In this document: piece by piece, positions 1 to 35,013 of the stretch
Layout: each line of letters starts with the position of its first letter
How positions within the stretch are numbered: position 1 is the stretch's first letter
IMG/VR virus record: IMGVR_UViG_3300044626_000768
Coordinates: 1 to 35,013 of that record
DNA length: 35,013 nt
From: a virus
Reading direction: 5' to 3' (one strand)
Position numbers and translations under genes: made by a program
Notes under the pieces: generated by a model
The model's input: the letters and a program-made list of their open reading frames with translations, nothing else
Told to the model about the DNA's origin: nothing
Database searches by the model: none

Positions 1-374
1 CTCTTCCTTCGGCTCCCACTATTGCCGATGCCGTTTGGGATGAGCCACTGTCCGGCCATCTCACTGCTGGCACCACCGGAGCTAAACTCAATCTTGCCAG
101 TACCCTAACGGTGGGTGATATTCCCGCCGGGTTGACTGCCCAACAGGTGTGGGAATACGCCACCCGAACGCTTACCACAGCCTCAGGATTAACCACCGAG
201 CAGAACACCAGGCTCAACGAACTATGGCGCAAGGCTGGACTGGATCTAGCAACTCCCGTGGTACGCATCCTTAACCCAGCCACCGGCAACGTCACGGAAA
301 CCTTAGGGGCCACCACCATCACCCACACCGAAACCAACTCTGGTAATACCGTAACGACAGCGAGGCAACCATGA
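1..374 (+). CDS. tail-fibre-like protein, C-terminal part (start outside window)
   Basis: The frame is open from base 3, so the gene begins upstream; the GTG at 111 lies inside a continuous domain and is not taken as the start. The visible part contains a module running from AVWDEPLSGHLTAGTTGAKL through GDIPAGLTAQQVWEYATRT, then a polar threonine-rich tail ending in TTARQP. The AVWDE..TAGTTGAKL motif is common in phage tail-fibre and baseplate-associated proteins. The next gene repeats the module with about 50 of 58 residues identical and starts inside this stop region (371-374). Fibre assignment is by family resemblance; receptor specificity is unknown. Confidence 0.6.
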   Translation, partial: LPSAPTIADAVWDEPLSGHLTAGTTGAKLNLASTLTVGDIPAGLTAQQVWEYATRTLTTASGLTTEQNTRLNELWRKAGLDLATPVVRILNPATGNVTETLGATTITHTETNSGNTVTTARQP

Positions 375-799
375 CCCTGAACCCGTTGCGCCTGGCTACT
401 GATGGTTTTTTTGTAGCCAAAGGTGAAAATACTCTTAATTCAGCCACTCTTAACGCTATTACTGGAGCAGTATGGGATGAGCTTTTATCAAGTCATACTA
501 TTGCTGGTACTACCGGAGCTAAGCTCAACGCAGTCAGCACTCTAACAGTAGGTGATATACCCGCAGGATTGACTGCTCAACAAGTTTGGCAATACGCCAC
601 CCGAACGCTTACTACAGCCTCTGGTCTAACTCCTGAACAAGCTATCGTTTTGCAAAATATTCTTAATCAATTAGAGGCTGACTATTTCAAAGGCGATGAT
701 CGATTTATTCGTTATATAAAAGGGACAGATACTGTTATCCTCGACAAAGATGTATCCTTTGATCCAGACCAAGGATACACTATTACGGATCACTCCTAG
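371..799 (+). CDS. tail-fibre-like protein, short paralogue of upstream gene
   Basis: 142 aa, ATG overlapping the previous stop as ATGA, so probably translationally coupled. Residues about 28-90 repeat the upstream module (AVWDELLSSHTIAGTTGAKL, GDIPAGLTAQQVWQYATRT). The C-terminus differs: an alpha-helical stretch followed by FKGDDRFIRYIKGTDTVILD, rich in charged and aromatic residues. Codon choice is more A/T-rich than in the upstream copy although the proteins are alike, which suggests an older duplication or separate acquisition. Its stop shares the CTAG palindrome at 796-799 with the stop of the convergent minus-strand gene, with no terminator between them. Confidence 0.6.
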   Translation: MTLNPLRLATDGFFVAKGENTLNSATLNAITGAVWDELLSSHTIAGTTGAKLNAVSTLTVGDIPAGLTAQQVWQYATRTLTTASGLTPEQAIVLQNILNQLEADYFKGDDRFIRYIKGTDTVILDKDVSFDPDQGYTITDHS

Positions 800-1278
800 A
801 ATCCAAAGCTACCTATCAAAAATCCATTCTCTAGTGATGAACTATAGACTGCTGTATCTTTTGGGCCAGGAATTGCATTAATAAATGTCATCCCGCTCCT
901 TTCAAACCTATATCTATCATTCTCAGCTTTATGATAATTAGGCAATGCCAACAGACGACATAACCTATCCGTTTCTCTCATATAAGCGTCATTCCAAAGA
1001 CGCATAGCTTCTGCTAAACTCCAGTATACTTCTGACCTATTTACATCACCAGAATATAACCGCTTTTCATTAGCGGCCTCTTCTGTCATATTAGTCTTTT
1101 TCCAGATTTCATCACATCGATCTAGCTGTGCAATAATCTGCTTCCTTGCGTAGTTTCCTTCAATATCATTACAAGCTTCTAATAGCCGCGAGATGTCCTG
1201 CGCTGGGATATATTTTATGTTTACCATCCCAGTATGAAACTTGACTCGATCAATATCTGAAGGACTAAGGGCTACCAT
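796..1278 (-). CDS. hypothetical protein, last gene of the structural block
   Basis: 160 aa, ATG at 1278, only 4 nt after the upstream minus-strand gene, so in the same operon. Mostly helical and charged, with no membrane segment; the middle (EVYWSLAEAMRLWNDAYMRE) looks like an amphipathic helix and the C-terminus is hydrophobic (GFLIGSFGF). I do not recognise the family. Position at the end of the head gene block would suit a head-completion or tail-attachment protein, but this is inference from context only. Confidence 0.6.
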   Translation of the reverse strand: MVALSPSDIDRVKFHTGMVNIKYIPAQDISRLLEACNDIEGNYARKQIIAQLDRCDEIWKKTNMTEEAANEKRLYSGDVNRSEVYWSLAEAMRLWNDAYMRETDRLCRLLALPNYHKAENDRYRFERSGMTFINAIPGPKDTAVYSSSLENGFLIGSFGF

Positions 1279-1282
1279 TTCC

Positions 1283-1687
1283 CTACATGTACCCTACTTC
1301 CATACCAGTACTATCTAGCGGCACACTAGCCGCCATTGCCGCCTGCTTCTGTTGAAATTCTTCCCAACTACCACCATCGACTAATGGGGTCATATCACCC
1401 CTATTGTCATACAAAATACGATTTGCTTCATAATCAATCTGCTCTGGAGTTGCAGTAGGAAACGCATTAGCTACTAATGCTGCGGCCCGACTATACTCAT
1501 CCTCTTCCGATGGCATCGAGGATAGCTTTCCGCCCACATAGCCTAGGCCACCTGCCCCGCCTAACATAGCAGCCCCAAGACCAGCTTGAGCATATTTATT
1601 TTCTTGCATAAAATTAGCAAAAGCTTTTCCTTTATCTTTTGCCCCCTGCAAAAGCTTCTGTAATGTTCCACCTGCAAAATTTTCCAT
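1283..1687 (-). CDS. small protein with glycine-rich hydrophobic segment
   Basis: 134 aa. A basic N-terminal helix is followed at about residues 35-54 by a Gly/Ala hydrophobic stretch (AGLGAAMLGGAGGLGYVGG) resembling a glycine-zipper membrane helix. The rest is acidic and polar. Several other proteins of this block have the same design, which hints at virion proteins that contact or cross membranes at DNA ejection. Function not recognised. Confidence 0.55.
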   Translation of the reverse strand: MENFAGGTLQKLLQGAKDKGKAFANFMQENKYAQAGLGAAMLGGAGGLGYVGGKLSSMPSEEDEYSRAAALVANAFPTATPEQIDYEANRILYDNRGDMTPLVDGGSWEEFQQKQAAMAASVPLDSTGMEVGYM

Positions 1688-1735
1688 CGAATTAACCTTG
1701 TATAGCTATATGAATCTCAACCAATCTACTTAATT

Positions 1736-2131
1736 CTACTCATAATTACTGGGTTTTCCTAAATTGGATACAAACGAATCTTTGAAGACCCTACTTCTTA
1801 TATCTTTCTCTCGTTGTTTATCAGCTAGGTACATGCCTCCAGCAACTGTCAAAATAGGCCTACCTGTCAAACTTAATGCTCCTATACCTGCCGCTGTCTT
1901 TAGCCAGTCTAAAGCACTGGTTCCTGCATAATTATGATAAATAGGACTACTCATATCTCTTGAGTATTCCATTAAATTATCTAAACTATTGAACTGCCCT
2001 GTTTTTCCAATCTGTAAACCTAATCTACGCGCTTTGGATAGTTCACTTTCCTGGCCACGCAAGGCACCTACGACCGCGCCAGCGATCGCAGCATTGGCAA
2101 TAGCTTGTAATACATTATCCTGAAGACTCAT
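1736..2131 (-). CDS. hypothetical virion-type protein with Ala/Gly-rich segments
   Basis: 131 aa. Two hydrophobic stretches are visible, near residues 8-23 (AIANAAIAGAVVGAL) and 83-106 (AAGIGALSLTGRPILTVAGG). The C-terminus carries REKDIRSRVFKDSF, matching REKAIRNRMFKEEF at the end of the upstream neighbour, so the two genes are probably distant tandem paralogues sharing a C-terminal tail. The ATG at 2131 overlaps the neighbour's stop by one base. Function unknown; a virion role is inferred from position. Confidence 0.55.
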   Translation of the reverse strand: MSLQDNVLQAIANAAIAGAVVGALRGQESELSKARRLGLQIGKTGQFNSLDNLMEYSRDMSSPIYHNYAGTSALDWLKTAAGIGALSLTGRPILTVAGGMYLADKQREKDIRSRVFKDSFVSNLGKPSNYE

Positions 2132-2874
2132 CAGACACCTAAAATACCCTGGCTAGCCCGTTGAAACTCTTCCTTAAACATTCTATTCCGTATAGCTTTC
2201 TCCCGTTGTAAGTCCGTACCTGTTATAAGACCAGCTGCTGCTGCAATAGGGTTAAGGCTAGGCCCTCCTGTAAATGCACCATAGGCTAATGTCTTACCAA
2301 AGTCATCAGCACCTATATTGCCAGCGAGATCCTGTAGTTGAACATTGCTCTCAATATACTCCATGGCTTGGTCTATATTCATACCAGACCCCGCCAATTC
2401 TCGTGCTAGTTGTTTTGCCTGATTCTGTCGTTTTCTATCACCCCGCAGAACACTAACGACAGCCTCTCCTACGTCAAATACATCACCAACTAAATTAAGA
2501 CCAGGTATAAAGTTTATGGCTGTTCTAAGTGCATTAGACTTTTCTAGTCCTTGGGCTAATTTTTCGCCTGCAAATCTAGTACCAGGAATAGTCCTTGCAA
2601 CTTTTTCTCCAGCATCATTGCGCATCTTCCCAATGTTTTCTGGAAGTCGTTCATTGAAAGGAACTTGTAATCCTTTCCTAAAGTTTTCGATTTTCTCTGG
2701 TGCCATAACACCAGGAGTAGCCGTTCTTTCTAAATACGCTTTACCTGGCTGAATATAAGTATCTTCTAAGGTATCCCTCCAGCCTCCAGGCGTTAGGAAC
2801 CGACGACTTACATTGCTAAGGCTATACTCCGTATTGCTTGTAGGTACACGATTCGGATCTTGTATTTCTTTCAT
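2131..2874 (-). CDS. hypothetical virion-type protein
   Basis: 247 aa. The N-terminal half is polar and basic with many prolines; the middle has a hydrophobic stretch (INFIPGLNLVGDVFDVGEAV, about residues 119-138); the C-terminus has an Ala/Gly segment (NPIAAAAGLITG) followed by the REKAIRNRMFKEEF tail shared with the next gene. ATG at 2874 overlaps the upstream stop by 4 nt. Not recognised. Structural or ejection protein by context only. Confidence 0.55.
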   Translation of the reverse strand: MKEIQDPNRVPTSNTEYSLSNVSRRFLTPGGWRDTLEDTYIQPGKAYLERTATPGVMAPEKIENFRKGLQVPFNERLPENIGKMRNDAGEKVARTIPGTRFAGEKLAQGLEKSNALRTAINFIPGLNLVGDVFDVGEAVVSVLRGDRKRQNQAKQLARELAGSGMNIDQAMEYIESNVQLQDLAGNIGADDFGKTLAYGAFTGGPSLNPIAAAAGLITGTDLQREKAIRNRMFKEEFQRASQGILGV

Positions 2875-3104
2875 CGGATATAGCCTTCTTTTGCCTCAAA
2901 AAGATTTGGACCTTTCATAGCCGAAATTCTTACTTTATTTAATTGACTATAGGGGTCTTTCATAATAGTATCCGTAAAACTTCCGGCATACCTAAAATAA
3001 TTACTTTCTGTTGGAATAAGTCTTCCAGCATAATAAACACGATGCAACAAATAACTACGTGGAACGGCATTAAGACTCCGCCTTCCAGAAATTGTTCGTT
3101 GCAT
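2871..3104 (-). CDS. small basic hypothetical protein
   Basis: 77 aa starting MQRTISGRRS; rich in Arg and Tyr, no hydrophobic segment. It lies 11 nt after the helix-hairpin-helix gene and overlaps the following gene by 4 nt, so it is embedded in a tightly packed operon. No family recognised. Confidence 0.5.
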   Translation of the reverse strand: MQRTISGRRSLNAVPRSYLLHRVYYAGRLIPTESNYFRYAGSFTDTIMKDPYSQLNKVRISAMKGPNLFEAKEGYIR

Positions 3105-3115
3105 CGCGTGCCAAC

Positions 3116-3595
3116 CTAATCGAAGGAAATCGTATCTTTGTAGCTATCCCAGTTGATTCCTTTAATCGATGATAAATCATCAATCGATGAAAATTTTCCA
3201 CCTGGAAAGTTACGTCGTAATTCTAGTATACGACCTGCGGTAATAGGTCCAATACCTTGAATTACAGAACCTGACAAATCTTGTGCAGTCAAGTTAGGGT
3301 CATTGATATAAACTTTCGTCTTATCACGTACCACCACTTCTTCACTTGATTCTACTACAGGTTCTACAACAGAGTCGGATTGTTCCTTGGCTTTACGTTT
3401 TTGTTGGACTGCTGCAAACGAAATGACCTCTGCTTGTGCAGGGAATTCGATCTCATCCTCAACAGCCGTAAACGTTCTAGCGTATTCACCCTGAGAAGAA
3501 ATTTCTTTCAGGGTGAAATATCTAAGGTCACCATCACGGAACTGACCGACCACTGTGCATTTTGCAAGGCTACGCTTGTGAGTAACAATGGTCAT
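3116..3595 (-). CDS. ComEA-like helix-hairpin-helix protein
   Basis: 159 aa. Residues about 97-155 form a tandem helix-hairpin-helix of the ComEA type: IND at 98-99, then LTAQDL, the hairpin GIGPITAGRI at 114-123, and a second hairpin around FSSIDDLSSIKGIN (135-148). Such domains bind DNA non-specifically through the backbone. The N-terminal half is beta-rich without a visible signal peptide, and an acidic linker joins the two. It sits two genes after the capsid gene, so it could help organise packaged DNA or act at the portal; that role is inference. Confidence 0.7.
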   Translation of the reverse strand: MTIVTHKRSLAKCTVVGQFRDGDLRYFTLKEISSQGEYARTFTAVEDEIEFPAQAEVISFAAVQQKRKAKEQSDSVVEPVVESSEEVVVRDKTKVYINDPNLTAQDLSGSVIQGIGPITAGRILELRRNFPGGKFSSIDDLSSIKGINWDSYKDTISFD

Positions 3596-3605
3596 TGTCA
3601 GTCAC

Positions 3606-4184
3606 CTACTTGCTAGCGTTCGGGATTTCTTCGATCGTCACAACCTCAGAGCTGACGCTGTAAACAATCTCCCACAGAACACGAATCGTACCCACTGAGG
3701 CAGTAGGAGCTGCACCAGCACCGTCGTTGCCAGTAGTAGAAACATACAGGCGAAAAGCAGCAGCACCACCCAGGGCACTAGGAGCGAAGGTATCAGTTCG
3801 GTACCCGCCAGCAGCATAGGCAGAACTAGCAGCCTGCACCAGGTTGCCAGCAGTCTCAGTATTGCCAGTGCCAAGTGTCAGCCGATTACCCGTAGTCCCT
3901 GCCAGCGTAGCCGCCTTGCCAGCGGTATTAGTGCTAGGAATACGAATTGCTCGGCGACGTAGAATTGCGCCGCTAGGGACCGTCAGCCCAGCCGTATAGA
4001 CCGTATCAGGGTCGGTATTGTTAGGCGACGGCGTTAGTAGGTTGAACTGGGTCAAGGTATTTGTAGATGCAATATCTACATACCCAGTTAGCCGGTAGGT
4101 CAAGTAGGGCGGCTCATACAATCCAATCGGAACCCGAGGATCAAGAGGCCCTGTAAAGTTGCCAGGGTAAATGATTTGAGGCAT
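3606..4184 (-). CDS. putative head decoration or capsid-associated protein
   Basis: About 192 aa from the ATG at 4184 (a TTG at 4208 is an alternative start). The sequence is almost free of charged helices and is rich in Thr, Ala, Gly and Ser, with the beta-strand pattern typical of virion surface proteins. It follows the major capsid gene after 43 nt, the usual place for decoration proteins. No specific family recognised; assignment rests on position and composition. Confidence 0.5.
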   Translation of the reverse strand: MPQIIYPGNFTGPLDPRVPIGLYEPPYLTYRLTGYVDIASTNTLTQFNLLTPSPNNTDPDTVYTAGLTVPSGAILRRRAIRIPSTNTAGKAATLAGTTGNRLTLGTGNTETAGNLVQAASSAYAAGGYRTDTFAPSALGGAAAFRLYVSTTGNDGAGAAPTASVGTIRVLWEIVYSVSSEVVTIEEIPNASK

Positions 4185-4227
4185 TGTCTTACCAAATGAA
4201 ATGGGCAATAGGAGCCTACAACATCAA

Positions 4228-6339
4228 CTAACTCGCAAAGGTGCGGACGACTTGGATAAAGTCTAGGTTCAACGGCTCAAAGCCTGCATATAACTGCCAG
4301 ATGGCAATTACAAAACGGCTAAAGTCATCGTTGTTGTTCAGCAACACCTGGGCATTGGGGCCTCCTACCCCCATGCCTAATGCTTGGGGGCCAAAAAAGA
4401 TACCCAAGTGCGCATCAAGACTATTTACCGAAGCAACCGGCATGTTTGTTGACTCAAAAAATCTCCGAAGTTACGTTCAAGTTTTTTATCTTAAACTCTC
4501 CCTATTTCCCATATTGCGGGAGTTTCGGCCTATATCTTATACTAGTTATAACTATCTAATTTGAAACCTGAAATGAAACTTTCTAAAGAAAATTTAGCCA
4601 ATCTTTTCAGGTTTCGAGGTACTGGTCTAACTAGTATCTGGGCACTCGTGGAAGCATTACTGTCCGTTCTGGACTCGGCTTCTAGGCTCTGAACCTTCCT
4701 CTCATCCCTGAGAAGGCTTGGCTGCTGATTACCCATGCGGTTAAGCCTTTTCTAGCATTTACGTCTATCCTCGCGGATTCCGCTTTAGCGTCTTAACCTA
4801 TTCCATTTGGGGAGGGTTTCCAGACAATTCACCCAGTTATTGCCTGCCTATCACTAGGCAGCGGCGCAAGATCGCATGAGTCGTGCGATTGATTTTACGC
4901 CTTCAAAAACAAAGCCACTCGGCATCACGGGCTGTCCCTGTGGCGTATTATACTGGTTCATCTGAGGCCCACCATAGATAGCCATGTTGGGCTGCATCCC
5001 AGGAAAACCAGGATAACGTGCGACTTCACGAAACGAAGTATCTTGCCGAAGGTGCTTCATGAACCGAGGCGAACATAGGCAACGATAGTTACCATCTTCA
5101 AACGTAGGCACATTGCGATTACGAAGATTTTCCACAACAGTCAACAAGTCAGTTGCAATATTGAACTTACTTGAAGATTGTGTGCTTGCGTCTGCAATAC
5201 CGCCAGGGTTGTAGGTATTGGTAGACTTCAGCGCTTCGTTAATCCAGACACGATCACGCCAACGACGATCAATCTATTACCCGTAAAGCTCTTTATTTTT
5301 ACGTTCTTGCTCTTTACGTCGAGCAAGTTTAGACTATCTCTTCTACTTTCCTTTTATCAAGAAAGTAGCAGGGCACTCGTGGGAGGATTACTGACTGGTC
5401 TAGTCTCGCCTCCTAGTCGTTGGACCTTCCACCTATCCCTAGATGGCTTGGCTGCTGATTACCCATGCGGCTAGAACTTTTTAACCATTGTGCGTCTACC
5501 CTTACGGGTTCCGTTTTAGGGTTCTAGCCTGCTCCACCTTGGCGTTAGGTGGTGAGGGCTTCCAGCAATTCACCCCGTATTTTTTGAACGGTGTTACCAC
5601 CGAACCGACCTACGCCATTGCTAAGTCATCAAGTAAATTGAGGCTACCAATCGATTGATGGAAACCGGCCACTCCCATGTCCCATAGCATCCGTTGAGCA
5701 CGGAGAATGGTTAACTTGGGAATCTTAAAGGTACTCGGGGCAGTAGGATCTCCAGGATCTGCTGGCCCAGTGTATTCCTTCAGGCTTACCAGTACCTTCT
5801 CTTTGGTGATCGCTCGTGAGTTAGCAGTACCAATGGTTTCTGCTGCTTCACGTTCACGATTCTCTTTCGTTCCTGGGCTCATTTGTTATCCTAAGGGCTT
5901 TTTATCCCCTAGTTCTTACGGTTTATCATCCCGCAAGTTCGGCATATATCTTCACCATTTCAGGTGTTCGGCACTCTTGGCTGCTTATCATCCTGAGTTA
6001 GGACTCGCTAGATGGTTCTCCATCCAGATTGAACTTTTAACTTAGTTCAATACAGCTATGCTCTGAACCTTCTAAACATTACTGTTTAGCTTGGCTGCTG
6101 ATTGGCCACTAAATGAAGGCTTCCCAGCAATTCACCGAATTTATTACCTATTAGTTTCCTAGTAGGAGGGCAGCTAGTGTACCCCAATAGGAGTACCGAT
6201 CCAGTTGGATCGTTTCTCCGGGTTGCTTCGAAAAGTCCCACACGATCAATGGTGAAAACACCATTTCGGCAATGTAGGACGGATGGGGGCGAAAAAGCTC
6301 GGCCCCTAGTAATTGCGGAAATGCGGCATCAATGTACAT
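4228..6339 (-). CDS. major capsid protein, four exons interrupted by three group I introns
   Basis: Four reading-frame pieces join into one 341-aa HK97-type capsid protein. Predicted exons: 6339-6181 (53 codons, ending YSYWG), 5879-5624 (starting SPGTKENRERE, ending LLDD plus one base), 5269-4897 (continuing Y-RRWRDRVW, ending FEG plus two bases) and 4465-4228 (continuing V-RFFESTNMP to RTFAS and stop). Phases agree at every junction, and splicing recreates the motifs LLDDYRRWRDRV and FEGVRFFESTNMP. Unspliced, each exon runs into a stop within the following intron. ATG 6339 has AGGAG 12 nt upstream. Capsid identity comes from fold-type motifs and from position after portal and scaffold. The middle junction is the least certain. 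Confidence 0.85.
4466..4896 (-). ncRNA. group I intron 3 in the capsid gene (431 nt)
   Basis: Core elements on the minus strand: P with AATTGTCTGGAAACCC (4818-4829 region), Q as GTAATCAGCAGCCAAGCC (4715-4732), R as GGTTCAGAGCCTAGAA (4680-4695), S as AAGATATAGGCC (4527-4538). P7 pairs GCCTA of R with TAGGC of S. P1 pairs exon GGCGT with GCGCC, giving the expected U-G pair at the 5' site; P10 pairs the next exon's GAGATT with GATCTT. The P1 loop holds its own hairpin (ATCGCA/TGCGAT). No endonuclease gene is inside. Confidence 0.88.
5270..5623 (-). ncRNA. group I intron 2 in the capsid gene (354 nt)
   Basis: Core elements on the minus strand: P AATTGCTGGAA (5560-5570), Q GTAATCAGCAGCCAAGCC (around 5445-5462), R GGTCCAACGACTAGGA (5411-5426), S GAGATAGTCT (within 5327-5340). 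P7 pairs GACTA with TAGTC. A P9 hairpin CTTGCTC/GAGCAAG and a further hairpin CGTAAA/TTTACG follow S. The 5' boundary after GACT pairs with GGTC, giving a terminal U-G; the 3' boundary is chosen by reading phase and the DDYRRW motif, since P10 is not convincing here. No open reading frame inside. Confidence 0.85.
5880..6180 (-). ncRNA. group I intron 1 in the capsid gene (301 nt)
   Basis: Core elements on the minus strand: P AATTGCTGGGA (6122-6132), Q CCAATCAGCAGCCAAGC (6089-6105), R GGTTCAGAGCATAG (6056-6069), S AAGATATATGCC (5941-5952). P7 pairs GCATA with TATGC. P1 pairs exon GGGGT with GCCCT and P10 pairs the next exon's AGC with GCT; the terminal intron base is G. P9-region hairpins CTTGCGG/CCGTAAG and CTAGGG/CCCTTAG follow S. 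This is the shortest of the three, and it has no coding insert. Confidence 0.87.
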
Positions 6340-6409
6340 TACTAGTCATTTCTCCTAGCTTAGACAACTTGGGAGTCCTACTGGGAGATATGATTCCTAC
6401 TTGTTAAAG

Positions 6410-6415
6410 TATAAT
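6410..6415 (+). promoter_or_regulatory. candidate -10 box of the plus-strand island
   Basis: TATAAT lies 21 nt before the ATG at 6437. No good -35 is visible 16-18 nt upstream, so this is a weak promoter call. Confidence 0.25.
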
Positions 6416-6436
6416 AATTGTTACTACTTTTTGCAC

Positions 6437-6679
6437 ATGGCTGTAAAACTAAACCAACCTACCATTGGCGAACAATATAAGCACTATACAGGTATTGTTT
6501 ATACTTTCATTGGCTTTGTGAAAGCTGTTGAACTAGAGTCTAGTCCAGATACTATTATTGTCTCAAACTCTTTAGTCGCATTACAAGACTCTGCAACACA
6601 TATTATTGTCGAACCATTGTCTAAGCTATTTTCTGTCATTATTACTGACAAAGGGCAGCCTCTTTATGAGCGATGTTAA
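6437..6679 (+). CDS. DUF1653-like small protein
   Basis: 80 aa from ATG 6437 (an in-frame TTG at 6401 lacks a ribosome site). The pattern YKHYTGIVYTFIGFVKAVE ... IIVEPLSKLFSV ... GQPLYERC resembles DUF1653-type proteins, which pair a short tryptophan/tyrosine-rich beta core with a final xxRF-like motif. Function of that family is unclear. It is the first gene of a plus-strand island placed between the minus-strand scaffold and capsid genes, and it overlaps the next gene by 14 nt. Confidence 0.55.
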   Translation: MAVKLNQPTIGEQYKHYTGIVYTFIGFVKAVELESSPDTIIVSNSLVALQDSATHIIVEPLSKLFSVIITDKGQPLYERC

Positions 6680-6815
6680 CGAACGATTCCTTCATTTTCG
6701 CATCCGTCTTAACATTAGTAAGGCAATAGAAACTATTCGCCTTAACCTCCATCACCTGACTAAAGAACAAAAGGAAGACTTGATTTCAATACTTACTAAA
6801 AAACAATCTTCTTAG
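6666..6815 (+). CDS. small helical hypothetical protein
   Basis: 49 aa from ATG 6666 (MSDVNERFLHFRIR), overlapping the previous gene's end. Almost entirely amphipathic helix and basic at the C-terminus (ILTKKQSS). No family recognised. The ATG is preferred over a TTG at 6606 because the extra residues read as the antiframe of the previous gene. Confidence 0.5.
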   Translation: MSDVNERFLHFRIRLNISKAIETIRLNLHHLTKEQKEDLISILTKKQSS

Positions 6816-6817
6816 TT

Positions 6818-6851
6818 ATGTCATTTTCCTAGAATTTATCTATAATTCTAG
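6818..6851 (+). promoter_or_regulatory. candidate promoter with overlapping palindromic operator
   Basis: A perfect 8-bp inverted repeat CTAGAATT (6829-6836) and AATTCTAG (6844-6851) flanks TATCTAT and overlaps a TATAAT box at 6841-6846. ATGTCA at 6818-6823 is a plausible -35 at 17-bp spacing. The layout suits a repressible promoter for the 37-aa gene downstream. Confidence 0.4.
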
Positions 6852-6864
6852 TTGGGAGCCTACT

Positions 6865-6904
6865 ACCCCCTTGCGATGTTTGCCTTCAAACATTTCTAGG
6901 GGGT
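6865..6904 (+). promoter_or_regulatory. structured 5' leader hairpin
   Basis: A two-part stem: outer 7 bp ACCCCCT/AGGGGGT, a 4x4 internal loop, inner 7 bp ATGTTTG/CAAACAT and a CCTT loop. It lies 21 nt before ATG 6926 and has no T-run, so it is more likely an mRNA leader structure than a terminator. Confidence 0.45.
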
Positions 6905-6925
6905 TCAAACTATAGGGTACAAATC

Positions 6926-7039
6926 ATGTTTGCTGGAGAGCGCATTATCCCTAAACTTATCAATGGTAGAATGCACTATACCATTATTTCTCCAGACGGC
7001 ATTCTTGCCGATGTACCAGAAGTGAACTTGCTAGGATAG
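6926..7039 (+). CDS. 37-aa hypothetical protein, possibly frameshifted
   Basis: ATG 6926 to TAG 7039 encodes a short beta-rich protein beginning MFAGERIIPKLINGRMHYTI. After the stop another frame continues to 7125 with credible protein sequence (GARPQQEALSEMLLRN and onward to RLINY). A -1 shift near 7025-7035 would join both into about 67 aa. This could be a broken gene, a sequencing error or programmed frameshifting. No obvious slippery heptamer is seen. Family unknown. Confidence 0.45.
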   Translation: MFAGERIIPKLINGRMHYTIISPDGILADVPEVNLLG

Positions 7040-7134
7040 GCGCTCGACCGCAGCAAGAGGCCTTATCTGAAATGCTACTAAGAAACAAGCTATCAGATCC
7101 TATCCAACGCCTTATTAACTATTAAATTATTCCC

Positions 7135-7162
7135 AAAAAAAGCCTGGGTGTTACCCCAGGCC
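7135..7162 (-). terminator. intrinsic terminator after the scaffold gene
   Basis: On the minus strand, GCCTGGGG and CCCAGGC form a GC-rich hairpin followed by seven T. It ends the terminase-portal-scaffold transcript 20 nt after the scaffold stop, so the capsid gene needs its own promoter or read-through. Confidence 0.8.
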
Positions 7163-7181
7163 AACCAAGGAGGAGCTAAGC

Positions 7182-8306
7182 TTACGAATCCATTGCGAGA
7201 ACAGTTCCTCGAAATGCGCCTGCATTTTGTAGGTAGTCAACAATTTTCCAAGCTTCTGCTGGGTTTTGTTGATACGCCTGGCCCAGCATACTAATGTCAA
7301 CGTTCTGGCCAGCTCCAGCAGATTGAGGAGGGGCAGGAAAGCTAGGCCGTTGATAACCGATAGGATCGACCAAACGGCTTGTCGTAGAGTCCAAGCCAGC
7401 GCCATCGGGTTGAATCCGTGGATCATAGCTAGGCTCTTGGCGATAGTTGTAGTCGAACTGCTGACTTTGTTGCATAGCGGCTAATTGTTCCTTTGCTTCA
7501 TCTACAGGATAAGGACCCTCAGGGCCATAGAATTCCATTACATACTGGGCCAACAGATTAGGATCTGTCATTAACTGCCGGGCAGCAGCCATCTGGCTTT
7601 CAGTAGCTTCGAGCTGACCCGCCATATTAACCAGGCCAGCTTCTAGCTCACAAGCAAACTGGTTTACACCATCCAAGGTATAACCAGCAGCTTTTAGCTC
7701 AGCTTCAGACGGATAATAGGCATCAGTCCTTCTTACGCCGCTTAGGGGTAAGTCGCTTCGCGGCGGCTGTGAAGGTCGGGAAGAGTTGTTGTAGGATGCC
7801 TGGTTGGCGGATAAGGTCTGATTCCCCATAGACCGGAGGGGTACTCCCATAGGTTGCCCCTGGAACTGAGGCTGGGCCTGGAGGGGACTCGGACTGGATG
7901 GTTGTACCTGATCCTGGTATTGGGGTTGTGAATTCTGGCGGAAGCTGACCGGCGTTGCCAGCAAATCCAATGCCTTGTTCAGTGCTTGGGCGAATGGGTT
8001 CGAAGAATTCCCATCGGCTGCTGGGCTGTTGTAATTCCCCTGCTGTTGGTAACCCACCATATTGGGAGGGGTCGAGTAACCCTGCGGCATAGCCTGAGGG
8101 GCTGGTGCCTGCTGTTGGGGCACCGGAAACTGGACCACGTTCGTCGCCGGTTGGGCGTACTGGGGCATTTGGGCCGCTGATCCCTGGGTAGGGTAGCTGA
8201 CCTGCTGGGCCTGCGGATAACTGCCCTGCGGGGGTGCTATTGTTATCGGCGGGGATGCCTGACCTTGCACCGAAGGGGCTGTCATCGGTATATACGTTTC
8301 GCTCAT
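7182..8306 (-). CDS. putative scaffolding protein, overlapping the portal gene
   Basis: 374 aa from ATG 8306, which has GAGGA 8 nt upstream; a GTG two codons earlier is less likely. Residues 1-195 are Pro/Gln-rich and disordered, then a helical region (SEAELKAAGYTLDGVNQFAC; LEATESQMAAARQLM) and an acidic C-terminus. Placement between portal and capsid and the helical, disordered make-up match phage scaffolds. The first 584 nt are also read in another frame as the portal C-terminus. Not identified by motif, so scaffold is a positional inference. Confidence 0.6.
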   Translation of the reverse strand: MSETYIPMTAPSVQGQASPPITIAPPQGSYPQAQQVSYPTQGSAAQMPQYAQPATNVVQFPVPQQQAPAPQAMPQGYSTPPNMVGYQQQGNYNSPAADGNSSNPFAQALNKALDLLATPVSFRQNSQPQYQDQVQPSSPSPLQAQPQFQGQPMGVPLRSMGNQTLSANQASYNNSSRPSQPPRSDLPLSGVRRTDAYYPSEAELKAAGYTLDGVNQFACELEAGLVNMAGQLEATESQMAAARQLMTDPNLLAQYVMEFYGPEGPYPVDEAKEQLAAMQQSQQFDYNYRQEPSYDPRIQPDGAGLDSTTSRLVDPIGYQRPSFPAPPQSAGAGQNVDISMLGQAYQQNPAEAWKIVDYLQNAGAFRGTVLAMDS

Positions 8307-9972
8307 TATCACTTCCTCGGGATAACTCTTTTAACATCTTTTGGAACAATGTAAAGATCATTTGATCAATATATTGTCCATACTTAAACGCTAACGGGAG
8401 GTCAGGCTGCAATGGATCTTGCGTCTGCAAGAATACTTGCAATAAAGACGTTAAATTCTGTACTATTCCTAGTGTATTAGAAATACGTCTAAATGGCACT
8501 CCGCCTAACATCTTATCAATTTCTTTTTCTGTTTTGTCTGGGAAAAGAATTTGCATTTGAGCGATCGTATCAAAACCTTCTTCAGATAAGTTACGACCTA
8601 AAATACTTTTCTGTTGTAAATCAATAGGTCCATCTTCAAAGACAGGTCCGGTAAATCGCCATAGTACTGTTCTATCACCTGATGGCCTTAACCCTACTAC
8701 TCCCGGTGGTAATGGCTTTCCTTTTATTTCTTTCCCTTTATCATCTGTTCTATCATCTAGATAGAAGTCAATAAATTCAGGACTTATATTGCCATCTTTT
8801 TTTACATTCCAATTGATAGCAACTTCAAAAGAACGTTCAAACAAATATTCTTCAGCAGATACTGCTAGTTCAAATAACTTACATAGACCATAAGTATATA
8901 ACGGAACTGCCTTACGCATTGCCGTAGCAGCAGCTCTACCGTATAAACTTTTAATTTCAAATGCTGTTGCACCTGCATTGATACCATTCTCAGAAACACC
9001 ACCTAGGGCAGTCCTAATAAATTCTTCATACTGCATCGCCCAGCGGTTTTGGTCTCCTGATACAGCATCTGGCTGAATAAAACCAAACCGTTCCTCTGGC
9101 TCTACCCCACCAATGACCGGTTTAATTTTGGCAAACCGTGTTTCTTTATTTTGACCATAGTCATACTTAAAGGTAGACGGCGAATCTGCACTAGCGAAGG
9201 CTGCACTACTAGAAATTGTCCTTGGAATAGAAGACGATGAAAATGCGCTCTCTGTTACTTCCTGAGTATTACGAGTAGTAACTAGACTAGGATTCCCAAA
9301 GAATCGTATATTGTTATTGATCGCATTCATCAGATCATTATGCTCTTCGATCTGAGAAGCAATAAAGTCAAAATCTCCTATCCCGCGCTTGCCAATAGCG
9401 GTTGGATTATTATCAACTACAACACAGGGAATAATACCTAACGTATTTTTTACAACTTCTTCATTGGCAATACCTACAGGACTTAGGGCAAATCCAGGAT
9501 TGCTATCATAGGTTCCCCGTTTAATTGTTTCTTCTGTAATCTCTAACCGGACCCATTTCTCTTGGTCCATATTAGTTAGTGCAGATTTTACCTTGTAGGG
9601 ATAGGTAATAAGTACCTTCTCTATTTCTCTGCCACCTTCTCTGTAAAATACTTCAAACTCTTGTTTTTTATACCAATGAATATCATAGGTATTGCCATAG
9701 GGCCGTAGATAGAACAGTACACTACCTGTCGCAGTAAATACCTCCCATATTGCCTGCAAGTAAATATCAAGTCTATTTCGTTCCCATAGGCCTTTTATAA
9801 ATTTCTTTCGTAAATCGTAAGGATCATGGGCTGGGAAAAATTCAACACCTTGTCGTATGCCAAATAAAACCATCTGTGAAAGATGGTTTGATACGATCAT
9901 TGTATTGATTGATTCGCCACCTTCTCTATTTAAGGCTGCACTAATGATCTGATGTACGTTACTGCGTTGCAT
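7723..9972 (-). CDS. portal protein
   Basis: 749 aa, close to the size of portals of P22-like short-tailed phages. The region VVDNNPTAIGKRGIGDFDFI followed by EEHNDLMNAINNNIRFFGNP (about residues 186-235) is the classic portal stretch before the stem. A long helical region follows. From about residue 560 the chain becomes Pro/Gly/Ser-rich and ends in the basic tail AAKRLTPKRRKKD; this segment is exactly where the scaffold gene overlaps in another frame. The portal forms the dodecameric DNA channel at one capsid vertex and docks the terminase, encoded upstream in the same operon. Confidence 0.85.
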   Translation of the reverse strand: MQRSNVHQIISAALNREGGESINTMIVSNHLSQMVLFGIRQGVEFFPAHDPYDLRKKFIKGLWERNRLDIYLQAIWEVFTATGSVLFYLRPYGNTYDIHWYKKQEFEVFYREGGREIEKVLITYPYKVKSALTNMDQEKWVRLEITEETIKRGTYDSNPGFALSPVGIANEEVVKNTLGIIPCVVVDNNPTAIGKRGIGDFDFIASQIEEHNDLMNAINNNIRFFGNPSLVTTRNTQEVTESAFSSSSIPRTISSSAAFASADSPSTFKYDYGQNKETRFAKIKPVIGGVEPEERFGFIQPDAVSGDQNRWAMQYEEFIRTALGGVSENGINAGATAFEIKSLYGRAAATAMRKAVPLYTYGLCKLFELAVSAEEYLFERSFEVAINWNVKKDGNISPEFIDFYLDDRTDDKGKEIKGKPLPPGVVGLRPSGDRTVLWRFTGPVFEDGPIDLQQKSILGRNLSEEGFDTIAQMQILFPDKTEKEIDKMLGGVPFRRISNTLGIVQNLTSLLQVFLQTQDPLQPDLPLAFKYGQYIDQMIFTLFQKMLKELSRGSDNERNVYTDDSPFGARSGIPADNNSTPAGQLSAGPAGQLPYPGISGPNAPVRPTGDERGPVSGAPTAGTSPSGYAAGLLDPSQYGGLPTAGELQQPSSRWEFFEPIRPSTEQGIGFAGNAGQLPPEFTTPIPGSGTTIQSESPPGPASVPGATYGSTPPVYGESDLIRQPGILQQLFPTFTAAAKRLTPKRRKKD

Positions 9973-10005
9973 AGCCTTATGGGTAAACTACATTAATTAT
10001 AAGTA

Positions 10006-10488
10006 TCATCGAAGTTCATTGATACGTTCCATATTAAATTGCGATTTTGTTTGCCATACAATCTTGTCGTATAGGGCCATCAATCGGGTAATCAAATCAA
10101 GACTTACATAATCGCATTGATTGTTAGCAATATTGGCACATTCATTGGCGACCATTTTAGCTTTTACTAGATTCTCAGCAAACAATGGCAAAGCTACATT
10201 TTTTTCTGCGGGTAAGGGTATTTCCCCGATTGAACTCCATTGAATTACAGCACTTAGGGCACCCAACGGAAATTCATCTAGTTGTCGAATCCGTTCTGCT
10301 ACTTCATCCTTGAAGTTTGAAAGCAGTTCATAGATGTCTTTAGTCCACTCATGAACCGAAAGAAATGGACAGTCTGTCATATTCCAATGGATTGAATAGG
10401 CTAAAAATTCAAGCTTAATGATGTCAGCAAATACTTGGTTCAAGCATTCCGACATCTTGTACTGATCGGTATTAGTATCCATTGTCAT
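10006..10488 (-). CDS. dps: Dps-like ferritin family protein
   Basis: 160 aa, the usual Dps length. HW at 34-35, H46 in SVHEW, then D61 and E65 in KDEVAERI reproduce the Dps ferroxidase spacing (12, 15 and 4 residues apart, as in the E. coli protein), so the iron-oxidising site looks intact. Dps dodecamers store iron, remove peroxide and often bind DNA. The gene overlaps the upstream gene by 17 nt and precedes the portal, inside the packaging operon and so probably expressed late. The N-terminus is short and not strongly basic, so DNA binding is uncertain. A role in protecting packaged DNA or as a virion component is inference. Confidence 0.85.
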   Translation of the reverse strand: MTMDTNTDQYKMSECLNQVFADIIKLEFLAYSIHWNMTDCPFLSVHEWTKDIYELLSNFKDEVAERIRQLDEFPLGALSAVIQWSSIGEIPLPAEKNVALPLFAENLVKAKMVANECANIANNQCDYVSLDLITRLMALYDKIVWQTKSQFNMERINELR

Positions 10489-11689
10489 ACCTTATAGGAT
10501 AGTTAAGATTCCTTTGTGCTTCCTGCCGTCTTGCTTCACGGTTTTGACCGATGTTATGAGCTATGACAGCAAGCAGACCGGCCCCGCCTGCTCCTGCTAG
10601 TCCTAGCCTTACCCTAGGGTCTTGCAGCAACGTACCAGCTAAGCGTGGATTATCAGCATCATCGATGATTGCTTCTACGGGAATCTCATCGACAGCCACC
10701 CTATTTATATCATCCAAGGCTTTCTGCCTTAGATCATCTAATATCATCGATTCGTACGTAGGTTTTATAGGAACATTTTCTGGCATTACCTGAGCCATTT
10801 CGACTTCTACAGGCTGTTCGTAATAACGAATCCCGTCAGGGCTGAGAGCATTTAGATTTTCCCGCATTGTAGGAAGTCCGTCTTCTCTTAATTGTCTTAC
10901 ATTTAGCCCAAACTCATGCTCTAATATAAACTTTTGAAGGTCTTTTGCTTCTTGATCTTTTAAGTGCCTTTTGAACCTAAAGGGTGAATTTAAGAAGACT
11001 TCTGCTTCACGGCTACTAAAAGCTCTCCTGGCAGCGTCTGTCATAAACCTGGCGCTTAATGGTTTCTTTTGTTGTTGAATAGCGGCTTCGGGCAGTTCAG
11101 TATTTTTCCAATTGACTGGAGGTTTAGCCAATATCTGTTCGACAATCGTGGTTTTAGGAGTGCCGTAGTCAGCAGTATTTTCTGCTACTATCATTCTTGG
11201 TCCATCTATATCGCCTTCAGCGACTGGATCATACTCATAGTTAACGTTAGTCCCGTAAACTTCAGCTTCACTTGGCAACGCTGGTTGCCAACGTCCACCC
11301 TTTAACTCCCATCGCTCTCCGTTTACAATCCTCTCGAAGATGCTGTTGCCAGTAGGCCTAAGCGGCACATCTTCTGTCACGACAGTCTCGACTACTGGAG
11401 CTGCGGGCTCAACCCTAGCAATAGGAACTTCAACAACTTCTTCTTGTGTTGCACTAGGCCAATCAACGCCAGATTTTGCTAGAGCTGCAATTAGCGCATC
11501 TCCTTTCAAGGTCATTCCTGTCCCGCTGGCCCGATAATCATAAAGAGGATTATCTTCTGATACCCTCACTATGACTGGATCTGCGGAAGCTGTCTCTATA
11601 ACTTCATCAATAATTCGTTTTGGCTTTTTGACAGGCTGTCCAGTCAAGCCTCGCAAATAAGAATTGTTAAACTCATTTCCCTTATTCAC
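10472..11689 (-). CDS. hypothetical protein with C-terminal glycine-rich segment
   Basis: 405 aa from GTG 11689, 7 nt after the large terminase stop. The first two thirds are polar, with many valine/glutamate linkers; near residues 367-388 lies a Gly/Ala hydrophobic segment (LGLAGAGGAGLLAVIAHNIG) followed by basic EARRQEAQR. The segment design recurs in other proteins of this block. Not recognised; a virion or ejection protein by context. Confidence 0.6.
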   Translation of the reverse strand: MNKGNEFNNSYLRGLTGQPVKKPKRIIDEVIETASADPVIVRVSEDNPLYDYRASGTGMTLKGDALIAALAKSGVDWPSATQEEVVEVPIARVEPAAPVVETVVTEDVPLRPTGNSIFERIVNGERWELKGGRWQPALPSEAEVYGTNVNYEYDPVAEGDIDGPRMIVAENTADYGTPKTTIVEQILAKPPVNWKNTELPEAAIQQQKKPLSARFMTDAARRAFSSREAEVFLNSPFRFKRHLKDQEAKDLQKFILEHEFGLNVRQLREDGLPTMRENLNALSPDGIRYYEQPVEVEMAQVMPENVPIKPTYESMILDDLRQKALDDINRVAVDEIPVEAIIDDADNPRLAGTLLQDPRVRLGLAGAGGAGLLAVIAHNIGQNREARRQEAQRNLNYPIRYDNGY

Positions 11690-11696
11690 GACCTAT

Positions 11697-13277
11697 CTAA
11701 TCCTCGCTTGACAGTGGTTGATATTTAATCATTCCCCTAACCAGGTGTACAAACGCATCTTGCAGGTCATCATGGTCTGTTGCGCCATGTTGGGTTAACT
11801 CAGTAATAAGTCGAGACATATCTCGATACTTATTAAATTCAATCAACCCATCTTGAAATACACCTGTTATTGATTTTAGCCTTAAATCTTTGTCTCCTCT
11901 CACTTTTACTGGCTTACATCTTAAATTCCATAGCTGATACTTGTTATCTATAATCCTCTTCCAATCATGTTGAAAACTAACCTGATACTGAACTGCTTCA
12001 GCAAATACTGTTAATGATAAATTCTCATTCGGTACATAAGGCTGGGTTTCACTATTAGTCTGATAAATTACCCCCCATTCAACGCACATTTCTATCAACT
12101 TATCAATCTTGTCTAAGTTACCTGGCCATCGGCCTCGAACTGCTTCCAAAATGATGATTGATTCTTTTTCTTTTTTTCTAATATCATCTACCTTATGTTT
12201 ATTTAGTGCACCCATTACCATCGCGGTATAATCCCTACGCTCCTTACTCATTCCACTTAAGTCAAGCCCTATGCCAATACTTTCGGGCTCTTTTGGCAAA
12301 ATATCTGTATACCGTATCCAGGCAGGATCAATAGATATATCACTACTCTTTGCTACCTTATTTTGGTATTGAAACGAGAAAGAGATTGGGTCTTTCTCTC
12401 TCATTTCATATAATCCTTCGATTTCATCGCCATGGTCATTAAACTGTGACCGATAGGGAAATCGTGTTTCCCAGTAACTAAATTCTTGCCCTTCATTGTC
12501 GGTAAGAATCGCTTCTTGTTCTACGACTGTCCATCCATTTTGCTCTGTAAAATCACTAGCATGGAGGTCATCTGCCCTAAATCTAGTGCCAATTGCTAAC
12601 ATCCTACCGCCAGGCACTAGGGTTGGCTTAGCTGCATCTCTCCAGTTGTTTGATATTTTTTCTCGTATATCACCACTTTCAATTGACTCACGGCTTTTGA
12701 TTGGGTCATCTACTACAATCAACCATGATCGTTTAGATACAATCCCGCCATCAATCCCAACAGCATACAATGTATAATCTTGCTCCAGGTTAGATACCCC
12801 TGCAAATTGTTTATCGATCTCCCACTCACCATCATTAAACTTCTTCTTATTAGGCCTAATATGTGGAAATACTTCTTGGTATTTAGGCGTTTGTAAGATT
12901 CTTTTTATAATCCGACTACGACTAAGGGCAATATCTGTTTTGTACGATAGATAAATAATCGGTATTGCTGGATTATGGCCAATAATCCACGCTACTAAAT
13001 AAGAAATAACTGTTGATTTAGCGGCCCCCCGTGGCGACAGGATTGATATATTAGGCCCAGCTACCATGCTAAGAACATGGTTTGATCGACCTGTCACCCA
13101 ATGGCTTACCCATTCTTCCATGTGACAATGGGCAATCGTATGGCCGCTTATATAAGCCATGAAGGCAGGGAAATCATTCCTTGCCTGTTTTACTTCATCG
13201 CTTACGAATATATCCTCAGCCGATGTAGCGTAATGTCTTGCCTTGAACTGATGCCGCCGCCATGCTCTTGTTGGCAT
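11697..13277 (-). CDS. terL: terminase large subunit
   Basis: 526 aa packaging motor. The ATPase domain shows Walker A SPRGAAKST at 81-89, Walker B LIVVDD at 186-191 and the coupling motif GTRF at 230-233. The C-terminal RNase H-like nuclease begins at GIGLDLSG (335-342, catalytic Asp 339), with a late acidic cluster in TDHDDLQDAF near residue 505. Length and motif order are complete. It follows the small-terminase candidate after 8 nt. The enzyme cuts concatemers and pumps DNA through the portal. Confidence 0.95.
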   Translation of the reverse strand: MPTRAWRRHQFKARHYATSAEDIFVSDEVKQARNDFPAFMAYISGHTIAHCHMEEWVSHWVTGRSNHVLSMVAGPNISILSPRGAAKSTVISYLVAWIIGHNPAIPIIYLSYKTDIALSRSRIIKRILQTPKYQEVFPHIRPNKKKFNDGEWEIDKQFAGVSNLEQDYTLYAVGIDGGIVSKRSWLIVVDDPIKSRESIESGDIREKISNNWRDAAKPTLVPGGRMLAIGTRFRADDLHASDFTEQNGWTVVEQEAILTDNEGQEFSYWETRFPYRSQFNDHGDEIEGLYEMREKDPISFSFQYQNKVAKSSDISIDPAWIRYTDILPKEPESIGIGLDLSGMSKERRDYTAMVMGALNKHKVDDIRKKEKESIIILEAVRGRWPGNLDKIDKLIEMCVEWGVIYQTNSETQPYVPNENLSLTVFAEAVQYQVSFQHDWKRIIDNKYQLWNLRCKPVKVRGDKDLRLKSITGVFQDGLIEFNKYRDMSRLITELTQHGATDHDDLQDAFVHLVRGMIKYQPLSSED

Positions 13278-13285
13278 AGAGCCTC

Positions 13286-13942
13286 CTATGGCGCACTAAA
13301 GACCTCATGTTCTATCTGTTTTAACGCACCAATGCACGCTTGACGCACTACTTCTTCATTAGCCTGGTCTTTGAATTGGTTTAGGATAATATCGACCAAT
13401 CGTTGTGCCCCTGCCATCTCTGCATCTCGCACCGTATTGAACGCATTGTTGCGTTGAATGTCTTTATACAATGCGCTAATTGTTCGTTGTAGAGCGGCAA
13501 CCTGAGCCAATACTTGCTCTGGTGCAATATCATCAACGCCTTCTCTCTCTAGCCGTTCTGTTAGCTGCATACAAAGCTGTACAGATTGAGCTAATGAAGA
13601 ATGTAATACTTGATCGTAGTCTAATCCTACATAGCCATCGGTCAGGGCATTAAGGATCTGAGCTTTTTCTCCTACTGGGTAATGCTTTCGTAGCCAGTAA
13701 GTAATATTAGAAATACTAGGAACTACATGTATCCAGTTTTCTGGAAAATGAGAATGGTATTCATACTGTACTTCTGATAGCCACTTTTGAATATCAGAAG
13801 ATCGTTGATTAAATCTAGTAAATTTCTTAAAATCAGACGCAATATCATCAGGTAGATGCTCTAGTATCTGCTCTACCACTGTTTTACGAAGTCGTTCAGA
13901 ACGCTTCTCATTGTTATTTGTACGCCGATGGTTCCCGGTCAT
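13286..13942 (-). CDS. putative terminase small subunit
   Basis: 218 aa, helical, with a basic N-terminus (RRTNNNEKRSERLRK), a helix-turn-helix-like stretch around SISNITYWLRKHY and a coiled-coil C-terminal half (LAQVAALQRTISALYKD). It directly precedes the large subunit and overlaps the upstream stop. Position and the helix-turn-helix plus coiled-coil plan fit small terminases; no diagnostic motif is present, so the call is tentative. Confidence 0.5.
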   Translation of the reverse strand: MTGNHRRTNNNEKRSERLRKTVVEQILEHLPDDIASDFKKFTRFNQRSSDIQKWLSEVQYEYHSHFPENWIHVVPSISNITYWLRKHYPVGEKAQILNALTDGYVGLDYDQVLHSSLAQSVQLCMQLTERLEREGVDDIAPEQVLAQVAALQRTISALYKDIQRNNAFNTVRDAEMAGAQRLVDIILNQFKDQANEEVVRQACIGALKQIEHEVFSAP

Positions 13943-14535
13943 TATAGAGTTTTATATGCACCAAGGGCAGAACTACGTTCTGAACTCCTACGCCTTGATT
14001 CTACACCTTCATTTTCACGAATTTGTGACAATTGCAAATCTTTTTCTTGTTCTGCCTGTTGTGTAGATTCACGGCTACGATAGCCAAATGATTGATCTGC
14101 CAATGCCTTATTAGTATTTAACCAGCTTTCTGCTTGTTGCCTGGCAAGCAGGCCCATTCTTTCATACATTTTCCCTTGGGCTGCGTCATCATTAGTAGCC
14201 CTTTGATTCATTAATGCTAAATCATTATCCCGATTAGCACCAAGAATCTGTCTATATTCTTCAATAAATCGATTAGGGTTAGCAGCGTCATACTCAGCTT
14301 GTTTAGTCTGAGCTTCTAATAGCCGACGATAAGCTTCTTGTTCGTAGTCAACGACATATCTTTTGTCAAGTTTATTTTGTTTATTAAGGATGCCACCTTC
14401 TTTTACAACTTGTCCTTCAGCGTTCCGAAAAACGCCCATTGCTTCTCTTTCTGCTATCTCAGGTCCCGGCGCAAATGATTGGCCAGCGATTCTTTTCCGT
14501 CCGTCGTTTCTAAATGCTGCGTCTGCTGCAAGCAT
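13942..14535 (-). CDS. hypothetical coiled-coil protein
   Basis: 197 aa, ATG 14535 with strong AAGGAGGAAATAGTAATATG leader. Almost entirely helical, rich in Glu, Gln, Arg and Ala with heptad-like spacing; no hydrophobic segment. The next gene starts on its last bases. A structural or assembly role is likely from position, but the family is unknown. Confidence 0.6.
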   Translation of the reverse strand: MLAADAAFRNDGRKRIAGQSFAPGPEIAEREAMGVFRNAEGQVVKEGGILNKQNKLDKRYVVDYEQEAYRRLLEAQTKQAEYDAANPNRFIEEYRQILGANRDNDLALMNQRATNDDAAQGKMYERMGLLARQQAESWLNTNKALADQSFGYRSRESTQQAEQEKDLQLSQIRENEGVESRRRSSERSSALGAYKTL

Positions 14536-14630
14536 ATTACTATTTCCTCCTTGTGTTTCTTTTTGAAAATCTCTATATGCCTGAGACTATTTACTTCCAG
14601 TAAAAGAACTTACTGTCTTATCCATAACTC

Positions 14631-15377
14631 CTACCAATATCTAAATTGTTGGTTTCCTGTATTGTAAGTATTCATAATACTTTTATACATATCTGCCATT
14701 CTATCTGCGTCTGAGTCACTCTTTGCTGTTGCATTTCCAGCGGCTGTCGTAGCAGCACTTATAACAGCTTCTCTTTGTCTAGAGCCTTTTTCTCCCATCG
14801 AAGCCGCTAGATTTCCTAGCATATTCTTAAAATTGCTACGTTCTTCGCTTGCCGTCTTTTTGAGGCTTGCTTTCTGTTCCATACCAGCAACACCTAACCG
14901 GGCCTGAGCATCTTGCTTAGCAGCAAACATTTGTGCATCAGCTCCGGCTTTGGCAGCACCTAGCTGGCTGATAGCTTGTTTAGTTGCTGAAAACTTTTGT
15001 GCTTCTGCTTGTTGCTTGGCAGCAAATATATTTGCGGCAGCTTGTTGTGCAGCAGTATTCTCTTGTGCGCTTGCTTGACGATCCGTCATCTTCATCTGAG
15101 CATTTAGATCACGAATCTGTCGAGGTGCACTAATATTACGCTCCCGACGTTCATCAAATTCAGCCTGATCTTGTTGAGTTTGTCGTCTGTTTCTACGCTC
15201 CATATCTAATTCTTGTTGTCCATAATTAAGGTCTTTTTGCCTATCATTTGCTGGATTATATGCATTATTTTGATTCAATGATGTAACCTGCGTACCTGGG
15301 GCAGCAGAGCGCCCTGTAGCAGTTCTGCCACTGCTTCCTGGTGTTCTCGCGGTTCCTTGATTTCTGTTAGCTGCCAT
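14631..15377 (-). CDS. Ala/Gln-rich coiled-coil protein
   Basis: 248 aa. After a low-complexity Gly/Arg/Thr start comes a long helical repeat with recurrent AAKQ units (AAQQAAANIFAAKQQ, MFAAKQDAQAR, QLGAAKAGADA), probably an extended coiled coil. Such proteins occur among internal core and ejection proteins of phages. It starts 4 nt after the upstream gene and leaves 95 nt before the next one. Function inferred only. Confidence 0.55.
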   Translation of the reverse strand: MAANRNQGTARTPGSSGRTATGRSAAPGTQVTSLNQNNAYNPANDRQKDLNYGQQELDMERRNRRQTQQDQAEFDERRERNISAPRQIRDLNAQMKMTDRQASAQENTAAQQAAANIFAAKQQAEAQKFSATKQAISQLGAAKAGADAQMFAAKQDAQARLGVAGMEQKASLKKTASEERSNFKNMLGNLAASMGEKGSRQREAVISAATTAAGNATAKSDSDADRMADMYKSIMNTYNTGNQQFRYW

Positions 15378-15381
15378 TTGT

Positions 15382-15999
15382 CTACCGATAGAGTTGACTG
15401 GTATTTGCTAGGGCAATAGCATATTGATTCATACGATCAGACATCCCAGCCATGCGATCCCGACCTCTAGCCAATGCATAAAGTGGCTGGTTCCGAATTT
15501 CAGTCTGATATTTCAAGTCATCAAGTTTTTTCTGTCCCAACACGTCTAAGTCTTGAATAACTTCTGCTTGTCGAACATCTGACTCAAACTGACGGTTCAT
15601 CGCCCGGGTAGGATCACCAATGCCTTCGATCTGGGCTTGGCTTTGATACCGTTGATTAAGGTTTTCCAAGTCCCTTACATAGTTATCAAACATATTTTGT
15701 GCTTTTTCATCAGCCGTTTGAGTCGCAGCATCACCAATAGCTCTGCCAGCAGTAATACCACCTGCTGCTAACGCACCAGCCCCTGCTGCAGTAAAACCAA
15801 TAGTTCTAGCAGTAGGAGTATTAGCTGCCTCCCAGGCCCTACTCGCAGCATTTTTTGCCGCTGTTGCGCCTGGCCGAATGATATTATTGCTAAGGAATTG
15901 AGCACCCCTGGTTATGTCGTCAATGTAACTGACAGGAGTTGGTGCTGTATTTATGACTGTTTCTGCTACTGCCCTTGGATAAACTCTGTTCCAAACCAT
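15382..15999 (-). CDS. hypothetical protein with glycine-zipper segment
   Basis: 205 aa. Residues about 66-88 (TIGFTAAGAGALAAGGITAG) form an Ala/Gly hydrophobic helix with regular small-residue spacing, followed by a helical charged tail. Tight spacing (2 and 4 nt) to both neighbours shows operon membership. Family unknown; could be a virion protein that inserts into the host envelope. Confidence 0.55.
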   Translation of the reverse strand: MVWNRVYPRAVAETVINTAPTPVSYIDDITRGAQFLSNNIIRPGATAAKNAASRAWEAANTPTARTIGFTAAGAGALAAGGITAGRAIGDAATQTADEKAQNMFDNYVRDLENLNQRYQSQAQIEGIGDPTRAMNRQFESDVRQAEVIQDLDVLGQKKLDDLKYQTEIRNQPLYALARGRDRMAGMSDRMNQYAIALANTSQLYR

Positions 16000-16001
16000 T
16001 G

Positions 16002-16838
16002 CTATACCTTTTCGTTGACCAAATTGATTCCAGTTCCTATCAATCCACCTATGCCTAATGCAGCTGATAATGCTCCTGCAAATCTAGCAGCTTTTAATAC
16101 ATTGTCAGTCTTTCCTAAAACCTTTTCGCTTAATTGACGATAGGCAAGGTCATCTATTAAATGATAGCCTCTTCCTAACAAATCAGCACCTATCCTATTA
16201 TCTTTAACAAAAACAGTCTTTCCACCAATTTCTAATGGATTAAAACCTGCTTCTTCAAACCGTCTTACTCTTGAACTTTGTAGTCCATCACTATCTTCTG
16301 GTGCTGCTACATACAATCTTTTATTATTAGGATCTGCCAAGAAATCAGGTAATCTTATTTTTGCTTGGTCAATTTCTTCCCTAATTTCTCTTAACCTTTT
16401 ACGATCTATTCTTTCACTTCCAACACTCGTATTACCGTCAACCCTTAGTTCTACAACTCTACTAGGATTTACTCCTAAACTAACTCTCTTTCCTTTATAA
16501 ATGTTGTCAGCCGCCTCAGTGCCAGGTACTGCCCATGTTCTATCACGCCAGCTAAGTGCCATCTTTTGTGCAGCTTCTGGTGCTACAGAGGCTAGCAATG
16601 GAAAGCTTATTCCTGCACTAACAGCACCGATGCCTGTCCCTATCGCATTATCAGCAATGTCAGATAATTCATCAATCTGATCTTCTTTCCTTCTCAGTTG
16701 TAAAATCAACGTAGCAGCATCAGGATTATCCCTAACAATACGTTTCCATTCCGCATTGCTAAAGCTACCCGCTTCTCTCACTTCTCCAGTTAGCGGGTCG
16801 ATCAATTCAGGTATCCTGTTGCTATATTCTTGTTCCAT
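16002..16838 (-). CDS. hypothetical protein with two hydrophobic segments
   Basis: 278 aa. Hydrophobic Gly-rich segments lie near residues 66-86 (GTGIGAVSAGISFPLLASV) and 253-273 (AGALSAALGIGGLIGTGINL), with a soluble basic region between them. ATG 16838 shares one base with the upstream stop. No family recognised; the paired segments suggest membrane contact. Confidence 0.55.
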   Translation of the reverse strand: MEQEYSNRIPELIDPLTGEVREAGSFSNAEWKRIVRDNPDAATLILQLRRKEDQIDELSDIADNAIGTGIGAVSAGISFPLLASVAPEAAQKMALSWRDRTWAVPGTEAADNIYKGKRVSLGVNPSRVVELRVDGNTSVGSERIDRKRLREIREEIDQAKIRLPDFLADPNNKRLYVAAPEDSDGLQSSRVRRFEEAGFNPLEIGGKTVFVKDNRIGADLLGRGYHLIDDLAYRQLSEKVLGKTDNVLKAARFAGALSAALGIGGLIGTGINLVNEKV

Positions 16839-18166
16839 TAAAATTCCTCTACTCCTATCCCTCTCATTCGTTTTACCCTTTCAGGCCTATTGTCTTCATA
16901 TACATAGAATTTGCCTTTTACTTCGTCAACGGCATAATTCTTATCATAGACATTATCTAACCACCGGGTTAGTGCATCATGATTGTCAAATACTTTTACG
17001 TGACTTCTAGGTATAGGCCCACCCGGAGGACCTACCGCTTCTTCGGTAAATCGTCCCTTCTGCTCTAGGTCGAGTCCTAATTGTTTTGGTACATTCGTCA
17101 TAGATTTATTTCTTAGCGCCCTTGCGCCTAGCTTCATCCCAGCCCCCAATGCAGCAGTAGCCGCAATAGCTTTGAATGGTATTCGATAACCCAGGAATTC
17201 TATTTCGCCTACTGGGTCATCAGGTGTCTCTGTCGTGCCATGCAAGATGCCTAAACTGGTCGGTACATCAATAGCTACCTCCTTTGCTAGAGGTGCTGTT
17301 ATGCCGCCTAGCAATGCTCCAGCGATTCTATTTCTACCAGTCGCATTACTAGCTACTGCGCCAGCGATCGCTCCTAATGGCGCACTGGTCTGGACTGGCA
17401 TATTTTCAAGACCAAAGAATGTATTTTCTTGTTTTGCGGCTCTAAATCTGGCATACTCTTCTGGCGTTACATCTGGCCGTTCTGCCAGAAACTGCTCTTC
17501 CGGCAAAATTCTACCCGTTCTATTTAGGAAGTATCGTGCAGCAATTTCAGCCGCTGGATTGTTACTCTTTGTCCGATTTAAGACAATTTCTACTTCGCCA
17601 GTCTCTGGATTAACTTGCTGGGTTTCTTTAGGGAATAGGACCGAATATCCCTTAGGCCTACCTGCTTCATCCAAGTTGGTTAAGTCAATATTGCCTGTAG
17701 CTAATTCCATGCCAAGGGTAAGGCCTGTAGCACCTAGTGCAGCCCCTAAAGGCCCTACGCCTTCGCTCTTCATGATATTGCGTCCTACCAGGCCTGTAAT
17801 AGCCTGGGGCGCATTAATCAACCACCATAGATTACGAGTTCCATCGCCAATGTAGTCACCAGCTACCTGTCCAACCCGTTCAATTCCTTCATCAGCCAAT
17901 ACATTACTACGTTCTCGTTTGGCTGCTTTTAACGCTTCTAAAGCAGCCATATCGCCAGGGTTAGCGGCTAATGCCTCCCTGGCCTGCATCATCTTTCTAT
18001 TTGCATCACTTTTTCTAATATTTAATATTCTTGCCCGTTCCAATTGTTCCTTACTAGGAGCGGACATAGCGCCTCTAACGACTGACATGCCTAGGTTTTG
18101 CCTCATTGAGTTTACTAATGTATCCCAACGAGGCCTAAGCCTAGACACTATTGTGTTATCGACCAT
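16838..18166 (-). CDS. hypothetical virion-type protein, first gene of the block
   Basis: 442 aa. The N-terminus is basic and helical (ERARILNIRKSDANRK; AAKRERSNVLADEGIE). Several Ala/Gly hydrophobic stretches follow, including PLGAALGATGLTLGMEL, APLGAIAGAVASNATG and AIAATAALGAGMKLGARAL. No enzymatic motif is seen. As first gene it lies 104 nt downstream, in the transcription direction, of the 57-bp repeat at 18270-18326, which may carry the operon's promoter. Confidence 0.6.
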   Translation of the reverse strand: MVDNTIVSRLRPRWDTLVNSMRQNLGMSVVRGAMSAPSKEQLERARILNIRKSDANRKMMQAREALAANPGDMAALEALKAAKRERSNVLADEGIERVGQVAGDYIGDGTRNLWWLINAPQAITGLVGRNIMKSEGVGPLGAALGATGLTLGMELATGNIDLTNLDEAGRPKGYSVLFPKETQQVNPETGEVEIVLNRTKSNNPAAEIAARYFLNRTGRILPEEQFLAERPDVTPEEYARFRAAKQENTFFGLENMPVQTSAPLGAIAGAVASNATGRNRIAGALLGGITAPLAKEVAIDVPTSLGILHGTTETPDDPVGEIEFLGYRIPFKAIAATAALGAGMKLGARALRNKSMTNVPKQLGLDLEQKGRFTEEAVGPPGGPIPRSHVKVFDNHDALTRWLDNVYDKNYAVDEVKGKFYVYEDNRPERVKRMRGIGVEEF

Positions 18167-18269
18167 TATTGATTAACCTCGCCAGTTCCAGTCGTTTCAA
18201 TAATTCGATTAGCCTAACGCCAGCGTATCGTCGTTCCATATCTCACCTTTATCCTTTGTCTTAAGGGAT

Positions 18270-18326
18270 TAAAAAAATACCCCTTTTCCACTCTTTTTAC
18301 TTGTATCGAGCATCCCACCACCCCTC
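18270..18326 (-). repeat. 57-bp inverted repeat, copy A (operon leader)
   Basis: Exact reverse complement of 23216-23272. Read on the minus strand it contains GGTGGTGGGATGCTCGATAC and ends in GGGGTATTTTTTTA, pointing at the structural operon. Copy B points at the plus-strand small-gene array. The shared orientation relative to each operon suggests a common promoter or leader; no standard -35/-10 pair is obvious. Confidence 0.8.
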
Positions 18327-18359
18327 TACACCCAATTCAATAACATTAGTTATTACTAA

Positions 18360-18392
18360 CTCGTAAATTAAACTATATTTACGAGCTTTTTT
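18360..18392 (+). terminator. terminator-like hairpin just before the FHA gene (attenuator candidate)
   Basis: CTCGTAAAT and ATTTACGAG form a perfect 9-bp stem with an 8-nt loop, followed by CTTTTTT. It ends 6 nt before ATG 18399, so any plus-strand transcript reaching the FHA gene must pass it. This leaves no room for a ribosome site unless the structure opens. Confidence 0.6.
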
Positions 18393-18398
18393 ATCCCT

Positions 18399-19070
18399 AT
18401 GACAACCTATAGCAATATAAGTCTATCTTGTATTCATCCAAGCGCTTGCAACTATTTCTCTAAAATCCTTGAATCCACAGGTGATCCTAAGGAGTTATGG
18501 TTTATTGGGCGTGGAACACCCCCGCCTTCTTACCCTATTGATCATTTTATTAAACTAGATAGTCCATACGTGTCTAGGCAACATGCTTGCCTTCGATATT
18601 CAATTATCGATGATTACTGGCAAATTAGACACATTGGCAGTACCCATCCTACTTGGCTAAATGGTACAAAACTAACTGCAAATGAATGGCATGATATTAC
18701 CGAAGGTGCCATTGCTAAGTTTGCAGTAGACGAATGTAAGCTTATATTTTCTTACTACATCGATGATACTATCCAGAATCTACCCTTTTTTGACACTACA
18801 GAAAAGTTACAACAATTACCATCTACCGAGCAGGTTATTGTTCCTGTTCCAGCGTCAACTGTTATTGTTGAGCAAGATCATAAAACACCTTTTTGGCAGG
18901 TAGCTTTTATTGATCAGGTATTTGATGAACTTAGCTCTTTATCAAATACCAAGCTTATAATTTACTTAATGTTCTTTTTGGCTGGTCTAACAATCTTTTT
19001 GTTATACGGTGCCGCAAGCATTCCCAATTTACCTGCCGTTAATCAAGAGGCTCCCCATACTTTTGATTAG
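18399..19070 (+). CDS. FHA-domain membrane protein
   Basis: 223 aa. Residues 34-115 form an FHA domain: IGRG at 36-39, IKLDSPYVSRQHA at 51-63 (Ser59, Arg60, His62) and GSTHPTWLNG at 80-89, the residues that read phosphothreonine. A linker follows, then one strong transmembrane helix at about 185-205 (LIIYLMFFLAGLTIFLLYGA) and a short tail. FHA domains recruit threonine-phosphorylated partners, so it could dock a host or phage phosphoprotein at the membrane. It is followed after 7 nt by the 1266-aa gene, probably co-transcribed. No clear ribosome site. A phage FHA membrane protein is unusual. Confidence 0.85.
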   Translation: MTTYSNISLSCIHPSACNYFSKILESTGDPKELWFIGRGTPPPSYPIDHFIKLDSPYVSRQHACLRYSIIDDYWQIRHIGSTHPTWLNGTKLTANEWHDITEGAIAKFAVDECKLIFSYYIDDTIQNLPFFDTTEKLQQLPSTEQVIVPVPASTVIVEQDHKTPFWQVAFIDQVFDELSSLSNTKLIIYLMFFLAGLTIFLLYGAASIPNLPAVNQEAPHTFD

Positions 19071-19077
19071 GTGACCC

Positions 19078-22000
19078 ATGGTTCTTACAATTGTTGACGA
19101 CCTTAGTCGTTTTGCTAATTTACCTCCTAAAATCCAAGACCGTATAAAACAAGCCCAAGACATTTATGGGATCGATTATTCTCGTCGTACTCGTCAACAA
19201 GAAGCTTTTCTTGCTTCTGTAGAAGATGAATTAGAACGTGGCATCTATGATTCAGTCCCTACGGCAGCTTCTGGTAGGCGGGCGTTCAGGCCTGTTAGTC
19301 AACCAGTTGTTGTAAACCTTCCTACTCCAGCGCAAGAAGTAGCTTATCGGATTATTAAGCCAGATCCGACTAAGCCTAGACCGACTGACTACATAAGTCC
19401 TCAGTATTCAGACGATGAATTAGAAGCTGTAAACGAATTTACAACTCCGTTGTATCCGCCTAACCCTCAGTTTAAACGTGGTTATATAACAGAAGTCAAT
19501 ACTGATTATGAGCCTCCGCTTTATCGGCGCAGAAATCTTTCCGAGTACTCTCAAGATGCAGCGTCTGCTGGTGCTACACCACAACGTTCTAATGTTCCTA
19601 GGCGGCTACAGAGTGAGTATGACCGTCAAATGGAATCATTGATTGATGAATTTAGTGATCAACTAAGGAGTACTCGTGCCCCTGCGCCTACATCAGCTTC
19701 TGTAGGTGACACTCTTTATAGTATCTATGACAATTTGCTTTCCCGTCGCGGAGTTGCCTTATCAGGTTCCGACTTACCTCCTGAACTAATGAGAGCAGGA
19801 GCTAATGAAGAAGTTCCTTATATTCGTGCATCAGATGATAAGGGTAGGGCCTCTAAGAAGAGTGTTATACCTCTTCCTTCTGAGATAGACCTCACCAAAG
19901 AATTGTCTACCGCTGCGGCGGCTCAGCCTGGTTTGGTCACTCAATATCAAGACCGACGGCTCCTCAGAGATCCAGATCAACCTTATGCATCAAAGCCATT
20001 TGACTATGCTACAGGTGAATCCCTGTACAATGCTGGCATTACAGATAGAGTTGACAGTGAATTATCTAATCTTGTTAGGATTGAAGGCCGCAACGAATTT
20101 GCTGGTGTAGATGAATTTGGCAGAGGCATTCTTTACGCCAGTCTAATTGATAGAACTGACCCCGACTTTCTTAGAACATTTGACGATCGTAAACGCTACA
20201 CTCAAGCGGCTGGCTGGGCAGGTCTTGCTAGCGGACAAGCAAGACTTCCTAGAATTGTTCAGGGTAATCTTTTACAAGAGGCTCCATTTGGTGAGTCCGG
20301 CCCTGAATACCTTGCAAGAGTCAATCAATCTCGGGCAGAGGCCCAGGCTACGGAGACTGCTAATCGTGCCCTACGTGATCAGATTGCTCGTGAGCGTATC
20401 CTCCAGGATCGTGCTGAAGCCGCTTCTCTAGGACAGACTAATGCTATCATCCAACCTATTCAACCAGGTGCCCTTACTCGCGAGGAAGCCGCAGAAGGCG
20501 CTTTTGATGAATATGCAGATGCTATTAATGCTTCTTTGCGGGTAAATCCTCAGGCGGACATATTAGCCCCTGGCTTATTCTCTCTTGGCTCTGGCGCGCA
20601 CAACGTAACTCAACGTACCCTAATTAGACAAACACCTGAAGGGCCTGTTTCAGTCGTTGGTGTTCCTGATAATGCTGGATTATCCTACCCGGCTGGCTTG
20701 ACTCCGGTTCTCCAAAACCCTATTAGCCTGCGTACTCAGTCTGTCAGCTATCGCCCTGGTGCATTTTATCGTGATACTAGCACTAAGCCTGTCCAAAGCG
20801 ATTTGGTAGGGGCTGAAGAGACAATTGAGGGTCAATCTGAAGCCGCTCGACGCCCAGCCCTCCTTGCTTTTGATGTTAATCCTGAAGATCCAGGTGGTTT
20901 ACCCCAGGGTGAATTTGCTAGACGCTTATTCAAACCTGGTGATCCGCTACAATTTAGCGCTCAAGTTAGTAAAGGCCAGGCTGCACTCAGAGGTCAGATG
21001 CAAAGCATCATTGATCCCATTGCAGCTCCTACTGTAGTTCGTGGCATGGACCCCCTAACAGCAGCTCAGCGGAGTATTGATTACCTTGATGAACAAATGA
21101 CCCTCCTAGAACCATTTGTTCAAGCTGGTCGCCAAATATCAGCTTCTACTCCTGGCAAAGCTAAGAACAATGAATACAATATCTACCTCCAACAAGCAGA
21201 CTCCCTGCGCCAACAACGCCAACAACTAGCTTCATTACTTCGTGACTATGAAGAGCTAGAAGTTGCTAAGGAGCGGTTTGACCAAAATCTAAGTGCAGCA
21301 AGTAATTTAGCTATTTCACCCCGCAGTGCAGAGACTGTGACTGGTCTAACGGCTGATGGGCAAGAGGTTACTGTACCTCTTCAGGACTTTATGAAGGACC
21401 AACGGGCTCAACCTACGGTTAGTCGCTTTGGTATTCCTCTTCAGTCTCAAGGGCCTCGTGCTATACCCGGAGATGCGTCAGGTGAATACTTCGAGTATGG
21501 CAATCCTGACGCTGTTAGCATTGTTTCTGACTGGGATGAGCCTGTATTTAAGGCATTAGTCGCCGCAGACCCCACGATTACCCCTAATCAGGCCCGTCGT
21601 GGCGTTCAATGGCGTCAAGTTCGTGTTCCTAACAGCAAAGCAGTCAAGATTGAAGTTGTTAACCCTGGTGTTCCAGTTGCTGATGCGTCTGGCGCTCCGA
21701 TTACTTACAATCCAACCCAATTGATTGGCTATGATTCCCAGGTAGGGCCTTATGTAGAGCGTAAGTTGCCCGATAATATTGAAAGTAACCGCCAAATGCG
21801 GCAAGAACGGCTTGCTGCTGGTCGTGAAGGCTATACTCCCCCACCTATTAGTCCTAATATTCCTATTAAATACAACCCTGCACGACCTGGTTATCCCTTT
21901 GCCTTGCCTGAAATGCGTCGGACAGCCTATACTCCCACGCCTGAACCCACTTCAGACATTATTCTACCCCTCGCTTTAGAGGCAGATAGGTTATCTCCAG

Positions 22001-22878
22001 CCATTCCTGGCCCTAATCTACCTCTGAATCCAGGTTCTGAGCCTGCTCCACGGCTACAACCCGCTGGTGTACTCCGTTATCAAGACCCTTCTGCTACTCG
22101 TTCTGGTCGTTCTACGCCCTTCGAGGACCAAATTGCTGACCTTTCTCAGGTAGATTCACTCTCTGCTGCTAATCCTGCTGGTCGCAATACCTTATTTAAC
22201 CTTGCCAATAGCCTTGGCATTACTGGTACATCCTTGATGGACTCTTCTAATGACTTTGGAAGACTCAAGGATGACATTAAAGCTACCCTGACGGCTCGTT
22301 ATCCAGACCGTTTTGCGCGTAATGCTCGGACTTTTGTCACTCGCCTACCCGCTGACTTCTCCGATCCTAAGGATATTCAAGTATCTATCGCTCGTTCTAT
22401 CGATGGACGGGTTGACACTATTCCCGATCCAGAAAATCCACAGGCTACAACTACCCGGTATGTGCCGGGGTATCAAGTAGAACAACTTAAATTCCAAAAC
22501 CTTGATCCTAACCAGCTCATGCTTGGGCCTGGTGCTAATGATCGTCGCCAGCCCCAATACACTTTGTCTGCTATTGCTTCTAGGATGCGTCAAAATCCAG
22601 AGACAGCTAAGAATATCTTTTCTTACATTGACGATCAAACTCGTAGCCTTAACTCTAGTATTGCGAGTAACCAAGTTGCTGTACAACGACTTACTGATCT
22701 TCTCAATTCTCCTGATCAGCTTCGCGCTACTTTGGCCGGTTCTGTTAATTCTAACCGTAACCTTGCCAATATTCGCAATGCTCTCAGAGACCATGAATTT
22801 CAAGTATCGCGCTCTACAGCTTATAGAGACAACCTTCAGTCTAATGCTCAAGCTATTCGTCAGATGCTTGGCTATTGA
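19078..22878 (+). CDS. 1266-aa protein of unknown function
   Basis: One intact frame, the largest in the window, 7 nt after the FHA gene. The first 60 residues are helical (DRIKQAQDIYGIDYSRRTRQ), then most of the chain is Pro/Gln/Arg/Tyr-rich and looks extended or disordered, with helical pieces near 640-700 and at the C-terminus. No signal peptide, transmembrane helix or enzyme motif is seen. It may be a large internal virion or tail protein, or a partner of the FHA protein offering threonine sites; both are guesses. Opposite-strand frames inside it are shadows. Confidence 0.7.
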   Translation: MVLTIVDDLSRFANLPPKIQDRIKQAQDIYGIDYSRRTRQQEAFLASVEDELERGIYDSVPTAASGRRAFRPVSQPVVVNLPTPAQEVAYRIIKPDPTKPRPTDYISPQYSDDELEAVNEFTTPLYPPNPQFKRGYITEVNTDYEPPLYRRRNLSEYSQDAASAGATPQRSNVPRRLQSEYDRQMESLIDEFSDQLRSTRAPAPTSASVGDTLYSIYDNLLSRRGVALSGSDLPPELMRAGANEEVPYIRASDDKGRASKKSVIPLPSEIDLTKELSTAAAAQPGLVTQYQDRRLLRDPDQPYASKPFDYATGESLYNAGITDRVDSELSNLVRIEGRNEFAGVDEFGRGILYASLIDRTDPDFLRTFDDRKRYTQAAGWAGLASGQARLPRIVQGNLLQEAPFGESGPEYLARVNQSRAEAQATETANRALRDQIARERILQDRAEAASLGQTNAIIQPIQPGALTREEAAEGAFDEYADAINASLRVNPQADILAPGLFSLGSGAHNVTQRTLIRQTPEGPVSVVGVPDNAGLSYPAGLTPVLQNPISLRTQSVSYRPGAFYRDTSTKPVQSDLVGAEETIEGQSEAARRPALLAFDVNPEDPGGLPQGEFARRLFKPGDPLQFSAQVSKGQAALRGQMQSIIDPIAAPTVVRGMDPLTAAQRSIDYLDEQMTLLEPFVQAGRQISASTPGKAKNNEYNIYLQQADSLRQQRQQLASLLRDYEELEVAKERFDQNLSAASNLAISPRSAETVTGLTADGQEVTVPLQDFMKDQRAQPTVSRFGIPLQSQGPRAIPGDASGEYFEYGNPDAVSIVSDWDEPVFKALVAADPTITPNQARRGVQWRQVRVPNSKAVKIEVVNPGVPVADASGAPITYNPTQLIGYDSQVGPYVERKLPDNIESNRQMRQERLAAGREGYTPPPISPNIPIKYNPARPGYPFALPEMRRTAYTPTPEPTSDIILPLALEADRLSPAIPGPNLPLNPGSEPAPRLQPAGVLRYQDPSATRSGRSTPFEDQIADLSQVDSLSAANPAGRNTLFNLANSLGITGTSLMDSSNDFGRLKDDIKATLTARYPDRFARNARTFVTRLPADFSDPKDIQVSIARSIDGRVDTIPDPENPQATTTRYVPGYQVEQLKFQNLDPNQLMLGPGANDRRQPQYTLSAIASRMRQNPETAKNIFSYIDDQTRSLNSSIASNQVAVQRLTDLLNSPDQLRATLAGSVNSNRNLANIRNALRDHEFQVSRSTAYRDNLQSNAQAIRQMLGY

Positions 22879-22937
22879 CATCCTTCTCATCTCATGAGAC
22901 ACTATATTTAGTCGAAAGACACTTTTTACCTAAAAAG

Positions 22938-22976
22938 GGGGCACCCGAAGACCAGCTGTCTTTAGGCTAGTGCCCC
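22938..22976 (+). terminator. hairpin after the 1266-aa gene
   Basis: GGGGCAC and GTGCCCC close a hairpin with a smaller AGAC/GTCT stem inside, followed by AAATATTTTTA. Probably the first of three successive terminators ending the FHA pair. Confidence 0.55.
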
Positions 22977-23008
22977 AAATATTTTTACCCCCCTCTTCAC
23001 TTGACTCA

Positions 23009-23048
23009 TAGATCTTAAGGTGTATTCCTTAAGATCTATTTTTATTTC
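23009..23048 (+). terminator. strong intrinsic terminator
   Basis: A perfect 12-bp stem TAGATCTTAAGG/CCTTAAGATCTA with a 6-nt loop and TTTTTATTT tail. Confidence 0.8.
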
Positions 23049-23068
23049 CACATCACCCCTTCCTAACC

Positions 23069-23099
23069 GTTAATTTTTCAGTATTAACTTTTTGTTAAC
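23069..23099. promoter_or_regulatory. GTTAAT/ATTAAC/GTTAAC cluster, operator candidate
   Basis: Three related half-sites at 23069-23074, 23083-23088 and 23094-23099, the first two inverted. They might bind a regulator of the region; no protein is assigned. Confidence 0.25.
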
Positions 23100-23125
23100 C
23101 TACTTTACTGCTATGCAGTTATGCA

Positions 23126-23156
23126 CTCATCTATTTATTTAGAGATGAGGCTTTTT
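23126..23156 (+). terminator. third terminator-like hairpin
   Basis: CTCATCT and AGATGAG pair with a 10-nt loop, followed by GCTTTTT. Confidence 0.6.
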
Positions 23157-23215
23157 ATGTATTGGGTTTATTCCAATAGTTAAAAGTGTTCCTACAAAAA
23201 CCCAAATTGGGGGTG

Positions 23216-23272
23216 GAGGGGTGGTGGGATGCTCGATACAAGTAAAAAGAGTGGAAAAGGGGTATTTTTTTA
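23216..23272 (+). repeat. 57-bp inverted repeat, copy B (operon leader)
   Basis: Exact reverse complement of 18270-18326, placed after three terminators and before the small-gene array, so it is well placed to hold the array's promoter. TATATT follows directly at 23271-23276, as a possible -10. Homology fades beyond both ends, apart from a shared CCCAATT on one side. Confidence 0.8.
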
Positions 23273-23603
23273 TATTCCGCCACTCTTTAGCTGTTTGCGA
23301 TCGCATAGGGGTAGCGAAGCGGGGATGATGCGACTCGTGAACAAAGCTGGCTTGGGTTGAGTATCAACCGACAGGCACCGGGAGTCCGAGCCATACCCTT
23401 GAGGGCAGGGGAGACAACCCTATGTAAGGGATTGGGTGTCACGGTTGCGATCGCATCTGAGCGTCAACTGTGGAGTCCCTGCTGGTTATTACCCAGTACG
23501 GCCCCTGGCCTACTGGGATTTTAGGGTAGGTGTTTAAGAGGTAGGGAGCAATCCCTATCTAGTCTGTGATTTGCGATCGCAGATTAGTCCCTCTTACTAG
23601 ATA
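23273..23603 (+). other. non-coding leader region rich in HIP1 sites
   Basis: No open frame of credible length. It contains three GCGATCGC octamers, a hairpin TAGGGAgcaaTCCCTA (23542-23557) and a first copy of the B hairpin. The stretch 23330-23450 is GC-rich and may fold, but I see no tRNA cloverleaf or known RNA family. It is the 5' leader of the small-gene array, or an uncharacterised RNA. Confidence 0.4.
23492..23517 (+). repeat. family B hairpin, copy 1
   Basis: CCCAGTA and TACTGGG enclose an inner GGCC/GGCC stem; followed by ATTTTA. This copy has no gene directly behind it; a second copy lies 86 nt further. Confidence 0.75.
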
Positions 23604-23629
23604 CCCAGTACGGCCCCTGGCCTACTGGG
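23604..23629 (+). repeat. family B hairpin, copy 2
   Basis: Same sequence as copy 1, ending 34 nt before ATG 23664. Confidence 0.75.
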
Positions 23630-23663
23630 ATTTGTTTGTAGTTGTTCTTAAGGAGTATTTCAC

Positions 23664-23897
23664 ATGCGTTACTTTCAATGCCGTGAGGAATTGAGACAGT
23701 TCAAAGAGGCGTGCCCCCAGTGGCATGTCTTTCCTGACCCGGAGGCTCCGGGCTGGATTGTTGTCCCCCACTTTCTTCCTTCCAAGAATTCCCGCGAACT
23801 TACTGCCCTGCGCAGTGAATTGGCGACAGTTGGTATTAACCTCAGGGTTGCCTTCAACCCACAACTCAAGCGCTGGGATATTCTCGGCGCAGTCTAG
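23664..23897 (+). CDS. small hypothetical protein (first array gene)
   Basis: 77 aa with leader TTAAGGAGTATTTCAC before the ATG. Starts MRYFQCREELRQFKEACPQW, ends LKRWDILGAV; a compact alpha/beta protein with several Trp and Pro. No family recognised. Hairpin B lies upstream and hairpin A 7 nt after the stop, the standard cassette plan. An early host-takeover or anti-defence role is plausible from context only. Confidence 0.65.
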   Translation: MRYFQCREELRQFKEACPQWHVFPDPEAPGWIVVPHFLPSKNSRELTALRSELATVGINLRVAFNPQLKRWDILGAV

Positions 23898-23904
23898 TAT
23901 TCAT

Positions 23905-23934
23905 CACCCCAGGGTCTACTCAGGCCTTGGGGTG
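23905..23934 (+). terminator. family A hairpin, copy 1
   Basis: CACCCCAGGG pairs with CCTTGGGGTG around TCTACTCAGG. It starts 7 nt after a stop codon. No T-run here, so termination is uncertain. CATTGTC follows. Confidence 0.6.
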
Positions 23935-23977
23935 CCTATTCGCATTGTCTACCTTCATTCTTTTTGAGGAAAATCTC

Positions 23978-24310
23978 ATGTCTATACAATCTCTTCTCTC
24001 CCAGTATTCCAACCTCCAAACTGAGACTCAAATATTAGAGTCTCTTAGGGAGGAGCTTAAATTATTTACTCCTGTATTTACTCCTGATAATCCTTCTCCA
24101 GTTGAAGCTTTCGAGCGCTTTATCGAAGCGCTCAAAGTTACTGACTGCGTTACTGACTGCAAAAGTCAGTTTGGCTATGTAATCTTTACAGATGAATCTA
24201 GCCATGAAGAGGTTCGCGCAGCTCTTATTAAAGAATGCGAGGAAATTATTAAAAGAGTGGAGGCTCATCGAGCCCTCCTCATGTCCGCCATCAGGGCGGC
24301 TACTTGCTAA
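23978..24310 (+). CDS. helical hypothetical protein
   Basis: 110 aa from ATG 23978, with TTGAGGAAAATCTC upstream; an earlier TTG in frame would run through hairpin A. Helical and acidic, with Cys at 46 and 50 in DCVTDC and a final coiled segment (KECEEIIKRVEAHRALLM). No family recognised. Confidence 0.6.
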   Translation: MSIQSLLSQYSNLQTETQILESLREELKLFTPVFTPDNPSPVEAFERFIEALKVTDCVTDCKSQFGYVIFTDESSHEEVRAALIKECEEIIKRVEAHRALLMSAIRAATC

Positions 24311-24319
24311 CTTCTTTAT

Positions 24320-24352
24320 CACCCCAGGGTCTAACCACTAGGCCTTGGGGTG
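24320..24352 (+). terminator. family A hairpin, copy 2
   Basis: CACCCCAGGG ... CCTTGGGGTG with a 13-nt loop region, 9 nt after the previous stop. Confidence 0.6.
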
Positions 24353-24367
24353 GCTATTCCCATTGTC

Positions 24368-24403
24368 CTCTGTGTTGGTTGCGATCGCAATCCACGCACA
24401 GAG
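24368..24403 (+). repeat. family C hairpin with HIP1 in the loop, copy 1
   Basis: CTCTGTG and CACAGAG flank TTGCGATCGCAA, itself a palindrome containing GCGATCGC. It lies between hairpins A and B. Confidence 0.65.
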
Positions 24404-24409
24404 TATAAT

Positions 24410-24435
24410 CCCAGTACGGCCTCTGGCCTACTGGG
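24410..24435 (+). repeat. family B hairpin, copy 3
   Basis: CCCAGTACGGCCTCTGGCC then TACTGGG and ATTTTTT; 35 nt before ATG 24471. Confidence 0.75.
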
Positions 24436-24470
24436 ATTTTTTCTTAGTTGAACCACTTACGGAGAAGGTT

Positions 24471-24767
24471 ATGAAAGTTGAAAAAATGAAAGTTGTTGTC
24501 TGTGACGTCCGTCACGGGCAATTGATACACTCTCCTGTTATTCCCGGGATTGAATGGTTGGAAATACCCAGCACCCGTACCGAAGCGGGTTCCTATTTTC
24601 AGTACCTTTCGGCTGCCCGCATTCCCGAGTCTCAGTGCTTGGGGTTGCCGGAGCACTGCCGGGTTGCAGACTTTGAGCACGTTGTCTCCCTGAACATTCA
24701 GGGAGAAGATCTTGAAGTCTGTTACCAGGATGCCGAAGGGCATCCTATCCAGTCTACTATTTGGTAG
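24471..24767 (+). CDS. small hypothetical protein
   Basis: 98 aa from ATG 24471 with GGAGAAGGTT directly upstream. Starts MKVEKMKVVVCDVRHGQLIH; beta-rich, ends in VCYQDAEGHPIQSTIW. No known motif. The cassette ends with a conventional terminator and then hairpin A. Confidence 0.6.
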   Translation: MKVEKMKVVVCDVRHGQLIHSPVIPGIEWLEIPSTRTEAGSYFQYLSAARIPESQCLGLPEHCRVADFEHVVSLNIQGEDLEVCYQDAEGHPIQSTIW

Positions 24768-24795
24768 ATTCGGCGTTACCCCCCCCACCCTCCAC

Positions 24796-24819
24796 CCCTA
24801 GCCCTCGCTGGGGGCTTTT
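24796..24819 (+). terminator. intrinsic terminator
   Basis: AGCCC and GGGCT pair, followed by TTTT. From this T-run to 24864 the sequence is repeated at 26685-26734. Confidence 0.6.
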
Positions 24820-24834
24820 GCTTAAATAGGCTAT

Positions 24835-24864
24835 CACCCCAGGGTCTACTCAGGCCTTGGGGTG
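24835..24864 (+). terminator. family A hairpin, copy 3
   Basis: Same 30-nt sequence as copy 1, followed by CATTGTCC. Confidence 0.6.
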
Positions 24865-24881
24865 CCTATTCGCATTGTCCA

Positions 24882-24913
24882 CTGTGCCAGTTGCGATCGC
24901 AATTCACGCACAG
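24882..24913 (+). repeat. family C hairpin with HIP1 in the loop, copy 2
   Basis: CTGTG and CACAG flank GTTGCGATCGCAAT. Confidence 0.6.
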
Positions 24914-24920
24914 AGTATAG

Positions 24921-24946
24921 CCCAGTACGGCCCCTGGCCTACTGGG
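24921..24946 (+). repeat. family B hairpin, copy 4
   Basis: Canonical B sequence, 35 nt before ATG 24982. Confidence 0.75.
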
Positions 24947-24981
24947 ATTGTTCCTTCAATGTAATTAAGGAGTATTTAGTC

Positions 24982-25227
24982 ATGAATGAATTTGTTTCTG
25001 CGACCCGCTGTTCTTGTTCTCAGACTTTGTTTGTTTTTGATGAGGAAACTGGCATCCAGTATCCAATCCATCCTGTTCCTCCGCAGGACAATAGGATATG
25101 CACCCAGATTCTTTATCATGTTCAGAACGAAATAGATTTAGCTACTGGCTGGATCGCTTGCGATGATTTAGAACGAGGCAAAGACATACAGTTCTTGCCT
25201 CTTGCTTATCATCTTTGGCATAAGTAA
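24982..25227 (+). CDS. small hypothetical protein
   Basis: 81 aa, ATG 24982 preceded by TTAAGGAGTATTTAGTC. The N-terminus has CSC after RC (ATRCSCSQTLFVFDEETG), followed by DNRICTQI; four cysteines in all, so metal binding is possible but no classic zinc ribbon is formed. Framed by hairpins B and A. No family recognised. Confidence 0.6.
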   Translation: MNEFVSATRCSCSQTLFVFDEETGIQYPIHPVPPQDNRICTQILYHVQNEIDLATGWIACDDLERGKDIQFLPLAYHLWHK

Positions 25228-25233
25228 TTCTAT

Positions 25234-25267
25234 CACCCCAGGGTCTAACTTACTAGGCTCTGGGGTG
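25234..25267 (+). terminator. family A hairpin, copy 4
   Basis: CACCCCAGGG ... CTCTGGGGTG with a longer loop, 6 nt after the stop. Confidence 0.6.
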
Positions 25268-25283
25268 TCTATTCGCATTGTCC

Positions 25284-25317
25284 TCTGTGCCAGTTGCGAT
25301 CGCAACTCACGCACAGA
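25284..25317 (+). repeat. family C hairpin with HIP1 in the loop, copy 3
   Basis: TCTGTGC and GCACAGA flank AGTTGCGATCGCAACT, so the loop sequence is a longer palindrome here. Confidence 0.65.
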
Positions 25318-25324
25318 TTAGATA

Positions 25325-25350
25325 CCCAGTACGGCCCCTGGCCTACTGGG
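25325..25350 (+). repeat. family B hairpin, copy 5
   Basis: Canonical B sequence, 34 nt before ATG 25385. Confidence 0.75.
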
Positions 25351-25384
25351 ATTTCTTTGTAGTTGTTCTTAAGGAGTATTCCAC

Positions 25385-25603
25385 ATGTTCCATTTCTTCA
25401 GTCATTATTTCAGCACAGCTACTGCCTGGGTCTTAGACCCTTACTGTTGGCTTCTTATTGCCCTAGCTAGTTTAGTCCAATTCTTTCTACCTGGGTGCAA
25501 ACCCCAGGTTAACCCCGATTACACAATCGCATGGGGTTACTACCCCCATGTCTTTTTTATCAGTACCACACTGGGGTTTCTCGGCTTCCTGAGCCATTGG
25601 TAA
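25385..25603 (+). CDS. small membrane protein
   Basis: 72 aa with leader CTTAAGGAGTATTCCAC. Two hydrophobic segments, about residues 20-36 (CWLLIALASLVQFFLPG) and 53-71 (YPHVFFISTTLGFLGFL), predict a two-pass inner-membrane protein. Small phage membrane proteins of this kind may act in superinfection exclusion or lysis control; nothing here shows which. Confidence 0.65.
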   Translation: MFHFFSHYFSTATAWVLDPYCWLLIALASLVQFFLPGCKPQVNPDYTIAWGYYPHVFFISTTLGFLGFLSHW

Positions 25604-25620
25604 GCCTCCTAGTTTCTCAT

Positions 25621-25649
25621 CACCCCAGGGTCTATCTAGGCTCTGGGGT
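25621..25649 (+). terminator. family A hairpin, copy 5
   Basis: CACCCCAGGG ... CTCTGGGGT then TCCTTTTG, a short T-run. Confidence 0.55.
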
Positions 25650-25700
25650 TCCTTTTGTCGTTGCCAGCACTTCCGCTGGTATTGATTTAAGGAGAATAAT

Positions 25701-25874
25701 ATGCTGGTAATTCGCTTTCACAACGATAACTCAGTCACGCCTCTCCAAGGCGCCAACCTTGGCACTCTTGTCCCCGTTTACGGGGATCTCCAGAAGTTAA
25801 TAGCGCTTGCCCGCAAGCGCAGGGAACCCGTCAAGAAGCAATATGCGGGCAATCCGCGACTTCTTGACTACTAA
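25701..25874 (+). CDS. 57-aa basic hypothetical protein
   Basis: ATG 25701 with TTTAAGGAGAATAAT upstream. Starts MLVIRFHNDNSVTPLQG and has a basic middle (LARKRREPVKKQYAG). No family recognised. In place of hairpin B the leader has a short CCAGC/GCTGG hairpin. Its cassette position and strong ribosome site support it as a real gene despite its size. Confidence 0.6.
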   Translation: MLVIRFHNDNSVTPLQGANLGTLVPVYGDLQKLIALARKRREPVKKQYAGNPRLLDY

Positions 25875-25881
25875 TCCTTGT

Positions 25882-25915
25882 CACCCCAGGGTCTATTAAC
25901 TCAGGCTCTGGGGTG
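25882..25915 (+). terminator. family A hairpin, copy 6
   Basis: CACCCCAGGG ... CTCTGGGGTG then CCTTTTG, 7 nt after the stop. Confidence 0.6.
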
Positions 25916-25932
25916 CCTTTTGCTGTTGTCTA

Positions 25933-25964
25933 CTGTTCGTTGTTCGCATTGATAATGTGAACAG
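25933..25964 (+). repeat. family D hairpin, copy 1
   Basis: CTGTTC and GAACAG flank a loop containing GTTGTTCGCATTGATAATG, then CGACTTTT. The second copy has the same loop but a different, still complementary stem. Confidence 0.6.
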
Positions 25965-26006
25965 CGACTTTTAGTTCATTTAATCTTGTCCAAGGAGGAC
26001 AAACTC

Positions 26007-26192
26007 ATGCAATTCATTACTTATTTGACCACTTCGGGGCCAACTAAAGCTCAGGCTGAGCTTTTCTGGTACAACCTTTCTGGTTGCCGTGACGGCTACC
26101 AGGGCCAACCCTGGTACTACGCCGGGGTTGTCACAGAATACGATGTTTACGAAAGTGCTGAGGAGGCTATCGAGGCTGATAGCCTAAATTAG
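26007..26192 (+). CDS. 61-aa hypothetical protein
   Basis: ATG 26007 with CAAGGAGGACAAACTC upstream, the strongest ribosome site in the array. Starts MQFITYLTTSGPTKAQAELF, has aromatic-rich GYQGQPWYYAGV in the middle and an acidic end (ESAEEAIEADSLN). Overall acidic, as small phage inhibitors often are; function unknown. Confidence 0.6.
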   Translation: MQFITYLTTSGPTKAQAELFWYNLSGCRDGYQGQPWYYAGVVTEYDVYESAEEAIEADSLN

Positions 26193-26201
26193 CTTTTCTA
26201 T

Positions 26202-26234
26202 CACCCCAGGGTCTAATCACTAGGCTCTGGGGTG
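26202..26234 (+). terminator. family A hairpin, copy 7
   Basis: CACCCCAGGG ... CTCTGGGGTG then TCTTTTGG. Confidence 0.6.
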
Positions 26235-26245
26235 TCTTTTGGCAT

Positions 26246-26278
26246 TGTCCATCGTTGTTCGCATTAATAATGTGGACA
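26246..26278 (+). repeat. family D hairpin, copy 2
   Basis: TGTCCA and TGGACA flank nearly the same loop as copy 1. The changed stem stays paired, which supports an RNA structure. Confidence 0.6.
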
Positions 26279-26311
26279 GCGACTTTTTGTTCACTTATTA
26301 CAGAGGCAAAG

Positions 26312-26635
26312 ATGCTTTACCTGCAGCCAGGAGAAAAGATAACAGCCAATCGGATCGCTATCGCGTTTGATGAGCGATCTGCTATCGACCTCGGCTACCT
26401 TAATGGTCAGCTTGTCTTCCAGGTCTCCGTGAACGGAAGCCTTGTGGGCTATATTATGCCTCCGCGTGACGGGGGTGCCTGGGGGATAAACCTTTCTCAG
26501 GGAGCGCATGAGCAAAGAGGATATTACCGCCCTATCCTGAGGCAAGCTAACTCTCCGTATGGAGTTGCGATAAGCCATTCCCAGGCGGATATGGATGATC
26601 TAGTCTGGGATCTGCAGTTTTTTGCTCCTCTTTAA
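26312..26635 (+). CDS. small hypothetical protein
   Basis: 107 aa from ATG 26312 (CAGAGGCAAAG upstream). Beta-rich: MLYLQPGEKITANRIAIAFD, LVFQVSVNGSLVGYIMPPRD, then a Gly-rich middle and an acidic end. No family recognised. Followed by a terminator and hairpin A in the same arrangement as the 24471 cassette. Confidence 0.6.
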   Translation: MLYLQPGEKITANRIAIAFDERSAIDLGYLNGQLVFQVSVNGSLVGYIMPPRDGGAWGINLSQGAHEQRGYYRPILRQANSPYGVAISHSQADMDDLVWDLQFFAPL

Positions 26636-26670
26636 GCAACTTACTCCACCCTACCCACCCCACCACCCCG

Positions 26671-26689
26671 GCCCCATGGCTGGGGTTTT
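26671..26689 (+). terminator. intrinsic terminator
   Basis: CCCC and GGGG around ATGGCT, followed by TTTTG; the downstream sequence repeats that at 24815-24864. Confidence 0.5.
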
Positions 26690-26704
26690 GCTTAAATAGG
26701 CTAT

Positions 26705-26734
26705 CACCCCAGGGTCTACTCAGGCCTTGGGGTG
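26705..26734 (+). terminator. family A hairpin, copy 8
   Basis: Same 30-nt core as copies 1 and 3. Confidence 0.6.
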
Positions 26735-26744
26735 TCTATTCCTA

Positions 26745-26769
26745 TTGTGCGATCGCTACCCACGCACAA
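26745..26769 (+). repeat. family C hairpin, divergent copy 4
   Basis: TTGTGCG and CGCACAA form the stem; HIP1 here overlaps the stem and loop rather than lying wholly in the loop. Confidence 0.5.
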
Positions 26770-26777
26770 TACCATTA

Positions 26778-26803
26778 CCCAGTACGGCCTCTGGCCTACT
26801 GGG
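26778..26803 (+). repeat. family B hairpin, copy 6
   Basis: Canonical B sequence followed by ATTTTT, but 67 nt before the next ATG, twice the usual distance. Confidence 0.7.
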
Positions 26804-26870
26804 ATTTTTCACATAATTAACCGCATCGCTACAGCGGTTAATACCCATACAACTATCGAGAGAGAAAGAG

Positions 26871-27302
26871 ATGAAAAGCTATACCCGCCTCATCATGATT
26901 ACATTGACCACTGCCTGGACCACTTGGTACCAGGCTTCCTCCTATGCCTGCGCCATCACCGCATGGCTCGTCCGTGCGATCGCCTTTATGGCGATCTTGA
27001 CCTACCTCCTTGGCAAGGAAGCTCGTGTCTTTGTAGACTCCTTCCTGGAGTCTTGCATGAAGTCACCAACCTCCATGCCCCTTACTCTTCCTACTCCTGC
27101 GCCTACTCCTACTCTTACTACTGCTGCTGAGCCTGCGGGGGATTACCCCGTCCAGGCGCAGATACAACAATTTACTCCTACTCTTGCAGACTTCACGTCT
27201 GCACAATTAAAGGCTATTGCCAAGGAGCATAAGCTCCCTCGGTATAGCCGAATGAATAAGCAGCAGCTCTTTGACGCACTGCTTGAACTTGATTTGATTT
27301 GA
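26871..27302 (+). CDS. membrane protein with Rho-N/SAP-like C-terminal domain
   Basis: 143 aa, leader GAGAGAGAAAGAG. A hydrophobic N-terminus with a transmembrane helix at about 27-47 (ACAITAWLVRAIAFMAILTYLL), a Pro/Thr linker at 65-90, then a helical domain at 106-140 (TSAQLKAIAKEHKLPRYSRM, QQLFDALLEL) matching the Rho N-terminal or SAP fold that binds nucleic acid. It may tether DNA or RNA at the membrane. The AlkB gene's ATG follows its stop immediately (TGAATG), so the two are coupled. Confidence 0.7.
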   Translation: MKSYTRLIMITLTTAWTTWYQASSYACAITAWLVRAIAFMAILTYLLGKEARVFVDSFLESCMKSPTSMPLTLPTPAPTPTLTTAAEPAGDYPVQAQIQQFTPTLADFTSAQLKAIAKEHKLPRYSRMNKQQLFDALLELDLI

Positions 27303-27926
27303 ATGACCCGCCTTGGGAGCAAACTAACCAAGGCATTACGAAGTATCAAAATGATTGAAGAATACTTAGACTACGCCACGCAAGTGTCTCTAGTCTCCTT
27401 GGCTAGAGATATTTGCGTCAGGGCACCCCTGTATAGGGCAGAAATGCCCAACACAGGGAAACCATTCACCTACTACCAGTCTGGTGCCGGATGGGGCTGG
27501 ACATCTGGCCATGGTGGCGGCTACCGCTACCAAACCACCCATCCTGTTACTGGGGCTACCTTACCGCAGATTCCTGATCAACTACTTGACATAGCCCGTA
27601 AACACGGGCTGGAGGCGGATAGCCTCCTAATTAACTGGTACACTCCAGGGTCATCCCTGGGGCTGCACCGGGATAAAGACGAGAAGTATCGGCATCCAAT
27701 AGTTTCCATCTCACTGGGAGATCATGCGATATTCCAGTTGGGTGGAAACATTCGCTCTGCCAGAACTACTGACATAGAGCTGATCTCTGGATCAGTTCTA
27801 ATTATGTCTGGCAACAATCGTTCCCGCTTCCACGGGATCAAGACAATCTTACCTAACACCTGTATCCACCCAGGCTTGCTTAAGCAGCCTGGCCGGATCA
27901 ACCTGACTCTCCGCAGGAGTCAGTGA
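27303..27926 (+). CDS. alkB: AlkB-like 2-oxoglutarate/Fe(II) dioxygenase
   Basis: 207 aa. The iron-binding triad is His122 and Asp124 in LHRDKDE and His177 in SRFHGIK; Arg198 and Arg204 in GRINLTLRR bind 2-oxoglutarate. PIVSISLGDHAIFQLGG (132-148) and LISGSVLIMSGNNR (160-173) match AlkB core strands. AlkB enzymes repair methylated bases by oxidative demethylation. All catalytic residues are present, so activity is expected. It is translationally linked to the upstream membrane protein. It may protect phage nucleic acid from alkylation or act on a modified host target; substrate is unknown. An internal ATG at 27351 is an alternative start. Confidence 0.93.
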   Translation: MTRLGSKLTKALRSIKMIEEYLDYATQVSLVSLARDICVRAPLYRAEMPNTGKPFTYYQSGAGWGWTSGHGGGYRYQTTHPVTGATLPQIPDQLLDIARKHGLEADSLLINWYTPGSSLGLHRDKDEKYRHPIVSISLGDHAIFQLGGNIRSARTTDIELISGSVLIMSGNNRSRFHGIKTILPNTCIHPGLLKQPGRINLTLRRSQ

Positions 27927-27935
27927 ACAAGAATG

Positions 27936-27961
27936 CCCGGTACGGCCTCTGGCCTACCGGG
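27936..27961 (+). repeat. family B hairpin, variant copy 7
   Basis: The stem is CCCGGTA/TACCGGG in place of CCCAGTA/TACTGGG: a compensated A-T to G-C change. It ends 18 nt before ATG 27980. Confidence 0.7.
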
Positions 27962-27979
27962 TTTCATCGAGGTAATCAA

Positions 27980-28066
27980 ATGATCGAAGGAATCATCGCT
28001 TTTAAGCTATTACTTTTTGCCTATCGAGTCTGCGATCGCAGCACTCGAACAAAAGACAAAAAGTAG
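27980..28066 (+). CDS. 28-aa small protein
   Basis: ATG 27980 with GAGGTAATCAA upstream; encodes MIEGIIAFKLLLFAYRVCDR and a basic tail TRTKDKK. A short hydrophobic start with a positive C-terminus suggests a membrane-associated microprotein. Its reality rests on the ribosome site and on hairpin B on either side; it contains a HIP1 site. Confidence 0.4.
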   Translation: MIEGIIAFKLLLFAYRVCDRSTRTKDKK

Positions 28067-28094
28067 ACACGCAATAGTCCCATCTTCGAACCTG

Positions 28095-28120
28095 CCCGGT
28101 ACGGCCTCTGGCCTACCGGG
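28095..28120 (+). repeat. family B hairpin, variant copy 8
   Basis: Same compensated CCCGGTA/TACCGGG stem with a TTTTTT tail, 34 nt before ATG 28155. Confidence 0.7.
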
Positions 28121-28154
28121 TTTTTTAGAAAGAGTTAACTTGATTTGATTTGAT

Positions 28155-28292
28155 ATGAATACCACAGAACCCACTGAACTTCCTACGATTCCCGTGACTG
28201 CTGACCCCTTGTCGGCAGGGCTCTTCGTCGCTACGGCGATCATCCCAATCACCGCTGGAATTATCCAGCTAAAGAAAAAGAATAAGAAATAA
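28155..28292 (+). CDS. 45-aa single-pass membrane protein
   Basis: ATG 28155; polar Thr/Pro/Glu N-terminus, then a hydrophobic helix at about 20-37 (LSAGLFVATAIIPITAGIIQ) and a basic tail KKKNKK, giving an outside-N, inside-C topology. No strong ribosome site. Fits the cassette plan, with hairpin B before and a hairpin A variant after. Function unknown. Confidence 0.5.
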   Translation: MNTTEPTELPTIPVTADPLSAGLFVATAIIPITAGIIQLKKKNKK

Positions 28293-28296
28293 CATC

Positions 28297-28325
28297 ACCG
28301 GCTTGGGGCATCTGCTCCAGCCGGT
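28297..28325 (+). terminator. family A variant hairpin, copy 9
   Basis: ACCGGCT/AGCCGGT closes an inner GGGGC..GCTCC stem; followed by CCCTTTTCGCATTGTC. It is in the same place as family A with a different sequence. Confidence 0.55.
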
Positions 28326-28362
28326 CCCTTTTCGCATTGTCGAATTAAGGAGAATTTTATTT

Positions 28363-28530
28363 ATGTATATCCACCACCAAGAAACTTCCCTTAACCCAGG
28401 TTCCTGGGTTACTACCTACTGTCCGGATCGCAGGACGGCAAGGGCTGTAATGTTGCGCCTTACGGCCAACAATCTCCCTTTCATGGTGGCCCCTGACCAC
28501 CTCACCCCTTGGAACTATTCCTATAACTAA
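28363..28530 (+). CDS. 55-aa hypothetical protein
   Basis: ATG 28363 after TTAAGGAGAATTTTATTT. Starts MYIHHQETSLNPGSWVTTYC, includes a DRRTARAVMLRL helix and ends in aromatic NYSYN. No family recognised. It shares one transcript with the next gene, 13 nt away with its own AAGGAG. Confidence 0.55.
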   Translation: MYIHHQETSLNPGSWVTTYCPDRRTARAVMLRLTANNLPFMVAPDHLTPWNYSYN

Positions 28531-28543
28531 GGAGAAAAACACT

Positions 28544-28726
28544 ATGCTTCAGATAGATTACGGTTTTGACCTGCAATCCTTCGATGTTGAAGATTCAATG
28601 ATTGATATACTTCACCAGAATTTTGACACTCGTGAATGGACTACTACCTCGCTCCATGAGAGCGAAGTCTTGAACTTCCAAAATGAACTTGACTCTCTTG
28701 GCCTAGACTACTTACCTGTAGTTTAG
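28544..28726 (+). CDS. 60-aa acidic hypothetical protein
   Basis: ATG 28544 with AAGGAGAAAAACACT upstream. Strongly acidic (MLQIDYGFDLQSFDVEDSMI, then FQNELDSLGLDYLPVV), possibly a DNA-mimic or inhibitor type by charge alone. No family recognised. Confidence 0.55.
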   Translation: MLQIDYGFDLQSFDVEDSMIDILHQNFDTREWTTTSLHESEVLNFQNELDSLGLDYLPVV

Positions 28727-28736
28727 GCATCTGATC

Positions 28737-28765
28737 ACCGGCCTGGGGCAACTGCTCCAGCCGGT
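28737..28765 (+). terminator. family A variant hairpin, copy 10
   Basis: ACCGGC/GCCGGT with inner GGGGC..GCTCC, followed by TTTCTTTTCTCATTGCC; 10 nt after the stop. Confidence 0.55.
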
Positions 28766-28775
28766 TTCTTTTCTC

Positions 28776-28810
28776 ATTGCCGAAAGGCATTAAACCAATC
28801 TAAGGTATTC
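28776..28810 (+). repeat. SSB leader repeat, copy 1
   Basis: A 35-nt leader, identical to 29330-29364, containing GCCGAAAGGC and TCTAAGGTATTC; it runs to the start of the first SSB gene. Confidence 0.8.
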
Positions 28811-28812
28811 TT

Positions 28813-29280
28813 ATGTCCTCACGTGGCCTAAACGTTTGCACTCTCGCCGGCAACCTCGCCGCTGACCCCGAGATTCGTACCATTCCTCTTCGGGATGGTA
28901 CATCTACTCAGGTAGCCGATCTAACCATCTATGTCGATCGCATTCCCAGTCGTAAGGAGAATGACAGCTTTACTGTCGATATTACCGTATGGGAAGGCTC
29001 TGCCGCCTGGCGTAAGCTAGGCTACATCAAGAAAGGTTCCCTGATTATTGCCAGTGGAGCCATTGATGCTTCTCCATACGTCAGGAAGGTTGACAGTCAG
29101 GCCCGTGCTGGCTTGAAGCTTAAGGCTACTGACATCTTCCTTGACTCCAGTCCAAGAGTTGAAGAGTCCGACCCTCAGACTGAAGCTTCTCTTGAGGAGC
29201 AAACTCCTGTACAGGAGGAAGCGCCTAAAACCCGCCGCCGTTCTTCTAAGAAGGAGGAATTAGCGGCAACTGTTAGCTAA
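28813..29280 (+). CDS. ssb: single-stranded DNA-binding protein, paralogue 1
   Basis: 155 aa, one OB-fold. NVCTLAGNLAADPEIR at the N-terminus is the SSB signature first strand, followed by ADLTIYVDR, FTVDITVWEGSAAWRKLGYI and KGSLIIASGAI. The C-terminus is not the usual acidic tip: after a Glu-rich linker it ends basic (TRRRSSKKEELAATVS), so it may not recruit the usual SSB partners. It covers single-stranded DNA in replication or recombination. The paralogue downstream keeps the canonical tip. Confidence 0.88.
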   Translation: MSSRGLNVCTLAGNLAADPEIRTIPLRDGTSTQVADLTIYVDRIPSRKENDSFTVDITVWEGSAAWRKLGYIKKGSLIIASGAIDASPYVRKVDSQARAGLKLKATDIFLDSSPRVEESDPQTEASLEEQTPVQEEAPKTRRRSSKKEELAATVS

Positions 29281-29291
29281 TTAACTCTATC

Positions 29292-29325
29292 GCTGGGTAG
29301 GATATAGTTCCTGCCCAGCACCTTT
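29292..29325 (+). terminator. terminator between the SSB genes
   Basis: GCTGGG/CCCAGC with inner AGGA/TCCT, followed by ACCTTTTTC. It limits read-through, so the second SSB gene probably has separate control from the repeated leader. Confidence 0.65.
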
Positions 29326-29329
29326 TTCT

Positions 29330-29364
29330 ATTGCCGAAAGGCATTAAACCAATCTAAGGTATTC
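29330..29364 (+). repeat. SSB leader repeat, copy 2
   Basis: Identical to 28776-28810; the match continues through the first 30 or so coding bases with one or two differences. Confidence 0.8.
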
Positions 29365-29366
29365 CT

Positions 29367-29756
29367 ATGTCCTCACGTGGCCTAAACGTTTGTACTCTTG
29401 CCGGGAATGTGGCTGCTACTCCTGTACTCAAGGAGCTGCAAGGCGGCAATGAACTCGCTGAGTTCACTATGTATGTTGACCGCGTTCCTAGTCGCAAGGA
29501 AAATGACAGTTTTACCATTAAGGTTACTGTCTGGGCTGGTACAGCAGCTTTTCGAAAGATCGCTTACATCGATAAAGGAAGCCTCATTATTGTCACTGGC
29601 AAGATTGATGCTTCTCCTTACATCGCTAAAACTGATGGTAACCCCCGTGCTGGCTTGCAAGTTACTGCTGCGGACATCTTCCTGGACTCCAGTCCTCGGA
29701 ATCAGGATGAGGCTCCTGCCTCTGCTGACAATTTCGATGACATTCCTTTTAGCTAA
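29367..29756 (+). CDS. ssb: single-stranded DNA-binding protein, paralogue 2
   Basis: 129 aa, OB-fold with NVCTLAGNVAATPVLK, AEFTMYVDRVPSRKEND, FTIKVTVWAGTAAFRKIAYI and KGSLIIVTGKI. It ends in NFDDIPFS, close to the canonical DDIPF tip that docks replication and repair proteins. The N-terminal MSSRGLNVCTLAGN is identical to paralogue 1, and both share ASPY and FLDSSPR, so this is a tandem duplication. This copy is the better candidate for the replicative SSB. Confidence 0.9.
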   Translation: MSSRGLNVCTLAGNVAATPVLKELQGGNELAEFTMYVDRVPSRKENDSFTIKVTVWAGTAAFRKIAYIDKGSLIIVTGKIDASPYIAKTDGNPRAGLQVTAADIFLDSSPRNQDEAPASADNFDDIPFS

Positions 29757-29772
29757 TCCCTTACTCTAGTTG

Positions 29773-29798
29773 TCGCCCCTAGCATTAGCTGGGGGTGA
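29773..29798 (+). terminator. family E hairpin, copy 1
   Basis: TCGCCCC pairs with GGGGTGA around an AGC/GCT inner stem, followed by TTTCTT. Confidence 0.6.
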
Positions 29799-29826
29799 TT
29801 TCTTGTTGCAATTCACACATTTAACT

Positions 29827-30210
29827 ATGAACGAATCAGTTTGTCAAAAAGCGAAAGCCATACTAGATCGGAGAATCGCCTGTGCCGATCAAGGCGATGA
29901 TCCTTTTAACCCTCTTATTGACCACTTAATTCTTTTTAACGCCTTCAACTTTGAACATGATGGCATCCACTATCATGTCACCCGAGATGGAACTCCAATA
30001 TCACTGAGTGATATTACATACTCTCATCTTGTAAACATTATTTCCTACATAGACAGGCTTGTTCCTGCCGAAGGTCTTTCTATCCAAGAAAAGTCTTGGG
30101 ATGGCGACCATGTAGACTTGTTACACTTTTCTTCTCGCGAAGAAATACTTCAAAGATGGAAATTCCATCTTTATCAAGAAGAACTTAACCGTAGACAACT
30201 TCAGACTTGA
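29827..30210 (+). CDS. hypothetical protein
   Basis: 127 aa from ATG 29827; a TTG at 29770 would translate hairpin E, so it is rejected. Helical and acidic, with His-rich HDGIHYHVTRDG in the middle and a basic C-terminal helix (EEILQRWKFHLYQEELNRR). Poor ribosome site. Not recognised. Hairpin E on both sides. Confidence 0.55.
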   Translation: MNESVCQKAKAILDRRIACADQGDDPFNPLIDHLILFNAFNFEHDGIHYHVTRDGTPISLSDITYSHLVNIISYIDRLVPAEGLSIQEKSWDGDHVDLLHFSSREEILQRWKFHLYQEELNRRQLQT

Positions 30211-30216
30211 GCACTG

Positions 30217-30242
30217 TCACCCCTGGCTAATGCTGGGGGTGA
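30217..30242 (+). terminator. family E hairpin, copy 2
   Basis: TCACCCC/GGGGTGA around TGGCTAATGCTG, followed by TTTCC. Confidence 0.6.
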
Positions 30243-30277
30243 TTTCCAACTCTAATTCATCCATTTACTTTTTACCT

Positions 30278-30601
30278 ATGGCAAAAATCACTTTACCAAT
30301 CTTCTCCGAAGCTGTTAATAAATCTCTGTCTGAACTCGCCCCTTATTACGCTGATGGCCAAGCTGACAGGATTGACACAAGATACGTATACTCAGATCGA
30401 CTTTCATCTATCAAAGTTATTTACAACCAATCTACGCTAAAGCTTCTTTTTCAAGAAGCTATTTATGAATCAGAAGAAGTCTATGATTTGGATCAATGCC
30501 TTCAGAGCATTATCTATCAATGGATTGAAGATTATCCAGAAGTGGCGACCAAAACAAAAGAACTACGAGCAAAGATGATTAAAGATCTTCCTGGATTTTA
30601 A
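30278..30601 (+). CDS. hypothetical protein
   Basis: 107 aa from ATG 30278 (MAKITLPIFSEAVNKSLSEL). Helical, with Tyr-rich YVYSDRLSSIKVIYN and an acidic run YESEEVYDLDQ, ending in a basic helix. No family recognised. No good ribosome site; the alternative TTG at 30230 lies in hairpin E. Confidence 0.55.
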   Translation: MAKITLPIFSEAVNKSLSELAPYYADGQADRIDTRYVYSDRLSSIKVIYNQSTLKLLFQEAIYESEEVYDLDQCLQSIIYQWIEDYPEVATKTKELRAKMIKDLPGF

Positions 30602-30644
30602 CTAGATTCCAATAATTGGGACTTCTTGCCTTAGTTTTATTTTG

Positions 30645-30670
30645 TCACCCCTGGCTAATGCTGGGGGTGA
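30645..30670 (+). terminator. family E hairpin, copy 3
   Basis: As copy 2 but followed by six T, a good terminator; GCATTGTCC follows. Confidence 0.7.
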
Positions 30671-30704
30671 TTTTTTGCATTGTCCAATTTAGGAGAATGC
30701 AATT

Positions 30705-31046
30705 ATGTCTGATATGTATTACGACTATGACCCTTGCTACGACTGTGACTGCCCTGAAAACTACGATCACACCGTAGACGAATCGTTTGATACGTTCTAT
30801 ATTGCTTCCATTCTTGACCAGAATGGTCTTTCCTGGATGACCAGGATTATTCACTCTCTAAAATATTCACAATCACAATCACATTTACTCAGCTTTGCTG
30901 AAGCCTGCGATGCAAGCATGTTATCCAATATTGGCAGAGACCATGGGTGGAGCTGGGTTGATGCCCAGATAATTCTTATTCAAGGCATCAAATTCAGGCT
31001 TAGCCTTTTCCCTCAACAACTTCCAATTGACGTAGAACCGTTTTAA
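30705..31046 (+). CDS. hypothetical acidic protein with N-terminal cysteines
   Basis: 113 aa with TTTAGGAGAATGCAATT leader. The N-terminus is Asp/Tyr/Cys-rich (MYYDYDPCYDCDCPENYDH: three Cys with nearby acids and His), possibly metal-binding; the rest is helical (SWMTRIIHSLKYSQ; WVDAQIILIQGIKF). Not recognised. It closes the hairpin array and is followed by a strong terminator. Confidence 0.55.
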   Translation: MSDMYYDYDPCYDCDCPENYDHTVDESFDTFYIASILDQNGLSWMTRIIHSLKYSQSQSHLLSFAEACDASMLSNIGRDHGWSWVDAQIILIQGIKFRLSLFPQQLPIDVEPF

Positions 31047-31065
31047 TCTTCTACGGTGGTCTGAT

Positions 31066-31100
31066 CTCACTCCCACTTAATTGTGGGAGTGAGTTTTTTT
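31066..31100 (+). terminator. strong intrinsic terminator ending the array
   Basis: CTCACTCCCAC/GTGGGAGTGAG, a perfect 11-bp stem with TTAATT loop and seven T. Confidence 0.88.
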
Positions 31101-31132
31101 GTTATTATCATTTATAGTTTTCATACATAGTC

Positions 31133-31240
31133 ATGAAGCTATTCAGCATCTTTATTATCATGGTTTCTCCACTATTGTTAAGTGGAAATACCTCTGCTTA
31201 TGACGGACTTAGTATACTGCCCTCGATGCAACAGCACTAG
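31133..31240 (+). CDS. 35-aa peptide with signal-like N-terminus
   Basis: ATG 31133 encodes MKLFSIFIIMVSPLLLSGNT followed by SAYDGLSILPSMQQH: lysine, hydrophobic core and a small-residue cleavage-like site (SGNTSA). No lipobox cysteine. It overlaps the start of the fibre gene in another frame. It could be a small exported peptide or chance; there is no clear ribosome site. Confidence 0.3.
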   Translation: MKLFSIFIIMVSPLLLSGNTSAYDGLSILPSMQQH

Positions 31241-31982
31241 GGTTTACAGGATTAACCTAGTGGATCAAGCCGTAGACCATGACTTACGGCTAGAGCCCTA
31301 TCCTCAGAATAGGATGGATAGGATTAATCCAGACCATCATTATGCATCTGCTCCTTGGCCTACCCCTCCACAGATTACGGTAGGCTATTGCCCAGAGTGC
31401 TTTTTACTGTGGGCACCTATTAACGGTTCAAGATTCTCTACGATAAGTCTTGGTACCGTTACTACCGTTCCACACTATGATTTGGCCAATGTCACTAATG
31501 TAGGTGATGAAGTGAACGCTATCTTAAACTTTACATTACCTGAAGGAGAACCTGGACCCCAGGGACCAGCGGGTAGTGCTGGTCTCAATGGTCTATCAGG
31601 CTTCTCTCTTCAATATTCTTTTGATAGCTTGACTTCATCTCCCCCTATTTCAGGGCAGATACGCCTTAATAACAATAACTACACCCAAGTAAGCCAAGTA
31701 TTCCAATCTAAGCTGGACCAGTTCCAGCAACCGATAGGAGCTATCCTTGATACGGTCGCTATCGGTAATATCATTCATCTAAGCGACAGGTCTAATCCTA
31801 GCGCGTATACCTTCTATAAAATAATCTCTAAGACTAACAATATTAATAACAACTGGCTTACTTGGGGTGTCCAATTTATCGCCTGTTCCAGGGATCAGAA
31901 TGGAGCCCCTGTTCAACTAGGCCAAAATATAACATTCTCTACTCTGGCTAACCTCCAGAAATATATACCGTATTTTTATTAG
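31182..31982 (+). CDS. fibre-like protein with zinc ribbon and collagen-like segment
   Basis: 266 aa from GTG 31182; ATG 31200 (MTDLVYCPRC) is an equally good start. CPRC and CPEC pairs at about 13-16 and 70-73 form a zinc-ribbon pattern. Near 123-140 comes a collagen-type Gly-X-Y stretch (GEPGPQGPAGSAGLNG), followed by an asparagine-rich beta domain with NNNNYTQV and FIACSRD. Collagen-like trimerising stretches are typical of phage fibres and appendages; a cysteine ribbon at the N-terminus could be the attachment module. Host-binding role is inferred. Confidence 0.6.
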   Translation: MEIPLLMTDLVYCPRCNSTRVYRINLVDQAVDHDLRLEPYPQNRMDRINPDHHYASAPWPTPPQITVGYCPECFLLWAPINGSRFSTISLGTVTTVPHYDLANVTNVGDEVNAILNFTLPEGEPGPQGPAGSAGLNGLSGFSLQYSFDSLTSSPPISGQIRLNNNNYTQVSQVFQSKLDQFQQPIGAILDTVAIGNIIHLSDRSNPSAYTFYKIISKTNNINNNWLTWGVQFIACSRDQNGAPVQLGQNITFSTLANLQKYIPYFY

Positions 31983-32010
31983 TATTTAATAGTAGAGTTC
32001 TGTGTTCCCT

Positions 32011-32214
32011 ATGTCCGAATTAATTCCCCACCAAGAATTTTTTCTTGGTTTAGTTGTTGCCTTGGCTCCTGTCTTACTACCTCAAGTAAACCAGAAACTT
32101 GCAAAAGTTTTTGGAAACAAGTACGTCAAGAAGGGTTTTCAAGTGGCTAAAGCCCTTGAAGATGGCCTCACTATTGACGAATTGACGGAGGCTAAACTAA
32201 GAAGTCTGCTATAA
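32011..32214 (+). CDS. small membrane protein, holin candidate
   Basis: 67 aa from ATG 32011 (a GTG lies three codons earlier). One N-terminal hydrophobic helix, about residues 10-27 (FFLGLVVALAPVLLPQVN), then a basic stretch (KLAKVFGNKYVKKGFQVAK) and an acidic end. Size and topology fit small holins, and the gene follows a fibre gene, but no endolysin is seen in the window, so the call is weak. Confidence 0.45.
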   Translation: MSELIPHQEFFLGLVVALAPVLLPQVNQKLAKVFGNKYVKKGFQVAKALEDGLTIDELTEAKLRSLL

Positions 32215-32223
32215 TTATAACTA

Positions 32224-32252
32224 TGGTCTAGGGGTATAACTATCTCTAGACC
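32224..32252 (+). terminator. hairpin after the small membrane protein
   Basis: GGTCTAG and CTAGACC form a stem; no T-run follows, so it may instead be a leader structure of the next gene. Confidence 0.35.
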
Positions 32253-32276
32253 GCTAACCAATATAGATACAAAACC

Positions 32277-32960
32277 ATGAATGCTTTTGAAATACTGGTC
32301 CAAAAGGCCAGTGAATTAACTTTTGACGATACTAACTTTTATTTTTCAGGCCACATACTACAAGGGTCTTACGAGAAATCTCGGGGACCCATCCCTATTA
32401 CTGTCAAAGGTAATATTCGTCTTCTTGTGGATGGTGAACTACCTAAAGCTCATCCCTCTATACCCACCTTAGGGTATAGAATCATTGGGGATTTATGGGA
32501 TGATTATGATGTTCTCCTTACCTCCACTCGGAAAGTACGACAAAGCGGAGATCTTCTCATGATTACTCCTGCCAGTATTAGCGAAATTGTAAAAATGCCT
32601 GACTGGAAGGATCATCCCTTGTCAGGCATTCCTTGTGGTTGGTCCCCTCTTAGAGGAAGCTACTGCCATTCGGCCACAGGCAACCCTGGTCCTTTCCAGG
32701 ATAGCTGGGGTAATGGCCACATTCGTTCAGTGGCTATCACTCGAAACGGGGAAACCCAAACCGATGCTCCGTTGTGGATCAAGCTGATCTTTAAAGACCA
32801 GCGTGCCGAGTATGTCAGCAAAAACTGGCATGCTGGGCCTATTACATTCAGAGGACCAATCTTCTTTAAGAACTGGTCCAAAGATGGGGAAGACCGAGTT
32901 GAGGTCAACGTTAATGTGTATGATTACACATTAGCTGCCCCCAGGTCAAAAGCTGCTTAA
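32277..32960 (+). CDS. hypothetical protein, possibly OB-fold-like
   Basis: 227 aa, beta-rich and well folded in appearance. ITVKGNIRLLVDGELPK near 40 and AGPITFRGPIFFKNWSKDGE near 187, followed by alternating VEVNVNVYDYT, have the strand and Gly pattern seen in single-stranded DNA-binding OB folds, but no signature motif confirms it. No signal peptide. Terminator-like hairpins on both sides make it a single-gene unit. Confidence 0.55.
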   Translation: MNAFEILVQKASELTFDDTNFYFSGHILQGSYEKSRGPIPITVKGNIRLLVDGELPKAHPSIPTLGYRIIGDLWDDYDVLLTSTRKVRQSGDLLMITPASISEIVKMPDWKDHPLSGIPCGWSPLRGSYCHSATGNPGPFQDSWGNGHIRSVAITRNGETQTDAPLWIKLIFKDQRAEYVSKNWHAGPITFRGPIFFKNWSKDGEDRVEVNVNVYDYTLAAPRSKAA

Positions 32961-32967
32961 TTCTATG

Positions 32968-32994
32968 CCGCACTTCGCCCTCTGGGCGGTGCGG
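32968..32994 (+). terminator. intrinsic terminator
   Basis: CCGCAC/GTGCGG with an inner GCCC/GGGC stem, followed by TTCTTGTTTATTT. Confidence 0.65.
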
Positions 32995-33035
32995 TTCTTG
33001 TTTATTTGTCAATTTTCATCCACAAAATTAAACTC

Positions 33036-33506
33036 ATGAAACTATCTAACTTATTTCAAGACGAACAAGCTAATCTGCAATTATTTATGCAGGACTGGAA
33101 GTATATTATTTATTCTACTTATCTTCAACAGTTTGAAGATATAACTCTAGACAACGTAAACTGTTCACTTGTTACAGAAGAAACTGGTTTGCATATTCAG
33201 CTAAAGCTAGATATTGGTACTCACGGCTCTGTTACTTTACAAAGTTATCCTATTAAGCCCAATAGTAAAACATTGTCAGAACTACAAAGCCTAGTGCGTT
33301 CTGGCCGTTACCGTCTTTTGTCATATCCGAATACGCATTTCTTAGAATGTACAGTTAATGTTTGGAAGCCCAAAGGTTTATACAGCCAACACTGGACTGT
33401 ACAAATGGGTTTATTGACTAGCGACCTGAAAGAGATTAGTCCTAATTCACTTCCAGGTTTCTTAGTCACATCTCTTCTATCTCTTACTACTAAGGAACAG
33501 GCATGA
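33036..33506 (+). CDS. hypothetical protein
   Basis: 156 aa from ATG 33036 (MKLSNLFQDEQANLQLFMQD). Helix followed by beta-rich core (GLHIQLKLDIGTHGSVTLQS) and aromatic patches; no membrane segment. Not recognised. It is first of a coupled set: its stop overlaps the next ATG as ATGA. Confidence 0.55.
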   Translation: MKLSNLFQDEQANLQLFMQDWKYIIYSTYLQQFEDITLDNVNCSLVTEETGLHIQLKLDIGTHGSVTLQSYPIKPNSKTLSELQSLVRSGRYRLLSYPNTHFLECTVNVWKPKGLYSQHWTVQMGLLTSDLKEISPNSLPGFLVTSLLSLTTKEQA

Positions 33507-33649
33507 TTGATCTAAATGAAGATACTATCATTTGCCGTATCTGCGGCAAAGCAGTAGTCAAATGTCCACACTTTAACTATCAGGAGGAGGACTATGATCC
33601 TCCTTCCACCAATAAAGAAGTCGAAATAGTTATGGAGGCTGAATTGTGA
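33503..33649 (+). CDS. 48-aa zinc-finger-like protein
   Basis: ATG 33503 overlaps the previous stop. Residues include CRICGKAVVKCPHF (Cys-x2-Cys-x6-Cys-x-His), a compact zinc-binding pattern, then an acidic tail (YQEEDYDPPS). The stop shares bases with the next gene's GTG, so three genes are translationally coupled. Might be a transcription or host-factor modulator; unproven. Confidence 0.6.
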   Translation: MIDLNEDTIICRICGKAVVKCPHFNYQEEDYDPPSTNKEVEIVMEAEL

Positions 33650-33837
33650 AACTATATACTCAGAGTATCACTGCTTGTTGGCACTGCCCAAACTACACAG
33701 AGATACCCCATTCTCTAGATGTAAAATGTCAAGCTAATGGAAGATCAGTAATAATTCCCAAAGACTTTAATGTATTTGGAAATGTTCTACAAGATTGTCC
33801 ATTACCTGATGCAGACCCCAATAGCAACAATTACTAG
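33646..33837 (+). CDS. 63-aa cysteine-containing protein
   Basis: GTG start at 33646 inside GTGA. CWHCPNYTEIP followed by VKCQANG and a later DCPLPD give four cysteines that could bind one zinc. Resembles the small zinc proteins common in phage early regions. No family recognised. Confidence 0.55.
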   Translation: MKLYTQSITACWHCPNYTEIPHSLDVKCQANGRSVIIPKDFNVFGNVLQDCPLPDADPNSNNY

Positions 33838-33875
33838 TTTTCATTCTTAATTAAATTCTTTTACCAAGAAAACCT

Positions 33876-34079
33876 ATGTTCAAACAAATTGGCAATTTCT
33901 TTAATAAGTTAGATCAGTCTCTAATCAAGCGCAATTCTTTTTTGTACACAAAAAGCAAAGAGACGGCTATTGCTACGAAAGGCGAGTTAAACGCTGTCTT
34001 CGGTGCTGTTGGCGACGCCATCGCGCCGGAGGAAGCCTCTCCTTCCGAGGCCAAGGGCGAGGTCAAAGGGGATCAATGA
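33876..34079 (+). CDS. 67-aa hypothetical protein
   Basis: ATG 33876, starts MFKQIGNFFNKLDQSLIKRN, ends in an acidic Glu/Ala/Lys tail. Helical, no motif. No strong ribosome site (ACCAAGAAAACCT). The last part is overlapped on the other strand by a possible small regulator gene. Confidence 0.5.
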   Translation: MFKQIGNFFNKLDQSLIKRNSFLYTKSKETAIATKGELNAVFGAVGDAIAPEEASPSEAKGEVKGDQ

Positions 34080-34262
34080 TTCCCTGATTAGTTCTCTGAG
34101 GAGTACGGCCTTAGCCCATTTCCTAAGTGAGCTAAGTTCGTGCTTCTCTTTTAGGGAGTCTAACACTCCTTCTGGCAAGGAGACACTTATAATGCTTGCG
34201 CTACTACAGCGCAGCGAATAAGTTTTATTCCTTGTCTTAAGGACGGCGCGTTTCTTCGGCAT
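33987..34262 (-). CDS. possible ribbon-helix-helix regulator (antisense)
   Basis: 91 aa on the minus strand. Residues about 22-60, ASIISVSLPEGVLDSLKEKH and then RKWAKAVLLRELIRESL, follow the strand-helix-helix spacing of small RHH repressors, and the N-terminus is basic. It fills an otherwise empty 239-nt gap (34080-34318) and overlaps the neighbour's end by 93 nt. No ribosome site upstream, and the last 30 residues read like antisense. Uncertain. Confidence 0.33.
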   Translation of the reverse strand: MPKKRAVLKTRNKTYSLRCSSASIISVSLPEGVLDSLKEKHELSSLRKWAKAVLLRELIRESLIPFDLALGLGRRGFLRRDGVANSTEDSV

Positions 34263-34318
34263 AGTGACTATGATTGATTAATTTTAATTATACTCACGTT
34301 ATTTATTAATTGAGAAAC

Positions 34319-34702
34319 ATGAATAAAGATACTTTCCTTCAAATTGTCCAATCCTACATCGGAATTCATCCCGAAGACAAAGTAGTTAGAACATGGGCAG
34401 CACCAGCCTTTGGCCTTAGTTTTCTTAGGCCAGGGATAATTGTTACATACTGGCCTGCTAATTTCACACCATTCTGTATTTGGAGTATTTACACCAATAC
34501 AGATAATCTTTCTATAGCCGCGCATTTTGGCGGCTCTTACCAAGAGGCATTTCAGAAAGCAGGGTTTGAGGTCCTTCAAGATTCCGATGCAGTTCTAGCC
34601 CTTGCTGCTTCTAATAGAAATGAGCTTATCAAGTTAGCCAACGAATTAGTCCATCAGGCTGAACTCGAACAGTCTCTACTAGACATGGATGAATGGGACT
34701 AA
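34319..34702 (+). CDS. hypothetical protein
   Basis: 127 aa from ATG 34319 (MNKDTFLQIVQSYIGIHPED). An alpha/beta protein with aromatic centre (GIIVTYWPANFTPFCIWSIY) and an acidic helical tail (HQAELEQSLLDMDEWD). No family recognised and no clear ribosome site. Confidence 0.5.
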   Translation: MNKDTFLQIVQSYIGIHPEDKVVRTWAAPAFGLSFLRPGIIVTYWPANFTPFCIWSIYTNTDNLSIAAHFGGSYQEAFQKAGFEVLQDSDAVLALAASNRNELIKLANELVHQAELEQSLLDMDEWD

Positions 34703-34746
34703 AACCCCTATGATTACGATGAATCGTTTTAACAACAAGGATTCTT

Positions 34747-35013
34747 ATGTCTATTAACTACTACATATTCGATAGCATTAGCTGCGACTCTGATGGCCAA
34801 TACTGGGGCCACCTGGGGGGCCAATCTACCGAAGTCTACCCCACTGACAGCGACACCGAAGCGGAACTTATTTCTAAGGGCTTTGCCAGGTGTGACGCCC
34901 CAGGGACTGAAACATTCTTGGTGGAGGAAACCGCCTGGGCCGCTATCTACGCCGCTGTAGCGCCAGAGGCCCCGGGCAATTGTCCGATCTGCGGGTTTAG
35001 CTTTGCTGAGTGC
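34747..35013 (+). CDS. hypothetical protein, truncated by window end
   Basis: ATG 34747 with AACAAGGATTCTT upstream; 89 codons visible. Starts MSINYYIFDSISCDSDGQYW, acidic and aromatic, and ends at the window edge with CPICGFSFAEC, the likely start of a zinc-binding C-terminal segment. Higher GC and different codon choice from its neighbours suggest a separate origin. Family not recognised. Confidence 0.55.
   Translation, partial: MSINYYIFDSISCDSDGQYWGHLGGQSTEVYPTDSDTEAELISKGFARCDAPGTETFLVEETAWAAIYAAVAPEAPGNCPICGFSFAEC

Follow-up and report, generated by a model that had tools for sequence, protein, structure and literature searches.

A long out-of-frame overlap between the portal gene and a probable scaffolding protein gene in phages related to Synechococcus phage S-EIV1

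Phage genes that begin inside another gene are known from several systems. In phage lambda, the scaffold Nu3 is nested in the upstream head gene C and is begun at an internal site, and the lambda genes Rz and Rz1, the latter encoding a small lysis protein, overlap out of frame, with an internal start. Out-of-frame overlapping genes with internal starts are also found in the Microviridae phage phiX174 (PMC8227390). In virus reference genomes, +1 overlaps have a median length of 14 nt with an interquartile range of 8-26 nt (PMC8903798), compared to approximately 500-680 nt at the locus described here, and in another survey the largest overlap common to families by near-identical sequence was 185 nt (PMC7017920). 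The present locus resembles lambda C/Nu3 in that the start of the probable scaffold is internal to an upstream head gene; however, the lambda nested product is read in the same frame and shares one protein sequence with its host gene, whereas here two unrelated sequences are encoded. It also differs from phiX174, a small single-stranded DNA phage short of space, as the genes involved are two head-assembly genes of a tailed double-stranded DNA phage whose genome measures about 80 kb (79 kb in S-EIV1). One would expect out-of-frame overlaps hundreds of bases long in tiny viruses with little room, not between core head genes of a phage of this size. The order of portal, scaffold and major capsid genes is the same in phage T7 (genes 8, 9 and 10, encoding connector, scaffold and capsid), and the T7 scaffold (307 aa) is similar in length to the downstream protein considered here, but T7 genes 8 and 9 are set 99 nt apart, and hhalign detected no relation between the T7 portal and scaffold and their counterparts in our sequence. 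A literature search found no published description of an out-of-frame portal/scaffold overlap, although most subscription papers lay outside the search and absence is not proof.

The stretch of DNA analysed as a whole (hereafter the window) is a 35,013-base IMG/VR virus record, IMGVR_UViG_3300044626_000768. According to its list of open reading frames, two minus-strand ORFs share 584 nt (194.7 codons), bounded by the ATG at 8306 and the portal stop at 7723; the frame of the downstream ORF is +1 with respect to that of the portal. The downstream ORF is listed as 7182..8312, its first listed start being a GTG at 8312, with the ATG at 8306. The features of the locus are as follows.

7723..9972, minus strand: portal ORF, 749 aa; core of residues 1 to ~555, then a C-terminal tail of ~195 residues, predicted to be disordered and encoded by the overlap
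7182..8306, minus strand: ORF of the downstream head-assembly protein (374 aa, start ATG 8306), a probable scaffolding protein; family present in 212 of 212 two-gene sequences
7723..8306, minus strand: overlap of 584 nt with dual coding; the probable scaffold is read +1 with respect to the portal
8314..8318, minus strand: GAGGA, resembling a Shine-Dalgarno site, with a 7-nt spacer to the inner ATG; predicted pairing -5.9 kcal/mol
7947..8000, minus strand: conserved motif of the downstream frame, NPFAQALNKALDLLATPV, residues 103-120, inside the overlap; predicted helix; S-EIV1 counterpart NPWESAFNKVVNLLSAPV
7777..7821, minus strand: conserved motif of the portal frame, SDLIRQPGILQQLFP, portal residues 718-732, inside the overlap; S-EIV1 counterpart ADLASQPGILAQLFP
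7503..7532, minus strand: FYGPEGPYPV, conserved motif of the downstream gene, beyond the overlap
7188..7292, minus strand: helix pair predicted at the C-terminus of the downstream protein, residues 339-373; pLDDT ~83-87 in part of the pair

The product of 7723..9972 is identified as the portal protein by matches to phrog_64 and phrog_104 among the members and by its position after the large terminase gene (11697-13277, upstream of the portal). The window ORF itself matches phrog_20475 (E 8.7e-147) and the portal family phrog_64 (E 4.9e-7); across the members, matches to portal families are weak and partial (phrog_64 in 10 of 39, phrog_104 in 1 of 39), and the AF2 model of the portal (mean pLDDT 43.7) is too poor for confirming the fold. 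The reading of 584 nt, about 195 codons, in two frames, first proposed from the letters alone, is borne out by the ORF coordinates and by the relatives described below. The GAGGA site that this sequence-only reading placed upstream of the inner ATG is indeed present, but the spacing is 7 nt and not 8 nt as it gave.

Among 50,697 phage records, the window portal has one relative, Synechococcus phage S-EIV1 (KJ410740), with 35% identity by tblastn and 39% in a global alignment; this is the sole annotated relative found. Single window proteins used as queries against IMG/VR gave no match, and a two-sequence alignment was required. The portal-based IMG/VR scan then matched at least 526 relatives, 80 of which were kept, and GTDB added four more. 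Two later scans, one queried with the C-terminal portion of the window major head protein and one with the downstream protein, resulted in a set of 243 sequences comprising IMG/VR and GTDB loci, S-EIV1 and the window, in which some loci are different cuts of one contig. As the third scan was queried with the downstream protein itself, the portal-based scan is the unbiased one; made without selection for the downstream gene, it showed the overlap in every retrieved locus covering the region. The +1 overlap in the same frame is present in all 212 sequences carrying both genes, the few short overlap values among them belonging to contigs that begin or end within the overlap. Its length from the ATG is 464-677 nt, with a median of 533 nt (200 loci, 158 distinct overlap sequences). 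A Shine-Dalgarno-like site precedes the inner ATG in 197 of the 200 testable starts, having the form AAGGAG or GAGGT in most relatives. Queries with the portal, scaffold or major head protein found no relatives without the overlap, and no relative showed the early stop in either frame that the sequence-only reading had named as a refutation. One locus from a MAG contig (L085:5753-7387) has a portal frame open only from mid-gene, and therefore a broken or interrupted 5' part; its overlap is intact.

The portals fall into three lineages, of 58 sequences, 25 sequences and the window alone, with identity of about 50% between the former two and about 35% to the window. The frame-specific motifs of both genes persist at 35-39% portal identity, and the overlap is older than the split of the three lineages. 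The window and S-EIV1 have a common head module, in which the portal, the downstream protein and the major head protein are recognisable, and the window is assigned to the S-EIV1-like phages on this basis. The overlap has been kept by selection, while portals diverged to about 35% identity, in an environmentally common and widespread cyanophage-like group related to S-EIV1. As it is long-kept and common, and the genome is about 80 kb, saving of space is a poor explanation, and a role in regulation or co-assembly becomes testable.

In S-EIV1, the gene order, the +1 overlap and the motifs (AHV82224 and AHV82225) are as in the window. The overlap comprises 554 nt (59287-59840) from an ATG at record position 59287, with AAGGAG 7 nt before it; the corrected ORF spans 59287-60264, and its product would begin with MQDATVQSIPQ. 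In GenBank, AHV82225 is a protein of 134 aa with the start at 59863, past the portal stop, so that the overlap is unannotated and the start lies about 190 codons late. Since the frame is open up to an ATG preceded by AAGGAG, and the upstream extension aligns with that of the window, NPWESAFNKVVNLLSAPV standing opposite NPFAQALNKALDLLATPV, the deposited start is very probably wrong. The scaffold candidate of S-EIV1-like phages is thereby annotated at less than half of its length, and searches, proteomics and functional calls that depend on this record miss the part encoded by the overlap. The major head protein of the same record (KJ410740, 60784-62010) looks misannotated too: a 383-aa ORF from a GTG at 60859 appears there as a C-terminal piece of 156 aa and an opposite-strand gene.

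Selection was estimated from dN/dS counts, with changes split by their effect in each frame, in disjoint pairs and with mock-frame controls. In the overlap, dN/dS of the downstream frame is 0.22-0.32, versus 0.64-0.81 for this frame in stretches free of gene overlap; that of the portal frame is 0.40-0.67, versus 1.4-1.7 for the mock frame (downstream gene past the portal stop), the portal core having values of 0.02-0.06. Bootstrap intervals are apart from those of the mock frames at every divergence except for the closest pairs, in which they barely overlap (portal frame, 0.47-0.99 vs. 0.92-2.55; downstream frame, 0.24-0.42 vs. 0.41-1.14). Purifying selection acts on both frames in the overlap, more weakly on the portal frame. 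The conservation of synonymous sites, a check suggested together with the original observation, agrees with this, as synonymous change is lowered in the overlap in both frames. Among close pairs, portal-synonymous sites that alter the other protein differ in 3% of cases in the overlap and in 18% upstream, approximately a 6-fold drop. Downstream-frame synonymous change is 0.11-0.21 (~0.18) before the portal stop and rises to 0.38-0.48 (~0.41) past it. Within the overlap, variation peaks at the first codon position of the portal frame. This is the third position of downstream-frame codons, so the downstream protein is the more constrained one there. Constraint alternates along the overlap, and the well-conserved motifs of each frame are found at separate places. 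The open frames, the selection and the conserved ribosome site uphold double coding with an internal ATG, and the overlap is, from its sequence conservation, a real, conserved and unusually long out-of-frame overlapping gene pair in a tailed-phage head module.

Several other explanations of the double open frame were considered. The G+C content of the overlap is higher than that of its flanks, and the overlap is rich in Pro, Gln and Ser codons, as would be expected if the second frame were a by-product of GC-rich, low-complexity sequence; however, the third frame of the same bases contains 6.9 stops on average, and the motifs are conserved position-specifically. In 84 sequences, which are kin and hence not independent tests, so that their divergence gives the weight, the +1 frame of the overlap contains no in-frame stops, versus 2.7-3.1 expected per sequence when the portal protein is kept and synonymous codons are resampled, a procedure that leaves the frame open in about 7% of trials on average. 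For the window, the +1 frame stayed open in none of 300 trials with codons resampled from upstream usage and the portal protein kept, and in 1.7% when the synonymous codons of the overlap were permuted. Upstream of the overlap, the window portal has about 12 stops in the +1 frame per equal length, and equal-length upstream portal stretches across the set have 7.8 and are never open. The by-product reading is refuted by the stop counts and by selection in both frames, and its probability is negligible. It is improbable, too, that the portal tail is an idle frame, open only since the downstream gene needs the bases. Compared with the core, the overlap shows far weaker constraint on the portal frame, and AF2 gives almost no structure there, but dN/dS of 0.40-0.67 is under the matched mock value of 1.4-1.7, no relative has a stop in the portal tail, and the motif ADLxxQPGILxQLFPN is conserved across lineages. 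Nevertheless, as the constraint is weak, the tail may be only mildly important.

The sole deposited annotation (AHV82225, 134 aa) implies that only the stretch past the portal stop is a gene and the open frame upstream of it is incidental. This is hardly credible, as the upstream frame is uninterrupted in every relative and shows a conserved ATG, a conserved ribosome site, dN/dS of 0.22-0.32 and conserved motifs, while the annotated methionine is not kept in other lineages. Slightly less remote, though still very improbable, is a +1 ribosomal frameshift producing a portal-scaffold fusion: it would agree with the +1 relation observed throughout, but not with an ATG opening the frame in almost every locus and a ribosome site in 197 of 200, nor with the portal frame retaining its own conserved C-terminus, which a fusion would not need.

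The overlap-encoded parts of both products consist of Pro, Gly, Gln and Ser by 44-51% and are poor in bulky hydrophobic residues, and both are predicted to be disordered, save for one conserved helix in the downstream protein; the description of these parts as Pro/Gly/Gln-rich and disordered agrees with both composition and predicted models. The AF2 model of the downstream protein, of low overall confidence (pTM 0.25), has a disordered first half with a helix at residues 104-116, helices from 201 to 286 (211-247, 249-260 and 269-286) and a C-terminal helix pair. Known scaffolds bind the capsid protein by a C-terminal helical end of similar sort. The gene order is portal, downstream gene, small proteins (present in most relatives) and major head protein. 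Searches of Pfam, PHROGs, PDB and BFVD gave no credible match for the downstream protein, the PDB and BFVD comparisons being empty or meaningless. Gene order and predicted architecture, rather than homology, indicate that it is likely a scaffolding protein; the position between portal and major head protein is in keeping with the earlier scaffold assignment, and no sequence match to any scaffold family was found. Since scaffolds diverge fast, the lack of such a match is weak evidence against this function. A less likely, though by no means marginal, reading accepts the overlap as real and translated and assigns the downstream protein another role, be it that of an internal core or ejection protein, a decoration protein or an assembly chaperone specific to the portal. 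The missing homology, the additional small proteins of unknown role before the major head protein in most relatives, and the low confidence of the model would allow for this. It is opposed by the position between portal and major head protein, comparable to that of T7 gene 9 between genes 8 and 10, by the length of 310-376 aa, by the flexible front half and C-terminal helix pair, and by the fact that no other gene in the interval is equally conserved and of such size.

We consider it likely that this is a true out-of-frame pair, in which the portal is made from a weak upstream site and a separate head-assembly protein, most likely the scaffold, from a strong inner site. Ribosomes starting at the weak upstream site would produce the 749-aa portal, the last ~195 residues of which would form a disordered tail with a short conserved end motif. 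From the strong internal Shine-Dalgarno site and ATG, other ribosomes would read the +1 frame to give the separate 374-aa protein, with a flexible Pro/Gln-rich N-terminal half carrying the conserved helix (overlap), followed by helices and the C-terminal pair (past the portal stop). The disorder of both products might let the shared stretch persist. In 13 representatives, predicted ribosome pairing is mostly 0 to -4.7 kcal/mol at the portal start, with one value of -8.2, and -5.8 to -8.9 kcal/mol at the inner start, the window having a site of the weaker kind (-5.9). The portal is a dodecamer, and scaffolds number hundreds in well-studied phages; therefore, unequal initiation on one mRNA, giving few portals and many scaffolds, would suit both. 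Weak portal and strong inner sites would fit such output, although ribosome-site strength predicts expression poorly, and transcription from an internal promoter could serve equally. The suggestion that the overlap could fix the scaffold to portal ratio has indirect support from the ribosome-site strengths. A broader proposal, that ancient dual coding throughout the lineage sets portal and scaffold output and that the co-encoded disordered segments may act together at the portal vertex during prohead nucleation, is put forward as a tentative and rather doubtful one. An origin by overprinting, also suggested from the letters alone, is possible, with clues to polarity that disagree: codon usage, slightly nearer to that of the phage genome for the portal frame in 30 of 39 members, points to the portal frame, whereas selection is heavier on the downstream frame. 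Dating of the frames by codon usage was rejected as being at odds with this stronger constraint.

In the larger sister lineage, low portal synonymous change also extends over some 90 codons ahead of the overlap, within the ~300 nt that precede the inner ATG (window 8307-8606). A 23-nt element, GTTGATAGCATTGAAGCACTGAA (L247:19031-19053), is near-invariant in both sister lineages, most synonymous sites included, but not in the window. The low-variation tract is possibly an internal promoter, an RNA element or a recombination tract. A hidden third ORF upstream of the inner ATG was rejected, as stops break the other frames in most loci, and a repeated promoter as the cause of the low synonymous change is unsupported, GTTGATAGCATTGAAGCACTGAA occurring once in S-EIV1.

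Other features of the head gene cluster were also observed. The major head protein gene of the window (4228-6339, minus strand) is split by three group I introns, and its exon pieces match the S-EIV1-type major head protein.

5915-6190 and 5306-5633, minus strand: group I introns, above the Rfam threshold
4505-4894, minus strand: group I intron, just under the Rfam threshold (48.3 bits, cut-off 50, E 3.6e-11)

In another locus (L037:8445-10601), an insert with a LAGLIDADG homing endonuclease (phrog_11023) splits this gene. Within the clade, the major head protein gene is therefore targeted repeatedly by mobile introns. A ferritin-like protein (PF00210) is encoded in the head cluster of the window next to the portal gene (10006-10488, minus strand), while the ferritin-like gene of S-EIV1 sits elsewhere (18619-19173).

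Follow-up and report, generated by a model that had tools for sequence, protein, structure and literature searches.

A Dps-type mini-ferritin encoded among the packaging genes of a deep relative of cyanophage S-EIV1

Proteins of the Dps family assemble into hollow cages of 12 subunits, in which Fe2+ is oxidised, preferably with H2O2, and stored as ferric oxide. Members of the family encoded by phages have been described from Lactobacillus phages (PMC6669764) and, in the gut, from ‘Gratiaviridae’ and 36 other phage genomes (PMC8008677). In the parts of both papers considered here they are explained as a help against oxidative damage, that is, as oxidative-stress genes by which the phage helps the host cell. 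A tblastn search with one cyanobacterial Dps found 159 phage records, including Synechococcus phage S-SRM01. Phage-encoded Dps is thereby common to the virus reported here, Lactobacillus phages, Grimontviridae (phiEco32, 7-11), Streptomyces phages and S-SRM01. In the phages whose loci we inspected, Dps stands near tRNA genes or genes for DNA and nucleotide metabolism, unlike in the present case; its neighbours there include thyX and the genes of a dCTP deaminase, thioredoxin, pgpA, tRNA or a glycosyltransferase. Our literature search, which covered few subscription articles, yielded neither a paper on Dps in a terminase or portal operon nor one on Dps of a cyanophage.

The lineage of Synechococcus phage S-EIV1 has a ferritin as well. 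In S-EIV1 itself this is a 184-aa protein (AHV82153.1, 18619-19173) annotated as ‘DNA-binding ferritin-like protein’, whose gene adjoins that of a sulfate adenylyltransferase and is located 35 kb from the gene of the terminase large subunit (TerL). Ferritins of this type carry an N-terminal Pro/Lys extension and were confirmed in 201 IMG/VR stretches; in the best 80 of these 201 loci the ferroxidase motif is present in 80/80, and neither TerL nor portal was found in the flanks (up to 10 kb per side) of any. Phage Dps is already known, also in the S-EIV1 lineage, and what is unusual about the gene described below is its place among packaging genes.

This gene lies at 10006..10488 on the minus strand of a virus record of 35,013 bases classed as linear (IMG/VR IMGVR_UViG_3300044626_000768), the whole of which was analysed and is called the window here. 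Its ORF encodes 160 aa from an ATG start. Counting from Met1 (which was left out of the Pfam, PHROG and PDB queries), His-34, His-46, Asp-61 and Glu-65 form the ferroxidase pattern H-x11-H-x14-D-x3-E, which is found once when the window is translated in all six frames, within this ORF, and arose in 7 of 100,000 shuffles of the residues of the protein. The same pattern is found in 80/80 bacterial relatives, a sample biased by having been chosen for similarity to the window protein. The assignment to the Dps family is independent of the motif because the protein matches the Pfam family PF00210 (Ferritin) with 37.5 bits (cut-off 24.5), PHROG 3636 with 9e-15 and, in a PDB sequence search that gave 69 distinct sequences at E <= 1, Helicobacter pylori NapA as the top match with 3.6e-12.

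An AlphaFold2 monomer model of the protein (pLDDT 92.1, pTM 0.87) contains helices at residues 5-36, 42-69, 78-84, 96-123 and 127-159, corresponding to a four-helix bundle with a short BC helix. All 50 rows listed by Foldseek belong to the Dps family (top 2.5e-8, TM-score 0.87), and VIA-align of the model gave a Z-score of 23.6 to Pseudomonas aeruginosa Dps and about 23 to the Dps proteins of Thermoleptolyngbya, Thermosynechococcus and Nostoc. The original prediction of a Dps-like ferritin with these four residues in Dps ferroxidase spacing is borne out, since the residues occupy the positions claimed and the nearest folds to the modelled four-helix ferritin bundle are those of Dps. In comparison with H. 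pylori NapA, P. aeruginosa PA0962 and the Thermosynechococcus and Nostoc Dps, the window protein is alike in the H/H/D/E ligands, the bundle, the BC helix and the length, but it is only 24-28% identical to the best structures, has a lysine four residues after His-46 and is encoded in a phage packaging run. Judged by its sequence and predicted fold, it is a genuine Dps mini-ferritin. The best identity to any known Dps is about 33%, with no cellular Dps closer. Although 113 of 292 cyanobacterial genomes matched at E <= 0.001, no cyanobacterial donor is named because the best match is only ~32% identical. Close relatives in IMG/VR were not found by a single-protein scan, and an alignment-based scan gave 239 pattern matches, of which 0 were confirmed.

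The closest annotated relatives of the portal protein and TerL of the window are those of S-EIV1, with identities of 35.2% and 38.6%, each over 98%, and S-EIV1 is also matched by several other window ORFs and by a split capsid gene. The features of an S-EIV1-like lineage, namely homologous TerL, portal and capsid genes in the same order, are present, and these comparisons make the virus a deep relative of S-EIV1. Single-protein scans of IMG/VR with the portal and with TerL retrieved no relatives, so that alignments with S-EIV1 were needed; scans with two-row alignments (window and S-EIV1) found at least 526 portal and at least 580 TerL relatives, of which the best 80 each were used. The nearest TerL among the matches listed is that of locus L308 (45% identity). 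Of 386 cyanobacterial genomes, one has a related portal; it lies on a 74-kb contig (G330 contig 9; L384, L385) whose TerL is 44% identical to that of the window. In a TerL tree of 28 chosen rows the window joins L309, L308 and the G330 contig with a support of 100/100, beside relatives of S-EIV1; S-EIV1 itself is absent from this tree because an intein-like insertion splits its match. This long insertion is situated in the ATPase region of S-EIV1 TerL (L002, 10081-12621), and the window TerL is without it. The photosynthetic host assumed at the outset is likely, and probably cyanobacterial, in view of the nearest isolate S-EIV1, of the relative on a cyanobacterial genome contig and of a psbA gene in another relative. 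At 4705-5640, L308 has an ORF that by eye resembles a tyrosine integrase. A temperate or plasmid-like life is possible for the nearest relatives (G330 contig, L308).

On the minus strand of the window, uncharacterised ORFs are followed by a 218-aa ORF (13286..13942), TerL (11697..13277, 526 aa; PHROG 38, 4.6e-63), a 405-aa ORF (10472..11689), Dps, the portal gene (7723..9972, 749 aa; PHROG 20475, 8.7e-147; portal PHROG 64, 4.9e-7), an ORF that extends down to 7182, a hairpin and the capsid region. The 218-aa ORF directly before TerL has relatives in L308 (5e-15), L309 (2e-6) and L385 (6e-16) and would occupy the usual place of the small terminase subunit (TerS). For the 405-aa ORF there was no Pfam or PHROG match and no relative in the TerL-portal intervals compared. 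Because it runs 17 nt into the Dps ORF and the portal start is 33 nt downstream of the Dps stop, these three ORFs are read as one gene run, and the packaging run including Dps may form a single transcript. The terminator-like hairpin behind it (7141..7162, minus strand) has 8 pairs followed by a T run and is a consensus match only. Promoter-like sites (18) are fewer than in shuffles (mean 24.3) and permit no inference about a promoter of Dps itself. The placement between terminase and portal genes given in the original prediction stands insofar as Dps is located among packaging genes and directly before the portal gene; it needs correction on the other side, where TerL is not adjacent and the 405-aa ORF intervenes. 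The ORF after the portal gene (7182-8312, minus strand) stays open for ~590 nt within the portal 3' end in another frame, and similar overlapping open frames are seen at the portal 3' ends of S-EIV1 and L308.

We compared the TerL-portal interval in 130 of 159 sequences from the relatives listed, some of which are near-duplicates; in the remaining 29, TerL or portal was missing in the flank or the distance filter was not passed. The usual content is three small conserved ORFs, found in 121, 105 and 99 loci. Dps is present in 1 of the 130 sequences, the window, and in 0 of the 129 others. In two records, L053 and L057, which share 99.96% identity across 13.3 kb and represent the same virus, the interval contains psbA, the gene of the photosystem II D1 protein (2069-3190 and 7682-8803, respectively; PF00124, 6e-90). 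Like the window Dps, this psbA is cargo of the same lineage in the same interval, but it stands directly after TerL and the usual three small ORFs are retained. For the genus-level group of S-EIV1, the relevant part of PMC5332604 lists only hli and ptoX. An HNH-like ORF was seen in the interval of two loci (0.0022, below the cut-off). The product of psbA is not known to have a role in the virion. Since the interval accepts cargo, a virion role of Dps cannot be argued from its position alone. Viewed as a cargo slot for Dps and psbA, the interval helps to predict the sites of auxiliary genes in S-EIV1-like viruses.

A survey of 50 of 81 lineage loci, the longer ones, found PF00210 in 9/50 records (8 over the cut-off), among them 7/7 of those longer than 60 kb. 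Two further relatives have a tailless type of ferritin. The window protein shares lineage, ferritin domain and ligand spacing with AHV82153.1; it has H-W where the latter has H-L, lacks the N-terminal Pro/Lys extension, and the S-EIV1 protein has its acidic residue at H+5 rather than H+4. The best ungapped segments between the window protein and S-EIV1-type ferritins reach 26-36% identity over at most 66 aa. In a tree the window Dps lies on a long branch (4.68 changes per column) outside both the S-EIV1-type and the tailless clades, which hints at an independent origin. We do not claim one, because the data do not reject a joint clade of the window Dps and the S-EIV1 type (p-AU 0.55, with six long-branched phage rows left out). 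The window Dps may be a moved and diverged copy of the lineage ferritin or a separate acquisition.

We think it probable that the gene encodes a late-made ferroxidase, carried as auxiliary cargo, that clears the infected cell of Fe2+ and H2O2. The protein would assemble as a small hollow cage of twelve subunits, at whose two-fold contacts His-34 and His-46 of one subunit and Asp-61 and Glu-65 of its partner would bind Fe2+. The bound Fe2+ would be oxidised, preferably by H2O2, and the ferric oxide stored inside the cage, and the removal of Fe2+ and H2O2 would keep hydroxyl radicals from arising. As cargo in the terminase-portal interval, Dps is probably co-transcribed with the late packaging genes, which would place its synthesis in the photo-oxidative stress of the infected cyanobacterium. 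It more likely works in the infected cell, as a guard of DNA and cellular machinery, than in the virion. The family, the ligands, the gene position, the predicted fold and the use of the slot in a relative all favour this reading, and from them we infer the 12-mer, its catalysis, its late expression, its benefit and its location in the cell. In addition, Dps lies on the same strand as the packaging genes, with overlapping ORFs, elsewhere in the lineage the ferritin gene is separate from them, and the protein is acidic and has no basic tail. On the other hand, the top identity of ~33% and the lysine after His-46 could mean altered chemistry, and psbA in the slot is known from one virus. Furthermore, a terminase-associated Dps in T4-like contigs suggests that packaging operons may be a favoured place, rather than any cargo slot. 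If Dps is made together with terminase and portal, iron and peroxide would be controlled at the time of DNA packaging in an oxygen-making host.

These T4-like contigs emerged from a scan of IMG/VR for Dps of the bacterial type, which found 439 relatives; the best 80 all carry the motif and are stand-alone proteins of 143-174 aa. In 7 of these 80 (L395, L396, L400, L411, L412, L436, L463), Dps is located between TerS and TerL, and a tail sheath gene comes next where the contig is long enough. The order TerS-TerL-sheath is that of T4 gp16-gp17-gp18, into which Dps is inserted. Collapsing near-identical contigs leaves about five (L395, L400, L411, L436, L463), and because the arrangement is kept while TerS diverges down to 51% identity, it is stable. 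As in the window, Dps lies inside the terminase run and overlaps or nearly touches its neighbours; however, these are unrelated phages, Dps precedes TerL rather than following it, and their Dps proteins show no special closeness to that of the window. The context survey covered 34 of the 80 loci after thinning by Dps similarity, with 118 of 124 neighbour ORFs annotated, and since only two terminase contexts stand against some 30 others in these thinned loci, the placement may be due to chance. Structure-library entries labelled Prohead protease contain a Dps-like domain, seen as labels only; a fusion of Dps with a prohead protease was absent from the best 80 of the 439 loci, all of them stand-alone.

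Speculative, and on balance unlikely, is the idea that at least two unrelated kinds of phage, S-EIV1-like and T4-like, each put Dps under the packaging operon because iron and peroxide are most dangerous where DNA is cut and packaged. Dps would then be a ferroxidase coupled to packaging, which might even travel in the head and enter the cell along with the genome. Somewhat more doubtful still is a Dps that belongs to packaging or the virion as such, with the cage beside the motor or in the head, where it would shield DNA from iron and peroxide during cutting and packaging, or afterwards in sunlit water. The location between TerL and portal, the conserved TerS-Dps-TerL order and the labels of the Prohead protease entries speak for it, but the other 129 lineage intervals contain no Dps, psbA fills the interval in one relative, the protein is acidic (pI 4.65) and has no basic tail, and most other inspected phage Dps genes are found among nucleotide-metabolism or other non-structural genes. 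We keep a link to packaging alive at low probability because of the T4-like Dps between terminase genes, and this group can serve as another, independent system for testing it.

Loss of catalysis, with the ferritin fold now in a structural or regulatory role, would agree with the long tree branch and with the lysine four residues after His-46, a position at which the 80 bacterial relatives have E (48), M (31) or Q (1). This is improbable, since at only 22-30% identity to 50 aligned bacterial Dps proteins the window Dps retains every column that is invariant in them; over all 51 rows 14 columns are invariant, and the four core ligands are among them.

Even less probable is an E. coli-type Dps that binds and compacts DNA and would condense phage DNA or shield it, as the family name and the PHROG 3636 label ‘DNA binding protein’ would have it. 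Neither end of the protein is rich in Lys or Arg (net charge -1 over residues 1-11 and 0 over the last 11), the whole carries a net charge of -9, and the equivalog model of E. coli Dps (NCBIfam NF006975) gives 57.1 bits, half its cut-off of 114. The role in the capsid or in DNA binding that had been suggested for this gene is weakened by this charge and the missing basic tail as well as by the 129 intervals without Dps, the psbA in the slot and the distance of S-EIV1-type ferritins from packaging genes. An assembly chimera, in which a bacterial dps was joined to a phage contig in error, would suit a linear metagenomic record for which no near-identical record was found, but we give it hardly any credence given the 17-nt overlap upstream, the 33 nt to the portal gene on the same strand, the lack of host genes around it and the lack of any cellular Dps closer than ~33%.

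Several other features of the window and of S-EIV1 were observed. The capsid gene of the window (4231-6345, minus strand) seems to be broken into four parts, whose matches lie in the same order along a single S-EIV1 ORF; the three gaps, at 5915-6190, 5306-5633 and 4505-4894, match the group I intron model RF00028 with 59.9, 65.6 and 48.3 bits, respectively (cut-off 50; weakest E 1.5e-10). In the nearest relative, L308, the capsid gene is unbroken. The matching S-EIV1 ORF (16854-18008 of L002, plus strand) lies in a region (16785-18011) that corresponds to 60784-62010 of the S-EIV1 record, where the annotation has a hypothetical gene on the minus strand and a short gene on the plus strand but does not show this ORF as such. 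On the plus strand, the window encodes an AlkB-like 2OG-Fe(II) oxygenase (27303-27926; PF13532, 1.2e-37), an enzyme that needs Fe(II) and may function in DNA repair. Two neighbouring SSB genes (28813-29280 and 29367-29756, plus strand) have identical first residues and perhaps stem from a recent duplication. Finally, an FHA (phosphothreonine-binding) protein, unusual in a phage, is encoded at 18399-19070 (plus strand; PF00498, 4.6e-9) and has a hydrophobic stretch near its end.

Follow-up and report, generated by a model that had tools for sequence, protein, structure and literature searches.

A perfect inverted repeat of 57 nt, the two copies of which point outwards into two divergent operons, brackets an FHA-domain gene and a gene for a 1266-aa protein in the window (the whole 35,013-nt stretch of DNA analyzed here), and it most likely represents one regulatory element that occurs twice and faces outwards each time. 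The exact 57-bp repeat with copies 4.9 kb apart, first noticed in a sequence-only reading of the window, was confirmed: 18270-18326 and 23216-23272 are reverse complements at 57 of 57 positions. This is far beyond chance: when the window was shuffled 40 times under a first-order Markov model, the longest exact inverted repeats measured 13-16 nt. The pair can be extended to longer arms of 68 nt (18270-18337 and 23205-23272; 97% complementary, spacer of 4867 nt), with the extension running inward and containing two mismatches within 11 nt at the inner (upstream) edge of the exact repeat, whereas the downstream (outer) edge is sharp. The same reading had proposed a search for more copies, which, run on the 35-kb record, returned none beyond the two; a scan of the window for degenerate extra copies likewise gave nothing above shuffled queries. 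A survey of inverted pairs of 20 nt or longer covered the window and 108 loci (nearly all S-EIV1-like kin and some overlapping), 109 sequences each 8 kb or longer, and the matches listed include only one other, a short-range hairpin of 32 nt at the end of locus L027. With the exception of this hairpin, exact inverted pairs in eight kin loci that span the corresponding junction were all at most 16 nt long.

The window is a linear virus record of 35 kb (G000) and a fragment of a divergent S-EIV1-like cyanophage. Its portal and terminase share 35.2% and 38.6% identity, respectively, with those of Synechococcus phage S-EIV1 (KJ410740), and the exons of a structural gene, putatively named capsid-like, match S-EIV1 at 57-72%; membership of the S-EIV1-like group is thus borne out by the homology and shared order of the terminase, portal and capsid-like genes. 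The S-EIV1 lineage also has a small-gene array and a structural operon that diverge, as in the window, but differs in that its large gene is co-oriented with the structural genes and in that S-EIV1 lacks such an inverted repeat. Eleven HIP1 sites (GCGATCGC) occur in the window, which we take to point to a cyanobacterial host; nine of them fall within the array part at 23297-28032. Three group I intron matches were found in the one capsid-like gene (4505-4894, 5306-5633 and 5915-6190, minus strand), two above the Rfam gathering score and one just below it, and the matching stretch for its exons in S-EIV1 is 30860-31987 (L005 coordinates), which is annotated there as two opposite genes. The features around the repeats are as follows.

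16838-18166, minus strand: 442-aa gene at the head of the leftward structural operon, with homologues in S-EIV1, L003, L004 and others
18270-18337 (exact part 18270-18326), minus strand: repeat copy 1, reading leftward into the structural operon
18360-18391, plus strand: hairpin resembling a terminator or attenuator, with a T-run, that separates copy 1 from the FHA gene (stem 18360-18385; fold z -5.66)
18399-19070, plus strand: 223-aa FHA-domain protein (PF00498, 4.6e-09)
19078-22878, plus strand: 1266-aa protein of unknown kind, a possible positional counterpart of the large gene of kin
23008-23046, plus strand: terminator-like hairpin ending the FHA/1266-aa unit (13-pair stem 23008-23039; fold z -4.92)
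23126-23156, plus strand: second hairpin with T-run directly before copy 2, read from the sequence and absent from the terminator-scan listing (z -1.97 for 23110-23165)
23205-23272 (exact part 23216-23272), plus strand: repeat copy 2, reading rightward into the small-gene array
23664-23897, plus strand: first ORF of the rightward small-gene array, with AAGGAG ahead of it

Both copies are intergenic and each lies 5' of one long operon, with 104 bp between copy 1 and the start of the structural operon (18166) and 391 bp between copy 2 and the start of the array (23664). Each copy is therefore positioned upstream of, and oriented into, a different operon as initially described, an arrangement that is also a feature of phage intergenic promoter repeats. 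Both copies have terminator-like hairpins on their inner side. The gene between the copies that had been taken for an FHA gene does encode a genuine FHA domain, and its 223-aa product carries a hydrophobic stretch close to the C terminus. The array itself has further repeated elements: families of hairpins recur between its small genes at 23488-31095 on the plus strand (e.g., CCCAGTACGGCC..TGGCCTACTGGG, 8 copies), and S-EIV1 and L004 also carry repeated intergenic elements, of a different family in each case. The array also includes a gene for an AlkB-like 2OG-Fe(II) oxygenase of the DNA repair type (27303-27926, plus strand; PF13532, 1.2e-37) and a tandem duplication of single-strand-binding protein genes, two adjoining copies that have matching upstream sequences (28813-29280 and 29367-29756, plus strand).

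We give about an even chance to the repeat being a single promoter-sized regulatory element that is used twice, facing outwards, at the head of both operons. Leftward transcription of the structural operon would start at copy 1 and rightward transcription of the small-gene array at copy 2, with the FHA/1266-aa pair forming a separate rightward unit closed by the hairpin terminators at its end. In kin, the two operons diverge at one shared intergenic junction; in the window the FHA/1266-aa pair would split this junction, and each operon would keep its own copy of the element. Identity of the copies would probably be kept by selection or gene conversion. The proposal that the repeat serves as a shared promoter or leader thus fits the anatomy (operon heads, inner hairpins, sharp downstream edge), but it found no support in a consensus scan, in which the repeat was free of sigma-70 hexamers and promoter-like matches in the region were at chance level (13 found, 12.7 expected). 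A -10-like TATTTT, where the rule for a -10 element is TAnnnT, can be read at the outer boundary, at 23263-23268 and at the mirrored position of copy 1. Several points count against a putative promoter role: 57 identical bases are more than a core promoter requires, the leaders beyond the repeat are unlike each other (104 and 391 bp, with no shared sequence), and operons of early type are usually expressed at other times than structural ones. Sigma region 4 was detected in five of 21 records (E up to 0.001, four of these over the cut-off), the window not being among them, and no published transcription starts in S-EIV1-like cyanophages were found.

The nearest published parallel among the matches listed is halovirus HF2, which has intergenic repeats of 58 bp (class I) and 29 bp (class II), with all of the 58-bp repeats having promoter activity and driving a reporter (PMC8707807). 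HF2 resembles the window in being a tailed virus with near-identical intergenic repeats of similar size at the heads of long transcripts, but differs in its archaeal promoter type with a TATA box, in its several copies, in genus-wide conservation and in that the promoter has been demonstrated (PMC8707807). The window has two copies, none were found in relatives, and the promoter role is putative. Searches for relatives of the repeat gave no match for a 24-mer or 20-mer of it in the viral contig collection or for a 21-mer in the genome contig collection. An 18-mer had two matches (L176 and L177), which share their surrounding sequence and of which the one in L176 lies inside a long coding frame; these two loci were also the only ones among the matches listed when the repeat was compared with 175 loci by blastn-short, and they were judged to be chance matches and rejected as relatives. 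The kin themselves were drawn from profile searches (the best 80 of 339 terminase loci and the best 80 of 591 capsid-like loci), and since the top terminase match among them is only 41% identical, there is no close relative for comparison. The sequence-only reading had named the lack of relatives with the repeat as evidence against its proposal; none turned up in the collections searched, and with the nearest kin this distant the result is not decisive.

The organization of kin loci bears on how this arrangement arose. In all nine that reach the junction (L178, L179, L180, L181, L182, L184, S-EIV1, L027 and L004; of these, L180 is close to L181, and the large gene of L184 rests on a short match), mostly minus-strand small ORFs are followed by a large gene on the structural strand and then by the structural genes. 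One of the seven stretches fetched, L183, was left out of this set as no large gene was found in it. A smaller co-oriented gene precedes the large gene in four of the nine (L004, L180, L181 and L182), and of the 22 loci in which the 442-aa gene has a homologue (some of them near-duplicates), 19 show a same-strand ORF of 400 codons or more upstream of it, the other three being cut short. The window is the exception, with the FHA/1266-aa pair pointing toward the array and away from the structural operon, and inverting exactly 18270-23272 restores the kin pattern. The position and direction of the large gene are maintained across S-EIV1-like phages (L003, L004, L005, L010, L016, L071 and others), while no similarity can be detected between the groups into which its sequences fall.

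Whether the 1266-aa protein is the large protein of kin was addressed by blastp, hmmsearch and hhalign, all of which were negative, and no homologue of this protein was found. The large proteins of kin themselves fall into similarity groups of eight, seven and a pair plus four singletons (two of which are not the large gene), and as they are mutually unrelated at this sensitivity, the non-match of the 1266-aa protein says little. Its amino-acid composition resembles that of the kin large proteins (AUC 0.91), but of the other window proteins used as controls two were as close (0.92 and 0.88) and two were not (0.43 and 0.24), and this likeness was rejected as unspecific evidence of identity. The FHA domain was absent from all 41 kin records searched (S-EIV1 not among them), and comparison of the FHA protein with plasmids and phages gave no match.

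These observations make an old inversion, with the repeat as its cause or its scar, a serious but unproven part of the element's history. By this account 18270-23272 was inverted once and the FHA/1266-aa pair is the lineage's version of the large gene or genes beside the structural operon, which we regard as possible but rather unlikely. Inversions can arise by a mechanism that leaves inverted duplications at the breakpoints, and the route would have been recombination across the repeat or staggered breaks that left an inverted duplicate of the 68 bp at each end; this duplicate would then serve as promoter for the operon that was cut off, which is compatible with the promoter reading. Arguing for it are the large gene running along the structural genes and opposite to the small genes in nine of nine kin loci, the co-oriented upstream ORFs beside the 442-aa homologues, and the kin order obtained on reversing the bracketed segment, including the smaller gene before the large one; inverted duplications at breakpoints are also discussed for Drosophila and herring. 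The lack of sequence homology and the unspecific composition of the 1266-aa protein weigh against it, as does the absence of FHA from kin, which fits acquisition of a new cassette as well, and an old scar should not remain perfect without another function. Composition at four-fold sites further limits its age: AT skew is -0.46 for the pair, -0.40 for the array and +0.10 for the structural genes, and A/T counts of the pair equal those of the array (p 0.43) and differ from those of the structural genes whichever strand of the latter is read (p 5e-26 and 2e-12), although in full four-letter composition the pair differs from the array as well (p 6.5e-08). In seven kin sets, by contrast, the large gene follows the structural genes with AT skew within 0.10, so the event would not be recent. 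With its array-like composition, the pair has not recently been in the regime of the structural operon, and frequent flipping is therefore unlikely. The initial suggestion that the repeat could allow inversion of the FHA segment is accordingly upheld by the orientation of the pair, opposite to that in all nine kin loci, whereas composition, the missing serine recombinase and the lack of any switch logic speak against an active or recent flip.

A segment that flips during growth, by a recombinase or homologous recombination, and acts as a switch is quite improbable. Perfect 57-bp inverted repeats around a 4.9-kb segment whose orientation differs from kin would suit it, and the Mu G segment with Gin, a site-specific invertible phage segment, is likewise a few-kb segment between inverted repeats; unlike such systems, the window has no invertase that could be found, no dyad crossover site and no gene variants exchanged by the flip. 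Serine recombinases were found in none of 21 records, the window and S-EIV1 included, and a tyrosine recombinase in one, not the window, itself a fragment; these hallmarks of site-specific inversion, recombinase and dyad crossover site, were thus not found in the 35-kb record, and the best crossover-like dyad did not stand out from shuffles, as 20 of 300 scored as well or better. The four-fold skew of the pair is strong and one-sided, and a flip would leave both outward copies unchanged and give FHA no evident new promoter. For a mobile cassette with terminal inverted repeats, which is highly improbable, one can cite the repeats at both ends and a cargo not found in kin; against this, the outer flanks carry no direct repeat, i.e., no target-site duplication, neither protein has a transposase-like match, and the repeat was not found elsewhere in the viral or genome collections. 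Almost as improbable is a repeated translation start, in which a 14-codon frame beginning ATG-CTC-GAT (MLDTSKKSGKGVFF) encodes an attenuation leader peptide: both copies have this frame open, and that of copy 1 stops at the repeat edge, but short open frames are common by chance, two identical copies cannot reveal codon constraint, and in copy 2 the frame crosses a HIP1-rich stretch and reaches 43 codons. On their own, the 57 bases showed unremarkable RNA folding (z -0.48 and 0.09); with the downstream flank, copy 2 folded somewhat better than shuffles (z -2.40) and copy 1 did not (z -0.05), and Rfam gave nothing at the repeat. A G-quadruplex role was rejected, as the repeat has no four-run G3 motif and the G-rich tracts of its two copies (G4Hunter 2.16 and 1.64) score below tracts in the array (2.64 and 2.40).

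A regulatory element used twice and an old inversion could also be combined, with a promoter-sized element starting both divergent operons and acting as the hinge of an inversion that uncoupled the structural-side gene unit while the outer promoters were kept; taken as a whole, this scenario is unlikely. Under either reading the components are of known kinds and the layout is uncommon. As a perfect repeat heading two operons, it would offer a direct handle on the promoters of S-EIV1-like cyanophages, and as its copies match the borders of the segment reversed relative to kin, it presents a testable case in which the start of a structural operon may have been rearranged without being silenced.

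Follow-up and report, generated by a model that had tools for sequence, protein, structure and literature searches.

The window (the whole 35,013-nt stretch of viral DNA analysed, IMG/VR record IMGVR_UViG_3300044626_000768) carries, between 23.49 and 28.78 kb, 14 plus-strand ORFs with repeated hairpins in between (Table 1). The coding share of this stretch is 69%, and 13 of the 14 ORFs are no longer than 143 aa. The original prediction of at least ten tiny genes holds, except that 27303-27926, the remaining ORF, is neither tiny nor unknown, as it codes for an AlkB-like oxygenase. The array genes have no sequence in common with one another and almost no known relatives. The anti-defence or takeover role suggested for them is conjectural: comparison of the mini-proteins with phages, plasmids, Pfam, PHROGs and NCBIfam gave no clear homolog, and AlphaFold2, run with single-sequence input on two of them (24471 and 26312), produced poor models for both. 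The 28-aa ORF at 27980, with a C-like hairpin inside it, may not be a gene. At the DNA level, the array had no match among phages and plasmids, and none in Rfam above the gathering score. A structured leader RNA considered at 23285-23490 was rejected, its folding being no better than that of shuffles.

Table 1. ORFs and hairpins of the array and its downstream flank, in order of position in the window.
Feature	Position	Strand	Remarks
Hairpin B, copy 1	23492..23517	+	146 nt ahead of first ATG
C-like hairpin	23559..23587	+	HIP1; other outer stem
Hairpin B, copy 2	23604..23629	+	34 nt ahead of ATG
Mini-gene, 77 aa	23664..23897	+	No known family
Hairpin A, copy 1	23905..23934	+	
Mini-gene, 110 aa	23978..24310	+	No known family
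Hairpin A, copy 2	24320..24352	+	
Hairpin C	24368..24402	+	HIP1
Hairpin B, copy 3	24410..24435	+	35 nt ahead of ATG
Mini-gene, 98 aa	24471..24767	+	No known family; AlphaFold2 model poor, pLDDT 41
Extra terminator-like hairpin	24795..24814	+	Precedes A copy 3
Hairpin A, copy 3	24835..24864	+	
Hairpin C	24882..24913	+	HIP1
Hairpin B, copy 4	24921..24946	+	35 nt ahead of ATG
Mini-gene, 81 aa	24982..25227	+	No known family
Hairpin A, copy 4	25234..25267	+	
Hairpin C	25284..25317	+	HIP1
Hairpin B, copy 5	25325..25350	+	34 nt ahead of ATG
Mini-gene, 72 aa, hydrophobic	25385..25603	+	No known family
Hairpin A, copy 5	25621..25650	+	
Mini-gene, 57 aa	25701..25874	+	No known family
Hairpin A, copy 6	25882..25915	+	Downstream linker is the one seen in virus G2
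Hairpin D, copy 1	25937..25967	+	Followed by CTTTT
Mini-gene, 61 aa	26007..26192	+	Final 17 codons matched in virus G2 (65% identity), remainder unmatched
Hairpin A, copy 7	26202..26234	+	Upstream gene end is the one seen in virus G2
Hairpin D, copy 2	26252..26282	+	Followed by CTTTTT
Mini-gene, 107 aa	26312..26635	+	No known family; AlphaFold2 model poor, pLDDT 49
Extra terminator-like hairpin	26665..26686	+	Precedes A copy 8
Hairpin A, copy 8	26705..26734	+	
Hairpin C	26743..26771	+	HIP1; other outer stem
Hairpin B, copy 6	26778..26803	+	67 nt ahead of ATG
143-aa protein	26871..27302	+	C-terminal Rho_N domain (PF07498, E 2.5e-8)
AlkB-like 2OG-Fe(II) oxygenase, 207 aa	27303..27926	+	PF13532, E 1.2e-37
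Hairpin B, copy 7	27936..27961	+	Compensatory A-U to G-C; 18 nt ahead of ATG of doubtful ORF
Doubtful 28-aa ORF	27980..28066	+	C-like hairpin inside
C-like hairpin	28024..28048	+	HIP1; within doubtful ORF 27980-28066
Hairpin B, copy 8	28095..28120	+	Compensatory A-U to G-C; 34 nt ahead of ATG
Mini-gene, 45 aa	28155..28292	+	
Hairpin E, copy 1	28297..28325	+	Post-stop position
Mini-gene, 55 aa	28363..28530	+	No known family
Mini-gene, 60 aa	28544..28726	+	No known family
Hairpin E, copy 2	28737..28765	+	Post-stop position
Terminator-like hairpin, T run	30644..30671	+	Hairpin-A model match; then GCATTGTCC, as after A

The predicted array of mini-genes framed by repeated hairpins is real, as is the conservation of the hairpins beside genes that are not conserved: hairpins A and B occur eight times each, C four times with two looser C-like copies, and D and E twice each. 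In hairpin A (23905-26734), the 5' arm of the 13-bp stem is invariant while the loop varies; because of that invariant arm, covariation gives it no support. Five of the eight copies start 6-9 nt past the stop codon and a sixth starts 17 nt past it; the other two, at 67-69 nt, are each preceded by an extra terminator-like hairpin. Several A copies have weak tails (CCTATTCG). Hairpin B (23492-28120) has an 11-bp stem with a single bulge, in which two copies show a double compensatory change from A-U to G-C, i.e., one covarying pair. Its end lies 34-35 nt ahead of the ATG in five of the seven gene-linked copies. Most such leaders differ in sequence, and the B-to-ATG interval is conserved only between genes 23664 and 25385; the linker is duplicated there beside unrelated genes, the 69-nt leader of 25385 and that of 23664 sharing 97% identity as far as the ATG. 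Hairpin C bears the HIP1 palindrome (GCGATCGC) at its apex, and the C-like hairpins at 23559 and 28024 differ in their outer stems. The window contains 11 HIP1 sites, compared to 0.23 expected, and nine of them fall at 23.3-28.0 kb.

The cassette order originally proposed, A-C (or D)-B, holds as regards the repeats and their general layout, but the full A-C-B order is confined to four linkers (ahead of 24471, 24982, 25385 and 26871). The other linkers contain A-D (two), A alone (one), A with an unrelated hairpin (one), B without A (two) or E (two). None of the 24 tabulated hairpins (A, B, the four C, D and E, leaving out the two looser C-like ones) overlaps an ORF, a result equalled by only 91 of 20,000 circular shifts. 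Hairpins A and E follow stop codons, and most B copies keep their set distance from a start. Most of the hairpins fold far more stably than shuffles, and in all five classes the T-richer tail is on the plus strand (plus versus minus: A, 1.42 and 0.56; B, 2.54 and 1.24; C, 0.92 and 0.29; D, 2.42 and 0.53; E, 2.03 and 0.67). Over 17-35 kb there are 39 terminator-like sites against 15.6 +/- 3.5 in shuffles, or 2.5 times chance. Past 28780 (at 29292 and 30644) the same succession of a stop, a hairpin and a T-rich tail, with CATTGTC or a similar sequence at its end, recurs with different hairpin sequences.

The cyanophage origin inferred earlier is upheld. TerL and portal (the latter assigned to phrog_20475) have their closest match in Synechococcus phage S-EIV1, with 39% identity, and are homologous to those of the S-EIV1-like cyanophages (KJ410740 and its IMG/VR relatives). 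Judged from its sequence, the 35-kb window is part of the genome of an S-EIV1-like cyanophage, not of a T4-type phage. Hairpin families of the array type are absent from S-EIV1 and ten long relatives, which contain 0.11-0.59 hairpins per kb in families of two at most, compared to a density of 1.20 per kb and a family with eight members in the window. Relatives that would speak against cassettes, i.e., those sharing gene content and gene order but without hairpins, or hairpins tied to a fixed gene set, were not seen, though for want of a close relative this comparison carries little weight.

Outside the window, hairpin A was found in one other virus, here called G2, which was also the only virus recovered in a search, with SSB as bait, for relatives carrying an array of this kind. 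G2 is otherwise structurally unrelated. Its single hairpin A is a chimera of two window linkers set between other genes: to the left lies a gene end resembling window 26147-26192, and to the right a linker like that after window 25882, lacking hairpin D and leading into a different ORF. Two records, matching each other across 89 kb, both contain the junction. Hairpin A between other genes in a different virus is what cassette exchange predicts, and at the level of sequence the junction is good, but single, evidence for such exchange, for hairpin A only. The case for exchange between cyanophages rests on this one A junction because B, D, E and a hairpin-bearing C were not found elsewhere: the B core had a single match in viral contigs, with an incomplete hairpin, and the D and E patterns had none. 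Hairpin A was not found in genome contigs. Two of the first four A matches (L010 and L011) were rejected, as their 3' arm is absent. Of ten matches to the C pattern in genomes, the five inspected (four cyanobacterial and one from a planctomycete MAG) were without C hairpin context and appear to be chance-like. A hairpin-A model searched against 386 cyanobacterial genomes gave one weak match, rejected as a terminator-like hairpin of the host whose tail is similar. No integron integrase was detected among the scanned ORFs, a part of those in the 35-kb fragment.

The repeated motifs probably act both as leaky stop signals and as shared sequence for gene swapping, and we favor, with some reserve, a reading in which leaky terminators and leader hairpins punctuate a variable mini-gene array and double as recombination homology. 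Small unrelated genes would be separated by duplicated copies of a linker that punctuates transcription. In this linker, A and E would be 3'-end hairpins serving as leaky intrinsic terminators just past the stops, B and D would be T-tailed hairpins belonging to the leader of the gene that follows, and C, with its HIP1 site, would lie in between. RNA polymerase arriving from upstream would partly stop or pause at each linker, possibly at HIP1, so that the genes would be insulated from one another and their expression graded along the array. Being alike and outside the genes, the linkers could also serve as homology, such that genes might be swapped, gained or lost by homologous recombination with the punctuation left intact. 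Several points count against this explanation: the weak tails of several A copies, the two A copies that already stand behind another terminator-like hairpin, the lack of support for A from covariation, and the single junction, for A only, behind exchange between viruses. Moreover, a terminator-like B that precedes a ribosome site and is not followed by a promoter would shut off the very gene it leads into, unless it were leaky or could be overcome. A bolder version, in which the linkers are a cyanophage gene-capture platform whose modules A, B, C and D recombine as DNA units, possibly via HIP1, while place in a promoter-poor attenuated operon sets the dose of a captured gene, we regard as a long shot.

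Each linker might instead combine a terminator with a promoter, as in the PeSL cassettes of T4, the mini-genes then being separate transcription units served by a phage-specific promoter or a cyanobacterial one without a -35 element. The layout is similar, TATAAT directly precedes B at 24404, and a promoter would fit into the length of the A-C-B linkers. However, a scan that finds both sigma70 promoters of G2 found none in the array linkers; by weighted scan no array linker rose above chance, as opposed to 13.5 for both G2 promoters, which served as positive control. Promoter-like sites over 17-35 kb equal shuffles in number, a good -10 hexamer precedes only one of the eight B copies, and the short linkers ahead of 28363 and 30705 leave little space. 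Since no -35 motif was reported for S. elongatus promoters (PMC3219970), a weak promoter consensus is not decisive, and we consider separate transcription units unlikely rather than untenable. Quite improbable is a role in RNA processing or stability, by which a polycistronic RNA would be cut in the linkers into mini-mRNAs with B at the 5' and A at the 3' end: the stable folds, the constant B-to-ATG distance (34-35 nt in five copies) and the mostly short stop-to-A distance would suit it, but it has no need for T-rich tails on the plus strand. An origin of the hairpins as selfish, REP- or MITE-like palindromes that entered the intergenic spaces and do nothing for the phage is hardly credible given their repeated order, set position relative to stops and starts, single strand direction and lack of convincing copies in the sampled cyanobacterial genomes, plasmids and phages (setting aside near-threshold B-model matches in ten genomes), even if the several short palindromes, the HIP1 within C, the clean absence of D in G2 and the absence of the hairpins from S-EIV1-like relatives would fit.

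Under the favored reading of leaky punctuation and shared homology, stem-loop-bounded cassettes, described for T4-type phages, would also occur in a cyanophage lineage unrelated to these, where the sequences differ and the linker is composite, carrying the cyanobacterial HIP1 palindrome. Exchangeable mini-genes of environmental viruses could then be traced by way of the repeated linkers, and the array would offer a testable instance of leaky terminators employed by a virus whose host group lacks Rho in its studied members. A cyanobacterial transcriptome study showed that termination is intrinsic, that S. elongatus is without a Rho homolog, that partial terminators within operons reduce downstream transcription, and that peaks of RNA polymerase occur preferentially at HIP1 (PMC3219970). 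Like those partial terminators, the window has hairpins with T-rich tails between co-directional ORFs; unlike it, they belong to host genes and form no repeated cassette family (PMC3219970). The SAS/ESAS repeats of Cluster K mycobacteriophages precede some of the non-structural genes; the window likewise has repeats, including inverted ones, upstream of some genes, but it lacks the conserved 13-bp start-associated motif, and its hairpins also follow stops and have T-rich tails (PMC3203893). The nearest counterpart is the promoter early stem-loop (PeSL) cassette of T4-type phages (Arbiol 2010; Comeau 2014, both as cited in PMC4503421), in which repeated stem-loops between small unrelated genes are thought to mediate shuffling between phages. 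The predicted likeness to these cassettes stands as regards hairpin A between other genes in G2, but not as regards a T4-related phage or an early promoter in the linkers. The two share small unrelated genes with repeated stem-loops between them, and intergenic terminator-type hairpins with T-rich plus-strand tails. The window differs in its non-T4-type phage, its lack of a detectable sigma70 promoter (though it may have a non-sigma70 one), its several hairpins per linker, one with HIP1, and its sequences. By analogy, the array would work like the PeSL cassettes of T4-type phages without being a member of that family.

The original prediction described a row of small genes framed by repeated hairpins, and a reading of positions 23300-29000, combined with repeat and ORF searches, bears this out: plus-strand ORFs follow one another with repeated hairpins between them. 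The hairpins fall into five classes, designated A to E (see table). In single-strand folding, the tested copies of all five classes gave stable structures whose z-scores range from -3.3 to -6.7, and none of the 24 tabulated hairpins overlaps an ORF, a result equalled by 91 of 20,000 circular shifts. The HIP1 palindrome, located at the apex of hairpin C, occurs at 11 sites in the whole window, compared with 0.23 expected, and its start lies 28-63 nt upstream of hairpin B in seven of eight copies.

The composition of the linkers is more varied than was first proposed. The suggested cassette order, A followed by C or D and then B, holds as A-C-B in four linkers, but the remaining ones are composed otherwise: two carry A-D, two carry B and no A, and two carry E; in one further linker A stands by itself, and in another it is accompanied by an additional hairpin. 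The spacing relative to the genes is nevertheless regular in many cases. Hairpin A begins 6-9 nt after the stop codon in five of its eight copies, and the distance from the end of hairpin B to the ATG is 34-35 nt in five of seven gene-linked copies, a count that includes two copies of shared descent (B2 and B5). The 69-nt leaders of the genes starting at 23664 and 25385 are 97% identical up to the ATG, whereas the genes themselves are unrelated.

Hairpin classes of the array and other features of the window and of the second virus, G2
Feature	Position	Strand	Copies	Description
Hairpin A			8	CACCCCAGGGTCT, short loop, AGGCYYTGGGGTG
Hairpin B	B2, 23604; B5, 25325		8	CCCRGTACGGCCYCTGGCCTACYGGG
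Hairpin C			4, plus 2 looser	HIP1 GCGATCGC within hairpin
Hairpin D			2	
Hairpin E			2	
Group I introns	5306-5633; 5915-6190	-	2	Adjoining major head protein fragment
Ferritin/Dps-like gene	10006-10488	-		Amid packaging genes
FHA-domain protein	18399-19070			
Single-strand binding protein (SSB) genes	28813-29280; 29367-29756		2	Tandem; 57% identical, leaders near-identical
Post-stop terminator-like hairpins (29292-31093)	29292; 29772; 30216; 30644; 31066			Other sequence; those at 29772, 30216 and 30644 resemble one another
Repeats in G2 (sequence L008)	~5760-5929; ~7059-7228		2	170 bp, 91% identical, flanking the hairpin-A unit

Most of the array ORFs are probably coding, since by codon score the annotated frame of every one of the 14 ranks above the other two forward frames, and in 10 of them it outscores all five other frames. 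Only two of the products are recognisable, namely an AlkB-like oxygenase and a Rho_N domain protein. Searches of Pfam, PHROGs, NCBIfam, phages and plasmids with ten mini-proteins returned no clear homologs; weak PHROG matches were obtained for a 60-aa protein (E 0.013) and a 107-aa protein (E 0.078), and single-sequence structure models of two longer mini-proteins were poor. Roles in anti-defence or host takeover are possible for these genes.

Hairpin A was also found once in each of two other IMG/VR records, which agree at 99.999% over 89 kb and were therefore counted as one virus, termed G2. This virus, in which an ORF of 5072 aa probably encodes the tape measure, has in common with the window an SSB (45%) and a few small stretches, but not TerL or the portal. 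To the left of its hairpin A, G2 matches the end of the window gene starting at 26007; to the right, it matches the window linker that follows the A copy at 25882 and then the leader of gene 26007, beyond which lies a different ORF than in the window. Hairpin D is absent at this junction. The identity between the junction and the window is 81-92%, and contamination is therefore not the explanation. Although a single case, the junction is the strongest evidence for exchange. The 170-bp repeats on either side of the hairpin-A unit are a different repeated linker belonging to G2, and each copy carries a TTGACA-17-TAGAAT promoter ahead of a small gene.

By TerL and portal, the nearest named relative of the window is the Synechococcus phage S-EIV1 (39% identity), and many further portal relatives, at about 35% identity, are present in IMG/VR. 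The window is a complete IMG/VR virus record of 35,013 bases, but since the S-EIV1 genome measures 79 kb, it is most likely a piece of a larger genome. S-EIV1 also possesses a ferritin-like gene, at a different place. Hairpins A and B were both searched for and not found in S-EIV1 and in 80 relative loci. Over whole records, perfect-stem hairpins number 1.20 per kb in the window versus 0.11-0.59 in S-EIV1 and ten long relatives, which are distant and may be fragments; the window contains hairpin families of eight, three and two members, while none in these relatives exceeds two. The array is known from one fragmentary genome, for which no close relative was found. Because the relatives are sparse in hairpins and lack a family larger than two, the array is, within the limit set by such distant and perhaps fragmentary genomes, special to the branch of the window.

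As to function, the tails of every hairpin class are T-richer on the plus strand, and terminator-like sites are more numerous than in shuffles. The model of hairpin A also matches the hairpin at 30644, where a run of T is followed by GCATTGTCC, as after A. Promoter-like sites show no excess over shuffles, and a weighted promoter scan of the array linkers gave none above chance; the same scan yielded one weak candidate at 29281, outside the array, and a score of 13.5 for both G2 copies of the TTGACA-17-TAGAAT promoter. In G2, hairpin A is situated between two genes that both lie downstream of one such promoter, which suggests that it is read through at least partly. Intrinsic terminators, partial terminators within operons and polymerase peaks at HIP1 have all been reported in a cyanobacterial transcriptome (PMC3219970). 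In view of the T-rich tails, the excess of terminator-like sites, the chance-level promoter scores of the linkers, the arrangement in G2 and this cyanobacterial precedent, we favour a reading in which the hairpins would serve as leaky punctuation of array transcription.
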